Both the position numbers and the translations under genes were made by a program. Under the pieces are notes generated by a model. The model saw nothing but the letters and a program-made list of their open reading frames with translations, made no database searches and was not told the DNA's origin. A stretch of DNA of 64,000 nt from Hippasteria phrygiana (Eukaryota > Echinodermata > Asteroidea > Valvatida > Goniasteridae): NCBI GenBank assembly GCA_037893225.1, contig JAZGUH010000327.1, positions 682,001 through 746,000 of the forward strand. The letters are read 5' to 3'. Shown piece after piece: positions 1 to 64,000 of this stretch. Position 1 is the stretch's first letter. Each line of letters begins with the position of its first letter.

Positions 1-89
1 AGTTGAGTCAAAAATTCAAATAGCTTGAAATCCACTTCGAAGTTATTCTTTTATAAACACTGTCCCGAGAAGTTATTAAAAAAAGAATC

Positions 90-160
90 ACTCGAGTGGG
101 ACTTAAACCCACTACCTCCTGCTTTCTAGTGCAGTTGTCTAACCACTCGACCACCGAGCC
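90..160 (-). repeat. tRNA-Ser-like sequence, probably a tRNA-derived repeat
   Basis: Read on the minus strand, this has a pol III A box (TGGTCGAGTGG), an anticodon loop of the serine AGA type (CTAGAAA) and a B box (GGGTTTAAGTCCC) within a perfect 5-bp T stem (GTGGG/CCCAC). The acceptor stem pairs only partly, the closing pair of the anticodon stem is lost, and the long variable arm expected of a serine tRNA is missing. I therefore read it as a tRNA-derived repeat or decayed copy rather than a working tRNA gene. A SINE head is the main alternative. Confidence 0.5.
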
Positions 161-612
161 TGTCGGAGTCGGCCAGTTGGTTCAAATTTCATATAGCAGC
201 GGTTACCGCAACCAAACTGTTATATGTTGAATTTCGGAATTCCACACAGCCACAATTACATTTCTATAAAATCCAGTCACGGTTTCTAATAGTTTATTAC
301 TCTACATGTAAGTTCTATAGTCAGTGAGATTTCACACTTCAACGCATTTGGTTATCAATTAAGACTCTATAATCAATCTCAATTAAATCAGACTCGATAA
401 GCTTCCGATTCTATAATTAATCAAAATGTAACCTCCATTTCATAAATCACCATTTCACATGATCAGCATTCAGGAGCTTTTCTTCAGCGTCTCTATTCTG
501 AGGTTCCGGTTCAATGGTTACACTGAATGGTTTCTGGAATACACGGAACCGTCACAATACCGACTACTGCCTGACTACTGCCTGACACCGTAATCCTCTT
601 TGCACATATGAA

Positions 613-795
613 GCACGATATGGGGGAAAAGGGACCCCCCCCCCTCTCTTTTGTGTTGGTCATTGTGTTCGCGGAATCTCAGGAATTCTATTCAGAAATC
701 TAGGTGGATGTGTTAGATAACAATAATCTGGAGTGTGCTTAGGGTATAGGGATAAAAGGGGAGGGGTGGGGGTACCCTTTTCCCCCATATCGTGC
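613..795. mobile_element. MITE with about 22-bp inverted ends (GCACGATATGGGGGAAAAGG)
   Basis: The left end GCACGATATGGGGGAAAAGG is mirrored by the reverse complement at 776-795, with C-rich and G-rich runs just inside each end. The 183-bp body has no coding capacity. No clear target duplication is visible, so the superfamily is open. Confidence 0.6.
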
Positions 796-1639
796 AGGGT
801 ATCTCTTTGCAGTCATCATGAGTCATAGAATACAAAACAGTAGGGCCTACCCAAAATCCATGCAGTATTTTGTTCTATATGTAGACACTCAGCAGTGGGT
901 GTTTCAAAATGTACATAAAAGCATATGTGTCAATATACAGATTCAGGGTTGTTTTTGTTTTTTGTGTGGAAAATATCAATAAAAACATAACTCGGCCTCT
1001 CTGTCTCCAAAAGTGTTTGTACCTTCATTACTTTATGCATATTCTCACGTAAAAAATTAAACCAGTGGGTTCGCCAATGTTTTACTCCCAAACATGCCCG
1101 GGTGAGCGTGAAGACGACTTCGATCCGTCATGCTCATCAAAGCTCAATTCAAGCTGAAGAGGAGCCTAGCTAAATACCCTAAACTTTGGGTCTGGGGAGG
1201 TCCACTGTAGCAAGCAAAAAAACAAGGACAGCACATGTGAAAATGCTATGCATATAACCAATTCAATCTCTTTGTATAAATATATTGTAGTGGAAGAGTC
1301 CAATCGAATCGGCAAAAACTTTGTCGTATCTCTCGATGTTTACTACAGCCGAGAGCGAAAAGCAACCAATTTGCTTCTAATCAAATGATGGCATGGCTTA
1401 ACCTCGTCCAAGGACTTGTTTTATTTTCAGCCTGGTTTCCAATAGTATTAGATGAACAAAAAAAACACCAATTTTTTTCTGACCAACCGACCCGCTTTTC
1501 AAATGTGTACCTTTTTTTGGCCTTATAGAGTGTACATGTGGATAGATGTCGGGTATCGTTTGGTTACTGAAGTCATAACTACTCCTGCAAGTGTATCAGC
1601 TGATTGCACTGTTGATATCATCAGGTGCATTCTGAGGTT
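796..1639. other. No gene seen; AT-rich non-coding sequence
   Basis: I see no splice-bounded open frame, RNA fold or long repeat here. It may be intron of the plus-strand gene whose first visible exon starts at 2939. Confidence 0.5.
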
Positions 1640-1828
1640 CCAGTGTTAGTGTCAACACACACAAGTGTGTAAACACCTTCAATCGTGGACCTCCTATTGT
1701 CCCTCTTTTGTTTGTACTTTCACTTTTTCGGAAGGCCTCCCATATGTTTTGTACACGATTTTCAAACGTGGACCTTGACACAATCGTGGACCCTATAGTC
1801 CTCTTTGTTAAAGGTCCACGGTTTGAAT
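1640..1828. repeat. Dispersed repeat, 'cggaaggcctcccatatg' family
   Basis: This block contains ACACAAGTGTGTAAA, then CGGAAGGCCTCCCATATG, then AATCGTGGACC words. The same order of words recurs at about 43626-43795. Inside it, GTCCACG and CGTGGAC words face each other, so the unit is itself partly inverted. It is probably a MITE; the ends are not defined. Confidence 0.6.
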
Positions 1829-2938
1829 AGCTATGATACAAACTCATGTGCACACATACTCAGAGGTTGGACAAACTACTAACGCAATCAATTTTGATCT
1901 GCCATTATCCGCTTTTGATCAGCAATATTGCACAAACTATAGCCGTAACAAGCCATATCATCCAGACAGTTTAACAATTGTACATCCACTTTTGTCTGGA
2001 CATTTTGCAAATAATAATTTTAAAAAAGTCCAACTGTAATTTCAACCTCTGCATCATCTGGAATTCTAACTGCTGGTGCTTTGAACAAAAAGTTACATGT
2101 AGTATTACGTCGGACACCTTAAAAAAAAAAATCATTTTGTTGTCCCATCACGTATAGCCTGTGCCTAGGTATTTACAACATTTACAGGTAAATTTATTAC
2201 AGACTTTTGAGTATTTTAAATAAATCTACAGCATTGCACCTTCAAACTACTGTTTCTTATATTGCTACATTGTAGTTGGTGCAATAATGCAACTGCAAGT
2301 CCTCCAATAATGTACATTTCAGTAATTTTCAGACTAATGTCATGCTAATCAGGTGGCCCACAGAATATGATCAACACATCAATGTGTTTATGAAATAAAT
2401 TCAAACAAGACTCTGTTGCTGAAGAAATGTTTGAGTCACCCTCTGTGCGACTCATCAGTATCTTAAATCATTCATTTTCCATCGTTTCCAAAAAAGGAGT
2501 TGTTAATTTTCTTACTCCCGTATTCATAGTGGGTGTATATATGATCTTCAGTAACCAGTCGGACTTCAAATCCAGTTTGAGCTCAGTTACATGTAGTTCA
2601 GTTGAGTTGCAGATTCAGCTTGAGTTATAAGTTAAAATATTTAGTTGACAAGCACAGTATGTACAATTTCTCCATGCTAGTAAGAGGGAAATGCAAAAAG
2701 GAAACATGTACCTGCCTAAGGCTCTAACCTAAACAAAAATTAATATGAACTGTCACTCAGTGGGTTTGCTTGCATAAAGCTGTAGAAAGAACTAAAAACA
2801 ACCTGCCCAGTCATGTTGAGAACAGTTTCAGGTCACAACTAACATCACAGTAAGCACATAATTTCCAGTGTTTGACAATCAAGTAATTATATTTGTGATA
2901 TTCAACAGATTTTGTTTGTACTGTTTGTTTCTCTACAG
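1829..2938. other. No gene seen; probable intron upstream of the exon at 2939
   Basis: Short open frames occur, but none has convincing splice sites or family motifs. A pyrimidine-rich acceptor (tttgtttctctacag) closes the stretch at 2938, so at least its 3' end is probably intron. Confidence 0.5.
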
Positions 2939-4519
2939 AGATTTTCACACCAGAAGCATTTGAGCCAGCCGAAGCATATTGTGCATCATCGGAAGAGAAC
3001 CCCAAGGAAACCAGCCATGCTGTCCCTGTCCAAGCCAGTTAATGGCTTCCCAAGCTCCCTGTACAGCAAGGACTTGAAACCCAAGTTGACCAACCTACAC
3101 CTCAAGCATGGTTATACCTTCGACTCCGAGTCCTCATCAGGGAGTGGGAGTGACCTCCCTAGTTGCCCCTGGTTCAACCACCAGAGGGTGCAGACAGCTT
3201 CGCCGATCTTGGTGGAGCTGTACCCATCCGTTGCAGCCAAAACATGTAAGCAGGACACAGATGCCAGCTACATGTATCCCATAAGTCCTCTGAAGAAGAG
3301 TAAATTGACCCATAGTGGGTTTATCCCTCTGGACAGTTCCAAGGATAGAACCAAGGGCCAGAAAAACCCAGTCAAAGTTTTCTCTCCTTCCCCAGACAAA
3401 TCTCCATGGAAAATCAAAAAGCTCAGCAAGCAGCTGTTGATGCTGGCTGACTTCTCAAATAGTGAGGAAGAATTTGAACCATCTGATAAGCGTGTCATGC
3501 AGACGCGTTCCAAACAGAATTGGCAGAGTGGAGCATCACTTCGCAAATCTCAGATTCCAGGCTTACTGCGACCTCATAGAAAGGAAGATGTATCAGTTGG
3601 AGTGCCCATTCACATCAGGTTCCAAGATACCAAAAGTGGTGCTAGAAATGGGAAATCATTAGGAAGGCAAGGAAGTGACAAGGCTGAAGCTCCTAAAACT
3701 AACGGAACTGTCATTGCGGAATTTTGCCAAAAACAACGAAATATGATTGAGGCAGTTGTGGATGAGAGCTTTGTTGATGATGCCATTGTGTTCATCCGTG
3801 ACTTTGCCACTTTACACCGTGGTGCCCCAGAGGAGTACATGATGTACCTCTTAAAAGAAGTGCTGCTTGCTGACAATATTGAAGATTCCACCATCTTGAA
3901 TGCATATGAAGCCTTGATGCATATACAGCATTTGCATCCCACTGCTACCACTGGTTTGACCATCGACTGGGACTTGGTCACTACCATTGTCAAGAAGTTG
4001 GATCTTGAGACAAGATCAGAGCCTACTAATTCCCCGTGTCTAGGCCCCATTCTCGCCTTGCAGTTTATTGTAGTCATCATTGCTGATGATTTTCAAGTTG
4101 CCAGAAAAAACAACATTGGCAGGAAGTCCTATGCCCACAGCTTGCTGTCAGTAGACGTGTGCCTCGGGCATGTACGCAGTGTAATACAGTGGATATGCCG
4201 TACTGTTACCACCAAACTTAAACACAATCACACCAAAGCAGAACCCAAGCACCCTGCCCAGAGTGAAGATCGAAACGTTTGGCAATTTTTGCTACAGTTT
4301 ACCAAGGAGAGTGCAGAGCCCGAAACAGAAAAGCCCAGAGATTATTCAACACCAACTCCATGGTCAGAAGGTTACCTCACAGTGTTGCACCTCCTTGAGA
4401 AGCTGCTTCTGCTCAGCTGTGCGGTGGGCAAGAGCGACAGTGCTCTCAAGATTGCTGAGGAGTTTCTCTACCCATATCTCTATATTCCAAGCTTGGACCT
4501 GAGGAAAACATGTCTACAA
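2939..4519 (+). CDS. Unrecognised conserved-looking gene, first visible exon (527 codons)
   Basis: An open exon lies between a good acceptor (ctctacag, ending 2938) and a good donor (CAA|gtaaga at 4520). It is phase 0 at both ends. The first half (about residues 1-270 of the exon) is low-complexity, basic and serine/proline-rich with acidic patches such as SNSEEEFEPSD, which suggests a disordered nuclear protein. From about residue 275 onward it is amphipathic and leucine-rich (for example VDESFVDDAIVFIRDF, then WSEGYLTVLHLLEKLLLL), which suggests an alpha-helical repeat fold. The first coding exon may lie upstream: an in-frame ATG exists at 3017, but the acceptor argues that translation starts earlier. 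I considered the SLF2/SIMC1 (FAM178) family because of this layout, but the C-terminal exons do not match what I know of it. Existence as a coding exon is well supported; function is unknown. Confidence 0.8.
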
Positions 4520-4672
4520 GTAAGATACCACTCCCCCTCCCCCCCTCCCCCCTCCCCCCTCCCCCTTCTCCCCTTCTCCCCCTCTCCCCTTCTCCCCCTC
4601 TCCCCCTCTCCCCCTCCCCCACTCCCCTCCCCCACTCCCCTCCCCCACTCCCCTCCCCTTCCCCTCATTGTA
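4520..4672 (+). repeat. C/T-only polypyrimidine tract at the intron 5' end
   Basis: Starting within 15 bases of the donor at 4520, about 140 bases are almost pure pyrimidine on the plus strand, built from CCCCCT and CCCCTTCT words. Such homopurine-homopyrimidine tracts can form triplex (H-DNA) structures. An open frame runs through it only because it lacks A-containing stops. Confidence 0.85.
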
Positions 4673-5030
4673 TTTGGCTCACATTAACATTGTTTGTTGC
4701 AAATGTTGTGGGTTGCTGTGTTTGATTTGATTTTCCTTTTTGTTTGAGGTAGATGGTTTTGTTTGTTCGAGGTAGATGGTTTTGTTTGTTCAGATTTTGT
4801 TAGTGAGTACTGCATTTGCATGGCTGGTGCATGTATAAGTGTTCGTGTACAGGTAGTCCTGTGGGGCAGAAAACACAATAGAACAATAAGCCCCAGAGCG
4901 AAATCTTTAGAAATCTATCTTCCCCAGAGGGAAAAACGCTATGGAGTTTGAGATTTCAATAGGAACAAAGGAAAACAAAAGAAGGGGAACAAAGGTCTTC
5001 CCCCATAAGTATGTGTGTGTAAGGCTGCGT
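4673..5030. other. No feature seen; intron of the plus-strand gene
   Basis: Apart from a direct repeat of the words TTTGTTTGTTCGAGGTAGA near 4745-4790, nothing is recognisable. Confidence 0.5.
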
Positions 5031-5430
5031 GTACAGGGTCTGTAAATACTTGCGAGGACAAGAGGAAAAAGGAACTACAAAAGAACCTTTCAGTCCTCGC
5101 AAGTCATGTCTTTTGTTGAAATCGGTCCTCGCACGTAGAAATAGTGCTTAGTCTATGGGGTTGGGTTATATTAAAGGAACAATAGGAAACACAAAGCATT
5201 GTCCTCGCAAGTATTGGGAAAGTACGACTGGGTGTACGTGCACTGTATATATCTCCGAGGACAAGAGGAGAAAGGAAACACAAAGAAACCTTTCAGTCCT
5301 CGAACGTAGAGTCTTTTGTTGAAATCGGTCCTCGAACGTAAGGATACGTGCTTAGTCTATGGGGTTTGGTTATATCAAGGGAACAAAAGGAAACACAAAG
5401 CTTTGTCCTCGGACGTATTAGGGAAGTACG
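5031..5430. repeat. Tandem duplication, about 203-bp unit with GTCCTCG words
   Basis: Two diverged copies of about 200 bp lie head to tail. For example, CTTTTGTTGAAATCGGTCCT occurs at 5110 and again at 5313. Within each copy the word GTCCTCG (or its complement CGAGGAC) recurs in both orientations at the sides of short AAAGGAA blocks. The intron position and lack of coding potential suggest a repeat-derived element. Confidence 0.75.
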
Positions 5431-6059
5431 ACCATGTGTGCACACTCGTGTTTCTATTTTCCGTACTCTCTGTGTGTGTGTCTTTGTATTATTTAGTATT
5501 ATTGACTGCAAATATAATATGCATGAGTTATCCATCTTGAATGATGCACATTGTGATAAGAATTCATCTTACAAGTTTACACTTTAAACATAATGTACAT
5601 GTACATACACTGAAGCAAAAGCAGTATATAGCAGACGCATCGGCAAACAGTGTGTCAAAGAAGGGAAAGAGACTGAGACACTTCGTATTTGAATCACAAT
5701 CTCTAGCCACACAGTCATCTACGATTTGAAGATATTACTACCATTTCAGATGGGACAAATGTGACTTTTAAAATTAATACATGTAGATTTGAAAAGAACA
5801 TTAAAATAAATGTATCTGTTATATATCTTGGACCTGAAAGTATACTATATGATGTATGGTTTCTGAGATAGAATTGTTTAAAAACTTGTCCTTTTTTAAC
5901 AAGTTTGGAAAGTCCTATTACATGGAAGCAAGCTTTAAAAATCAGAAAATGTACATGACATCTGTTTAGTATTTAAAGGTCCTTACTGCAGTGTTACATG
6001 CACAAAATCCAAACGAATGAAACTGAATAAGGGCACGGCAGAAACAATCAAAGAAAGAA
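5431..6059. other. No feature seen; intron sequence
   Basis: AT-rich sequence with several ACATGTA words. No coding exon, RNA or paired repeat could be supported. Confidence 0.5.
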
Positions 6060-6300
6060 CAAAGGTGAAACCAGCAATTATATTTGTCAAACAATCCACA
6101 AGGGAAACTGACAAGGTAAATCTGAATACATTTTCAAAGTGAACAAAGAAACTGGCAGGAACGGGATTCGAACCTGCGACCTCCGGGTTACCGTACCGGG
6201 TTACCGTACCGGGTTACCGTACCGTACTGTACCGTACTGTACCGTACCGGTTTGAATCCCGCTCCTCCCAGTTTCTTTGTTCACTTTGAAAATTATATTT
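6060..6300. mobile_element. Foldback element with tRNA-like inverted ends, copy 1
   Basis: The left arm (about 6128-6185) carries TTTTCAAAGTGAACAAAGAA then a B-box-like GGGATTCGAACC. The right arm is its inverse complement, with GGTTTGAATCCC then AGTTTCTTTGTTCACTTTGA. The centre is a short tandem array of CCGGGTTACCGTA and CCGTACTGTA words. The outer flank (caatccacaagggaaactga) also occurs beside the second copy at 44850-45260. The A box seen in the second copy has been replaced by the tandem array here. Confidence 0.75.
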
Positions 6301-6518
6301 GAGCAGAAACTTTAATATTTACAGAATGAGTATATGAAAAAATAATGGTCAACTTTCAAATAAATAACTACATCACAAATGTAAGGAAATACATAGTATT
6401 CGTCAAACAATCCATAGTACTTTAACTTAAATTCAATGGTGAGGGAATTTCATGAGAATACCAGGCTCTTGATGAGTGAGCAGAGCAGGCAGTGGGCGTG
6501 GCTGGTGCGAGAGATTGT

Positions 6519-6817
6519 CAGTGTTGTAGTCAAGACCAGCACAAGACCAGCACAAGACCAGCACAAGACCAGCACAAGACCAGCACAAGACCAGCACAAG
6601 ACCAGCACAAGACCAGCACAAGACCAGCACAAGACCAGCACAAGACCAGCACAAGACCAGCACAAGACCAGCACAAGACCAGCACAAGACCAGCACAAGA
6701 CCAGCAGTGTTAATCCAAGTCTTAGCTATGCAAGTGAACTGTAACAAAAGCATTCCTTTGTCATGGTTTATACCTGGTCTTGTGCCTGGTCTTGAAATGG
6801 TCTCGACTACAACACTG
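6519..6817. mobile_element. hAT-type MITE with internal 11-bp minisatellite; 8-bp TSD gagattgt
   Basis: The ends are CAGTGTTGTAGTC and its complement GACTACAACACTG, and the 8 bp GAGATTGT lies directly on both sides (6511-6518 and 6818-6825). This is the target duplication size of hAT elements. The left arm holds about 15 tandem copies of ACAAGACCAGC; the right arm has only two diverged copies of the complement. The centre shares 'aaaagcattcctttgtcatgg' words with relatives at 20615, 21165 and 39409. Long open frames through the array are artefacts of the repeat. Confidence 0.9.
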
Positions 6818-7099
6818 GAGATTGTAGTAGACGTCGCTGTGTGCTGGGCGGTCCAGTGTTTGCCATCTATTGTGAGCACTGGACCAGTCTGGTCCATACT
6901 ATCTAAGAAGTGTACTGATACTGGTTTGCTGTACAGGCCATCTAGGAAGTGCCCCGATACCAGTCTGGTAAACGGGCTGTCAAGTCAGAGCTTTGGGCCG
7001 GCTTGGCCCAGGAGACATTGAAGGAGAACACAGCAGGATAAAGTGAACTGAAGGATAGCTCACTGCTTGATGATAGTCAAGACTGACTACCATAGCACT

Positions 7100-8687
7100 A
7101 TGGCTGCGTTCAGACACCATTTTAAATTCCCTTAAAACACTAGTTGAACTCAATTTGGTTAAAAGTTTTAGCTAAAACGGTGTCTGAACGCTTTTACAGT
7201 TGCACCGAATCGGTTTTATCTCGCCGCTAAAACGGTGATTTAGAACACCTCGGAGGGAGGGTTTAGCTAAAACCAGAACAGTTTTATCTTTTAAAACGAT
7301 GTCTAAACGGTTTTAGCTAAAACGCTTTCTGTTTTAGCTAGCGCGGTTGACCTGGTGTTACGTAACACCTTTTGTGGCGCGCCTTTTGCTGTGTAAACAA
7401 TCGCAGTTGTCAGTGCATGTCCTATATATACACAGCATGCACACATGCACGCGACACGCCAAAATACGCAGCGCTAGCGTGGGCAATCTTTGCATTTTTT
7501 TAAGTGGTTGTTGATTTTTTTTCTTCAAAACTGATTACCATTGTACCATGGTTTTTGGAAGCGACTGTTTGCTGAATCGCTATAATTATTCGAACAAGAA
7601 TCTCTCGTGACAGCGCCATGTTGTTGACAGTAATGCATGTAAGTTTGGGCCAAAAAGAAATAATGTTCGACATAAAATTTTTCCCCACGGAAAACATGCA
7701 AAATCTAAATCAGACCTCATCTTTGCGGCGCTATCAACAGAAAAACAGTTGAAAACATTGAGGAGCGTACGCTGAAAAAACCTAGCATTTCCATCGAAAT
7801 AGTCGCTAAATATGTTTGTTTTTTTCTTAGTTCCATTTGTGTATTTTGTTTACGTGTAAGATCAACATTTTGCAGCTTAATAATCGTTTCGGAATAAGGC
7901 CTACATCATGTGCTTTCCATAATTTGACGAGTCACGTAATCGCTGCTGTGATCACTGGTAAACAAAATTACCACTGCATTCCCAATCGCCCGCGAAGTAC
8001 CAGGTCATTCATAAAAAAGACGCATGCGCGTACAAGTACTGGAACCGTTTGGTGTCGCGACACTACCGCATTAAACAGGGGGTAGCTTAAAAGTTGGAAC
8101 ATTGCAAAATTTATAGCAACAACATTTACAGGAATATTTTGAATATTTTTCTGTAATTTTTCCGATCTTTTGCCGATCCACATGTCTGAACATTAAAAGA
8201 TAATGTCATTCAAACCATGCCCATTGCCAACGTGCTAGCATGCATTATGCAGTAGCCCTGTTCACGACTTCGCTTTACATTTGTATAAAATATCGCGTGA
8301 AGGGGTCGTAGGAACTGGAAAATAGGACCAACTTGCAAATCAAATGACGGTACAGTCTTTCAGTCCGCACGTGCTCAACCACAAGGGAATACCCAAGATG
8401 AGAAATAGCTTGCTCAAGTTTCCACAAAACTCCCATATGCGTACGTACGTACGCATCTCATAGACACAATTTTATGATGTTCACACGAACTAGCGCGCGC
8501 TTTATGTAAATGAGCGGAAGTTCTACGTGACCTCAAAACGGAGATAAAACCACTTCAAGTTGAACGCGCTACACTTAAAACGATGTCTGAACCCTTGGTG
8601 CGTTTTAATTTTACGACCGGCCACCCATGGTGAGCGACCGTTTTAACTTTTACCGTTTTAACTAAAACGATGTCTGAACGTAGCCAT
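7100..8687. mobile_element. 1.6-kb DNA transposon, non-autonomous, ends ATGGCTRCGTTCAGACA
   Basis: The left end ATGGCTGCGTTCAGACACC is matched by the complement of 8667-8687. Just inside both ends are several copies of GTTTTAGCTAAAACG followed by TGTCTGAACG, which act as subterminal repeats. No transposase motif could be read in the interior. A PIF/Harbinger or similar origin is possible, but no target duplication is clear. Confidence 0.75.
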
Positions 8688-8843
8688 GGTTTGGCTGATA
8701 AAGTGGATGGAGCGACACCCTCAAAGCAATGAAGGAGAATTAGACAAAGCCTCCAACTGACCCATGGTGGTAGTGTAGAGGGTGTGTACATGTAGCAACA
8801 TGGTTCGAGCATAGGTGGCGGAACAGGAGGAGCCAGGGGAGCA

Positions 8844-8982
8844 TTTCCCCCACCCCCCCCCCACTTGGGAGGGAATTCCCCCATCCCCCATCCCCCCCCC
8901 ATCCCCCCCCCATCCCCCCCATCCCCACCCCATCCCCAACCCCCCCCCCCCCCCCCCCCCTCATCCCCCCCATCCCCCCCAC
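8844..8982 (+). repeat. C-rich simple repeat (CCCCCCAT)n
   Basis: A run of CCCCCCAT and CCCCACCC words includes about 20 uninterrupted C residues near 8941-8960. The complementary strand is G-rich and could form quadruplex structures. Confidence 0.9.
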
Positions 8983-9918
8983 TTTAGGCAGTTCCGCACA
9001 AGAAAAACATACAAGGCCGGTACCAGTGCTGCTTTTTGGCCCCCACTTTCAAAAGTGTTCCGCCGTTTTTTGGTTCAAGCCCAACCTTATTTGCTCATCA
9101 AGCCCAGCATTATTTGCCCATCAAGCCCCAACAACAATACACTGGGTGGCGATAACTGCCATAAGGTGCATTGTACCAATAAAAGACATTTTGTCTACTG
9201 CATACTCTACATGCATGTGGCCCAAATTACAATTTCTGTAAAATCCCCATTTGTAACAGCATTCACATCAATTTTTGCAAATGGGCCTTTCCACAGTAAA
9301 GGGGTACAAAAGTGTGACATGGGATTAGCAAATGAAGCAGGATAATAATATCCAGTTGTTTGTCCTCTTTTCCACTTGTACATTCCCACCCCATCGTTGA
9401 GGATTGTGCTCGCCAAGAATTTAAAACTTTCCAGGCAAATTTTACACGATATGTATGCTCAGAATGCTACGTATGTAACATGGACAGGAAGTATGTTAAT
9501 ATTGATAGAAAGTTATAATTACAATAAATGTCTTCATCAAATATTGTGTCTTTTTATTCTTATCCCTACAGCATTGTTACCTGTAAAAACCAAGACAATC
9601 TACTGTATATTTCAGATGTTACAGGTTATTATGTACAGAATATTACGTACGTAACGTGGACAGAAATTTCTGTTCATGTTACGTACGTTACCTATAAGTG
9701 TCTTAAAGACCAACAAAATTGTGTTTATTGTGGCTCTCAGCACTCCTAAATGGGTTATTAATATGAATAAGATGACATTTGGGTAAATTCATGCACATGA
9801 TAATTACGGTAGTGTCCTGTCAATTTGTAGTAAAAATTCTGTCTTTGTTACATATGTAATTATTTACGACGACCCCTGTAATTTCTAAAGTACAGAAAAA
9901 GTCCTCTATATTTGTTCA
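8983..9918. other. No gene seen; intron sequence with ACGTACGTAAC words
   Basis: Between 9460 and 9700 the words ACGTAACATGGACAG and TACGTACGTAACGTGGACAG recur in both orientations, with two ATGTTAC-type inverted pieces. This may be a decayed MITE. Nothing else is recognisable. Confidence 0.45.
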
Positions 9919-10145
9919 TTAACCACTTGGGCACGGTATTTTTACGGGAGACGTCGGGGTGTTGCAGTGGTTCTGGCAGCCAAATCGAACCGCTACAATG
10001 TGTTTGTGCAGCTATTAAGCATGACATAAACAATAATCCAACAATGGATTGAAACTGCACAAACGGCGGCCAGTGGCGTCATCCGGCCTGGTGGCACATT
10101 TTTTTTTTGGACGCCATATGGCGTCATCCATACGCAAGGGGTTAA
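9919..10145. mobile_element. piggyBac-like MITE, copy 1 (TTAA both ends)
   Basis: The element is bounded by TTAA on both sides, with ends AACCACTTGGGCACGG and CGCAAGGGGTTAA. The interior contains AATCCAACAATGGATTGAAA and a GCGTCATCCGGCCTGG block shared by all family members. TTAA duplication is typical of piggyBac; Kolobok elements also use it. Confidence 0.8.
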
Positions 10146-10958
10146 GGCCTCGGGAATGTACAGGAAACCAAACAAAATATCTTGTTTTGCTGTACCCTTC
10201 AGTGTCCCCCCCCCCCCCCACCCAAATCCAAAATTTGCAGTCAATTGTACCCCACTAGTGTGGAAATGCCCAAATACATGTAGTCATGTACCATCAGCCA
10301 GATTCTTAGCATGAAAGAAATATTGAAGCTACATATGTAGCAACATTTCTCCAAATACAACTGTACATGTACATGTACCTGCCCAATTTGAAGGTTTAAA
10401 GCAACTTTTGTCAATAAGAACTTTTTGCAATTTGTCCATAAAGGACCTTATAGTATTGGGCTGACAATAAGTGAAGTTTCCAACTAATACTTACATGTAG
10501 GTTTTAATTGGGAAAAAAAACATTTGTTCTTGTACAAAAGCAAAATAATATAAAAATCAAAATGACATAAATGATGTCAAGTTTCAAGCTGAGTGGCTAG
10601 GCACATGTGACGCACATTAACAAAGCAGGCCGTATACCCATTTGACTTAGTCTCCACAAAACAGCGTTTAATTTGTAATGCTTTCATTTTCTATTATGCA
10701 TGTAATAATCTATCCAATCGGTGAATTGCTCTTGTAATTTTTGATGCAGGTTTACGAAAACTAATGAATTTTTCAAAATGAAATGTCAAACCAGGTAATT
10801 CAAGAAAACTTATAAATATTCAGGAGATCAAATGAGATCAGTTCCATTGTGTCCCTCTGCTGGGCACAGTATGATCTCATCCTGTAGAAGAAGACATTTA
10901 CTCCCTCCTGAAACCCAGTACATGTACAATGAACAATGAATGAGCTACATGTACGCTT
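10146..10958. other. No gene seen; intron sequence
   Basis: It contains a C run at 10207-10220 and a TACATGTACATGTACC tract at 10363-10380. No supported exon, RNA or paired repeat was found. Confidence 0.5.
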
Positions 10959-11232
10959 GCTGGGCCGATATTATGGAACAAACTTCCTCAAAATATTCGT
11001 GACTGCTCCACCCTGCAAGAGTTCAAATGTGCTCTGAAGACCCACCTCTTTCAAATTGCATTCCAGTAGCTCATTTATTTGATTGTCAAGCTAATTGTGT
11101 TATTGTAATGTCCATGTTTTGATTATTTGTATCTTTGTTCCCTTTGTTTTTGTTCTGTGCGCCTTGAGCATCTCATTAAGGTGGATAATGGCGCATTATA
11201 AATTGCCTATATTATTATTATTATTATTATTG
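10959..11232 (+). mobile_element. 3' end of a non-LTR retrotransposon (LINE), 5' truncated
   Basis: A 36-codon open stretch ending with TAG at 11067-11069 reads AGPILWNKLPQNIRDC, then STLQEFKCALKTHLFQIAFQ. The pattern W-N-x-L-P, 10-12 residues, FK..LK.HLF is the typical C-terminus of CR1/L2-like LINE reverse transcriptase ORFs. It is followed by a 3' UTR with GCGCCTTGAGC and GGCGCATTATAAAT, and a tail of ATT repeats (11209-11231). The rest of the element is missing, as expected for 5'-truncated insertions. Confidence 0.85.
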
Positions 11233-11533
11233 CTCTAAATGATGAAAACAACAATGTTAACTTGAAGCTTTTGTCGTGTTATTGTGCACACATTACATTG
11301 CCACAAAAAACATGCCTTCTCTAGACTCTATACAGTTGTACATTCACCATTATACAACACCTGAATAAATTCCAGCCATCCGATTGGTGGAGAGTCGATC
11401 ACGTGCATTGAATTATTCGACCCATCACACGACGCGAACCCGCACCGCCCAAAACGTTCCATCACATGGTTCTATCAAACGGTGCGCGCGCATTGATAGA
11501 ACCAAAATAATTTTTTCTAATTTCACGGTCACT

Positions 11534-11779
11534 ATGGTGGCGCTACAACAGGGCTGTCATTCACACAATGTGGCGGCCGAGTTTCCCGAACTGCCGCGGT
11601 TTGTTCTCCTAACAGACGACGAAATATTGGAACTCGTAGGCGATGCTGACGCTCCAAATACAAAGAGACAAATCAAATACGCAGTGAAACGATTAGATGA
11701 ATTTGCAAGACACGCAGGAACAACAATTGAAGCTTTAACTGACTCGAAACATTTTTGTCGCCGTTTTATGCGGGACTGA
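11534..11779 (+). CDS. Short ORF of mobile-element type, possibly Crypton/KIAA1958-like N-terminus
   Basis: An 81-codon frame starts with ATG at 11534 and stops at 11777-11779. Its core reads LTDDEILELVGDADAPNTKR followed by QIKYAVKRLDEFARHAGTTI. I associate this NTKR-x-IK-x-AV pattern with N-terminal regions of Crypton-type tyrosine recombinase proteins in invertebrates; that is recall, not an alignment. No recombinase domain follows, and the frame stops just before a donor-like aag|gtaaac. It is best read as a fragment of a transposon gene. The upstream 150 bp is GC-rich, with restriction-site-like palindromes but no recognisable promoter. Confidence 0.4.
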   Translation: MVALQQGCHSHNVAAEFPELPRFVLLTDDEILELVGDADAPNTKRQIKYAVKRLDEFARHAGTTIEALTDSKHFCRRFMRD

Positions 11780-11863
11780 GAAGGTAAACGGCACGTTGTA
11801 ACGTTACACCAAGAAATCCATGCATGCAATCTGTCGGATTTATTCAGGCGTTGTATAAAACAA

Positions 11864-12019
11864 ATAATGAATGTTTCACATTCATGCAATGGTAAGAATA
11901 ATTTCATTTGGTGACAGATGGAATGTCCCATTCCACTCGGCTTCGCCTCGTAGAATGGAACATTCAATCTGTCACCTCAGGAAATTATTCTTACCATCGC
12001 ACTCATAAACATTCATTAT
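11864..12019. repeat. Long imperfect palindrome (foldback MITE)
   Basis: AATAATGAATGTTT, CATGCAATGGTAAGAATAAT and GGTGACAGATGGAATG on the left are mirrored on the right, ending at 12019. The centre is ACTCGGCTTCGCCTCGTAG. It lies directly after the mobile-element-like ORF and may belong to the same insertion. Confidence 0.8.
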
Positions 12020-13121
12020 TTGTATACTGTCTGTGTATATAATCCAGTTAGTACAGTGCATACAGTGCATATAAAAATCACTGAGAGGCAATCGGGCTAT
12101 ACACATAGTGCCATCTTGACTGAATAACCAAATGCATGCAGTATTCCTTTTCCCCCGGACACAATATTACACATTGATATAAAACCGAGTAGAAACAAAA
12201 GTATAAGTAATAGTAATAGTAATTTATTTTGGTGTCCAAGTTAAGAAGATACACAATGTATACCGTGTGTACATTGTATAGTAAAATCAACACCAAATTT
12301 ATATGTTATGTAGACCAAACTTGTGAATGCCTTAACCATGGGCCTCCTTATATTGTCCTATTAGTTCAGTAAGAATTGATGAGGGCCCTGATATTTTTGT
12401 TAACAGGCAAATTTTAGTGGCAATGTGCTTATTGGGACTCTAGCTACCGCCCATAAAAAATAACCAAAATCAACTTTGGGGAAATATATGTTAATTATTA
12501 TATATATTGAAAGGCATGTATTTCCGACACTTAAGCTAAATCATACCCTTTGAAAATTTGGGAAAAGATCCTCGCAACTTTTCACCTGACATTTAAATAC
12601 AAAATGGCAAGTGAAAAACTTTTATCACAAAATAAAGAATATTTTAAGGACATCGTCGTCATCGTCATTGCATAATCATTGTCATCATCATCAAAATACA
12701 AAACGGCTTCTGCCCTCAAAATTCTTCAAGATTTTTGGGAAGAGATGGCCCTAAATACTGATAGATACTGAAAAACTTATTTAAAATACTGTTTTAGAGT
12801 GGAATAATGGAGGTGAGGGCATTGTATCGGCTCATGAATGTGCTTTGCATGACCTTTCTACATTGACGCGATTGACCCAAATCACGCGTGCCTTTTCATT
12901 TTTCCGGCCGATGTGTACACGCAGGCCCACGTCTTTAGCACCAATCAAACTTCCGACTGTATCAATAATAAAACCTGCCATGATTGCGACCAAAAGAGGA
13001 ACAACGCACTGGAATTTTGAAACTTGCCACATATGCACCGCACCGCACTGAAACAATGCAAAGCGCATGACCTTGCGCTCGGGCCGGATGTACGCTTTCC
13101 TGAGCCGCTTTTACCGACTCG
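12020..13121. other. No gene seen; intron sequence
   Basis: The stretch has ATT-rich and CATCATCAT-type simple sequence (12205-12225, 12650-12695). No coding, RNA or paired-repeat signal could be supported. Confidence 0.5.
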
Positions 13122-13321
13122 CACTGTCCGCACTGAACTTATCGTCTTGGGAAAAGTTACCTGGTCAGTTTTCCAGGGCAGCAGTTGCCCGGTAGAAGTA
13201 ACCGCTGGACTCGGGAAAAGTAACTGAGAGGAAAACGTCCTAGGCTGTCCGCAATGGACTTAAAATGGGAAAAGTACCCATCATCTCGGTAAGTTTTACC
13301 AATAAAGTCCAGTGCGGACAG
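13122..13321. mobile_element. MITE with CTGTCCGCACTGRACTT inverted ends
   Basis: The left end CTGTCCGCACTGAACTT (13122) is mirrored by AAAGTCCAGTGCGGACAG at the right. An internal copy (CTGTCCGCAATGGACTT, 13244) suggests an inner duplication. It abuts the truncated piggyBac-like MITE that follows. Confidence 0.65.
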
Positions 13322-13499
13322 GGCTTTGGACGCCAAAAAAAAATTACCCACCAGGCCGGATGACGTCTATACATTTTCAATCCATTGTTGGATTAATGTG
13401 TATGTTACGCTTGGCTCCACAAGCCTCTTGTGTCCGTTTCGCTTGGCTGCACAGGCCGCCCTGGCGCCTCATTGTCAATAACCGTACTCAAGGGGTTAA
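13322..13499. mobile_element. piggyBac-like MITE, left-truncated copy 2
   Basis: The body (CAATCCATTGTTGGATTA, CACAAGCCTCTTGTGTCCG) and the right end CTCAAGGGGTTAA match the family seen at 9919. The left TTAA end is missing; the preceding MITE sits there instead. Confidence 0.7.
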
Positions 13500-14397
13500 C
13501 TTCCTTGTGGGGTACCATTGTCCCCATTGTTACACTTTCTTCCTGGTACCCTGTAAGGAGACTAATGTAGGAACAATGGTACATGTACAGTATTTTTTCA
13601 TTGTAATTTTTTATTGTCTGTTGGTCCTGCAAATGTTTAGGGTGTGGTAGATTGTTTCTAAAATTCAAGCCCTAGGCACTATCAGACAAAAACAAATAAG
13701 CCCCTCAAAGCAAGGTTTGGATTTTACAACTGTCAACACCAGCAGTGTGTAGCAGGACTCTTATTAACTGTTTTGAAGGAAAGGAATTCACTTTGAAATG
13801 ACAGACTTGATCACGTACATGTTACCTTCATAAATGTCTGCATTAAATGTTCATTTTTATCGCCTTGAAATCTAGAATAGCGTGGTGTTTCTCACAATCT
13901 GATCTGTAAATGACAAAGGCAATTCTTTAATCTAGGGTGGGGGGAGGTGTAGGCATAATAAACCAACATGGACACAGGACCTCGGCATTTGAAAACAAAT
14001 GGTCCACTTTGGAATTTGGAATGTGCATAAAGTACTTTGAAATTGACATTCAGAGTTATAGTGCAAAACAAAAATGTGCAAATTATTGATTGCTGATCAT
14101 CAAGTTGGATATTTTAGGATGCAGATGGCAATCTGTCTATTATTTTTGCCTTGTCTGTTCTTTGGGGGGGAAAAAACATGGAAAAGTGCAAGAGCCCTAC
14201 TTTCTTTGTTGTTGATGTAGTGTGTGATGTACATTATGTCACATGAGGATGACTCATGTGCATGCAGTTTATACTTTGGTTATGTGCCAACTATGAGAAA
14301 AAGACCACTTGGAAGAGAACGTATTGGCTTGGAACAGATGTTATTGATCCGTCCATCTGTGGTATCACTGTTTATTGCAAATACACCTACACAAATG
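13500..14397. other. No gene seen; intron sequence
   Basis: AT-rich sequence without supported exons, RNAs or paired repeats. Confidence 0.5.
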
Positions 14398-14872
14398 TAA
14401 GTCTTGTTAACTTGACTTGCTGACTTGACTTGAATCGGGCTCGAGTCGCAATTTTTTTGACTTGCGAGTTGACTTGACTTGGAAAAAAAATGACTTGGGA
14501 CTTGACTTGACTTGAACGAACATGACTTTGTGACTCGACTTGACTTGAATAAATTTGACTTGCTGACAATAATACATGTACTTCTGTTAAAATAACACAA
14601 ACATACAGGTATCAGTTAAAAAACAAGCTCATAGCGCATACATAGCAAACTGGGTGTCCAGTACGTATGCAGGGCCGCAGCGCTGGCCGACTGCATGGAG
14701 AATTGTCGAAATGGCACACCAGGTTGATTTTGTACAGTGCATGCGTGCTAGCTTATGCATTGTAATTTTGTCATTGGAATACTCAATTGACTCGAGACTT
14801 GGTACTTGACTTGGAAAAAATTGACTTGGGTCTTGACTTGACTTGGGAAAAATTGACTTGGTTACAACACTG
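14398..14872. mobile_element. hAT-type MITE family member with GACTTGACTT words, degraded left end
   Basis: The right end GTTACAACACTG matches the CAGTGTTGTA family. Both arms are built of 5-10 bp words (GACTT, GACTTGACTT) in place of the ACAAGACC words of the copy at 6519. A weak left end (AAGTCTTGTTAAC at 14397) is flanked by ACAAATGT, against AAAAATGT on the right, so seven of eight bases of a target duplication may survive. Confidence 0.6.
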
Positions 14873-15260
14873 AAAAATGTATCCTAGATACAGCCCTTGA
14901 GAAGCACAGACTTTAAATAATAGTACAATGTATGTGTAATTTTACTTGGCAAAAAAGTTAGTGCTGCTTTGTTTGTCAACTTCTCTGCCTCTCAATACAT
15001 GTACCAAAATGTTGCCAACGACATTCATGTCCATATGTACACGTATGTAGTTACAGCATTTCATAGCCAGTTTACAAAGGTGTTTACAAAGACAGTTTTT
15101 GGAAAATCCCTGAAAAGCAAATTAGTTCCAGAAAGAAAATGCAACATAGAAAAGGCAATGTCAGGTGTAACCCAGGTAACCTTTTTGATGTTGTGCTGTT
15201 AATAACATGTCAGAAGAGCTTTATTAATATGTATCTAGTACTAGTAGGCCCTGCTCCACA
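14873..15260. other. No gene seen; intron sequence
   Basis: Nothing recognisable apart from ACATGTA-type words near 14995-15040. Confidence 0.5.
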
Positions 15261-15488
15261 TTAATCCATTGAATAAAGATGAAGGCTATAGCTGCGGTTT
15301 GAAAAAGACCACCTGGCCGGTTGACATCTACATGTATACCCGCATTCTTCTGCATATTCAATCCATTATTCCCTTATTGTGTGCATTACACTTGGCTACA
15401 CAAGCATATTGTGTGCATGTACGCAAACTGCACAAGCCCGTTTCGCATACTGGCGCCCCATTTATATAACAGCCGAGCAGAAGGGTTA
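15261..15488. mobile_element. piggyBac-like MITE, copy 3 (diverged)
   Basis: TTAATCCATTGAATAAAG on the left and GCAGAAGGGTTAA on the right bound a body with CATATTCAATCCATTATTCC and CACAAGCATATTGTGTGC, recognisable as this family. It is more diverged than the other copies. Confidence 0.7.
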
Positions 15489-15625
15489 AAGGAATTCAGA
15501 AATGTGTTAATAGAGTGAAAGTGTTGATTCATCATACATTTTAGAATATGGATAAATTTATCCTCGGAAGTTTTTCACTCCCCTTTCAGTTTCATTAGAT
15601 ACCAAATTTGTTTTTGTGGTTGTGC

Positions 15626-15991
15626 AATTCAGTCGATTCACAACTCAGTGCGCCGCTAGCGGCAAGCCGGGAAAGGCAAATTTTCCACTTTTGGGGTCGA
15701 CATCATGTCTATCGCATTGTATTAGATGGTGGACAGTACAGCAGTATGGATTTCGCGCGAATGCGAGTGGATGAGTTAAAGCAATTTTTGACTAATCGGG
15801 GAATACCTTGTGCGGGAAAGAAGAGAGGAGTTGATAGATTTAGCGGAGAAGGGGTGTAAGAAGTACGGTCGATGCATTGGCGATACCCACTTCCGGTTTT
15901 GCGATGTCGACTTTTTCCCATGATGCACTGCGTAATTTGGCCTCTCCCCGGTTGCCGCTAGCGGTGCACCGAGTTGTGAATCGACCGAATT
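15626..15991 (+). mobile_element. DNA transposon remnant with AATTCRGTCGATTCACAACT ends carrying a SAP-domain piece
   Basis: The inverted ends run from AATTCAGTCGATTCACAACT, with GCCGCTAGCGGCAA further in, to the matching complement ending at 15991. The 366-bp body is mostly coding remnant, described in the next entry. The TIRs are about 38 bp with a few differences. Confidence 0.8.
15746..15900 (+). pseudogene. SAP-domain ORF with one frameshift, inside a MITE
   Basis: From the ATG at 15746 the frame reads MDFARMRVDELKQFLTNRG, then IPCAGKKR. Shifting by one base at about 15828 continues as ELIDLAEKGCKKYGRCIGD. Together these follow the SAP motif (helix with V-x-ELKxFL, G-I, G-KK-x-ELI-x-L), a roughly 35-residue DNA-binding module. 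The shift (one base in a GAGAGGAG run) would disable it. It is probably the N-terminus of a transposon protein kept inside a deletion derivative. No other domain is visible. Confidence 0.6.
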
Positions 15992-16340
15992 AGTTTAATG
16001 CATGTACATGTATATTAACAGGTCTGTCATTTTGAGCCATATACTCTTGATCGTGGAATTTCTGAAATTGTTTTAGGGCCAATTTATTTGGGGTTTGCCA
16101 GGGGCAATTTTATGACCAAATCCGAGAGGGTGTGTAATTGCTAAAATTTTAAAATTGGGTATATCAGTTGAGTGTTATCAACTGAAGGAAATGTACATGT
16201 AATAACCTTGGGACATCTCTATTGACCATAACATAAACAACATTTTTAGCTAATAATTTGTTCAATATATAATTTGGATGAAAACCAACATTGGCCCTAA
16301 AAGTGTACACTTCAACTATAATTTCTAATTTGAATTTCAG

Positions 16341-16644
16341 ATGCTAACCTGTGACCCAGTCAGGTCAAAGCTGATCGAGCTTCTACTGGAGAACCTCGGT
16401 GAGCTGAACACTGCAGAGCAACAAGGTGTGCTGTCCATACGCAAGATTGTGCAATGCCACTTCAAGTCATATCCCATGAGGGTCAGCGAGTTTGTGTTGG
16501 CAGAGCGTAACCTGGGGGATGCAGCAGGTTGGGGAGGATGTGGGTTTCCTGGCAACGGGATGCAGGAGAGACGGATGGAGGAGTGTGAGGAGCTTGCCAT
16601 GCTGCTTTTCTTTCTACTGCAGAGCTACGTCAGAAACAAGACAG
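16341..16644 (+). CDS. Unrecognised plus-strand gene, middle exon
   Basis: The exon is bounded by tttgaatttcag|ATG (acceptor ending 16340) and ACAG|gttggt (donor at 16645). It enters in phase 0, matching the exon ending at 4519, and leaves one base for the next codon. The peptide is helical and leucine-rich (KLIELLLENLGELNTAEQQG, then VLSIRKIVQCHFKSYPMRVS), with a glycine-rich insert and a run of hydrophobic residues (LAMLLFFLLQSY). It continues the alpha-helical region of the previous exon. The intron between them is about 11.8 kb and full of transposons. Confidence 0.8.
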
Positions 16645-16815
16645 GTTGGTTGCCACCTTGAAATGTGTCTCTGATACATCTTCCAAAAGGGTTTGTTGGT
16701 GGCAGTGTTGATCTTTTGATAGAGGGTGTCAAGATGTTTGAATGCAGGAGGTTCTTAGCAGGAGGATCAGTGTGCTGTCAGCAATTGTATATCTCTATCC
16801 AGGAGCATGTAGTTA

Positions 16816-17644
16816 CAGTGAAATCTCGATAAGTCAATACCGGTTAACTCGAAAACCTGTTTAACTTCGAAATAAACATTTATTCCCCCTCAAAAAATAG
16901 CAAATCATGTATAAACATGCCCACGCTAACACAAAATTTCGGACCGGTAACTCCGGTTAAGTCGAACTAAACTTGCGTAATTGGGCCACAGAAGAAACTG
17001 GAATCCTTTTGTTAAGTTAAGAAATCTCCAAAGAGCACCTTCAATAAACCCATACTCGGCTATAGAAAAGCAACAAAGGGGCAATTAGCGTCCGTACTCC
17101 GTAGTATCGTTGGAGCAGCCTATTCATTGTGGTGCAACTGACAATGATCAAAGGTGGCCAGGTCGGTTCAAGCCAAGCCACGCCGCACCGCACGGGATCG
17201 TTTTCTTGAGAGAGGGCGCATGCAATCTCGAGAAAGGGCGCATGTCATCTCGAGAGATGGCGCATGTCATCTCGAGAGAGGGCGCTGTGTCGTGACTACG
17301 GAGATTAATCAATGACGGACGAATGGCCGGCTACGCAATGGACTGCCCAATGTTTTGGCAGAAGAGACATCTTTAACGCCGATGAAACGGGCCTGTTTTA
17401 TTGTCTCTTGTCGGACCATTCCCTCACACTAAAGGGAGAGACCTGCAACGGCAGAAAGCGAAGCAAAGATCGCCTAAAAATGCGATGATTTCGTGCTCTA
17501 TTTCACGGCCGTTACATTGGATATTCGCTTGGTATTCACGTACGTAATCTTTGGGCAAAAAGGGGACCTTGGGTAACTCGAAACTCCGCTTAACACGAAA
17601 TTGGAGACCATTCCCCTGAGGTTCGACTTATCAAGATTTCACTG
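16816..17644. mobile_element. pogo/Tigger-type element, internally deleted (TA target site)
   Basis: The ends CAGTGAAATCTCGATAAGTC and its complement (GACTTATC.AGATTTCACTG) are flanked by TA on both sides, as for Tc1/mariner-pogo elements. Further GGTTAACTCGAA and CTCCGGTTAAGTCGAA words form subterminal repeats. The centre holds a transposase remnant and a short tandem array at 17205-17290 (GGCGCATGTCATCTCGAGAG). Confidence 0.85.
17363..17488 (+). pseudogene. pogo/Tigger transposase fragment (DDE_1 domain start)
   Basis: The frame reads RDIFNADETGLFYCLLSDHS, then LTLKGETCNGRKRSKDRL, and stops at 17486-17488. N-A-D-E-T-G-L-F is the hallmark of the first catalytic aspartate region of Tigger/pogo (TIGD-like) transposases, and the KG-E-C-x-G-x-K-x-SKDRL segment follows as expected. 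Only about 40 residues remain of a protein normally around 500 long, so it is inactive. It lies inside the element with matching ends. Confidence 0.85.
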
Positions 17645-17900
17645 TACTTGCAAAGTCAGGGTTGAGTGTACATACTCGGCTCATGCTCTACCTCTAGGGC
17701 GCGAGAAAAAAAGAGGATTTAAGATGGCGGAGTCACCACATAGCATGATGGGTAGGCCCCAAGAGGGCGCCTGACGGTTGATTAAACCTTTAACGAATTG
17801 AGCCTGTCGGCTGGATAAATATCCATAAGAAGTGGCTTTTTGGGTAAGTATCGCTTGTGGACTCGTTCCACACTACTGTGGGGGATGATTTTGATCAATA
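17645..17900. other. No feature seen
   Basis: Short intron sequence between two transposons; nothing recognisable. Confidence 0.5.
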
Positions 17901-18115
17901 TCAACCCTTTGAAGCCGGATGACGGCTATAGCCGCAGAAATGATCAGTGCCACCAGGCCGGATGACATATATACACGCCATTTTCTGCAGTTTCAATCCA
18001 TTGTTGGATTATTGTGTATGTTATGCTCGGCTGCATAAACCTCTTGTGTCGGTTTTGCTTAGCTGCACAGGCCGCCCCGGCGCCTCACTATAAATAACTG
18101 ACTTCAAGGGGTTAA
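17901..18115. mobile_element. piggyBac-like MITE, copy 4
   Basis: The body contains CAGTTTCAATCCATTGTTGG and GCTGCACAGGCCGCCCCGGC, and the right end is CTTCAAGGGGTTAA. The left end (TCAACCCTTTGAAGCCGG) has lost an exact TTAA. It ends only 61 bp before the acceptor of the exon at 18177. Confidence 0.75.
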
Positions 18116-18176
18116 AAGTGAACAAAGACAACCAGCAGAAGCAGGATTCCAAACGCGTTCTTTTTTTCTCATTTAG

Positions 18177-18475
18177 CCCAGTTGCTACAGACCAGCAGCA
18201 GCGAAGCCCAACTGTCCCAGAGCTTGGAGTTCTTGCAGAATTCTCATTTGTCCAACAGCAGTCAACTCTCCCAACCTGTAACTGACACCTGGTTGAGTAT
18301 GGAAGACAGAGAGTGCCTCTTGCAGATGGGAGACCACGTGGAGGTACTAGAGAGGCACCTCAGAAGCCACTGTGACCATCTAACACCAAGGACTAGACTG
18401 TACCTGGCTCAGATGGAAAGTATGAGAGAGCTTGCTGATGACAGTTTTATGAACAACAGTATAGGTCTTGATTGA
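18177..18475 (+). CDS. Unrecognised plus-strand gene, last coding exon with stop
   Basis: An acceptor (tttttttctcatttag, ending 18176) opens the exon. Two bases complete the codon split from the exon ending at 16644, giving alanine. The frame then runs AQLLQTSSSEAQLSQSLEFL onward for about 98 codons to TGA at 18473-18475. The peptide is serine/glutamine-rich, then acidic and helical (ECLLQMGDHVEVLERHLRSH), ending DDSFMNNSIGLD. The three exons total 727 residues. The continuous phase across two long, transposon-filled introns is strong evidence that this is a live gene. Its function was not recognised. Confidence 0.8.
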
Positions 18476-19805
18476 TGACAGGCCCCCGGAAAAATCTGGA
18501 GACTTTTTCACGACTTGGTCCTGAACAATCAGTGAAAAGATTTAACTCGCTTGCCTCCCCCTTCAAAATGGCCTCCCCTGCACCCCTTCTGAACAGAACC
18601 CGGCTACGTTACTGCTTCAAAGTTCCTGGACACAAAGTCGGCAAAGTATTGCCCATTCATGACTTTGTATGGTTCGCACGCAATGATGTTCTCTCCATAT
18701 GTAATCACATACATTATAGAACAAAAATGGGAAAAAATACTTGTACAATTTTGGACAAAACTCTTGGTACACCTCAGCAGTATGCCACCACCCCCGTTCC
18801 CCCACTCAATTCTGACGTCCGTTGTTAGTCGATGTCGTATTAATGTTTTTATGTGCACTAGTTTCTGTGCACAAGTTTCATCAATGGTAGACTTTTGACC
18901 ACAGGACATCAGATGGGGGTGGGGGGGGGGGGGGGGGGGGTCCCAATAAGTTTTGTCCAAGATTGTAGTTCGAAAATGTGGGACTCCCATAGAAAGTGCA
19001 TGGTAGTCCCAAACTTGAGAAAAGTAAAACTTCTGGAACAAAAATTTACTTCCAGATTTCCATAGGAACCGTCTTAAGGGTGTAGCTACATAGCAATGAG
19101 CAGACAACCTTTTTCATTTGACTCACCAGTCGATATTTACCGCCTAGTGCAATTTTTAATGAAATGCCTATTCAAAAACCAGTCAAGCTTGCCATATGGT
19201 TTAACCTGCCCCATACTGTGCACATAAGTTCTATGATCACTCCGAGGTGGTCCGGTGGCAATGACTGTTTAGAACTAGCACCATCTGGGCTCAGTTTGAT
19301 ATGGTTTTCTAAGCATATGATTTTCTGCTGATGAAAACACTCACTCATTTCATAGAGACCATGAGCAGTCGGCAAAGGAAAGCGCTTCCTAACTTTGTAA
19401 GAAGAGAACATGTATCTTTGAATAGCGACCCACCCAACAATAGAAATCTCTGTGCATGCACAAGTGTTACCAAGACTTCACTCGGAAATATGCCAATGCC
19501 TGAGCAACTTCTGCTTCTATTGTTTGCACAACTTTTCTGCCTTGGGCTCAATTTCACAGGGTTGCTTGGCAGTTTGCAGAAAAGGTGCCTTAACTGTAAC
19601 TGCACCATTTTACGGCCAAGTCATGATAACGCTTGCATGGCAACTAGATGAGCATGGTGAATATTAAATAAAAACAAAGAGGAAATTAATGTCTGGGAGA
19701 GGAACATAATGAGCATACATTCCTTGTGCCGCTTGCTTAGGGAAGCAGTGATCAGATCAAGATTTTCTGTTGTAAGTATTGTTTGAAGCTTTGCATGGTG
19801 GAGCG
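18476..19805 (+). other. Probable 3' UTR and downstream sequence of the plus-strand gene
   Basis: After the stop codon at 18475 there is no further supported exon. A G run lies at 18916-18941. The first convincing AATAAA is at 19667-19672 (next entry), so a 3' UTR of up to about 1.2 kb is possible. Confidence 0.5.
19667..19672 (+). terminator. Candidate polyadenylation signal AATAAA
   Basis: AATAAA lies in an AT-rich context about 1.2 kb after the stop codon at 18475. It is the clearest such hexamer in the downstream region. Transcript data would be needed to choose the real site. Confidence 0.35.
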
Positions 19806-20028
19806 TTAACCCCTTGCCACCGGTTGACACAAATATGTGTGGATTGAAAATTGCCACTTGGCCGGTTGACGTCTATATGTGCCAATTTCTGCATTTTCAA
19901 TCCATTATTGGGGTATTGTGTACGTTATGCTTGGCTGCACAAGCCTCTTGTTTCCGTTTTGCTTGGCTGCATAACCCGGCCTGGCGCCCCCATGAAATAC
20001 CTGGTATGCACGGGTTCAAGGGGGTTAA
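19806..20028. mobile_element. piggyBac-like MITE, copy 5 (TTAA both ends)
   Basis: The left end TTAACCCCTTGCCACCGG and right end GGTTCAAGGGGGTTAA bound the family body (CATTTTCAATCCATTATTGG, CACAAGCCTCTTGTTTCCG). Confidence 0.8.
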
Positions 20029-20029
20029 G

Positions 20030-20179
20030 TAAGGAAGTAGGTTTGCACAATGGAAGAAAGACATTTTGTTTTTCTTTTTAGAAAAAGAGATCATACAACC
20101 GGTTCCGAGCCAACAATTTCTCTGAAGAGATTTCCTTCTTCCATGGTGTACATAATGTACCTGCAAACCTACTTCCTTA
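20030..20179. mobile_element. MITE with perfect 18-bp ends and TA target, Tc1/mariner-like
   Basis: TAAGGAAGTAGGTTTGCA at the left and its exact complement at the right bound a 150-bp body with no coding capacity. If the outer TA is the target duplication, the true end is AGGAAGTAGGTTTGCA. It sits immediately beside the right TTAA of the preceding element. Confidence 0.8.
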
Positions 20180-20614
20180 TTTTCTATTGTGCTTTCAATC
20201 ATCCTCAAATTAGAAAATAAACAAATATAGTGCAGTGTTACTTCAAGGACAAATTACCACGCCTCAAAATATGTGGATTTATGTTCGTAAAGACCATATC
20301 TTGCAGCAGAAGTGTATTATTTATGTTAGTGTTCCTAGCCCAGCTGTTAAAAAGAAAATCAGACTAAGAGATCAATGAGAGAGAAAGTGTAAACAGAAAA
20401 TTACTCAATGTGTCACTGCATATTTTTATGTGCAGTAGCAGTGGACAAGATCAAAAACAAAAACAACAACAAACTAATTGCTTTGTAATTAAAAGTCAAT
20501 ACATGCAATATTAATTAATTCACTGTGGAACACTACATTTTGTGTTTCACACAAAAGCCACACATGGGTGCAAACAAATGAAACCTCAATTCTCAAAACA
20601 AGGACAGTTAAAAG

Positions 20615-20849
20615 CAGAGTTGTATTCAAGTCCCTGCAAGTCCTTTCACAAGTCCATTCAAGTCCCTGCAAGTCCATCACAAGCCCTCCAGTACTAATCC
20701 TAATCACAAACTATTCAAATGAGCTTTGACAAAGGCATTCCTTTGTCATTGTTCATCCAGTTACTTGTAACCTACTTTATGAAAGGACTTCTGACTGGGC
20801 TTGCAAAAGGACTTGTGAAAGGACTTGCAGGGACTCAAATACAACTCTG
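20615..20849. mobile_element. hAT-type MITE; 8-bp TSD gttaaaag
   Basis: The ends CAGAGTTGTATTCAAGTCC and its complement are flanked by GTTAAAAG at 20607-20614 and 20850-20857. The arms consist of CAAGTCC and CCTGCAAGTC words. The centre carries AAAGGCATTCCTTTGTCATT, the core shared with the copies at 6519, 21165 and 39409. Confidence 0.9.
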
Positions 20850-21164
20850 GTTAAAAGGGACACAATGTCTTGGAGACACCAATTTAGGGAAGCAATCGGG
20901 CTATGGTTGGAAAGATCATTCAAAAGTAGAATATAATGCACATGGCCCTTCCTTCAAAATGCACCGTTTGTCCAAAATTCATTTGCAAAAATCATTTCGG
21001 TGATGCCAGTTTGGTTTGGAAAAGTTAAGTTGGACTATTGGAAAAAGGAAGTGGTGCCCTTTGTAGTGCCGAATGTCAGATGTCAAAGCTTCAATTTTCC
21101 CCCTCATTTCTCTGTAAATATTTCAGAGTTTCACACTCGGACCTTGGAAATAGGTTACTAATTA

Positions 21165-21376
21165 CAGAGGTGGAGTCGAGTCTCTGCAAGTCCTTTTACA
21201 AGTACTTTCACAAGCCCAGTCAGAAGTCCTTTCATAAAGCCGGTCACAAGTAACTGGATGAACAATGACAAAGGAATGCCTTTGTCAAAGCATTTGAATA
21301 GCTTGTGATTGGGATTAGGACTGGAGGGCTTGTGATGGACTTGCAGGGACTTGTGATGGACTCGACTACATCTCTG
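21165..21376. mobile_element. hAT-type MITE, same family; 8-bp TSD actaatta
   Basis: CAGAGGTGGAGTCGAGTC at the left pairs with GACTCGACTACATCTCTG at the right. ACTAATTA occurs at 21157-21164 and 21377-21384. It lies in inverse orientation to the copy at 20615 and has similar CAAGTCC words and core. Two exact target duplications 300 bp apart show these are separate insertions. Confidence 0.9.
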
Positions 21377-21782
21377 ACTAATTAACCAAAGAAATGAAGC
21401 TTTGTGGCAATGTGTGCCTTTAACTTCGATCACATTTTGGAAATAGATGCTCCATGATGTCATTGCTGAAGATAGGGTGTCTTAAAAAAAAGAAAACCGA
21501 GATTAATCTGTTTATTTCTCAGATACTGCTCAATTTTTTTAAAATGGTAACCACCATCTATTACTTAATGATGTCCTCTTTCTTATGGCACCAAGAAATC
21601 CATGCTACCATCACGGATGACTGAGCACAAAGCTGTGCAACGGACCATGTCAGAAATGGCTTTGTACCAGATGCACCACAGGTCTATTCGCACAGTGTTC
21701 AGCATGTCTAAAACAAAGACCAGTACAAAGACCACTACGTAAAGACCAAAATCATTTCTTCAATGATTAAACAGTTGGAGGC

Positions 21783-22069
21783 TTATCCCTCTTCCAACCT
21801 AACCCCAGTGTTCTTCAACATGCCCCCATTTCTTTCAATGCAAACTTTTGCCCTGGTTCTCATTGCTCTGACCGCATTCCTGATTACGTCTCTCTGTCCT
21901 CTTAAGGTCTCAACTGTAGCCACAATTCTGGCCCATAGGTCATTGATGTCTCTTGGCGGTGACGTGTTAACTTTGTCCTTATGATGCCCCACAAAAACAA
22001 GTCACAGGGCGCGAGGTCCGGGGACCTTGGTGGCCACTCAATCTCATGGTTCAAAGCAATTACTCCCAT
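21783..22069 (-). pseudogene. mariner/IS630-type transposase C-terminus, frameshifted
   Basis: The minus strand from 22069 reads MGVIALNHEIEWPPRSPDLA, then PCDLFLWG. After a one-base shift near 21990 it continues HHKDKVNTSPPRDINDLWAR and ends RTRAKVCIERNGGMLKNTGV. WPPRSPDLxPxDxFLWG...KDKV is the well-known region around the last catalytic acidic residue of IS630/Tc1/mariner-like (DDE_3) transposases, followed by the usual C-terminal helix pattern. The upstream part of the enzyme was not found. It is a degraded fragment. Confidence 0.85.
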
Positions 22070-23365
22070 GTTAAATAGACCTGTGCTGCCATTGTGATGA
22101 TGAATCTAATGAGCTGGAGAATGCACATGGTTGCATTAAAGCTTATTGTCCATGGATAATTTGCACCTAGGTAAAATGCGTTAAACTTTCTGCAGGTTAC
22201 ATGGACCAAATCTTTCTACATTTGTACTAATAAACCATGCTGCAAAAGTGTTAATATTTGCAATATATATTGTGTACTACATATTATGCTTACTCGTTTA
22301 AATTTATTACTGTTTCGATGGTCAGGTTTGGTATTTTCTGTTGGTATTTATTCCACGTCTTATACATTTACAACTGTAATATGAAATAGAGTAGAAGATG
22401 TTGTGGAAATATTAAAAAGAGAACGGGAATGGACATAAATTGTTGCTTTAGAGTGTCTTCATTTATTACAATGGATCACCAAGTTCGTAAGTAACCTGTA
22501 TGGGAATATGCAATTGTTTCATATCTGTGGACATGCAAATTGCATATCAATTGGAAAGTTCTCACTAACTGATTTTACTGGGATACGATGCCAGTATCTG
22601 GCAAAGCCCTTGTACAATGTGAGATATGATCATAGCCAAGGATAAGCATTTAGAGGCTTGCATAAAATTCAACATCTGTGTGGGTATTGCATCAGCATAG
22701 TGCATTCTGTAGCCAGTGTCAATAAAAAATCCACATATCCCTCGATGTTCTTGTTTTGTTTTTGTATTCCTGCCACCACAGGTGCTAATTTGCATACATG
22801 CATGAGTCGACATTATCATTGTAAATAAAAAAATAATGAATTCGTTCACCCTGAAACATGGTCTAGACATCTCGATTGGATAAGTTTGGACGAGATCCTG
22901 CAAGACATATACAGGGTCCATTTCTGAATTCTGTCTGTGGTTTTGAGGACAAGGGTACTCAGCCATCTGTGACCGGTAGCCTTGCGAATGTAGATATTAA
23001 AATAAAGGTTGTAGCTACTACTTTATGATGCAATTAACCATAACATGTATATTTTTTGGAATAGTAACCCTTTTTTTCTTGGTTTTGTTTTTTTAGGTTC
23101 ACCATATTGAAAACTTGCATTTTACCCAACGGCGGCAGCTACATTGCATATTAATTTTTAAAAAATGCTCAAGACTATTGATCTGCAATTGATAAGAAAA
23201 TGCAAAAACATTTTGTGCGGTCCCTAATGCACGCCTTCCATGGTCAACCCCCGGACTAGTGTGTAATAAACCCTCACCTCACCTAAAGCTACAAAATGAA
23301 TAGTATGCAGTACTCTTACTACGCTTGCATATGAAAAATTGTATAGTTCATGTGTTTTGCAGTAT
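22070..23365. other. No gene seen
   Basis: AT-rich sequence with a long minus-strand open frame (22565-22966) that has no recognisable motif, no splice context and unusual composition. No RNA or paired repeat was supported. Confidence 0.5.
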
Positions 23366-23374
23366 AGTTTACCC

Positions 23375-23863
23375 TAGTCTTGGTTCCAAGACGTCCTTAG
23401 CGAGCAGCGCGATGCAGCGCGCCTACAGGTTAATGGCTGTACACCGCCCTCTACACAGGCACACCAAGGCCACATCGCTAAGGACGGCTTGGGCCCTTTC
23501 GTAGGGAACTGCTCGCGCCCTGTATATGCATAATTTAACAGGCAGGTCAAAAGAATAATGGCACTGCGCACTGGAGGAAATCATGTTTTAGTAATAAGCT
23601 GGCTAGTCAGGAAACGTACGTACGTACATGCGTACCCCAATTAAGCTGTATAGTGCGGGAAAACTAGACCAGTGAGTTAGCAATTATATGCACTCTACAT
23701 CATGCGCACATGCAAATACACATAATTCTGCTCGCGATTTTGCGAGCGATACTACGAAAGGGCCAAGACGTCCTTGGTGTGCTTTGTAGAGGGCGCTGTA
23801 CAGTCATTAACATGTTCGTGCTGCGTCGCACTGTGCGATAAGGACGTCTATGAACCAAGACCA
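23375..23863. mobile_element. MULE-like MITE; 9-bp TSD agtttaccc
   Basis: The ends TAGTCTTGGTTC and GAACCAAGACCA continue inward as imperfect long arms (GACGTCCTTAGCG, GAGGGCGC words). The 9 bp AGTTTACCC occur at 23366-23374 and 23864-23872. Target duplications of 9-11 bp with long arms are typical of Mutator-like elements. No transposase is present. Confidence 0.8.
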
Positions 23864-23966
23864 AGTTTACCCAAAATGAATGCCTAGGATGTTTGGGTTA
23901 AAAAGCTGGCATCAGATACTGCATTTACTGACACAACCAGCTTCTGGCCTGATGTATACTTTGATC

Positions 23967-24485
23967 TAGGGGTGTGCATTTACAGGTAGTAAAAAAACTA
24001 CGGGTACCCGTTAAAGAAACCCAACCCAAAACTTCCAATCCCGGAAGTTGTCAAAATGTCTTTCTCTGAGATTCAGTCTTATTGCAGACAAAAAGTCAAA
24101 AAAATCTCATGCCTGTTTAGTAAACATGATCACTTCTCCACCTTTGCATGTGCCGGCAAATGCATGCGCAGGCATATCACAAAAGACGGCCATCCTGAAG
24201 CTTTATACCGTTGTGTTTATGGTGGATGAGGCGTGCTATTATGTCTCGACGAGGCTCTTATCCATGCCTTGACTACAAAAACCACAACCAAGAAATCCCT
24301 GTAAAATCTGTGCTTGTTTCCCATGTAGTCGGGTTTTAGTTTTGAAAATTTCCAACAAATAACATTCAAAACCTTTCCTTTTTCTATAATGTAAAGTTGT
24401 ACGGGTACTCGATTCCATAATCTGGAACCGGTTCCTTATATGAACAGTTGGTTATTCGGGTACCCGGTTCCGATGCACACCCCTA
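23967..24485. mobile_element. hAT MITE with TAGGGGTGTGCAT ends; TSD cttt/cattgatc
   Basis: TAGGGGTGTGCAT at the left and ATGCACACCCCTA at the right are flanked by CTTTGATC and CATTGATC (seven of eight identical). Both arms contain GGGTACCCG-type words (CTACGGGTACCCGTTAAAG on the left, TTCGGGTACCCGGTTCCG on the right). A second, chimeric copy begins at 46559. Confidence 0.85.
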
Positions 24486-25204
24486 CATTGATCTAGTGAT
24501 AATTTCAACATATACATATATCTGCATATATGATTGTCGCGGTACATGCAGCTACGTCCTTTCACATACACATAACACAATCTGTGCATACCCACAATAT
24601 TATTACTGCCTTTGCGGAAAAATATAATTGGAAATAAGTACACCATACAACAGCAAATATATACAAACCCTGCATTTAAAGATGTTCTTAAAAGATACAT
24701 TTGATGCATAATACAAAATAGAAAATCAAGTGAATATAAAAAAAATATTAATAATAAAAACAAATAATAAATGTATAAAAAGTATACACGTAAAACCCTT
24801 AAACCCTTTTCTAAAAAAGCAATATTTAGTACTTGATATTCTGAAAAAAATTAAGATTACACTAAAGGCTTTACAAGCTTATAAATTGGCTAACATCTAG
24901 TGCCTAGCTACATTTCAGAATACAAAAACGTGTAAGTGCACATTCACATGAAGTAACGACAAAAATATACACCATTGATAATCTTAGAATACAAATGTTG
25001 AAAGACTCTAGGTTTTGATAGTACTATAATTAATGCATAACAGAAAGTCAATGGTTACTAAGGTCTAATGTCATCAGATAACAGGACTGTTATCACGCAA
25101 ATGTTATGTGACAAATTGTACATGTGTGTAAATTGTCAACAAAAAACCCACATATTTTTCCTCAGAGGAAACAGAATAATAGACTGAAAATACTACTGAT
25201 GTGG
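24486..25204. other. No gene seen
   Basis: Very AT-rich sequence. A 103-codon minus-strand open frame (24452-24763) is hydrophobic and cysteine-rich but overlaps the end of the hAT element and shows no family motif. Confidence 0.5.
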
Positions 25205-25209
25205 CAAGA

Positions 25210-25547
25210 CAGGGTTCCCACAGAAATCTAAAAACCAAATTCCATGACTTTTCCAGGACGTTCCAGGACTAAAATATGACAATTTCCATGACATTTAACG
25301 CCATTTTGCAGAGAAAAGTTGTTTGCTAATGTTGGGCTAACCATTTGTTAGCGTTTAAAAATAGGTTTTAATTAATAATGACCTCCTCCTCACATCAAAA
25401 GCAGCCCATCAAAAACAACCCTTGCATGATCTTGATTGCCATGACTTTTCCATGACTTTAATTTTCCCAAATTTTCCATGACTTTTCCATGACTTTCCGG
25501 GATAACGTTTTTTTTTTTCAGGATTTTCCATGACCGCGGGAAACCTG
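25210..25547. mobile_element. CAGGG-ended element with 5-bp TSD caaga (hAT5-like)
   Basis: CAGGGTTCCCACAGA at the left pairs with CCGCGGGAAACCTG at the right. CAAGA lies at 25205-25209 and 25548-25552. Inside both ends the words TTCCATGACTTTTCC recur several times as subterminal repeats. There is no coding remnant. Confidence 0.75.
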
Positions 25548-25554
25548 CAAGAAA

Positions 25555-25720
25555 ACTGTTGGTGTAAATAACTTCTCAGAATTTAAGATTTGAAGCTTTG
25601 CATGTTGTAGAAAGCAACAAGATGAAGATTTGGGGTAGCACCATGTGGCAACTCTGAAAAAAGAACGGGGGGGAAACTCAACATTTCGGACAGTATACTG
25701 TGCCAGTCGTCGGGAGATTG
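25555..25720. repeat. Fragment of the 'gatttgaagctttgcatg' palindrome family
   Basis: The words ATTTGAAGCTTTGCATG, GTAGCACCATGTGGCAACTC and ACATTTCGGACAGTATACTG correspond to the left arm of the large palindrome at 43800-44092. This is a one-armed, diverged copy. Confidence 0.65.
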
Positions 25721-26230
25721 AGGCCTTCCAATGGTGAAGGAGTTTACGTAGTGGACTGGAAGCAGTGACGTGTGTGAAGGATGCAAGCGAGGAGTCCATG
25801 CAGTGAAGCATGGGAATTCTCAAACTTCTTACAAAAAAATGTTGGCACACAACAGGATTACGTATGTATCATTCTTTTACATGTAATATAGGGAGAACAG
25901 TGTCCAGATTCCTACAAATGATATTCATACGGAGTATCAAAAAGCATGTGTTGCCCTACTGATACAAAACTCTGGACAAAGTTGTTCATAGAGGAATTTA
26001 TTCCAATCACTTTTATTTGAGGATATAATCCAACCCGAAATAAGAACTTGTTTTGGCTAGTTATAGGATACGTGTCTGATAAGGTATTTCCACCAGCAGT
26101 GAACTCAAGCCTCAAAAGCAACACCCAAAAGCTCTGTCATATGAGACACCAGGCTTTCTCATTTTGTGCTTCTGGTTCACTCCTCAAGAACATACTTTAC
26201 GAGTGTGCAGCACATCATGCCTAAACAGTT
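25721..26230. other. No gene seen
   Basis: Non-coding sequence with no supported feature. Confidence 0.5.
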
Positions 26231-26377
26231 AACCCTAACCCTCCAGGGTATTTTGGCTAGAAACCCTGCCAGACGCATCAGATTGCATACTTTGTCACAT
26301 TGACTTGTGTGCAGAGTGCAGCAAGGTCGAGCTGTCACCACAGATGCACTGTGCTGCATCTGGCTGGGTTAGGGTTT
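26231..26377. mobile_element. Short foldback MITE, compact relative of the element at 48113
   Basis: It begins AACCCTAACCCTCCAGGG, continues AAACCCTGCCAGACGCATC, and ends GATGCACTGTGCTGCATCTG then GGGTTAGGGTTT. The first 100 bp and the last 50 bp are nearly the same as the two ends of the 1.7-kb element at 48113-49820. This copy lacks all of the latter's minisatellite arms. Confidence 0.85.
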
Positions 26378-27419
26378 TAATGAACACACTAGTGAATTGA
26401 CTGCAGCATTTGTGCATGATTGGAGTTCTCAGAAACAGGTCTCATGTATTAGATTATTACATCTCTTTATAATTCTACTGCAGTGTTTTAACCCAGAAGT
26501 AACCCTAATCCTAAAAGAAATATAAAAAACTTCAGCAAACTTAGTTTTAAAATATTTTGTATAAAAAGTAACCGTTTCTTATAATGCCATTTGTTTTTAG
26601 CGATGTGCAATTCTGCAAACTTTATTGCATTATTTCAAAGTTTAGATGAACTAAAGGGCGCTAATCAAAATTAAGAACTACATTGTACCAGCCTCTGTTA
26701 TGTGCCTCATAATGAAAAATGAAATGTCTGTATAGAAATGTTTCACACACTTCAGTTGGTTGAGTCCTCAGCCTCCAGATGCCGGACTTTTAGGGGAAAT
26801 TTAGGCAAAGTTGTTGATACCGCGTTTTTTGCATTGATGATAGCGACTACACTCTTGCTCTATCTGTCTGCACAACATAAAAGCCAGCACCATGACGATC
26901 AACTGTACAGGCAGAAACAAGAAAATTCAATCAGGAGTTATAATAATTTGATCATCAACAGAGGGCGCCCTTCTAAACATTCAGCATTTGGGCCCTGCAA
27001 CATTTTTTTTGCTCTGCATAAATCAAGAGTACATTTTAGTTTTATTTATTTATTTTTGTTTCCAATTTGAACCTCAAGTCCCATGTTTTAGAGTCACTGT
27101 TTACTAGTCTTATCTCGTAGATAAGAAAATTAAAGGACTGTTGACATGAAGTGATGGCTTGAATTCCATATATTCAATGCATTCCAGTATACAGAAATTT
27201 AATTAAAAATATGGTTCTTTTTATTATTAAAGAACTTTTCTTTTCTATTAAGTCAGGCTTCTAGAATTTAAATTAAACTCTCCTCAATTGATTTTATCTT
27301 TGTTTATAAATTTACATCATCTTGATATAACTTCCATCTGACATTATGTTGGCAAACATTCAATGCACATGGTTGTGAGAAGATAGAATTTGCATCAGGG
27401 ATGATGTAAATTGAAAGAC
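26378..27419. other. No gene seen
   Basis: A 110-codon plus-strand open frame (26738-27070) has no recognisable domain. The region is AT-rich and no splice-bounded exon stands out. Confidence 0.45.
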
Positions 27420-27443
27420 AACGATTTCCAGCTGGAAATCGTT
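27420..27443. repeat. Perfect 24-bp palindrome
   Basis: AACGATTTCCAG followed by its exact complement CTGGAAATCGTT forms a perfect dyad just before the MITE at 27458. It could be a remnant of nested insertions or a binding site. Confidence 0.8.
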
Positions 27444-27457
27444 GGAAAACTGCCCTG

Positions 27458-27571
27458 TAGCCTTTAGTCAAGGCGCGCGTGGCTACCCGGACGAGTGGCG
27501 CGCCCCGGACATGCTGGCATTCGGGGCGCGTCATGCGTCTAGGTAGCCACACGCGCCTTGACTAAAGGCTA
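27458..27571. mobile_element. Small MITE with TAGCCTTTAGTCAAGGCGCG ends
   Basis: The left arm TAGCCTTTAGTCAAGGCGCG, then TGGCTACC, is mirrored at the right, ending 27571. The GC-rich 114-bp body folds almost end to end. Confidence 0.8.
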
Positions 27572-27745
27572 TCATCCGCCCGACGGTTGAAAACGAGCGT
27601 CGTTTTCCTCTCGTTTTTTCGCCATCCAACAACGCAAAACTTTGAACAGGTCAGTGGAACGATATTTCCTATAAAATACTAACCCCCAAATCCGCCCATT
27701 TCTGAAAATTGCAACAATGACCAATCGTGTACACTACATTTATTA
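27572..27745. repeat. Repeat shared with 46745-46885
   Basis: TCGCCATCCAACAACGCAAA, then TTTGAACAGGTCAGTGGAAC and CCCCCAAATCCGCCCATTT, recur in the same order at 46760-46860. The element is not defined; at 46.7 kb it is fused to the TAGGGGTGTGC hAT family. Confidence 0.75.
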
Positions 27746-28411
27746 TTGAAGCTTTCTGCAATTTATATGGACCAAAAATGTACTACTTTCATACACAGTA
27801 TTAAAACACCAATCTGCAAAACTGTTAATATTTAAATGTGGGTGGGTGGGTCAAGGAAAATTATTTAAAAAAAATAGAAATACTGGTCGTTTTTTGTGTT
27901 GGCTTCATGTTTTCTTGTTTTTGTATTTGTTTGCCTATTTAGTTGTTCGGCTGGTTTTTTTTTTGTCTGTGCATTTGTTTGGCTATTTAGGGCTAAAAAC
28001 ATAAACTTGTGTTGCCGAAATGGAAAAAATTAGGTCAGCCGGTAAATTATTAATTTGTTTTACCATCCATGAAAACAATACTTAGACCTGAAACTTTTCC
28101 GATTTTAATCGGAAAACAGACTTTATGACTTTTCCAATGAAATTTTCAATTTTTGTACAATTTATCCCACAAAATTTGATTTTTAAACAATTTTTCCACA
28201 ATGTGCGATTTTATTTTAATTATAATTAAGAAGAAAATGGCACGTACAAATTTCGCGAGCATACTTTTAATCTCTTTCACCAGTCGTAAATGGAGTGTTT
28301 CTACAGTAGAAACACCGAGGTCTACACTGATCAGAGCCTTTTCCGGCTGGAGAAAAGGTTAAACATTGACCTGTGACATGCAAAAATTACCGCACATGCA
28401 TCAGTGTGTGG
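27746..28411. other. No gene seen
   Basis: T-rich, low-complexity sequence (27880-28030) and A/T-rich sequence without supported features. Confidence 0.5.
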
Positions 28412-28446
<35 letters not shown>

Positions 28447-28549
28447 ACCTGGCAGATGCAACGGTACCAGTGCCACCGTACAACCTGCACCGCGCCTCCC
28501 GCTAGCACAGCGGGCGGCGCAGTGTAGGTTGCACGGTGGTACCGTTGCA
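28412..28549. repeat. (TGCG)n microsatellite followed by a GC-rich inverted repeat
   Basis: About nine TGCG repeats occupy 28412-28446. Directly after, GCAACGGTACCAGTGCCACC through CCTGCACCGCGCC is mirrored by GGCGGCGCAGTGTAGG through GGTGGTACCGTTGC, forming a hairpin of roughly 94 bp (28456-28549). Confidence 0.85.
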
Positions 28550-28800
28550 TGTTGCATATGGCCAGCCGGCCGGCTGGCCGGGTACGGGTAGGGACATGAA
28601 CGATCCGATGGATAAAATCCAACATGTTGTGCGATTTTGGGAGGTTTCAGATTTAGTTGTATAAAATGCAATGATTACCTTGAGGATGGCGAAGAGAGCA
28701 TATAAAGTGATACATTTCACTGACAGTTGTTGGAACTTGAGAAAAAGACGAGAATTTTCCCACGTACGTTTGGTTGAATAATGGACATGATTGAATGGTG

Positions 28801-29087
28801 TCATGAATCAGGTTGGCGCAGTGGTTACTGTCCCCGCCTTTCACCGCTGTGGCCCGGGTTCAATTCCTGCCCTGGTCCACATGTGGATTGGGTTTTCAGT
28901 CCCTACCTGATTCCGTGGGTTTCCCCCAGAATATTCTTCTGGGGTTTCCTCCCACCTCTAAAACTGTAACTTCTTCTCATTGTCTTCTCTCTACAGGTTT
29001 CTTCAGGCTTTCGAGCTACAGTGCCCAGGGCGCTTTTGAGGAATCCTTCGTTTAATTACCAGAAAGAATTAATAATAATAATAATAA
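28801..29087 (+). mobile_element. tRNA-derived SINE with (AAT)n tail; TSD tgaatggtg
   Basis: The head carries a pol III A box (TTGGCGCAGTGG) and B box (GGGTTCAATTCC) with tRNA-like spacing. A roughly 180-bp body with GGGTTTCCCCCAGAATATTC and GGGGTTTCCTCCCACC follows, then a tail of AATAAT repeats. TGAATGGTG occurs just before (28792-28800) and just after (29088-29096), which is a clear target duplication. The structure fits a complete SINE insertion. Confidence 0.9.
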
Positions 29088-29096
29088 TGAATGGTG

Positions 29097-29780
29097 CCCT
29101 TGTCTGTCAGGCTTTTTCCTCGACTTTCTCAAGTAAGAAGTGAACTTTTTTTATGAGTCCGTGACTCTAACCGTAATTTAGACTTTTTAATTTTGTTAAA
29201 ACACTGAACATGTTTCTCATCATAAAATTTACAGGAGGCAGTGTACGGAAATTGGGCATCAAGTGTATTGTACATGTTCATGTGTAACTGCAGCGCAGCC
29301 CAGATTTCGGACACGTATTTTTGTCCGACCAATTTTCCGATTTTTTTTTCCATGCCAGTTTCATCTCTGAATACTACATGTCGTCTAACTCGGAAGTCAG
29401 GAGGCAAAAAGTAAGCTTAATCAAAAGTGAGATGGCGAAATTACACGATTGTGCCATCGTAGCTGTATTTAATGACAATGATTTTAATAAAACAGTCATT
29501 TTGTGTGGACAATTTCTTTTAAACTTTTAGGGTCGGTTGCGGAGGGAAACAACTTTTTTTGTTGGCCTTATCTGTCTATTGAGCTGATTGTCAATTTGCT
29601 TTGTGCTGTTTGCTGCTTGTTTCTCTGGTTTTATTTGGGTTGTCTGATGGGCCAGTTTGGGCTACTGAGTTGTATAGGCCGATTGTCGGTTGCTGTTTGT
29701 CTCTCTGTCTGCTGTGCTCTCTTTGGGTTGTATTGTGTTTGAGCATGTCTGTGGGTCAGTCTGTTTTGCCTTTTCTGTTT
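29097..29780. other. No gene seen; T/G-rich sequence leading into the Helitron-like array
   Basis: From about 29540 the plus strand is rich in TTGTTT, CTGTTTG and GGGTTGT words and may be the 5' part of the first element of the array. No exon was supported. Confidence 0.4.
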
Positions 29781-29786
29781 TTGGCT

Positions 29787-29950
29787 GTTTTGGAAACTTT
29801 TCCAAAACAGCCCTTGTTTTCGTTAAGATTTTTTTTTTTTCCTTTTCAGACTTTTTGGCTGTTTCGGAAGTTTTCCGAAACAGCCTTTGTTTTCGTTAAG
29901 ATTTTTTTTGTTTTCTTTTTGGCTGTTTCGGAACTTTTCCGAAACAGCCC
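29787..29950. repeat. Three tandem hairpins GGCTGTTTCGGAA..TTCCGAAACAGCC
   Basis: The unit 'GGCTGTTTcGGAAsTTTTCC' plus GAAACAGCC folds into a stem of about 12 bp. It occurs three times (about 29787, 29858 and 29920), each followed by CTTGTTTTCGTTAAGATTTTT. The CGAAACAGCC part is also found next to the 3' hairpins of the neighbouring Helitron-like units. Confidence 0.85.
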
Positions 29951-29960
29951 TTGTTTTCGT

Positions 29961-29989
<29 letters not shown>

Positions 29990-30001
<12 letters not shown>

Positions 30002-31973
30002 TCTTTTTCAGACTTTTTGCCCATAGACTTTGTACACGTTTTCGTTCTGCCAGGCACTTTGGCTACTTTTATGCAGCCGATTGCCTTTAAACTTAACAGA
30101 CACTTAGACCAACTGCTCAGGATGTATGCCGAACTTTTACGTCATGATGACGTCATCACGTGATTTTTTATGAATTTTTGAATTTTGAAAATCGTAACAT
30201 TCATTAAATTATATCTAGCGAACAAAACAAGATATTTTAAAAATTCTTTTTCTTATAGCTTTGGTATGTCTCAAAGATATGCCCTAAATTGCGAAAATTC
30301 TGTGACGTCATGATGACGTCATCAAAAATGTGTTTTTTTGTTAACGCATGTAAGGGTCAATCCGATTACAAAAATGTATATATTGAATTTTCCTGTACCC
30401 AATTCCAAAATTTTATGATCGTGGCTCACTCAAGTAAGAAATGACAGCCATTTCAAAATTTAGACCAAATTCAATATAACACAAAGGAATTCTGGGACGG
30501 GCAGATAACCGTGGCTATTATGTGCTTGATGTTTATAAAAGGGGTTGATTTCTAGTCTTTTTTCAAGTCGCTGAATTTTTGAAGTATTAAAATCGTAACA
30601 TTCTTTTCAATATATCTAGCGAACAAAACAAGATATTTTCAAAATTCTTTTTGTTATAGCTTTGGTATGTCTCAAAGATATGCCCTAAAAGGCGAAAATT
30701 GTGTGACGTCATGATGACGTCATCAACAAATCTTTTTTTTTTAAACGCATGTCAGGATCAATCCGATTACAAAAATGTATTCGTTGAATTTTCCTGTACC
30801 TAATTCCAAAATTTCATGATCGTGGCTCACTCAAGTGTGAAATAGGAGCCATTTCAAAATTTAGACCAAATTCAATATAACACAAAGGAATTCTGGGAAG
30901 GGCTGATAACCATGGGTATTATGTGCTTGCTGTTTATAAAACGGGTTGATTTCTAGTCTTTTTTCAAGTCGCTAAATTTTTGAAGTTTTAGAATCGTAAC
31001 ATTCTTTTCAATATATCTAGCGAACAAAACAAGATATTTTCAAAATTCTTTTTGTTATAGCTTTGGTATGTCTCAAAGATATGCCCTAAAAAGCGCAAAT
31101 TGTGTGACGTCATGATGACGTCATGAAAAAAATTCTTTTTTCAAGTCGCTAGAATATTGCACATAGCATTTGTAAACTTTTTCTTTCTTACCGGCCACTT
31201 TGGCTACTTTTAAACTTGGCAGACACTTACACCAACTGCTCACAATGTGTGCCGAACTTTTACGTCATGATGACGTCATCACATGTCACGTGACGTCATC
31301 TTAAAGGGGCATTTTTCGAAGCCATATATCTACAAAAGTACAAGTCCGATTAAGTTGGAACGTAATATCTAGGTATGCCACCGGGTGTTATAGATGAACA
31401 TTGACATGACGTTATGATCAAGTCATAACATGTCACGTGGTGTCATCTTAAAGGGGCACTCGCTAGATTATTGCCCATAGCATTTGTAAACGTTTTCTTT
31501 CTTACCGGCCAGTTTGGCTACTTTTAAACTTGGCAGACACTTACCCCAACTGCTCAGAATGTGTGCCTAACTTTTACGTCATGATGACGTCATTACATGT
31601 CACGTGACGTCATCTTAAAGGGGCATTTTTCGAAGCCATATATCTACAAATGTACAAGTCCGATTCAGTTGAAACACACTATTTAGGTATGCCACCCGGT
31701 GTCATAGATGAAAATTGACATGACGTTATGATGAAGTCATTACATGTTATGTGATGTCATCTTAAAGGGGCATTCGCTAGGCTATTTCCCATAGCATTTG
31801 TACACGATTCCTTTTTTAAACCAATCCTTCACACATCCAATAACAACATCTTCATCCCTCCGTCATTGTTAACAAACAAACAACTTTAAATATTGCATAC
31901 ACATTTGACATCCAAACTAACAATAAAAAAATTAGAAACAGCCCTGTGTTTGTCCACAAACACTTGCCTCTAG
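29990..31973 (+). mobile_element. Helitron-like non-autonomous unit 1, ends CTAG at 31970-31973
   Basis: The unit begins after a T run with TTTTTCAGACTTTTTGCCCA and contains repeated blocks of about 400 bp (AATATATCTAGCGAACAAAA, TATGTCTCAAAGATATGCCC, TGACGTCATGATGACGTCAT). It ends with ACAGCCCTGTGTTTGTCCAC then AAACACTTGCCTCTAG. GTGTTTG-TCCA-CAAACAC is a 7-bp-stem hairpin shortly before CTAG, the arrangement seen at Helitron 3' ends. No Rep or helicase coding sequence is visible. Confidence 0.65.
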
Positions 31974-34028
31974 TTTTCTTTTTTTTTTTCTTTTTCAGCC
32001 AAATGCCCATAGCATTTGTACACGTTTTCTTTCTTACCGGCACTTTGGCTACTTTTATGCTGCCGATTGGCTTTAAACTTGGCAGACACTTGGACTAACT
32101 GCTCAGAATGTATGCCGAACATTTACGTCATAATGACGTCATCACGTGATTTTTTATGAATTTTTGAAATTTGAAAATCGTAAAATTCTTTTCAATATAT
32201 CTAGCGAACAAAACAAGATATTTTCGAAATTCTTTTTGTTAAAGCTTTGGTATGTCTCAAAGATATGCTCTAAAAAGCGAAAATTGTGTGACGTCATGAT
32301 GACGTCATCAAAACTGTGTTTTTTTTTAAACGCATGTAAGGGTTAATCCGATTACAAAAATGTATATATTGAATTTTCCTGTACCTAATTCCAAAATTTC
32401 ATGATCGTGGCTCACTCAAGTAAGAAATAGGAGCCATTTCAAAATTTAGACCAAATTCAATATAACACAAAGGAATTCTGGGAAGGGCTGATAACCATGG
32501 CTTAAATGTGCATGCTGTTTATAAAAAGGGGTTGATTTCTGGTCTTTTTTCAAGTCGCTGAATTTTTGAAGTATTAAAACCGTAACATTCTTTTCACTAT
32601 ATCTAGCGAGCAAAACAAGATATTTTCAAAATTCTTTTTGTTATAGATTTGGTATGTCTCAAAGATATGCCCTAAAAGGCGAAAATTGTGTGACGTCATG
32701 ATGACGTCATCAACAATATTTTTTTTTAAAACGCATGTAAGGGTCAATCTGATTACAAAAATGTATACATTGAATTTTCCTGTACCTAATTCCAAAATTT
32801 CATGATCGTGGCTCACTCAAGTAAGAAATAGGAGCCATTTCAAAATTTAGACCAAATTCAATATAACACAAAGGAATTCTGGGAAGGGCTGATAACCATG
32901 GCTTAAATGTGCATGCTGTTTATAAAAAGGGTTGATTTGTAGTCTTTTTTCAAGTCGCTAAATTATATAAAATTTCAATCATAACATTCTTTTCAATATA
33001 TCTAGCGAACAAAACAAGATATTTTCAAAATGCTTTTTGTTATAGCTTTGGTATGTCTCAAAGATATGCCCTAAAAAGCGAAAATTGTGTGACGTCATGA
33101 TGACGTCATAACAAAAATATTTTTTTCAAGTCGCTAGAATATTGCCCATAGCATTTGTAAACGTTTTCTTTCTTACCGGCCACTTTGGCTACTTTTAAAC
33201 TTGGCAGACACTTACCCCAACTGCTCACAATGTGTGCCGAACGTTTACGTCATGATGACGTCATCACATGTCACGTGACGTCATCTTAAAGGGGCATTTT
33301 TCGAAGCCATATATAAACAAAAGTACAAGTCCGATTAAGTTGAAAAATAATACCTAGGTAGCCCAGTAGGTTTTTAGATGAAATTTGACTTGACATTATG
33401 ATGACGTCATCACATGTCCTTAACGTCATTTTAAAGGGGCAGTTTTTGAAGCCATATATAAACAAAAGTACAAGTCCGATTAAGTAGAAAAATAATACCT
33501 AGGTAGCCCAGTAGGTTTTTAGATGAAATTTGACTTGACATTATGATGACGTCATCACATGTCCTTAACGTCATTTTAAAGGGACAGTTTTTGGAGCCAT
33601 ATATAAACAAAAGTATAAGTCCGATTAAGTTGAAAAGTAATATCTAGGTAGCCCAGTACATATAGGTTTATATATGATAAGTGACTTGACATTATGATGA
33701 CGTCATCACATGTCACGTGACGTCATCTTAAAGGGGCTGTTTATGAAGCCATATATAAACAAAATTATAAGTCCGATTAAGTTGAAAAGTAATATCTAGG
33801 TAGGTCAGCAAGTTTATAGATGAACATTTATGTGACGTTATGATGACGTCATCACATGTTACTACTACAAACAACTTTAATTAATTTCAAAATTACCAAA
33901 GAAAACTGGCAGCAGCACGATTGTTTGACAAACTTAAATTATTGTATTCACATTTCACATCCAAACTAAAAAAAACAAAAACGAAACAGCCCTGTGTTTG
34001 TCCACAAACACCAACCTCATGCCTCTAG
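31974..34028 (+). mobile_element. Helitron-like non-autonomous unit 2, ends CTAG at 34025-34028
   Basis: It opens with TTTTCTTTTTTTTTTTCTTT and CATAGCATTTGTACACGTTT, carries the same internal blocks, plus a stretch where a roughly 150-bp sub-block (AAGCCATATATAAACAAAAG, then GTACAAGTCCGATTAAGT) is repeated several times at 33310-33830. It ends with the hairpin GTGTTTGTCCACAAACAC, then CAACCTCATGCCTCTAG. The next unit starts immediately. Confidence 0.65.
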
Positions 34029-35449
34029 TTTCTTTTTTTTTTTCCTTTTCAGACTTTTGCCCATAGCATTTGTACACGTTTTCTTTTTACCGGCACTTTG
34101 GCCACTTTTATGCAGCCGATTGCCTTTAAACTTGGCACACACTTAGACCAACTGCCCAGAATGTGTGCCGAACTTTTACGTCATGATGACGTCATCACGT
34201 GATTTTTAATGAATTTTTGAATTTTGAAAACCGTAACATTCTTTTCAATATATCTAGCGAACAAAACAAGATATTTTCAAAATTCTTTTTGTTATAGCTC
34301 AAAGATATGCCCTAAAAAGCGAAATTTGTGTGACGTCATGATGACGTCATCAAAAATATGTTTTTTTTTAAACGCATGTAAGGGTCAATCCGATTACAAA
34401 AATGTATACATTGAATTTTTCTGTACCCAATTCCAAAATTTCATGATCGTGGCTCACTCAAGTAAGAAATGACAGCCATTTCAAAATTTAGACCAAATTC
34501 AATATAACACAAAGGAATTCTGGGACGGGCAGATAACCATGGCTATTATGTGCTTGCTGTTTATAAAAGGGGTTGATTTCTAGTCTTTTTTCAAGTCGCT
34601 AAATTATACAAAAATTTCAATCGTAACATTCTTTTCAATATATCTAGCGAACAAAACAAGATATTTTCAAAATGCTTTTTGTTATAGCTTTGGTATGTCT
34701 CAAAGATATGCCCTAAAAAGCGAAAATTTTGTGACGTCATGATGACGTCATAAAACAAATATTTGTTTCAAGTCGCTAGAATATTGCCCATAGCATTTGT
34801 AAACGTTTTCTTTCTTACCGGCCACTTTGGCTACTTTTAAACTTGGCAGACACTTATCCCAACTGCTCACAATGTGTGCCGAACGTTTACGTCATGATGA
34901 CGTCATCACGTCACGTGACGTCATCTTAAAGGGGCATTTTTCGAAGCCATATATAAACAAAAGTACAAGTCCGATTAAGTTGAAAAATAATACCTATGTA
35001 GCCCAGTAGGTTTATAGATGAAATTTGACTTGACATTATGAAGCCATATATAAACAAAAGTACAAGTCCGATTAAGTTGTTTTATAGGTTTATAGATGAA
35101 AATTTACTTGACATTATGATGACGTCATCACATGTCACGTGACGTCATCTTAAAGGGGCAGTTTTTGAAGCCATATATAAACAAAAGTACAAGTCCGATT
35201 AAGTTGAAAAGTTATATCTAGGTAGGTCAGCAAGTTTATAGATGAACATTTATGTGACGTTATGATGACGTCATCACATGTTACTACTACAAACAGCTTT
35301 AATTAATTTCAAAATTAACAAAGAAAACTGGCAGCAGCGCGATTGTTTGACAAACTTAAATTATTGTATTCACATTTCACATCCAAACTAAAAAACCAAA
35401 AACGAAACAGCCCTGTGTTTGTCCACAAACACCAACCTCATGCCTCTAG
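34029..35449 (+). mobile_element. Helitron-like non-autonomous unit 3, ends CTAG at 35446-35449
   Basis: Same architecture as unit 2 but shorter. Its last roughly 200 bp (TACTACAAACAGCTTTAATT through the hairpin and CTAG) is nearly identical to the end of unit 2, so a shared terminal module is reused. Confidence 0.65.
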
Positions 35450-36893
35450 TTCCCATAGCATTTGTACACGTTTTCTTTCTTACTGGCACTTTGGCTACTT
35501 TGGTGCACCCGATTGCCTTTAAACTTGGCAGACACTTAGACCAACTGCTCAGAATGTGTCCCGAACTTTTTGGTCATGATGACGTCATCACGTGATTTTT
35601 TATGAATTTTTGAAATTTTAAAATCGTTAAATTCTTTTCAATATATCTAGCGAACAAAACAAGATATTTTCAAAATTCTTTTTGTTATAGCTTTGGTATG
35701 TCTCAAAGATATGCCCTAAAAGGGAGAAAATGTGTGACGTCATGATGACATCATCAAAAATGTGCTTTTTTAAAACACATATAAGGATAGGTCCGATCGT
35801 CATGAAAATTGGTGGGTAGGTAGATACTGGCACTAGGATGCAAAATCCAAAGTGACGTCATGATGACGTCATCATGTGATTTGTTATGAATTTTTGAAAT
35901 TTTGAAAATCGTAACATTCTTTTAAATATATCTGGCAAACAAAACAAGATATTTTCAAAATTCTTTTTGTTATAGCTTTGGTAGGTCTCAAAGATATGCC
36001 CTAAAAAGGAAAAAAATGTGTGACGTCATCAAAAATGTGCTTTTTTAAAACACATAAGGATAGGTCCGATCGTCATGAAAATTGGTGGGTAGGTAGATAC
36101 TGGCACTAGGATGCAAAATCCAAAGTGACGTCATGATGACGTCATCACGTGATTTGTTATGAATTTTTGAAATTTTGAAATCGTAACATTCTTTTAAATA
36201 TATCTCGCAAACAAAACAAGATATTTTCAAAATTCTTTTTGATACAGCTTTTGGTATGTCTCAAAGATATGCCCTAAAAGGCGAAAATTGTGTGACGTCA
36301 TAATGACGTCATCAATTGTTTTTTTTTACGCATGTAAGGGTCGGTCCGATTAAAAAAATGTATACATTGAATTTTTCTCTACCTAATTCAACAATTTCGT
36401 GATCGTGGCTCACTCAAGTATTAAGAAATAACAGGCATCTGAAAATTGTGACCAAATTTAATATAACACAAAGGAATTCTGGGAAGGACAGAAACCATGG
36501 CTTTCAAGTGGCATGCTGTCTATAAAGAGTTGATCTCTAGTCTTTTTTTCAAGTCGTTAGACAAGTCGTAGGCAGACACTTACACCAACTGCTCAGAATG
36601 TGCCCCGAACTTTTACGTCATGATGACGTCATCACATGTCATGTGACGTCATCTTAAAGGTGCATTTTTTGAAGCTATATATCTACAAAAGTACAAGTCA
36701 GATTAAGTTAAAACGTGGTATTTAGTTATGCCAGCATGTGTTAGATGAAAATTGACTTGACGTCATGATGACGTCATCGGCTAATTTTCTATGATTTTTT
36801 TCATTTTTGAAATTTCATTTAAATCACATAATTTTACACAAAAAAAACAAAACAGCCCTGTGTTTGTCCACAAACACTGCACCACATGTCTAG
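35450..36893 (+). mobile_element. Helitron-like non-autonomous unit 4, ends CTAG at 36890-36893
   Basis: It begins directly with TTCCCATAGCATTTGTACAC and contains two near-identical blocks (TAGGTCCGATCGTCATGAAA at about 35788 and 36060). Its 3' end is the hairpin at 36860-36877, 12 nt, then CTAG followed by T. Downstream unique sequence starts here, so this is the right boundary of the array. Confidence 0.65.
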
Positions 36894-37104
36894 TTTTGTA
36901 TATTATTAATTTAAAGAAAGTTTTTTTTTAGTCTGTTTAAATTGTGTTCCTGGCTTTTGCTTTTAATTCAAATTAAGTCGGGTCAGAAAAATCTTTGATA
37001 ACAGTTTTAAACTTTTGTTTTGACCTGGACAATTTAAATTCTTGTATTTGATGTCCAACAGTGTAAAATTAAAAACAACTGGACGGGCGAATGCAATAAT
37101 AAAG
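36894..37104. other. No feature seen; tetraspanin intron or downstream sequence
   Basis: AT-rich unique sequence between the Helitron-like array and the CAGGG element. Confidence 0.5.
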
Positions 37105-37891
37105 CAGGGCTCGAAATTACCATTGTAGTGCTTGCGCAACGCAAGTGAAAAATACCCGAACGCAAGTTATCCTCGACTCAAGCTTGCGTTTTGCGCAAGT
37201 TGGAAAAGTACTGGTTTTTGTCTACTGATATTTCACAATGATAACCTGTATGATTTGATTAAAACAATAAGTTTAACAAACATGTTTTACTGTAGCTTTT
37301 CTGTCTGTCTGTCCCGGCCCAGCAGCTACTCATGATCATAGCGCTCGCACAATCCCTGCATGCAGATCGGAATGAAATCTGTGCAATGTTAATGTACATA
37401 GAACGGTGCAGACTGCACGTACAGTACATCATTGCCTTTTTATGCATGTCTTGCGTTGGGGACCAGACATGCTGCTGGGCGATGTGTAACCTCGCTCCCA
37501 TTCATACAAGTCAGTCGTTGAATGTAACTGAAACTGCCGGGTGCGACCGTGCGTTGCGTGGAGCGGGGATTTTACACGTAAACGTTGTTGACATCGTTTC
37601 GCGCACTACTGATCGGCTTTTAAATGACGGAGAAGTGAGATATTTTGTGACATTTTGTTCTTGCATTTTGGGGTTTCCGATCATCAAGAAACGTTCACCA
37701 CCGAAGCAGAAAAGTCTGCTCTCTTTCTTCAAAAGTAAGCGGCCGGCATCCGAAGCTTTGCCTTAACTTCATATGTCATACATACAATGAATTACAAAAA
37801 TTAGTGCAAGTTAAATTTTGTTAGCGCAAGTTGTTTCAAATGCCAACTTGCGCAAAGCGCAAGTACATTTTTTGGGGAATTTCGAGCCCTG
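37105..37891 (+). mobile_element. CAGGG-ended element with 5-bp TSD taaag (hAT5-like), with coding exon
   Basis: CAGGGCTCGAAATT at the left has a perfect 14-bp inverse at the right, and TAAAG lies at 37100-37104 and 37892-37896. Just inside, TTGCGCAA and CTTGCGTT words form subterminal repeats. The right end lies about 20 bp from the 5' splice site of the tetraspanin exon at 37913. The interior holds a plus-strand coding remnant. Confidence 0.85.
37536..37734 (+). CDS. hAT-like transposon exon with PIP-box-like motif
   Basis: The open frame (extending upstream to about 37332) ends KKRSPPKQKSLLSFFKSKRP, and in-frame TAA follows at 37764. A strong donor-like AAA|gtaagc at 37735 suggests this is an N-terminal exon that would splice on. 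Lysine-rich segments with SLLSFF near the N-terminus are common in invertebrate hAT proteins of the ZBED/KIAA1586 type (recalled, not aligned). QKSLLSFF also fits the PCNA-interacting consensus QxxLxxFF. No BED finger or transposase core is present in this copy, so it is probably a fragment. The start is not established. Confidence 0.4.
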
Positions 37892-37912
37892 TAAAGGGAA
37901 GCAGAATCTAAC

Positions 37913-38032
37913 CTGAAAGGCAGCCACTCCAAAGACTGCCAAGCCAACGATGTAACTCTTCTGGTTGACCACACTCAGGAACTTATCTACACAGCCTGAG
38001 GTGTAGATCCTGTTTGATACTTCCGAAGATAT
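37913..38032 (-). CDS. TSPAN33: Tetraspanin (TSPAN33-like), exon 6
   Basis: On the minus strand the exon lies between ttttcag (38033-38039) and CAG|gttaga (37912). Its 40 codons, phase 0 at both ends, read ISSEVSNRIYTSGCVDKFLS and then VVNQKSYIVGLAVFGVAAFQ. This is the end of the large extracellular loop, including the last conserved cysteine (SGC), and the first part of transmembrane segment 4. Human TSPAN33 has a very similar IYTxGCxDK turn. The rest of TM4 and the cytoplasmic tail must be in a further exon below 37912, which I could not find. Confidence 0.9.
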
Positions 38033-38182
38033 CTGAAAACCATAAGAAAAGTCATCCCTCTTTCAACTTAAATTCCTACGAGCATGCCGGGGCTCGGTGG
38101 TATGTATGCCCTATACAAAATGGTATTTGTGTCAGAAAACTGTTTGGGATATCCTTGGGTTACACTGGTCTTTTTGGAATAT

Positions 38183-39038
38183 CCTAAAGGCTACCGCACA
38201 CTGTACGATCTGACTACGATCCGACTACGATCCGACTACGATCCGACAATGCCCCGACTGCGGACTTGAATCACAGTCAGATCGTAGTACTCCGCACACT
38301 GTACGACGTCAAGGTGCGTACTTGACAACCGCTTATGAATAGCGCATGCACGTAATTTTGGTTACAGCAGCATTTTAAACTTTTCTTAATGGCTAATGAA
38401 AAATTATCACCTCGGCTTCAATAATCACCCTGATAATCACCCGAAGAAGAAGACGACGAAATTCTAAAAACAGGAAAGTATGAGTAAAGCCATTCATTAA
38501 GTGTCGCGAAGAAAGTGGGGCGTATGTGAATTTGATAGAAGAGTTCTTATCAAAAAGTCCAGAACACTTCAAGAAATTCCTCCGATAGACGAAATTTCAA
38601 TTAATGCTATTTTTATTGCCAACGTGTCTTTCTATGGACGGTCGTTGCAACAACAAATACTTTTAAAAATGTATTAATCTAAGAGGTAAAAACGTCAAGA
38701 AAAATTAAAAAAATTGACTTTTTATTTATTATCAATTTGGATTGTTTATTTAGCAAATTAAAGTATCTCTCTAATTTACTGATAATAATTAATGTTAAAA
38801 AAACGGAACATAATTAATTTCACATTTCCATTTGTGGTGGGCCATACTATCCGAGCAACAAGTGTCTGACTCAGTCGCAAAAATTGAACAGTTGAATCAT
38901 TGTGACTGATTTGCTGACCATTCGGCACACAAATTCACAACTGGGAAAATTGTGGTCGGGATCCGTCACAGATTTTAAGATCCGACCAACAGTCAGTCAG
39001 ATCGTAGTCAGATCGTACAGCGTGCGGTAGCCTTTAGG
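38183..39038. mobile_element. MITE of 0.86 kb in tetraspanin intron 5
   Basis: CCTAAAGGCTACCGCACACT, then GTACGATCTGACTACGATC, on the left is mirrored by GATCGTAGTCAGATCGTACA then GCGTGCGGTAGCCTTTAGG on the right. The left arm includes three tandem CGACTACGATC words. There is no coding remnant. A target duplication cannot be separated from the palindromic ends. Confidence 0.85.
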
Positions 39039-39193
39039 TTCATTTAGAGATTGTCTCTTCAGTCAGGAACATTCCTGAGGGCACTGCAAAATAAATGGTG
39101 TGCAAGCATCAGTCATCTAAGCCAGAAACCTTGAAAAAGATATTTTTTCCCCCCAATTTTCAGCATATAGAAATCTAACTGAGTCCTGTTTAC

Positions 39194-39379
39194 CTTTGCC
39201 TGAGTGTCAAATCCGCACTGAGTATTGATGATGGTGGAATCCCCATTGTCATCTTGACTGGTGCGGCAGCATGAGTATGGCACTCCACATTTCTCCCGAC
39301 TGGGGTTTGTTGGCGTGCAGTTGAAGTAACGGTTCAGTGTCCAGTCATTGTATGCATCATCACCCCCGCAACACTCCAA
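39194..39379 (-). CDS. TSPAN33: Tetraspanin (TSPAN33-like), exon 5, core of the large extracellular loop
   Basis: Bounded by cttgtag (ending 39380) and AAG|gtaaac (39193), 62 codons in phase 0. It reads LECCGGDDAYNDWTLNRYFN, then CTPTNPSREKCGVPYSCC, and further on STIINTQCGFDTQAK. The CCG motif and PxxCC motif (PYSCC) define tetraspanins. Seven cysteines here plus one in exon 6 give eight in the loop, the TspanC8 signature. TspanC8 proteins regulate ADAM10 traffic and so Notch and cadherin shedding. The DW.xNxYFNC, NPSRE and xINTxCG segments resemble TSPAN33 most, with TSPAN5/14/17 next. N-C-T is a potential N-glycosylation site. Confidence 0.95.
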
Positions 39380-39408
39380 CTACAAGATTTAAGAGAAATG
39401 TCGGACAC

Positions 39409-39818
39409 CAGAGATGTAGTCGAGGCCATCACAAGGCCACACAAGACCTGCAAGGCCAGCGCAAGGCCAGCACAAGGTCATTAAGACCTTCAGTCTTAAT
39501 TCAAGTCTCAAGCTATTCAAATGAACTGTAATAAAAGCATTACTTTGTCATGGTTTATGCATGTTACAAGCTGGCCTTGTGCCTGGCCTTGTGCCTGGCC
39601 TTGTGCCTGGCCTTGTGCCTGGCCTTGTGCCTGGCCTTGTGCCTGGCCTTGTGCCTGGCCTTGTGCCTGGCCTTGTGCCTGGCCTTGTGCCTGGCCTTGT
39701 GCCTGGCCTTGTGCCTGGCCTTGTGCCTGGCCTTGTGCCTGGCCTTGTGCCTGGCCTTGTGCCTGGCCTTGTGCCTGGCCTTGTGCCTGGCCTTGAAATG
39801 GTTTGGACTACAACACTG
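39409..39818. mobile_element. hAT-type MITE family member with 12-bp GGCCTTGTGCCT minisatellite
   Basis: The left end CAGAGATGTAGTCGAGGCC and right end GGACTACAACACTG belong to the CAGTGTTGTAGTC family. The core GTAATAAAAGCATTACTTTG is conserved. The right arm has about 19 tandem copies of CTTGTGCCTGGC, while the left arm has only short related words. The 8-bp flanks do not match (tcggacac, atatttaa), so one end has been rearranged. It starts about 30 bp upstream of exon 5's acceptor, in intron 4. Confidence 0.85.
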
Positions 39819-39822
39819 ATAT

Positions 39823-39937
39823 TTAAACCCTTTCAGCCCCACATTGTTTATTGGCATGCAGCCTGTGGTGCCCACATTGTTCACACTATAATCACTTCAC
39901 GATCGACTTTAATCGCCATTGGGGCTGAAAGGGTTAA
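39823..39937. mobile_element. Small TTAA-flanked MITE with CCCTTTCAGCCCC ends
   Basis: TTAAACCCTTTCAGCCCC and GGGGCTGAAAGGGTTAA bound a 115-bp element. Its ends differ from the main TTAA family, so it is a second piggyBac-like family. It touches the hAT MITE on its left. Confidence 0.8.
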
Positions 39938-40338
39938 AGATGTTGATTGCTGAGAGAATGCGGTGTCATTTTGTAGTTGAATGTAGATGGCGTATCGTAA
40001 AATAGAGCATGAAATAACAAAAAAGTGACTTTTGAGAGCTATTTTGTATCAAGTCCCCTCTAGCCCCCTAGTGCCATTTGTCTAAAAGTCGTCGCTGCGG
40101 GCAGCAAACAAATCTGACGTTATAATACAAACTCCCCTTTTGAGTTGGTATTACGACATCAGATTTGTTTGCTGCCCGCAGCGACAACTTTTGGACAAAT
40201 GGCACCAGCGGGCTCTGCTGTGCTAAAGGCGACTTGATAAATTTAGAATGGCAGAAATAATTAGCTGCTTTATTTTACAATACACAATCTACATAAAAAT
40301 GCAAAATGATGCAGACTTCTCTTAGCCATCAACATCCT
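39938..40338. repeat. Foldback palindrome, family of 61651-62132, copy 1
   Basis: The left arm (GATGTTGATTGCTGAGAGAA, GTGACTTTTGAGAGCTATTT, GTGCCATTTGTCTAAAAGTC, GTCGCTGCGGGCAGCAAACA) is mirrored by the right arm to about 40338. The centre at 40128-40145 contains CTCCCCTTTTGAG. The GCTGCGGGCAGC core is itself a dyad. Confidence 0.9.
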
Positions 40339-40690
40339 CTGTTTGACAAAAACTCCAACTCCGCCCACCCCAAACCCCTCCCCCCTCCCCCCCACCAACT
40401 TTGAAGAGCTTCATCACCCAAAACATCTCACTGACAAAAATGTACAAAACATTCATGGATGAGACGTTCACATTTCTTTTTTACAGCTGAACTGTAAGCT
40501 AGCTTGGGACACAAACCTTTCTTTTACGATTCAGCATTTCAAAGGGATGATGCTCTGAATTAAGAAAAATAACTGAAAAATAACTGAACAAATTTGATGT
40601 GAGTGCAAGTTTGGAGCAAACTGCAGAACAACAGTTCCTAGCAATATGTCACAATCATAACCTGTGTGGGTACATTGTACATGTCCTTAC
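40339..40690 (-). other. Tetraspanin intron 4, no feature seen
   Basis: Unique sequence with a short C-rich run (40377-40393). Confidence 0.6.
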
Positions 40691-40786
40691 CGTTCTTTGT
40701 GCATAGTCGATGAAATTGGTCAAATCACCATCTGTCCTGTACTGTGCAATAGAGCGTTCCACGATCTCATTCACAGTGGCATAGAA
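40691..40786 (-). CDS. TSPAN33: Tetraspanin (TSPAN33-like), exon 4
   Basis: Bounded by atctttcag (ending 40787) and ACG|gtaagg (40690), 32 codons in phase 0: FYATVNEIVERSIAQYRTDG then DLTNFIDYAQRT. This is the first helical part of the large extracellular loop, before the CCG motif. It is hydrophilic, with no cysteine, as expected. Confidence 0.9.
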
Positions 40787-42342
40787 CTGAAAGATCAAAA
40801 ATGTTATTAAAGAAAAAGACAAATTACTATTTCATGATTTTGCAATACGGATATCTTTCTTGCATAATATGTATGTGTCTCTTAATCATGCCCGGAATCA
40901 AAAATGGAACCAGTTAATGTATTTGTAACCACCCTATGCCAAAACTTCCTGCAAAAAAATGCAAATCTATTTCTTTGACCCATCATTATGATCGCTCACC
41001 AGGGTCTACAGGTCAAGTATTTCTCAAGTTGGGAATAGGGTGAAAACAGATTACCACTTTTGGATCTTAAAAATAAAAAACTTAACGTCTTTCGTTAAAT
41101 GCAGGAAAAACAGCCTGTGCAGTTTTGGAGGATTTTGGAGGATTGAGGCTGAATGGTTTTTCAGAAAAAGGAGGATTTTGGAGGAATGAGGGTGAATGGC
41201 ATTATTTTGAAGAAAAAAAGGATTTTGGAGGAATGAGGGTACATGGTCATTCGGCCCGAGATGATATTGAAGGATTGGTTTGGCATATGTTACTAGAATG
41301 GATCTATTTGATTTGTTATTTGTTATTTATATTTTTACAAAGTACGCAATCTGTTTGACACAGTACTGCACATATATCCAGTAGTACTGCACATGTGGAA
41401 ACAGTCCATGTACTAGTACACTAGGTCATATACTGTGCACGAGCTGAAGGATTTTGGAGGATTGAGGCAATGGGTACCCTTCATTTTGAAGGTACATGTA
41501 AGTATACAAATTTGGTTGATTTGAGGATTGAGGATGAATGCATTTTTTGGGCAAGGAAAATCAGAGGATTTGGGGGGACTGAGGCAGTGGGTACCCTTCG
41601 TTTTGAAAACGAGTAAAAAAATAGGAGGATTTGAGGATTGAGGATGAATGAATTTTTTTAGTTAGGGCAATCAGACAATATTGGAGGATTGAGGATGGTT
41701 CCTAGCAAAAAGGGCCTGGGGGTTGGGGTTAGGGCAGTTTTACAGGTTTGAAGATTGCAAAACTGGGAAGGATGTTTAATAATAAAACCAGAAAATAAAA
41801 CTTTAATAGTCGAACATGCCGAATGGACCAATTCAGTTCGGTTCGGCAAGTTTCAGCTCGGTTCGGTGGTTTGGCTATTAGCAATGCTGAAGATTGACAA
41901 TGAGTGGCTGAAGTGAATATTCTGTTAAATGAGAAAGCAGTACCAGGCCTACCCTGGAACTTTGATCCTAATTTGAACAAAGTCCAACAACATGTTCATA
42001 ATGTTTGGTACTGAACCATCCAAAACTTGGCAAAACCTACCGTTGAAGTGGGTGGGCTTGGGTTAGTCATGTTAGTTAGGGTTAATAAAAATGTATTAAC
42101 CCTAACGCCCTAAGCATTAATTTGGATAAAAGTACAATATACATGTACGACAAACTACTACAAAATGTATTTGTATGCAGTACACAATACTAAATACTAC
42201 TAACTACTGAACAATACTACTAATGTGCCAGTGTAGTAAGAGTACTACAGTGTATACTACATGCAGTAGTATTTTGTAGCTTTAGGTGAGGTTAGGGTTA
42301 ATAGCAGTCATATTACAGAACATTCTAAAATGTTTAACTTAC
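40787..42342 (-). other. Tetraspanin intron 3 with GGAGGATTGAGG word repeats
   Basis: Between 41120 and 41700 the words GGATTTTGGAGGATTGAGG and GGGTGAATGG recur irregularly about ten times, which looks like a decayed tandem array. At 42065-42110 GTTAGGGTTAAT is followed by its complement ATTAACCCTAAC, a small palindrome. No coding exon was seen. Confidence 0.6.
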
Positions 42343-42417
42343 ACTGCCACTGTAAGCAAATGCTAGAATTCCGGCCACTACCTCCAAGATGAAGATAAGA
42401 AGCATGAACAGATAGAA
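42343..42417 (-). CDS. TSPAN33: Tetraspanin (TSPAN33-like), exon 3, transmembrane segment 3
   Basis: Bounded by ttttcctacag (ending 42418) and AGT|gtaagt (42342), 25 codons in phase 0. FYLFMLLIFILEVVAGILAF then AYSGS is a complete hydrophobic segment with the conserved glutamate typical of tetraspanin TM3. Confidence 0.95.
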
Positions 42418-42726
42418 CTGTAGGAAAACCACAACAAAATTATGTACATTGTATAGGTATCAACACAAAGTTAAGTCTAGTCTTTAATGTACATTATTCT
42501 GGACCAATCGTTAGCACTCTGTGTACATTGTGTGTTAAACCACTTCATTGTGCTAAAGTGTCCATTTTGACGAAACCGACTTCAAATAATAAACACAGGA
42601 AAAGAAAATGGCAAAGATTTTAGTATGGTACTTGAACAAAATCTAACAAATTAAACTTGTTTTAAAAGTTGTTTTTAAAACATTTTTTCAATTTCCAAAA
42701 TTTGCCAGAAGTCACTCTGATGATCT

Positions 42727-42952
42727 CTTAACCCCTTGGGCACGGTATTTTTAGGGAGACGTCGGGGTGTTGCAGCGGTTCTGGCAGCCAAATCGAACCG
42801 CTACAATGTGTTTGTGCAGTCAAGCATGACAAACAATAATCCAACAATGGATTGAAACTGCACAAACGGCGGCCAATGGCGTCATCCGGCCTGGTGGCAC
42901 TTTTTTTTAAAATGTTGACGCCATATGGCGTCATTCGTACGCAAGGGGTTAA
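42727..42952. mobile_element. piggyBac-like MITE, copy 6 (TTAA both ends)
   Basis: TTAACCCCTTGGGCACGG and CGCAAGGGGTTAA bound a body almost identical to the copy at 9919 (GGAGACGTCGGGGTGTTGC, AATCGAACCGCTACAATGTG). It lies in tetraspanin intron 2. The closeness of these two copies suggests relatively recent activity. Confidence 0.9.
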
Positions 42953-43619
42953 GACATTCAAAAAGTACATGTATGCTGGAGTCCAGGATCTAGTCTTGGT
43001 TGGAACCAGGTACCATGTCAAGTCCAGACAGTCTATTTTTTCAGTTTTGGACTCAAGTGAACTTAAATTCTACTTTCATTACATACACGTATACTACATG
43101 TACATTGTATGCATCATGAGATTCCTGTCAACCAAGACTGCACAGTTCAATCAATCAATGTTTCCCTTAATTTATTAACTCCCTACTACACACTTTATCA
43201 AGGTTGGTTTCCACAGCCAAATTCAGTGTGTTTTCCATCCTAATGGGAAATCCTTGGCACTTTACCCTGTATGTGTTTTTGTCTTTATAGACGATACTGT
43301 ACACCATACATGTACAATCCAAACATAACAATGATCTCCATTTTAACTTGTGAACTATAAAATAAATCTTAATAAATTTCAAAGTGCTTTGCCAATCCAC
43401 ACATGAATGACTAATAAATAGACAACAATGGTTAAAAGTTCACAGAAATCAAAGTAGGAAACAATGATGAATACATAAAAGATTTTTATTTATTTTGTGT
43501 TGAAGCAATTTATCAAGACTTGGGATGGAACAAATCATGGGCCGTGTCCCTGTCCCCGCCCTAACAAAATACCCCTTTCAGGCTTTGACATCATCAGTGC
43601 TTGCTATTCCGCCCCTGCA
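42953..43619 (-). other. Tetraspanin intron 2, no further feature seen
   Basis: Unique non-coding sequence with several ACATGTA words. Confidence 0.5.
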
Positions 43620-43795
43620 CACACACACACAAGTGTGTAAATACAAATGTACCTCATTTGTTTGTACTCTAACTTTTTCGGAAGGCCTCCCATATGTTTT
43701 GTACACGATTTTCAATCGTGGACGTTCGGTCAATCGTGGACCCTTTGTCTACACCCTAACTCTTTTGTCCCTAGTCCACGATTGCCGGTATTTAG
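43620..43795. repeat. Dispersed repeat, second copy of the 1640-1828 family
   Basis: ACACAAGTGTGTAAA, TTTTTCGGAAGGCCTCCCAT and GTACACGATTTTCAA are shared with 1650-1770 in the same order. Confidence 0.75.
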
Positions 43796-43799
43796 ATAC

Positions 43800-44092
43800 G
43801 ATTTGAAGCTTTGCATGGTGGGTACGATATGAGAGAGACTGGGCTTGCGGGTAACACCATGTAAAATAAATCTCTTCTAGGAAGAAGTGTGGCTCTGAAA
43901 AGAACCGGGGTGAGTGTGTAACTTGACGTTTCGGACAGTGTACTCTGTCCGTCCTCACACTCCCGAGGACAGACAGAGCACACTGTCCGAAACGTCGAGT
44001 TACACACTTACCCCGGTTCTTTTCAGAACCACACTTCTTCCTAGAAGAGATTTCACATGGTGTTACCCGCAATCCCTGTCTCTCCATGCCAG
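43800..44092. repeat. Large palindrome, arms about 125 bp
   Basis: GGGTAACACCATGTAAAAT, CTCTTCTAGGAAGAAGTGTG, AAAAGAACCGGGGTGAGTGT and GACGTTTCGGACAGTGTACT on the left are mirrored after a short spacer at 43959-43975. Fragments of the same family occur at 25555-25720 and, as a short end piece, at 19778. Confidence 0.9.
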
Positions 44093-44486
44093 TATTTACA
44101 CACATATACATGTACACCATGAGTTTTGTACACAGCTCTTGTCATAAGGGGCGGGACACCGATGTCATCACAGCCAGAAAGGGGTACGTTTTGTGGTTTT
44201 GGGGCACGTGCCTGGATTTTCCAATTGATAATTGCTTAAACATAAAAAATACATCAAAACCTTTTTTCTTTATGTACATGTATCCATCAATGTAACCATT
44301 TATAACATTTTTCCCCTTGTTTGATTTCTGTGAACCTCTAAACAAGAAGGGAATCAAACATCATTTAGACTACAATAAACCTCCCAGAATTTTGGAAAGA
44401 CTTGTAAACATGTCTATAGGAACAGTTCTATATGTGTGCATAGGTACATGTACATTCATTGTTCCTTGAACTTGTTCCCAACTTAC

Positions 44487-44681
44487 AAACATGAGGAGGC
44501 AGCAATTCTCCCTGAGTGCCCCTAGGAAGCCAGTGAAGCTAAGGATGAAGGCCACACCACCCACAACAATCAGCACGATGGACGGCTCAGTGAAGATATC
44601 CAGGTAGGATGTGATATAGATGGTGTTTTGTCTCTCGATCAATGCCCATACACCGATGATAATCAGGCAAGTGGAAAACAC
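44487..44681 (-). CDS. TSPAN33: Tetraspanin (TSPAN33-like), exon 2, end of TM1 to TM2
   Basis: Bounded by cttatttcag (ending 44682) and TTT|gtaagt (44486), 65 codons in phase 0. It starts VFSTCLIIIGVWALIERQNT, completing TM1 and entering the small loop. It then gives TM2 (PSIVLIVVGGVAFILSFTGF) and the tetraspanin-typical turn GALRENCCLLM. The juxtamembrane cysteines are probable palmitoylation sites in this family. Confidence 0.95.
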
Positions 44682-44849
44682 CTGAAATAAGGATTACATC
44701 GATTTCCGTAATCTTTTGAAACTTTTATCTTTATGTCTGTTTTTTTTATTATTATTAGTCGAGCAGCACCATGGTAAGAAACTTCTTAGGTTGCAAGGGT
44801 CAGAAACGTTCTGGAAATATTTGGAAATTTTTGTTTAAACTTATAATTT
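44682..44849 (-). other. Start of the long tetraspanin intron 1, no feature seen
   Basis: Intron 1 runs from 50076 down to 44682 and contains the elements listed between these points. Confidence 0.6.
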
Positions 44850-45260
44850 ATAAAATGTTTTCGAAGTGAGCAAAGAAACTGGCAGGAGCGGGATTCGAAC
44901 CTGCGACCTCCAGAATACCGTACCGGCGCTCTACCAACTGAGCTATCTTGCCCTATGTTGGCGGTCTCCCAAACTGTCAGTATCTTTGTTCGGGTGGGCG
45001 CTAGTCAGAAGTCATAAACACAGAATCCCGTGTAGCCAGGGATCACACCCAATTTTACGCCCACCCGAACAAAGATACCGACAATTTGGGAGACCGCCAA
45101 AATAGGGCAAGGTAGCTCAGTTGGTAGAGCGCCAGTACGGTATTCCAGAGGTCACAGATTCGAATCCCGCTCCTGCCAGTTTCTTTGTTCACTTTGAAAA
45201 TGTATCCAAAATTTACCTAGTCAGTTTCCCTTGTGGATTGTTCTTTTTTTGACGAATTTA
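44850..45260. mobile_element. Foldback element with two head-to-head tRNA-like sequences, copy 2
   Basis: Each arm carries a tRNA-like unit. The right arm reads GGGCAAGGTAGCTCAGTTGG, then TAGAGCGCC, and later GATTCGAATCCC, so A box, D-arm (AGCTCAGTTGGTAGAGC) and B box are clear. The left arm is the same on the minus strand (44880-44956). Outer sequence ATTTTCAAAGTGAACAAAGA and AATCCACAAGGGAAACTGAC matches the copy at 6060-6300. Anticodon and acceptor stems are imperfect, so these are tRNA-derived rather than working tRNAs. Confidence 0.85.
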
Positions 45261-45758
45261 TAGAATGGTTAAAAAAAGTCACTTTTGTTCAACAAGTACA
45301 GTCATATTCCTGGTACCCGATTATTCCTAGCTCCGAATAGATTCAACTGTCCAAGCTCTCTTTATCAAAATTGTTTATGGTAAAAACACTGACATACGAA
45401 ATGGCATTTTAAATGCTTAAGCCCACATCATGCACCTGTACATCCATTTGACATAACTTTTAACCTTTGGCTTGACAATCTGAAGATGTTTTATGCAATC
45501 TCTTGAATTTCATGCTAATGTGAAAGAGCACAGGCGTAATGTCGTGTATTAAGGGGAAGCCTCACAATCATAGTTGATCTGTGCATGAAAATTGAAGAAA
45601 TAAAATTATTTTGTTAACTGAGATAATTTTTTTTAATAAATCCGAACTTACATCTACTTTGTAAAAAAAATATAGTTGTAAACTGGAGAATGATGATCTA
45701 GTCAAGAGCCAGTGGGGACTGCAGAGGTAAGGTACAATTTTGAAAAATCACTGCTCAA
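45261..45758 (-). other. Tetraspanin intron 1, no feature seen
   Basis: AT-rich unique sequence. Confidence 0.5.
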
Positions 45759-45927
45759 ACATTTAAAGGTCTGCATTTTACTGGAAATTTACTTCAGAAT
45801 TTGTGTAATAATGACACAGTAACAAGTTTTCTAAACTGGGATTATCCCAGTTTAGAAAACTTGTTACTGTGTCATTATTACACAAATTCTGAAGTAAATT
45901 TCCAGTAAAATGCAGAACTTTAAATGT
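45759..45927. repeat. Near-perfect 169-bp palindrome
   Basis: The left arm from ACATTTAAAG through TTCAGAATTTGTGTAATAAT and GTTTTCTAAACTGGGAT is mirrored almost base for base with essentially no loop (centre ATTAT near 45843). Only one or two arm differences are visible. So perfect a dyad suggests a recent insertion or inverted duplication. Confidence 0.95.
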
Positions 45928-46286
45928 TGTTGCAGACAAGATGTTTCAATTCCTGCTGGTTCCATCCGCAAAGAGTGAACAAATAAAACAAAATTAGGCG
46001 CGTACAAAATTGATGTTCGGGTCCTGTTCTTTACACATAAACTTATTTTTTTCAGAAATGAACATTTTATGAATTAATTATTTATTTAGGTTGCATGAAT
46101 TGAGTAATCTGTGTTTTAAATGTACATAAAAATCAAGTTGAAAAGTGTTTACATCGTTTACGTGGCCAGTCGGACGCAAGATTTCATAGTGACATGGTTT
46201 GAAATGTTTATTATTCATTTATCCTCATACATGTACATGTACATGTACTTATAGTAAAACATCAAAGGGTTCAATTGTGAAAGTGC

Positions 46287-46492
46287 TTTTCCCCTTTGGT
46301 ACAGTATTTTACGGGAGACATCGGGGTGTCGCGGCGGTTCTGGAAGCCAAATCGAATCGCTACAATGTGTTTGTGCAGTCAAGCATGACAAACAATAATC
46401 CAACAATGGATTGAAACTGCACAAACAGCGGCCAGTGGCGTCATCCGGCCTGGTGACATTGTTGACACTGTCATTCGTACGCAAAAGGTTAA
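46287..46492. mobile_element. piggyBac-like MITE, copy 7
   Basis: The body matches the copy at 42727 (GGAGACATCGGGGTGTCGC, AATCGAATCGCTACAATGTG). The right end is CGCAAAAGGTTAA; the left end has drifted (TTTTCCCCTTTGG). Confidence 0.8.
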
Positions 46493-46558
46493 TGGCATCG
46501 CTCTGATGCAAATTTTCGACCATTTTTATGAATGGGCTTTTGCATGTGTAGTACATGT

Positions 46559-46885
46559 TGGGGTGTGCATTTACGGGTAGTAAAATAACCGGGTACCCGA
46601 TTGAAAAAAATACGGGGACCCAGGTACCCGTTAAAGAAACCCAACCCAAAACCTCCAATCCCGAATGTTGCAATAATGTCTTTCTCCGAGATTCAAAAGT
46701 CTGATTTCCAGTGTTGGAGGTCTCAAAGCTGGTTGAAAATTAGTGCTGTTTTTCTCTCGTTTTTTTCGCCATCCATCAACGCAAAACTTTGAACAGGTCA
46801 GTGGAACGATATTTCCAATAAAAATACTAACCCCCAAATCCGCCCATTTTCTGAAAATTGCAACAATGACCGATCATGTACACTA
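46559..46885. mobile_element. Chimeric fragment: TAGGGGTGTGCAT hAT family joined to the 27572-27745 repeat
   Basis: TGGGGTGTGCATTTACGGGT, then CCCGTTAAAGAAACCCAACC, matches the left half of the element at 23967. From about 46745 the sequence instead follows the repeat at 27585-27735 (TCGCCATCCATCAACGCAAA). The right hAT end is missing. Confidence 0.75.
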
Positions 46886-47163
46886 ACTTTAAGTGGGCAT
46901 TAGCCAAAGCGATAATGGGGGACAAGAAAGTTGAGGGAACCAACCTGTTATTCCATGCACGCGTGCTCGCGCAACGCGACGTCTGTCTCATGTCTAGTAC
47001 CATCCTGTGCTTGCTTCAGCTTTAGTTTTCCACGCGCGCGTGCATGATCATTCAAATTATGTGTTTATTATAGCTGGCTTCGGCCTCGGCCTTGGCCTTG
47101 GCCTCGGACGTTGTGGCCGAAGTAGTGCGCGAAGTAGTGAACCAGTTTCGCATAGGACTGTAG
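46886..47163. other. No gene seen; GC-rich words
   Basis: It contains GGCCTCGGCCTTGGCCTTGG (47080-47105) simple sequence and GCGCGCGTGC words. Confidence 0.5.
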
Positions 47164-47660
47164 GGGAATAGACCCTACATAAGATGTGGTCGAAAAAGCC
47201 TACCCGGCAGCACATTCCATTTCGGAAAGATTTTACTTTAATACCCCCCACCAAAATCGGTAAAGAACAGCAAAATCTTGGAAAATAACCAACCCTCCTT
47301 GATAACTGTCTAAACATGTGGCACAACCTGTTATTTCAAGATTTATGTCAGCAAAATCTGTAAAAAATCAGTTAGAAATCAACATTGTAAACACTTTGAG
47401 TGACTTTACATGGTGCCAAGAACTTCTAACACAGAAAACACAAACATTCTTCCCCTATATTGCACTAAAATGTCCCAACAAATTCTCAAAATTAAAGGTT
47501 GTGCCAAGTGTTTATACAATTATGAACACAAATGGATGGTTATTTTCCAAGATTTGCTGTTCCTTACCGATTATTTTAAAGTAAAATCTTTCCAAAATGT
47601 TGTCATTATGCTGCCGGATATCTCCACGATTCAACCATGCATCATTCTTGTGTAGGGTCC
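47164..47660. mobile_element. Foldback element with GACCCTACAYAAGA ends
   Basis: GACCCTACATAAGATG and CCGGCAGCACATTCCATTTC, GAAAGATTTTACTTTAATA, CCAAAATCGGTAAAGAACAG and AAATCTTGGAAAATAACCA on the left have diverged inverse copies on the right, up to CTTGTGTAGGGTCC (47657). There is no coding remnant. Confidence 0.8.
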
Positions 47661-48112
47661 ACAGCAAGATTTCTATTTTATAAACCCAAAAATAGTGGCG
47701 ATTGTGTAGTGTAGGGCCCCTCTTTAGTTTTGATCAAAATAGAGTCAAGAATATGTTTTCTCATTCCAAAATGACTTTTTTAACCTAAAGCAGACTTCTC
47801 TTAATTCTTTTGACATCTTTTTTTGTAATTTTGAACAGTTTGTTGCGGTAGAAAATGCAATTTTCTTACGCACTTTATTGGCAGTTGCCATGCGAATCAA
47901 CACGGTTTTGCGTGTTTACTGTGCGTCGAGGTGATCGCCATCTTTTATTTTCGAGTTGCGTTTTGTCGTCTTCATCGCCGCTTTACCCCAAAATTTCCCT
48001 CAAAAACTAAAACCCTGCCCTTTATCAACGGCAGACCTGTTGGTTTGTAATGTCGCTAACTACTAACTAGTTTGGCAATTCCATTAACCTAAAAGTGGAT
48101 TTTTGTTTCCTT
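47661..48112 (-). other. Tetraspanin intron 1, no feature seen
   Basis: Unique non-coding sequence. Confidence 0.5.
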
Positions 48113-48228
48113 AACCCTAACCCTCCAGGGTATTTTGGCTAGAAACCCTGCCAGACGCATCAGATTGCATACTTTGTCACATTGACTTGTGTGCAGAGTG
48201 CAGCAAGGTCAAAGGTTGTCGGTCACAT

Positions 48229-48660
48229 CGCCCTCAACCACATCGCCCTCAACCACATCGCCCTCAACCACATCGCCCTCAACCACATCGCCCTCAACCA
48301 CATCGCCCTCAACCACATCGCCCTCAACCACATCGCCCTCAACCACATCGCCCTCAACCACATCGCCCTCAACCACATCGCCCTCAACCACATCGCCCTC
48401 AACCACATCGCCCTCAACCACATCGCCCTCAACCACATCGCCCTCAACCACATCGCCCTCAACCACATCGCCCTCAACCACATCGCCCAAACGCCACTTC
48501 GCCCAAACGCCACTTCGCCCAAACGCCACTTCGCCCAAACGCCACTTCGCCCAAACGCCACTTCGCCCAAACGCCACTTCGCCCAAACGCCACTTCGCCC
48601 AAAAACCACTTCGCCCAATTACTACTTCGCCCATAAACCACTTCGCCCAAAAACCATTTA
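48229..48660 (+). repeat. 15-bp minisatellites: (CACATCGCCCTCAAC)n then (CACTTCGCCCAAACG)n
   Basis: Two related 15-bp units follow one another without spacers, and the switch occurs at about 48486. The last four units are degenerate (AAAAACCACTTCGCCC, ATTACTACTTCGCCC). Because 15 is a multiple of three, every frame is open, which explains the long but meaningless reading frames here. Confidence 0.95.
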
Positions 48661-49484
48661 CCAGTGTATTTATTAACTGAATGTTACTGAGACTTTTTGA
48701 GAAAAATGTCACCGCCACTGCCCTGGAAGAGTTTTAAGCCAAAAAAGATAGGGCCTATCCGTGTTTTTCGAAAGTACAAAATGACTTTGTGTTTTGCCCA
48801 ACTTTACTAGTTCTTTTTCGCGTTTTTTTTTCGCCCTTCCCGTACGTACGGTATTAAAAGCAGGAATCACGACAATACTGGAATAAGTTTAAACCTTCTT
48901 TATTGTATTATGCAGATTTAATATATTTGTGTGGGTAATGTACTTGTATGCATGGAGGTACCGGGAATCCATGTGTCCGTATTGCGTTATGCGTAAAAAT
49001 GGAATTACACGGAAAGCAACGGATCACGCGAAACGGATTTAACGCAATGCGCATTGCGGATATGATCGCAATACGTTTGGCCGGCGGGCATTCAGTTTCA
49101 ATTTTTAAGCACCCACGATTTTGTTCCTAATTTTCGTTTTTGTTTATTAGGGACATTCTATTTCGTTTTGATGGTGCATTCAAGACTTTATTTGCGTTCT
49201 TATATTGAGTTTTGTGACATCCTTTTTGTGACCATGCTTTTCTTTTCTTATTACTAGTATGGGCATGGAGGAAGAATCCTCCATGACCATTGTATGGGCA
49301 ATTATTTTCATCAATTTGTCATTCAAATTATTACGATTTTTAAAATTGATATATTTTCCAAGAGTTTTTATTTTTATTTCGTAACATTTATAATGTAACA
49401 TCTTAACTGATATAAGGGATGATGTATGTATTTAAAACGAACTGATGAAATGAAAATAGGGCATACGGATCGGGCATGGGTTTT

Positions 49485-49700
49485 GGGCGAAGTGGCGTTT
49501 GGGCGAAGGGGTAATTGGGCGAAGTGGCGTTTGGGCGAAGTGGCGTTTGGGCGAAGTGGCGTTTGGGCGAAGTGGCGTTTGGGCGAAGTGGCGTTTGGGC
49601 GAAGTGGCGTTTGGGCGAAGTGGCGTTTGGGCGAAGTGGCGTTTGGGCGAAGTGGCGTTTGGGCGAAGTGGCGTTTGGGCGAAGTGGCGTTTGGGTGAAG
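49485..49700 (-). repeat. Inverse 15-bp minisatellite, right arm
   Basis: About 13 copies of GGGCGAAGTGGCGTTT-type units are the complement of the second unit of the left arm. Only one trace (GGTTGAGGGCGAAGTG at 49728-49743) of the first unit type remains here, so the arms have changed copy number independently. Confidence 0.95.
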
Positions 49701-49820
49701 CATGTCTTATTTCTCCATGGGTGAAGTGGTTGAGGGCGAAGTGACTGTAAAGCTGAAGCAGGTCAAGCTGTCGCCACGATCATCAGATGCACTGTGCTGC
49801 GTCTGGCAGGGTTAGGGTTT

Positions 49821-50076
49821 ACTACTACTAAAAAAAGCACTAGGGAACATGGCCCTACACTACACAATCACCAAAATAGTGATGGCCGGATACGGAAATC
49901 TTTCCTATTTCCTTCTAAAAAGTGGTCTATCCCCTTGGTGATCAGCGGAACTAGCGACCGTGTTTTGTTTGGTGCTGGGGCGTTGTCCGGAAACTGGACC
50001 AAAAACAAATCATTCAACAAGATTATTTCCTTCCGGTTCCTTTAAATTCAAGTAGGGCCTACACAGGAATACTTAC
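49821..50076 (-). other. Tetraspanin intron 1, donor side
   Basis: Unique sequence between the foldback element and exon 1. No feature seen. Confidence 0.6.
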
Positions 50077-50160
50077 CCATAGTAAAAAATTCAGAACGAA
50101 GAGTGTGTACTTGATGCACGGATTAATGTGACTTTTGTTCAAATCTCTGCCTTCTTCCAT
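50077..50160 (-). CDS. TSPAN33: Tetraspanin (TSPAN33-like), exon 1 with start codon
   Basis: The minus strand reads ATG at 50160-50158 and then MEEGRDLNKSHINPCIKYTL followed by FVLNFLLW, ending TGG|gtaagt (50076). The 28 codons give a short cytoplasmic N-terminus with a cysteine before the membrane and the first half of TM1. All six exons found (28+65+25+32+62+40 = 252 residues) are phase 0 at every junction, so the model is internally consistent. Typical family length is about 270-285 residues, so roughly 20-30 C-terminal residues are missing. The upstream sequence to about 50280 is probably 5' UTR. Confidence 0.92.
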
Positions 50161-50561
50161 GATTGCGTTTATGAGAAACTTGCGAACGCGAAATAGGCAA
50201 CACCACAAATTTTCGACTCCACCTTTATGATGATTCACTCAATTTTACGGAACTATTTATTGAAATTCAAGCTCCAGACATAAAACAGTCACCGGCTGGT
50301 ATTCAACAAGTGAAAGTGGTACATGTTAACCTCGTCTCCTCCCTGGCGATATGGCGATACGCACCCACTAGCCGATCTCTCCAGCTAGCTCGCTCTGTCT
50401 ACCTCCATGGTCTAACTATCGGAAATTTACTTCTCATATCAAAATGTTGAAATGCATAATGTAAGACTGATGAAATTGTAACTCAATATGGGGGTTTAAA
50501 AGGCGACTTTTTCCGAGCCGCATACCCCGTACGCGTATCAAATCTAATGGTCCCTAATTAA

Positions 50562-50596
50562 CTCGCCGCGGCGAGATATTAACTCGCCGCGGCGAG
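50562..50596. promoter_or_regulatory. Two 14-bp palindromes CTCGCCGCGGCGAG, 21 bp apart
   Basis: CTCGCCGCGGCGAG occurs at 50562-50575 and 50583-50596, each preceded by TTAA. The 21-bp period is two helical turns. It lies about 400 bp upstream of the tetraspanin start codon. A regulatory role is only inferred from symmetry, spacing and position. Confidence 0.4.
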
Positions 50597-50639
50597 CTAG
50601 TGAACATAAAATTGCGGCGAAGATTCCCACAAGATGAAA

Positions 50640-50940
50640 TCAGCAGCGTAGCCAGGGCGTCATAAATTCGCTTCGCATTCGCATTCGCATTCGCATGAAG
50701 TATGAACCGGGCTTCAGGGTGCATTCGATCGAGTAGCTCATCCAGATGACTCGGGTAAAGCGTTAGACCCGAATGCCGTGCTAATCGAACGCTCAGACGT
50801 AGACGCGGGCCGTGCCGTCATGACCCTCATCACTTGATTGTCGTAGCCGCGGACGTATAGCCATTGAACAAACGCCCTTTTTGGACTGAGGCTTATTTTG
50901 AGATTTACTGCCGTTAATCGTAAAAGTAACAATGTCGGGC
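50640..50940. other. Left flank of a Harbinger-like region
   Basis: It includes CGCATTCGCATTCGCATTCG simple sequence (50671-50695). No inverted end could be paired confidently with the right side. Confidence 0.4.
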
Positions 50941-50954
50941 TGGAATAACAGCTT

Positions 50955-51843
50955 CTAAAGTCGCAATGCGCTCAACAAATATTTATGTTTCAATTTCAAA
51001 TAAAGTTGGTTTTGGGCCCACCGAGCAGCACCCTGGGGCGACCGGATGATCTCCCCTATCTTGTCAGCCAGCTGTTTGGAGGCCTCCAAGCCCTGCAGTA
51101 TGTCCTGCATGGAAGCATCCTTCTTGGCAGTGGCAGTCTTGGTCCTGCTGGTGGATGGGACTGCTGGCCTGGTTGCCTGGGGCATTTCTTCCCGCACCTC
51201 CTCCTCCTCCTCAACATCACCGTGTCCATGACGTGGGTATCTGTGTCTGGTTGGGCTCCCAGCTTCCTCTTGATGGACACCGGCTGTTTGGATGCAATGC
51301 GTATACGATGTGGGCCTTGAGGAACTGCAACTTGGTCTTTATCCACTCATCCCTCTGAAACAGCGTCTTGGCCCCTTCACCAGACCTGGAGTCGTCCAGC
51401 AACTTGGCAAATTGGGTGCGCATGCTTTTGTACCGTGTACAAGTCCTTGCTGACGCCAATCTCGGCGGCCTTGTCCACCCACATCTTTTCCTTCCTCTCT
51501 GCCTCTTTGTCGTCCCTCAGACCTTTATTGTAGAAGATGGGGGTTCTGCTCCAGCCAGTCCACGACGTCATCTTCCTGGTCCTCATACATCAAGAGGTTC
51601 TTCTTCCTTCTCTTTGTAGGGATGTTCATCACATCCTGGGTCTCCTGTGTCTCCTGGGTACGTGCCATGGGCCACAGCCTCTAGAGGTACCTCAGCCTCG
51701 GGGGCATCACTCCCCTCGGCATGAGCCTCCTCTACCACCTCCGTATCAGGGTCCTCTTGTGGGTCTTGTTCAGCAGCAGCAGCAGTACTTTTTCCTTTCT
51801 TGGATTTTGTAGTCTTGGAAGTTTTGCCTTTTGCCATTTTCAA
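50955..51843 (-). pseudogene. Harbinger-type MADF/Myb-like transposon protein, several frameshifts
   Basis: The minus strand starts at 51843/51837 (MAKGKTSKTTKSKKGKST), with an acidic stretch. It then shifts frame through YEDQEDDVVDWLEQNP, PIFYNKGLRDDKEAERKEKM then WVDKAAEIGV, KSMRTQFAKLLDDSRSGEGA then KTLFQRDEWIKTKLQFLKAH, and finally DILQGLEASKQLADKIGEII. FYNKG-x-RD, W-x-x-KA, S-x-RT-x-x-x-KLL and W-x-x...FLK-x-H are the landmarks of MADF domains, as in the accessory DNA-binding protein of PIF/Harbinger elements. At least four shifts are needed, so it is dead. The partner nuclease was not found. Confidence 0.7.
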
Positions 51844-51939
51844 GTGAATTTGACAGCAGGTTTGGACTTCTCAAGAAAAAAAAGACAGAATGATTGCACG
51901 TGGGAAAATCGGCGCTATTTATATTCAAGCGTTAGGGTC

Positions 51940-52650
51940 ATGTGCACCTCGTGATGAACCGCGTATGAATCGCCAGGAATCGCAGTCAACCGCATGCAAA
52001 TCTTCCTAATTCGCATGAACACCGCGGGGGTCCGTCTGGAGTCGCGTGGGAAACGCCTTAATTAATTCGTCCTGATTGGGGAGGGACCGCCCAACAAACC
52101 GTGTCGAACCGCGCGGGAATCATTGTGGATGTCGCCTTCATTCGTCTTCATCCGCGAGGGACCCGTGTTGAGTCGTCCTCATCCGCGTGCAATTCGCCCT
52201 CAATCGCCACAGATCGCCTGCATTCCGCGTGAAAAATTAATGACCTCTCCCTGGCATCGTGTGCACAAAAAACAAAAAACAAAACCATGCGAATCGAGAC
52301 GAATAGCAGCGAATGAAGACGATTTTAAGGCGAATGGCAATACGAGCCCCTCGCGACCCACACGGATGATGGCGATACAAACACGGTTAAAATGTTAAGA
52401 CGAATCCCACGCGAGTCAAAATTGAATTTTTAAAGATGTTTGAAATGTTTTGCCCGTCTGCCTGGCGAATCAAGAAGAATGGACACGGTTCATGAATAAT
52501 TAAGACGACCCCACACGGTATCCAAACGATGCCAACAAGGTTCAACCATGGAGGTATTAATACCTCCATGGTTCAACACGGTTGGACACGGTTTTTAAAA
52601 ATGTCCAAATTCATGTTCGTCCGCGTAGGCGCAAATGGCAAAATCGGCTC
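51940..52650. repeat. Field of degenerate TCGTCTTCATCCGCG / GCGAATGAAGACGA words
   Basis: The left half is rich in AATCGC, TTCGTC and CCGCG(T/A) words such as TTCGTCTTCATCCGCGAGGG. The right half has mainly complements, such as GCAGCGAATGAAGACGATTT and ATGCGAATCGAGACG. The whole behaves as a loose inverted repeat of short words and may be the terminal region of the Harbinger-like element. Confidence 0.55.
52544..52573. repeat. Perfect 30-bp palindrome centred on TATTAATA
   Basis: AACCATGGAGGTATT at 52544-52558 is followed by its exact complement. It falls within the word field just described. Confidence 0.9.
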
Positions 52651-53377
52651 AGTGTAAACGTGGCTTTACGGGTGATGAATACGTATTATCAGCTAGTTAA
52701 TGCAGTACCGATAACCAATCAGAAAAGGGGCGAGATACTTTCCAGCCAGGGTCTACTATTGAGAACGAGTTTGATGGAGACCCTGGGAACAAGGTTTCGG
52801 TCCGAATTTCCGAACTGACTGCCGACTTGCCCGAACTTGATTTTCGTCAAACAAAGGTCGCATTTTCAACAAGGGGTGGTCGTGTACATTATATTCTACT
52901 TTGAATGATATTTCTAGACAGCAATTTTAGGACGAACGTTTTTTGCTTTTTATTGGGCGCCTCCCAAGGTGATGTGTCCCTTTAAATAGGCCAAAGGGCG
53001 TTTGGTGTTTTCATTTTATTTTTTTGGTGGGGGAGGGGGAATATCCCCCATTGCTTCCCTCCAACCCCCAATATGTATTTATGTATGTTTTGTATTTTTT
53101 ATAATGCAGACACAAATAATCTTACTTTCTTAATTTATATTGATAAAAATTACAACAGTAGAGCAATGACCGAGGCCCTGTTTGTTTAGACTAAAGTTAT
53201 TACATCTTACAAACATTTATTTCTTCTTCTTTCATTATACCAGAGAAATAACAAGTTTGCTTTAATACTGATGAAATGCTTCCGGCCTATGACAAAAGTC
53301 AGCAGTGATGTATTTGCCAAAACCTCTTGACATGCCGCATCATATAGAAGTTGTCAATCCTAGGACTAGTAGAGACC
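52651..53377. other. No gene seen between tetraspanin and NMNAT
   Basis: Intergenic sequence with a GGGGGAGGGGGA run at 53026-53040. No supported features. Confidence 0.5.
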
Positions 53378-53562
53378 GGGGCCAATTTCACGGCGAGCAC
53401 AAAACTTTGCTTAGCTTGAAAAGTCTTCCTTGGTAAATACAGGATTACCAAGTGTATCTCTCGTGGCTGGCATTCATCTGTTGTTTACTTAGCACGAACA
53501 TCACATGGCCTTTTGGCGCTTAACAAAATGTTTGTGCTGAGCAGCTCCGTGAAATTGACCCC
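53378..53562. mobile_element. MITE with GGGGYCAATTTCACGG ends
   Basis: GGGGCCAATTTCACGGCGAG, then CACAAA, is mirrored by TTTGTGCTGAGCAGCTCCGT and GAAATTGACCCC. The body is 185 bp and non-coding. Confidence 0.75.
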
Positions 53563-56500
53563 TGAACTTCAGCAACTTATTTTCAAGCTAAACCCATAAA
53601 ACTAAACAGCTGAATGCATGTGTTGCCTAATGTTTAATAATGTAATGCAAGATCCTTCAAAGATATACTTTCCGTGCTATTCTACAAATTATATTTTTTT
53701 TCGTCTAACAAATGTTTAATTTGTAGGTTTTATTTTCATGAAGAAAACAAATGCTGTTTTTTTTTATATCGGACGTATGCAACCCTCCGAAAAAGGTTTT
53801 TCAAGATCTGTCCTGGGGGAACTTAATTATTGTCGAGCCGTAAATAATTCGACATTTGTAAAGTATTATTTTATCCAGTAACTAAACGTGAGCAATTTCA
53901 AAGAGAATATCTTTTGTATTGCTAAAAAAAAAAAGCACTTTAAAAAATATATATATAATAGCACAGACAGCATATCTTTAAAGTTATACAACATAATTAA
54001 CCACACTTGGGCAAAGACTATCCTTTAAATAAGAACATTATATCTTTCCTATCATAATGCTATTAACACCACAATTATTTTGGATATAAAAAGATTAAAA
54101 AGAATATATACCTATTCAAAAATGAACCGCATAGTTGCCAAGTCTACCTTGTTGGGTGCTAATTTACCACTTTTAAATGCTGAATCTAATCACCACTCGC
54201 ATCTCACATGGATTTAAAAACTGCCTTCAAACAAATCCCTGGTAGTTTGATTATATTAAAACAAATCTACCCCTTTTTGACTTCCAAATGTTGGAAACTA
54301 TGGAGCCATCAACAACAGAAAGTATAAAAATATTTTTTTTCCTTTAGACAAATATTGCATATCTCCATAAATAAAATAATCTAAATCACAAATCATATCA
54401 TTTCTAAATTCACGTGTTAACCGGCCCAGTTTCATAGTATTGCTAACACAATTTTCTATTACAGATCCTCCATCCATTCCAATGAGGACGTCAGCTTGAA
54501 GCACAGGAAAGCGCTTAGGAGCTCTTCTTAAGATGCTTCTGAAGATGCTGTGCTTTTTTGAACGTGGCACACACACAAAATTGAAAATGAATTGCAAATT
54601 TGTTTTTAAAAAAAAATTAGGAACTTCCCAATAAGATATTACACACAAAAATATTCGATTGAAGACAAGTTACAGTTGATAAGTTTCAATTTTCGCAACA
54701 GGAGCTGGACGTTTCTATTCTCAGTGTTGGGGCAATCATCGCACATATAGATTGGCAGAGTGTAGTGAGCGTTTTACTTGTTTAATACATTTTAAAAAGT
54801 TCTCAGTAAAAAAAAAGTGTTTCCACCATTATTTGTTTGTAAGATGAAACCCACTGAACTGAAATTTTCAGCCAGAGCAGGGGCACTGAGTTTTAAACAA
54901 CCCTATGAAATTGGGCACAGTTAAGGTTATTCTGATGCTGCAGTATTTCATTATATGAAATGGTCTTAACTATTTTATGACCAGTGCCATGAATTGTTTT
55001 AGGGGGGGGGGGGGGGGTGTATTTTTCCTTAAAAAAATTAAGATCAAGACCATCAACCAACTAAAGATGACAACACCACAACGATGTTTTGTTTACATTT
55101 TTAGTTGCAGAGGTAACATGCAATTTGCGACTAACAGAGTTATCATTAAGCATACTGGCACTTGTACAAACTTGAGCAGCATCCTGACAACAACAAATCC
55201 CAGAAGCCCCTGTATGAAAGAAATCTCTAAACAATGACATTCAAACTTAACTACCTGCTGTAAGAAAGCCCCTGAACACTTTCTTTAGGAAGAAATTCAT
55301 GAACAAACAAATTTCAATCATCTTGTAAATTCCAAAAGATATTCACATAATTTAAAGATATTTTGAGAGAAATAATTGGCTGGAAGTGTCCGTCTTTGAA
55401 GCCAGTGGATAGTACACCAATATCCTATATACTCTGAATGTAATGTCTAGATACATATACATATACATATAATATACACATCTCTCCATCATGCTGCATA
55501 AAATGACAATAGAAAGACATAAACATTCATTTTTTATAAGATTTACAAGTACATGTACACACATGTACTTTGCATTGATGCGCTGTCATTAAAGAACCAA
55601 TCTCCTTTGTCAAAAATCTGTTATTTTGTGATCATTGTACATATACAAGGAAACAGTGCACAATGCAATCTGAAGGGGAATAAGTTGTGGTCCAGTCAAA
55701 CGAATTCTTGAACAAATTAACAAAAGCCACGTTTAACATAAAATGAAACAGGGACACTAATCTCTGTATTACAGGCTGAATTATGCACTCTTCCCTCATA
55801 GGTTCTGCAAACTTTAACCCCAACAGTCCTGAATCCTCCAATTTTAATGTGATTTTCCCCACACCCTAGGAAGTTAGGGTTAACCATAGAGAATCTCCAA
55901 CGACTTCAGATAATCGCCAATAGTACTTAAAGATTTGAATAGGAGAAATGGTAAATCCGGTACAGTAATCTTTTACTGTGTATTTTCTCTAGTTCTATTG
56001 TGGTCTCATATGGCAACATGGATCGGAGGTCACTGAGAAAATTCAAAGAGCAATTAGGCATGTTTGTACTGTTCTCTCAAGTTTTTCCCTGCTAGCTGCA
56101 TAAAACACAGAGAGAATCTTTTTGACAAACTATGTTTCACAACAAGAAACTTTTTTCCCCTCTCTTTTTTTACAATGAGAGAAATATATTTAAACTGGAA
56201 TTTAAGGGTATATACTATTCTACTGCTAAGACTAGCACTGAACAAATTTCTGTATCAGAGGTGAGGTGGGAAATGACTTCAGGAGTCAATTTTCAAGAGC
56301 CAGCAGCTTAGCAGGGAAAAACCAAAGTAAAATGCTGATAATTGGTCCTGCCAACAGTTGGCTTGATCAAACATGACATCAAGGCAGCCATTGTAAGTTG
56401 CCATCTTATAGTGGGGGGGGGGGACACTTGTATTCCAAAGTCTTCAGTGTCTGCACCCCAGAAAAACCACTGCACAAAGTCACTGCAAGGAAGTATTAGT

Positions 56501-56747
56501 ATGATGCTATTTCTAGGTCAGACACCATCCTATTGCCATTCAGAAACGTGGGCAATGACAGATTGATTGATTGCTCTGGCAGTCTGCCCAGGGGGAACCC
56601 TTTGTGTATACCAACCACAAAGGCATTAGATAACACACACACACTTGAATAGGGCTTAGCCAAACACATGCCAGAGGGCTTACTTTCTCAGGGCTGGCAT
56701 GTCCATGTGTGACCTCCATGTTAAATTTGATGGCACAGTCTTAAACT
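53563..56747. other. Intergenic, no gene supported
   Basis: AT-rich. It contains a G run at 55003-55018 and another at 56414-56423, and ATACATATAC repeats (55449-55475). A minus-strand open frame of 116 codons at 54298-54648 has fairly normal composition, but no start context, splice sites or motif I recognise. I see nothing else. Confidence 0.5.
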
Positions 56748-56880
56748 ATTAGCCTTTTATTAGAGGTATGGGGGACACAATAGGAGGGCGCTATTTGATT
56801 TGGGTAAAACCTGTGTATTTATACCCAAATAAAAAAGCGCCCTCCTATTGTGTCCGCCATACCTCTAAAACGCTAATGGC
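56748..56880. mobile_element. Foldback MITE, arms about 60 bp
   Basis: ATTAGCCTTTTATTAGAGGT, then ATGGGGGACACAATAGGAGG and GCGCTATTTGATTTGGGT, is mirrored on the right, ending CTCTAAAACGCTAATGGC. The spacer is about 20 bp. Confidence 0.85.
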
Positions 56881-58344
56881 TTTCGACTGAGTTAAAAAAA
56901 AAATTGAGCAATATTGGCCCAAGGATATTTTAGTAATTAAAAACTTACGAAAAAACTACCTCTGCTGCAGTGCCATAGTTACTCCAGGGTTAAGCATGTT
57001 GAAATGGGGATATGTCTATCATGTTTTGACCTCATTGATGTGGTTAACAAAATTTGTTTTTCAACAAACTATTTTGCTTTGAAATCTTGCTTTGAAATCC
57101 TGTGGTTATAACTTGAGGTTTGGTTCAAATGTACAATAGCATGCACAATGTGTGAGACTTGATGGTCAAATGTGGACATAACGATATAATGGGACGGGGC
57201 CTGGCCTCAGTATACAGGAATCATGCCATCCAAAAATCATCTATACATGTACGGTGATTTTTAGAATAATACCATAACAATTCCATAATTACTACATTCC
57301 AAACTTCACATATTCCCAAAATCTATACAAAATTTCTTCCATACTTAAATATACCTTTCAACACTGTAAGCAATAAGTTCACCCATTGTAATGTACATCA
57401 CACAAGAGAAACATGGAAGAGCTTAATATTTGCTTGTTTGTTTTCAAGATGAATAATGGTCCTAAATCTAGATCGGTGGCAGTTACAAATACAGGGAAAC
57501 ATGCAATGCTTAGATCAATAAATGGGAATTTAACTCGTTGAACTGGACAAATTTCACAACCATACGAGCTACTATGACATGATTTGACTATAGTGGACAC
57601 AGATAGTACATTAGTACACTCTAGCTTATGCACACAGCTTTTTTCCTAAAGTAGATGTACTATGTACCCGCACATTCTAGCTTATGCATTTATCTATATC
57701 AAAGTTCTCCAAAGGTTCCAGGATTGAAAGGAAAAAAAAATTGTTTTTTAAAAATAACACTGGATATTTTTCCTGATACTGAAAGAAATATTGTTGGCCT
57801 AGAATTTGACCAAATAAGCACTGCTTACGAGGGCAGTACGATCGGCAGTAATTTCTGTTTGGACCTGTTGCAGTTTTTGTGAAATAAGGCAAACCGTTCT
57901 GATTGGTCGGAACAGCAACTGCACCAAACCAAGCGGTATTCCACTCATTCTTAATGTGCTGGGATAAAACTTCACACAAAATAGGGAATAACTGAACGAA
58001 AAGCTGGTTGAAGATCTCAACCTCTCGTCATGTTTCAGTTTTCAATAAATTACTCCTCAAAAAAGGTAAAAACTGATATACAATAACAATGAAGATCAAA
58101 GACCATAGTATGCCTGCTCCAGTTTCAGACGCTGCCAGCTTAGCATATTGCATGTAAACACATACAGCAATTAGAAGCATTTCAGCTACATGTATATATA
58201 CTGCATGCCATTGTGTAACTTTTAAGTCACCTTATTCCACATTACAAAAAGCCCAAATCACATGAGTATACTTGGTTCATTCTGTGTGGTACATGTACAT
58301 GTACGTTCCCATCTGTCGCACTCCAGCCTCTGAAAGTTCACAAT
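56881..58344. other. Intergenic, no gene seen
   Basis: AT-rich sequence; a TACATGTACATGTACG tract occurs at 58290-58305. Nothing else is supported. Confidence 0.5.
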
Positions 58345-58735
58345 CAGGGATCGAAATATCCACTGGACCGCGTTCAGTGATTTGAACGTTGGTCTAGTGA
58401 GCTCTTGACCGAACAAGTCTGGTGGTCTAGTGATTTTTTTCATACACTGCGTGAAATGCTATCACTATTAAAGTTCATATTTTTCTAAATTTGGTGAACT
58501 GAAAAAACCCATAATTTCTGGAATGGCCATTTTTAGTTTTGAGGCAGGGAGTTTCAATCAAAACAGCATTTCTAACCCCTCCCCCAACAACGTTGGCAAA
58601 GGGGGACAAATTGAAACAGCACACTCGTTCAAAACACCTTATTTTTACCATTGGTGAAATACCTTCTGGTCTAGTAACATTTTTGTGCTACTAGCCCAGC
58701 TGTCTAGTAGATATTTACCTGAAATTTGACCCCTG
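58345..58735. mobile_element. CAGGG-ended element with 5-bp TSD acaat (hAT5-like)
   Basis: CAGGGATCGAAAT at the left pairs with ATTTGACCCCTG at the right. ACAAT lies at 58340-58344 and 58736-58740. Inside, the words GGTCTAGTGA and CTGGTGGTCTAGTGA recur near both ends. There is no coding remnant. Confidence 0.75.
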
Positions 58736-58944
58736 ACAATCAGTCAATACACGGCCATATCTGACTAATATTGCCTCCTTAGTAACAGGGCAATCCTAGA
58801 ATCCTACAAAGGGTCTCCCAATTCGGATCCAATGTTCACTCTCAGTCACTTGTTTGCATCCGGCAGTGACAGAGATGCAAAAAATGAAACCATTTCACGG
58901 AATTAAACATCAGGTCAGCACCATTTGCATTTGGATATTAGCCT

Positions 58945-58950
58945 TTTATT
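58945..58950 (-). terminator. Candidate NMNAT polyadenylation signal AATAAA
   Basis: On the minus strand AATAAA lies 44 nt after the stop codon at 58994. A short 3' UTR ending just beyond is plausible. Later signals cannot be excluded. Confidence 0.5.
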
Positions 58951-58993
58951 AATCTGCGTTTTGATCAGTGATGACATAATGGATGCCGTTTTG

Positions 58994-59108
58994 CTACTTC
59001 TTCTCCGTGTCAGGGTCTTCCATCTCATAAAGCTTGTTCTCACCAATGTACTTGATGACGGGATCAGGAACAATGTACTTGATGCTCTCCTTGCGCCCTA
59101 AAGCCCGC
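58994..59108 (-). CDS. NMNAT: NMN adenylyltransferase (NMNAT), last coding exon
   Basis: Acceptor ttattgcag ends at 59109. One base completes the split arginine codon, then the frame reads RALGRKESIKYIVPDPVIKY and IGENKLYEMEDPDTEKK, stopping with TAG at 58996-58994. RRAL-x-(R/G)-x-xSI(K/R)Y(L/I)(V/I)PD is the C-terminal signature of animal NMNATs, enzymes that join NMN and ATP into NAD. It follows directly from the ISSTKIR motif in the preceding exon. The tail after the KLYE segment is short and acidic/basic, so there is no long targeting extension. Which paralogue (NMNAT1 or NMNAT3 type) it is cannot be settled from this end alone. Confidence 0.92.
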
Positions 59109-59812
59109 CTGCAATAAAGTATAACATTACACACTGAGTTTCAACTGCTCACTGTGGGTCAGCTGTATGGTAAACATTTTGGGTAAAGTGGCCAGAAACA
59201 TTCTTTATCACATTAATTCAATGACCTAACCAGAAACATGATGCCAATTGACATAGATTGCATCATTGCAGACATCACAGTTTGCAAGTGAAAGATCACA
59301 CACATGTTTTTTTTCCTCTATGGATTGCACATTACTTTTCAATCATTATTCAGGGTGACATTAATGGACCGATGAACGAAAACCATTCATCATTCTGGGT
59401 CAAGTTACTGATCACAAATTTTGGTTCACGTTTGGGACAAAATATGATGTCATCTGGATAGCAAGCTGGCCCAAAAATTCAACCAACGATCAAAGCTGCG
59501 ACATGATTTTCAGTGGTCACAGTCATCAAACATGTGTCTCTGTCTGAATAAGTCATTCAAGCCACTAAGAACAAAGAACATGAACAAACCTGAAGCACCT
59601 AAACAATAGGATGCCAATAGGATGCATGACACATTCATGTATAAGATGCAATAAATTTATACTATCATAAGCCAACATAACTAACAAAAACTGAGAATTG
59701 TTCTGACTTTGCCAGAGCTTAAAACCTGCTTTTTAAATGCAGGTCTCAAAAATGGGCAAACGTATCTGTATGCGCTATAAAGAGGATCAATTTACAGTAA
59801 ACATGGGCAGAC
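59109..59812 (-). other. NMNAT intron, no feature seen
   Basis: Intron between the last two exons (59109-63830). This part is unique non-coding sequence. Confidence 0.6.
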
Positions 59813-60035
59813 TTAACCCCTTGAGTACGGGTGTTATAATGGGGCACCGGGATGCCATGCTGGCTGTACGTGCAGCCAAGCAAAACGGACACAAGAGGCT
59901 TGTGCATCCAAGCGTAACATACACAATAATCCAACAATGGATTGAAAATGCAGAGAATGCATGTACAGCCATCATCCGGCAAGGTGGTAATTTTCCATAG
60001 ACGTCTACAGACGTCAGCCGGCTTCAAGGGGTTAA
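59813..60035. mobile_element. piggyBac-like MITE, copy 8 (TTAA both ends)
   Basis: TTAACCCCTTGAGTACGG and GGCTTCAAGGGGTTAA bound the family body (AATCCAACAATGGATTGAAA, CACAAGAGGCTTGTGCATCC). It is the clearest complete copy with both exact ends. Confidence 0.9.
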
Positions 60036-61650
60036 GGAGATGGCGATGTACATGTAACAAAATTATGCAGATCCACATTAGACTGGGTCCAGGTGAATGG
60101 TCGGTGCCAATATGACTGACAAGATGGGATGGGGAGAAACCCATCAAGGCTAGTTTATACTAGGAATGGGAAACAACGAGAATTCGACGGAACCATGGCC
60201 AATTCATTATGATTACTCTGGTAACAATTCACTTTCGGGTAAATTTCTTTCAAAATATGATTTGGCCTTTATGCCGGTATATGCCTGATTTAAATTGGAT
60301 TCAAGCAAGGAGAAAGCGTAAGGTGCAAACAATTCCCTGCATATATACGAGGCAGGTGGGGATGGGAGAATAGGAGAGGCAGGAGAAGAAGACGCTACAA
60401 ACTGCAAATGACTAGACTCGTGGGGAGGTTCCACAAACCTATACCAATCTGACCAACACTAATTAAAAGTCAGTTGCTTTTTAATACAGGAGCTGTATTT
60501 TAACATCCTAATGTTTCTGAAATCCAGTACATGTAACAGTTGCCTCAATTTGAAAATAAAGTTATAACTTAATGTGCAGATAATAAAATAACAATTAAGG
60601 CCAAATTTATTAATTTCTTAATCATCCTGGATTGCCTGATCAGTGCATTAGCACGGTTTTTCCTTAATAGGTCCCAACTTTAAAGACGAAGGAAATTTCA
60701 GAAATGCACAGGGCACTGATTCCTTGGGAAAACCCACACAACCATGTAGGGACTGAAAACTCAATCCACATATTGCATCTGAATGGTAAGGAAAAAACTA
60801 CTACACCAACCAGACTGTCTAGAGATCTAAATACAGAATGTTCAGAAGGTGTACAATGTACATACAGTTCCCCTACAATAATATGCAAACAATGTATACA
60901 TGTATATAAATCTGTTAGATCAAGCATTTCAAATTTATGGCCACAACTACTCTATAAACCTTGAAAGACCCAGTTTTTGGAGGCCACGGTTCTTTTTGAA
61001 GGCAATTAATGGCCATCAAGGTTATTTGTCCCTGTCATGCCACTGGAGTACATGTAGTTCATTGTATTACCAATAAAAAAGACTGTCTGCTGCCCTCTTG
61101 TGGCCATATTAGAGCAAAGATTAAAGGGCGAATGACTGTAAATGTAAACAGGCACACAGATTTCAAAATTAAAAAAAAAAGACTGCAGAAAATTCATGTA
61201 AAATTTCATTCCTGATACAGTGTTTTAGAACATCGTGTACAACAAAAGGAAATGGGCATGCAAAGTGTTTGGCAAATTCTTCAATTCCAAGAATCAGAAA
61301 CTCCAACCAGTCCCAGGGCAGTCATGATTCAGAATGGTAGTGTTTCTTGCATCGTCTTCAACCTTCGGTAACCTCTGCCAGACTACCAACCTGTACACTA
61401 TGGGGCTAGGGTTTCAGCATAGAGCTATGAATTACGAAACATCGTCCTCATCATCATGAGTGAAGTTTTTTTTAGCGCAACCATGTTTGTGTACAAACCT
61501 ATGGAAAGCTTGAAACTTGGTACGGTAGGACTTTAGTCAGGATATTTGCCAATTTGTACTGATTTTTCATGCTTTCAAAGACACAGCATCGTTCATCTCA
61601 ACATGGTCAATACTGAGGATAATATATGCACCAACTAAATATGCCTTCAT
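60036..61650 (-). other. NMNAT intron, no feature seen
   Basis: Unique AT-rich sequence; no exon or paired repeat was supported. Confidence 0.55.
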
Positions 61651-62132
61651 CACTTAAAGATGATGTTGATTGTCGAGAGAAGGCTGCGTCAATTTGTATT
61701 TTTATGTAAATTGCGTATTGTAAAATCAAAAAGCAAAATTATTTCTGCCATGAAATACTAAAAAGGTGACTTTTGAGAGCTATTTTTATCAAGTCTCCCT
61801 AGCCCGCTGGTGCCATTTGTCTAAAAGTCGTCGCTGCGGGCAGCAAACAATTTGACGTCATAGGACGAACTCCCCTTTTGTGTCTAGCACTAGGCACAAA
61901 AGGGGAGTTCGTCCTATGACATCGATTTGTTTGCTGCCCGCAGCGACGACTTTTAGACAAATGGCACCAGCGGGCTGTGCTGCGCAAGAGGGGACTTGAT
62001 AAAAACAGCTCTCAAAAGTTTTTTGGGATTTCATTGTAGAAATAATTTTGCTGTTTGATTTTACAATATGCAATCTACATAAAAATATACAATGATCCAG
62101 ACTTCTCTCAACAATCAACATCATCTTTAAGT
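61651..62132. repeat. Foldback palindrome, family of 39938-40338, copy 2
   Basis: CACTTAAAGATGATGTTGAT, GTGACTTTTGAGAGCTATTT, GTCGCTGCGGGCAGCAAACA and GGACGAACTCCCCTTTTGTG are mirrored through to 62132. The centre TCTAGCACTAGG (61881-61893) is very short. The arms are longer than in the copy at 39938. Confidence 0.92.
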
Positions 62133-62636
62133 GCATGAATACAGCAATGCTCTTTTTGTTAACAGCTCTTGATGATTACAAGAGCACATAATGTACATGT
62201 ACTGAGGACAGATATAAATATAAATTTGAATACAGGCTTTTGTAAAAAAAAAGGCCTACTTTGAGCATGGGTCAACAAACTTTGGAGAAATTAGCATATG
62301 TAAACACTTGTATGAAGTTTGTTTACCCATATGAAAAATATGCTTTTTCTAAAAAAGCCTGTAAACCAGTAGGGAAACATATACCAACCTGAATTTTAAG
62401 TATCAGTTGGATGGGTAGTGGCCTTTTGGGTGAACCGCCCATCAAAGGGGGGGGGGGGGGGCATTTTTCTGCCGGCCCAAATTCAGACCTTGGCCACGTC
62501 CCCAAAAAGGGTGTGGTTGGTTAGTCCTTGATAAGAAGGAAACATATGCAGCTTGTGTGTATGCATATGAATTCACTGACCACGGGCACCAACAGGGGGC
62601 CAAATATGGCAACAAGTTACTTTTGTCATCTTAAAT
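62133..62636 (-). other. NMNAT intron, no feature seen
   Basis: It contains a G run at 62447-62461 and nothing else recognisable. Confidence 0.55.
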
Positions 62637-63081
62637 GTGACCCGCTCCAGAAAAAGGTGATATAAGTCGCACTATGCATTTACGTGTAATGGCCCTTTCA
62701 ACGTTGAGAGAGTGACATTTTTTGTCAAAATTCATTTTTTCTTTTTTTTTCTTTAATGACATCTGAAATATCTCAAGTTTCAGGTTTGGTGAAAAACAAT
62801 GTTGATTTCACTGAATAAAGTGAAAAAATAACCTGTTTTAGAGTGCATTGTTCCATTGCATTGTATTAGAACTACATGTAGCTATTTCAAAGCCTGTTTT
62901 CTCTGTTGTGCAATTTGAACTCCATAGAACTAATTAATATGCAAAAATGCGATATCTCCACAACGGCTTTAGAGCTCTATCATGTACGAAATGAAAGTTT
63001 ACATTGCAGGCTTTCCAAACGTACATAAAACTCACTTTTCATATTTTGCGACATAATATACCTTTTTCCAGAGCGGGTCAC
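62637..63081. mobile_element. MITE with GTGACCCGCTCYRGAAAAAGG ends, flanked by AAAT
   Basis: GTGACCCGCTCCAGAAAAAG at the left pairs with CTTTTTCCAGAGCGGGTCAC at the right. AAAT lies at 62633-62636 and 63082-63085, so the target duplication may be 4 bp. The 445-bp body is AT-rich and non-coding. Confidence 0.8.
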
Positions 63082-63830
63082 AAATAGGGTTTACCTTGGG
63101 GGACCTACAACTCAAAGAAAAAATTATGGTTCTTGTACTTTTGATAGCAGTATCTTGCAGATTGGATGCCATTCAACCTGTGTATCACTTTTTCTGTATT
63201 TTGGAGATATGGGCTTCCAAAAATGCAAAAAGGAACATTACCGGTGTACTATGATTGGAAAAAGCAGGTGGGGTAGGAATTTTCAGGGGTCATATCTCGG
63301 AAACGACTTGATGGATGCTGAGGTATTTTTCGAGAAAGTTTCAACAAAATCTGAGTCGGTCACCTTACAGATTTTTAACAATTAAGATGATTTGCCACGG
63401 AATGACCCATGTAGGGTCTATGGTTTGTATTTGCCTAAGTAAAGGCACCCCTTAAAATACCCGTTTCTATTGGTATTTGTTTTTTACTTTTACAGGTAAA
63501 AACATCTTTAGGGTATTACACCTCAGGAATTCCAGATTTCAAAAGAAAAAAGAAATTTCTTAAAAATTCTGAAATCAGTAAAAATCCTGACAGAAAATCC
63601 CGAAATCAGGAAAAATCCTGACAAATTTCACCCCTACCAACGGACGTCAGTATCTCACTGCCATCTCAAAACAAAATAGAGATCTAGGGGGTGGCTCAAC
63701 CTATCCCATGGCTCAACTTGGTCTGCTCTTCCCTAATTAGAACCGTGAAAGTGGGCCCTGTGCTACTGCACTGGTCAAGTTATCAAGGATCATCGGTACA
63801 TTATTAATACAAAAATTAATAAATTCCAAC
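63082..63830 (-). other. NMNAT intron, no feature seen
   Basis: Unique sequence. Repeated AAATCCTGACA and GAAATCAG words occur at 63570-63620. Confidence 0.55.
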
Positions 63831-63889
63831 CTTATTTTAGTGGAGCTGATATCGTTGAAAATCCACTCTGTCACAATGTCGATGTTTCT
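63831..63889 (-). CDS. NMNAT: NMN adenylyltransferase (NMNAT), penultimate coding exon
   Basis: Read on the minus strand between a T-rich acceptor (tttttttttag, ending 63890) and AAG|gttgga (63830), the exon encodes RNIDIVTEWIFNDISSTKI plus two bases of the next arginine codon. NDISST-K-(I/L)-R is the conserved NMNAT motif (the ISSTxxR nucleotide-binding signature) just before the C-terminal helix. An alternative acceptor two bases further in would break the frame. Earlier exons, including the N-terminal GxFxPxxxxH motif, must lie to the right of the window. Confidence 0.9.
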
Positions 63890-64000
63890 CTAAAAAAAAA
63901 AAAAAGAAAAAAAAAAGAGAAACCAAAAATATTTAGATACCACAGTGTAATCAATGTAAATCCAGCCGTGACGGTCTAGTGATCAAATTTTTTTTCCCTC
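63890..64000 (-). other. NMNAT intron at the window edge
   Basis: It begins (on the minus strand) with the polypyrimidine tract of the 63889 acceptor. No further exon is visible before the edge. Confidence 0.6.

What the first reader, a model, noticed from the sequence alone, without database searches (positions are those of the whole stretch)
29787..36893. Tandem array of Helitron-like units packed with CRE-type palindromes
Four successive units end with the same signature: ACAGCCCTGTGTTTGTCCAC, a 7-bp hairpin GTGTTTG/CAAACAC, then 12-18 nt and CTAG (31970, 34025, 35446, 36890). Each next unit starts directly after. Helitrons end in a hairpin about 10-12 nt before CTRR, and Helentron-related non-autonomous elements are known to form head-to-tail arrays. 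Here the internal content is almost entirely repeated blocks with paired TGACGTCA sites, which I do not know to be described.
Basis: partly seen in the sequence, partly recalled or inferred. Interest (0 to 1): 0.8.

Follow-up and report, generated by a model that had tools for sequence, protein, structure and literature searches.

The report
Nested stack of rolling-circle transposons
What looks like a row of repeated units in a sea star genome is mostly a Russian-doll stack of small rolling-circle jumping elements, each inserted into the T-rich stretch of an older copy and each packed with a short palindrome of a kind that gene-control proteins often bind.

Summary
In detail: four identical 3' modules (hairpin, CTAG) and 48 TGACGTCA palindromes lie at 29783-36893. 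The elements are Helitron-like but of the Helentron/HINE branch: 5' hairpin, matching 3' subterminal repeat, 3' hairpin, T-tract, central repeats, TT targets. They are not simply head to tail. Three 5' hairpins sit together at the left, and each following 'unit' starts inside an interrupted T-tract. The inner element (29921-31973) is 95.8% identical end to end with a single copy elsewhere; the outermost is split into 29783-29856 and 35450-36893 (joined: 95.6% end to end with another single copy). The own genome has 5775 exact 3' modules; of 100 listed, 86 have a neighbour within 10 kb and none on the opposite strand. At 10 multi-copy loci all 24 possible 5'/3' pairs match by type as nested brackets (25 of 10000 shuffles reach that). 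One 5' module is missing here, and five loci, this one included, have unequal 5'/3' counts not explained by cut ends. CRE palindromes are mostly well conserved; their function is untested. No autonomous partner was linked.

The parts
29783..29856 (+). Left fragment of the outermost a-type HINE: 5' hairpin GGCTGTTTTGGAAACTTTTCCAAAACAGCC, CTTGTTTTCGTTAAGA, T-tract and CAGACTTTTT, where the next element entered
   Evidence: joined with 35450-36893 it aligns end to end, 95.6%, with the unnested copy in L013. In a head-only pairing control unit 2 scored slightly higher than unit 4
29857..29920 (+). Left fragment of a b-type HINE: 5' hairpin GGCTGTTTCGGAAGTTTTCCGAAACAGCC plus interrupted T-tract
   Evidence: type by the CCTTTG continuation; partner is unit 2 or unit 3
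29921..31973 (+). Innermost, uninterrupted c-type HINE (2053 bp): 5' hairpin, 33-nt T-run, central repeats, 3' subTIR, hairpin, CTAG
   Evidence: 95.8% identical end to end with the unnested element in L022 (2045 bp), 12 gaps; T-run
31974..34028 (+). Right fragment (unit 2): T-tract remnant, central repeats, b-type 3' end
   Evidence: the own 5' module of unit 2 or unit 3 is missing
34029..35449 (+). Right fragment (unit 3): T-tract remnant, central repeats, b-type 3' end
   Evidence: module 2 + unit 3 aligns end to end with an intact b element but at only 78.5%
35450..36893 (+). Right fragment (unit 4) of the outermost a-type HINE; begins at TTCCCATAG with no T-tract, ends in an a-type 3' module
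31936..31973 (+). 3' module of the inner element: AAACAGCC, hairpin GTGTTTG-tcca-CAAACAC, CTAG, then TT
33984..34028 (+). 3' module, b type (tail CAACCTCATGCCT-CTAG)
35405..35449 (+). 3' module, b type (tail CAACCTCATGCCT-CTAG)
36850..36893 (+). 3' module, a type (subTIR CAAAACAGCC, tail TGCACCACATGT-CTAG), then host TTTT
30148..36776 (.). 48 TGACGTCA (CRE-type) palindromes, with 11 pairs TGACGTCATGATGACGTCA, in three block types

Best explanation
29783-36893 is a nested stack of non-autonomous Helentron-type elements (HINEs) in a sea star genome. Shown: each element runs from a 12-14 bp 5' hairpin through a T-tract and CRE-bearing central repeats to a 3' subterminal repeat, a 7-bp hairpin and CTAG; later elements lie inside the T-tract of earlier ones, in the same orientation, without target duplication beyond T's. 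Inferred: a Helentron Rep/helicase mobilises them by rolling-circle transposition into TT on one strand, so their own T-tract is a preferred landing pad, and 5' ends pile up on the left while right halves line up like a tandem array. Unequal 5' and 3' counts are inferred to come from recombination between piled 5' modules or tails, or from composite transposition. The CRE palindromes are inferred to be kept for a host bZIP factor; that is the weakest step.
For: Anatomy: stems of 13-14 bp in 8 of the 9 distinct 5' modules of the 24 tokenised loci and 12 bp in the ninth, with compensatory changes at stem positions 9 and 11; the three window hairpins fold at z -5.7 to -8.3. Targets: of 18 loci whose tokens begin with a 5' and end with a 3' module, TT stands on the left in 17 and on the right in 16; two of the 18 (L020, L033) lie in T-tracts of other elements. 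Pairing: 10 of 10 one-5'/one-3' loci agree in type (L020 later proved to hold a nested family-d element); 24 of 24 possible nested type pairs at 10 multi-copy loci (25 of 10000 shuffles reach it), last-in-first-out 22 of 24 (12 of 10000), first-in-first-out 12 of 24 (7678 of 10000). Paralogous empty sites: 7 of 10 joined hosts align end to end with an intact element at 95.6-99.6%. L020 reads 5a 5d 3d 3a, the inner family d having different ends. 86 of 100 listed 3' modules have a neighbour within 10 kb, 0 on the opposite strand. A pile of five 5' modules stands at the left edge of the 16-member C7 cluster.
Against: 5' and 3' counts are equal at only 2 of 10 multi-copy loci (L020, L027). Three of the other eight (L024, L033, L034) are cut by the fetched stretch; L023, L026, L028, L035 and the window are not. 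In the window one b 5' module is missing, module 2 + unit 3 reaches only 78.5%, module 2 + unit 2 does not reach the 3' end, and one L024 a-type host aligned only in part. In the head-only control on 11 left remnants, two had their predicted partner outside the stretch; of the other nine, seven scored best with a predicted right remnant (for window module 2 and L023 5b#2 the prediction is not unique), one tied, and window module 1 preferred unit 2 to unit 4. Among a-type 3' ends 1 of 21, and among c-type 4 of 14, lack the expected CAAAAC or CGAAAC subTIR. Types were defined after looking at the loci; L023, L024 and L025 share outer flanks and are not independent. No autonomous partner with these ends was found.
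Confidence: 0.87

Rival explanations
1. Head-to-tail concatemers: rolling-circle replication ran past the 3' terminator and laid down tandem copies, a mechanism Thomas 2014 mentions for clustered Helitrons, or an aberrant circular template was copied repeatedly.
For: Thomas 2014 section 15. Plant arrays with many 5' and one 3' end are attributed to loss of the 3' terminator from a circular template (review passages). Read-through would explain loci such as L026 (5a 3a 3a 3a).
Against: Concatemers should read 5-3-5-3 or repeat one subtype. At the loci read, 5' modules pile up and types close in last-in-first-out order, different families are stacked, and remnants meet inside the T-tract.
Confidence: 0.08
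2. Ordinary satellite: units multiplied by unequal crossing-over of an internal 1.4-2 kb repeat.
For: Units 1-3 are about 87-92% alike over 0.8-1.4 kb alignments, and block-level tandem repeats of 145, 314 and 401 bp exist inside the elements. Local unequal exchange probably changes the number of 5' modules and blocks.
Against: Neighbouring units belong to different terminal types. The outer unit completes the distant left 5' module to a full element. Single copies with clean ends are scattered at TT sites.
Confidence: 0.04
3. CRE palindromes are passengers: neutral repeat motifs or hairpin-forming palindromes without any bZIP role.
For: No binding or expression data. In ssDNA the pair could form a hairpin. 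The oyster HINE paper discusses central repeats as captured satellites or as products of the element's own sequence. In the R block CRE columns vary 4.0% against 6.4% elsewhere, a small difference, and other 8-mers are as conserved.
Against: CRE 8-mers rank 11/144, 21/394, 21/394, 12/138 and 39/138 for conservation in three blocks over 45-88 distinct copies. In H and S blocks the left half of the pair is mostly altered while one intact CRE stays. Family d, with other ends, carries 22 in 4.4 kb.
Confidence: 0.5

Closest known systems
HINEs / DINE-1 (non-autonomous Helentrons), Thomas 2014, PMC4067079
   Same: Palindromic 5' subTIR near the end, matching 3' subTIR (there about 38-60 bp from the end; here 38-45 nt), 3' palindrome, T-rich/TT targets, no TSD, tandem repeats inside (passages plus sections 6 and 15 read)
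   Different: Here the end is CTAG, as in Helitrons and the proto-Helentron; clusters there are put down to termination bypass or neighbouring insertion, here to nesting in the own T-tract
Cg_HINE elements of the oyster, PMC7492417
   Same: 5' subTIR plus complementary IR, microsatellite, central satellite-like repeats, 3' subTIR, palindrome; T-rich targets (section 4 and first part of section 10 read)
   Different: Microsatellite there is mostly of 4-nt motifs; stacks in the own T-tract and CRE motifs are not described in what I read. A review (PMC12628747, passages) mentions 'shuffled' oyster loci with Helitron pieces inserted in other elements
Self-inserted FoHeli Helitrons of Fusarium, PMC5148889
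   Same: Self-insertion proposed to give nested or composite elements with several short 5' termini; a Metarhizium case read as possible insertion into another Helitron's 5' end twice (passages)
   Different: There a few cases, several with one 3' end; here stacks that keep both halves, several families, thousands of copies
TE dimers by insertion-site preference (McGurk and Barbash 2018)
   Same: Site preference makes TE arrays that can seed satellites (known only through review passages)
   Different: There repeated insertion at one genomic site; here insertion within the element's own T-tract
Helitrons carrying heat shock elements in Caenorhabditis, PMC6927752
   Same: Rolling-circle transposon with up to more than 100 copies of one transcription-factor site (passages)
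   Different: HSE in Helitrons with ChIP evidence; here CRE-type sites, no binding data

Membership tests
HINE (non-autonomous Helentron) | Palindromic 5' subTIR within a few nt of the 5' end | tested here: met
   13-14 bp stems in 8 of 9 distinct modules, 12 in one; directly after TT at 17 of 18 insertions
HINE (non-autonomous Helentron) | 3' subTIR complementary to the 5' one, about 38-60 bp from the 3' end | tested here: met
   CAAAAC at 20 of 21 a-type, CGAAAC at 13 of 13 b-type and 10 of 14 c-type ends; 38-45 nt from the end in 47 of 48 modules, the 48th (in L025) lacks CTAG and was dropped
HINE (non-autonomous Helentron) | 3' palindrome 8-35 bp from the end | tested here: met
   GTGTTTG/CAAACAC, 10-17 nt from its end to the end of CTAG in the same 47
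HINE (non-autonomous Helentron) | TT target, no target duplication | tested here: met
   empty sites are paralogous (interiors of other copies), not allelic
HINE (non-autonomous Helentron) | Shares ends with an autonomous Helentron | tested here: inconclusive
   two near-identical 20-kb stretches around one giant Rep frame lack the ends; the other Rep loci were not read, and the far ends of that element were not reached
Canonical Helitron | 5' TC, 3' CTRR, insertion between A and T | tested here: not met
   3' CTAG present, but the 5' side reads (T)nGGCTG and flanks are TT...TT
Head-to-tail Helitron concatemer | Each unit has its own 5' end directly after the previous 3' end | tested here: not met
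   in the window 0 of 3 internal 3' ends is followed by a 5' module; elsewhere it occurs, e.g. in L023, L024 and L033
bZIP/CRE enhancer array | Bound by CREB/ATF proteins in the host | not testable with these tools
   sequence motif only

The most novel reading that the evidence does not exclude
Several HINE families of this sea star carry a built-in landing pad (the T-tract after the 5' hairpin) that makes them prefer each other as targets, so they grow as self-limiting stacks instead of hitting genes, and they keep dense CRE arrays because binding of an ATF/CREB-type factor opens the element in the germ line or recruits the transposase complex to existing copies.
Probability: 0.2. Interest if true: 0.75.

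Novelty: new variant of a known kind. Interest (0 to 1): 0.52.

Why it matters
It shows in sequence how a satellite-like array can be built by repeated self-insertion of rolling-circle elements, with subtype-marked ends that let many insertions be matched to their host copy. This separates nesting from termination bypass, a standing explanation for Helitron clusters. It also puts very many CRE-type palindromes into one animal genome, a testable case of transposon-borne regulatory sites.

Tried and rejected
Viral contigs: 0 matches for a 22-base piece of the 3' module and for the CRE pair. Phage records: none. Pfam on 6 window ORFs: one weak match, below its cut-off. Canonical Helitron and plain head-to-tail array: rejected on the 5' hairpins, TT flanks and bracket order. 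Autonomous partner: PF14214 gives 150 scored matches of 164 candidates. The C503 and C12 stretches are near-identical over 20 kb, so their ends could not be found by comparison. A 4-kb downstream query is still repeated at its far end. The CRE-window comparison is biased, because windows were chosen by their core, and only its family-d count is used. L036 (left of a two-member group on C1 that precedes a 20-member cluster): I had looked for a pile of 5' modules and found none in the 4.6 kb; instead there is a family-d 3' end inside an a-type T-tract. Not done because the machine did not answer: genome-wide counts of 5' modules and of left and right junctions, and the further downstream query. 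Not tried: an allelic empty site for the window. An earlier count said more than 130 Rep frames of 2000-3600 aa; a hand count gives about 110 of 150.
Full report
What was checked. The array holds 48 of the window's 49 TGACGTCA; shuffles give at most 2. No part of the array recurs elsewhere in the window by blastn at E 1e-3, apart from a T-run match. The host looks like a sea star: the ORF at 2876-4687 has three protein hits, in Patiria, Acanthaster and Asterias, at 45-59% identity (only the 7996 candidates sharing most words were scored).

Anatomy. The left edge has three hairpins, at 29783-29812, 29857-29885 and 29921-29949, folding at -14.1 to -15.3 kcal/mol as DNA with none of 200 shuffles as good. 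Each is followed by YTTGTTTTCGTTAAGA and a T-tract. Each 3' end has AAACAGCC, complementary to the 5' stem, then the 7-bp hairpin and CTAG. The 3' hairpin alone is weak against shuffles (z -2.3 and -0.8 for the two modules folded). This is the HINE layout of Thomas 2014 and of the oyster Cg_HINEs.

Nested, not tandem. After each of the three internal 3' ends the sequence resumes in or just after a T-tract and leads to CCCATAGCATTTG, the start of the central repeats, without a 5' hairpin. Unit 4 starts directly at CCCATAG, and module 1 is the left remnant that already contains a T-tract and CAGACTTTTT. Joined, module 1 and unit 4 align over their whole length with the unnested element in L013 at 95.6%. 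The inner element is 95.8% identical end to end with the unnested L022.

Genome-wide. The own assembly has 2948 + 2827 exact 3' modules; the reversed control has 0. Among the 100 places listed (contigs C1-C12, in contig order) 86 have a neighbour within 10 kb, against 11.5% expected by chance, and none has a neighbour within 10 kb on the opposite strand. I read 23 further stretches for tokens (L009-L028, L033-L035), 24 with the window: 40 5' modules and 48 3' modules of types a, b and c. The first 14 were chosen as apparent singletons and the rest as clusters, so they are not a random sample. Nine are simple single elements and agree in 5'/3' type; L020, counted as single, holds a nested family-d element. 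L010, L011 and L016 show only a 3' module of this family. L009 has two 5' modules and one 3'. L025 has four 3' ends and no 5' module in the stretch. Ten loci have at least two 3' ends and a 5' module: 24 of 24 possible nested type pairs (the possible number being the smaller of the 5' and 3' counts), against a shuffle mean of 20.0 (25 of 10000 reach 24). Strict last-in-first-out gives 22 of 24 (12 of 10000 shuffles), first-in-first-out 12 of 24, no better than shuffled.

Empty sites. Of ten hosts rebuilt by joining left and right remnants, chosen by the bracket parse, seven align end to end with intact elements at 95.6-99.6%, one end to end at 78.5%, and two only in part. Intact b elements read AAGA-T13-C-T10. 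Outside the window the seven b left remnants read AAGA-T10 or T11, and four right remnants (L023, L024 twice, L035) read TTTT-C-T10: a gain of one or two T's and no other duplication. In a head-only control with wrong partners, of 11 left remnants two had their predicted partner outside the stretch; of nine, seven scored best with a predicted right remnant (not a unique prediction for two of them), one tied (L024 5b#4) and one did not (window module 1 preferred unit 2). The left remnant is only about 55-90 nt, so type and junction carry this test, not the long right part.

Stacks across families. L020 reads 5a 5d 3d 3a, with d having stem GGCTTTTCCG and 3' end CGGAAAAGCC plus another palindrome. 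Three further 5' modules with stem AGCTTTTCCGCA stand before it, and a T-rich stretch leading to CCCATAAAC follows. The left edge of the 16-member C7 cluster is a pile of four c modules and a fifth of another family.

What does not fit. Counts of 5' and 3' ends are equal at 2 of 10 multi-copy loci. Three others are cut by the stretch; five, the window included, are truly unequal, in both directions. Piled 5' modules are short direct repeats, about 55-80 bp apart, and could be lost or gained by unequal exchange. Composite transposition from an inner 5' to an outer 3' end, or the reverse, along lines proposed for Fusarium, would also do it. I cannot tell these apart.

CRE palindromes. Density is 6.6 per kb in elements against 0.46 in flanks, where some flanks hold other elements. 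In the window copies, columns of intact CREs vary 0% against 14% elsewhere in block H, 2.5% against 9.2% in S, and 4.0% against 6.4% in R. Over more loci the CRE 8-mers rank 11 of 144, 21 of 394 twice, and 12 and 39 of 138. The extended GATGACGTCATC resembles, from memory, the preferred site of ATF/JDP2-type bZIP proteins; a paper search for that string listed 14 papers, seen only as a listing. Function is open.

Autonomous partner. PF14214 finds 150 scored matches; by hand count about 110 lie in open frames of 2000 aa or more. The one read (3159 aa) has, by eye and from memory, OTU-protease, Rep, helicase and C-terminal endonuclease motifs. The 20-kb stretches read around it lack the present ends, and the element goes on beyond the stretch queried.

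Print. Searches for Helentron/HINE tandem repeats, nested or tandem Helitrons, sea star Helitrons, Helitron plus cAMP response element, and nested DINE-1 showed, in the listings and in the passages I read, no description of such stacks or of CRE-dense HINEs. I read only the named parts of five papers, and only open-licence papers are held, so this is weak evidence of novelty.

Noticed in passing
G000 (own genome), e.g. L029-L030 joined 2246-11722: About 110 of 150 PF14214 matches (hand count) lie in open frames of 2000-3600 aa with near-identical scores, suggesting recent Helentron activity; the one read has a run of lysine-rich repeats of about 18 aa.
   Followed up: partly
G000:C1:170189 and C2:1913277: Two of the three PF14214 matches listed on contigs C1-C12 lie in 36-39 kb gaps between neighbouring same-strand groups of the HINE 3' module, on the opposite strand to the modules.
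   Followed up: no
L023 versus L024/L025: L023 and L024 share the outer left flank, and L023 and L025 nearly the same outer right flank, but the nests between differ: apparently one duplicated site at different stages of stack growth.
   Followed up: partly
L016:7552: A further HINE-like 3' end (CGGAAAAGCC, then a hairpin CTATGT...ACATAG, CTAG) directly before a T-tract remnant leading to CCCATAGC: yet another family in the stacks.
   Followed up: no
window 6531-6706, 39571-39795, 48224-48651, 49482-49700: Perfect or nearly perfect minisatellites with 11-, 12-, 15- and 16-bp units, several giving open frames by repetition only.
   Followed up: no
L030 query 1600-5600, query positions 1313-2787: In the C299, C225 and C612 copies a 1.5-kb segment downstream of the Helentron frame is repeated in tandem three to four times.
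   Followed up: no
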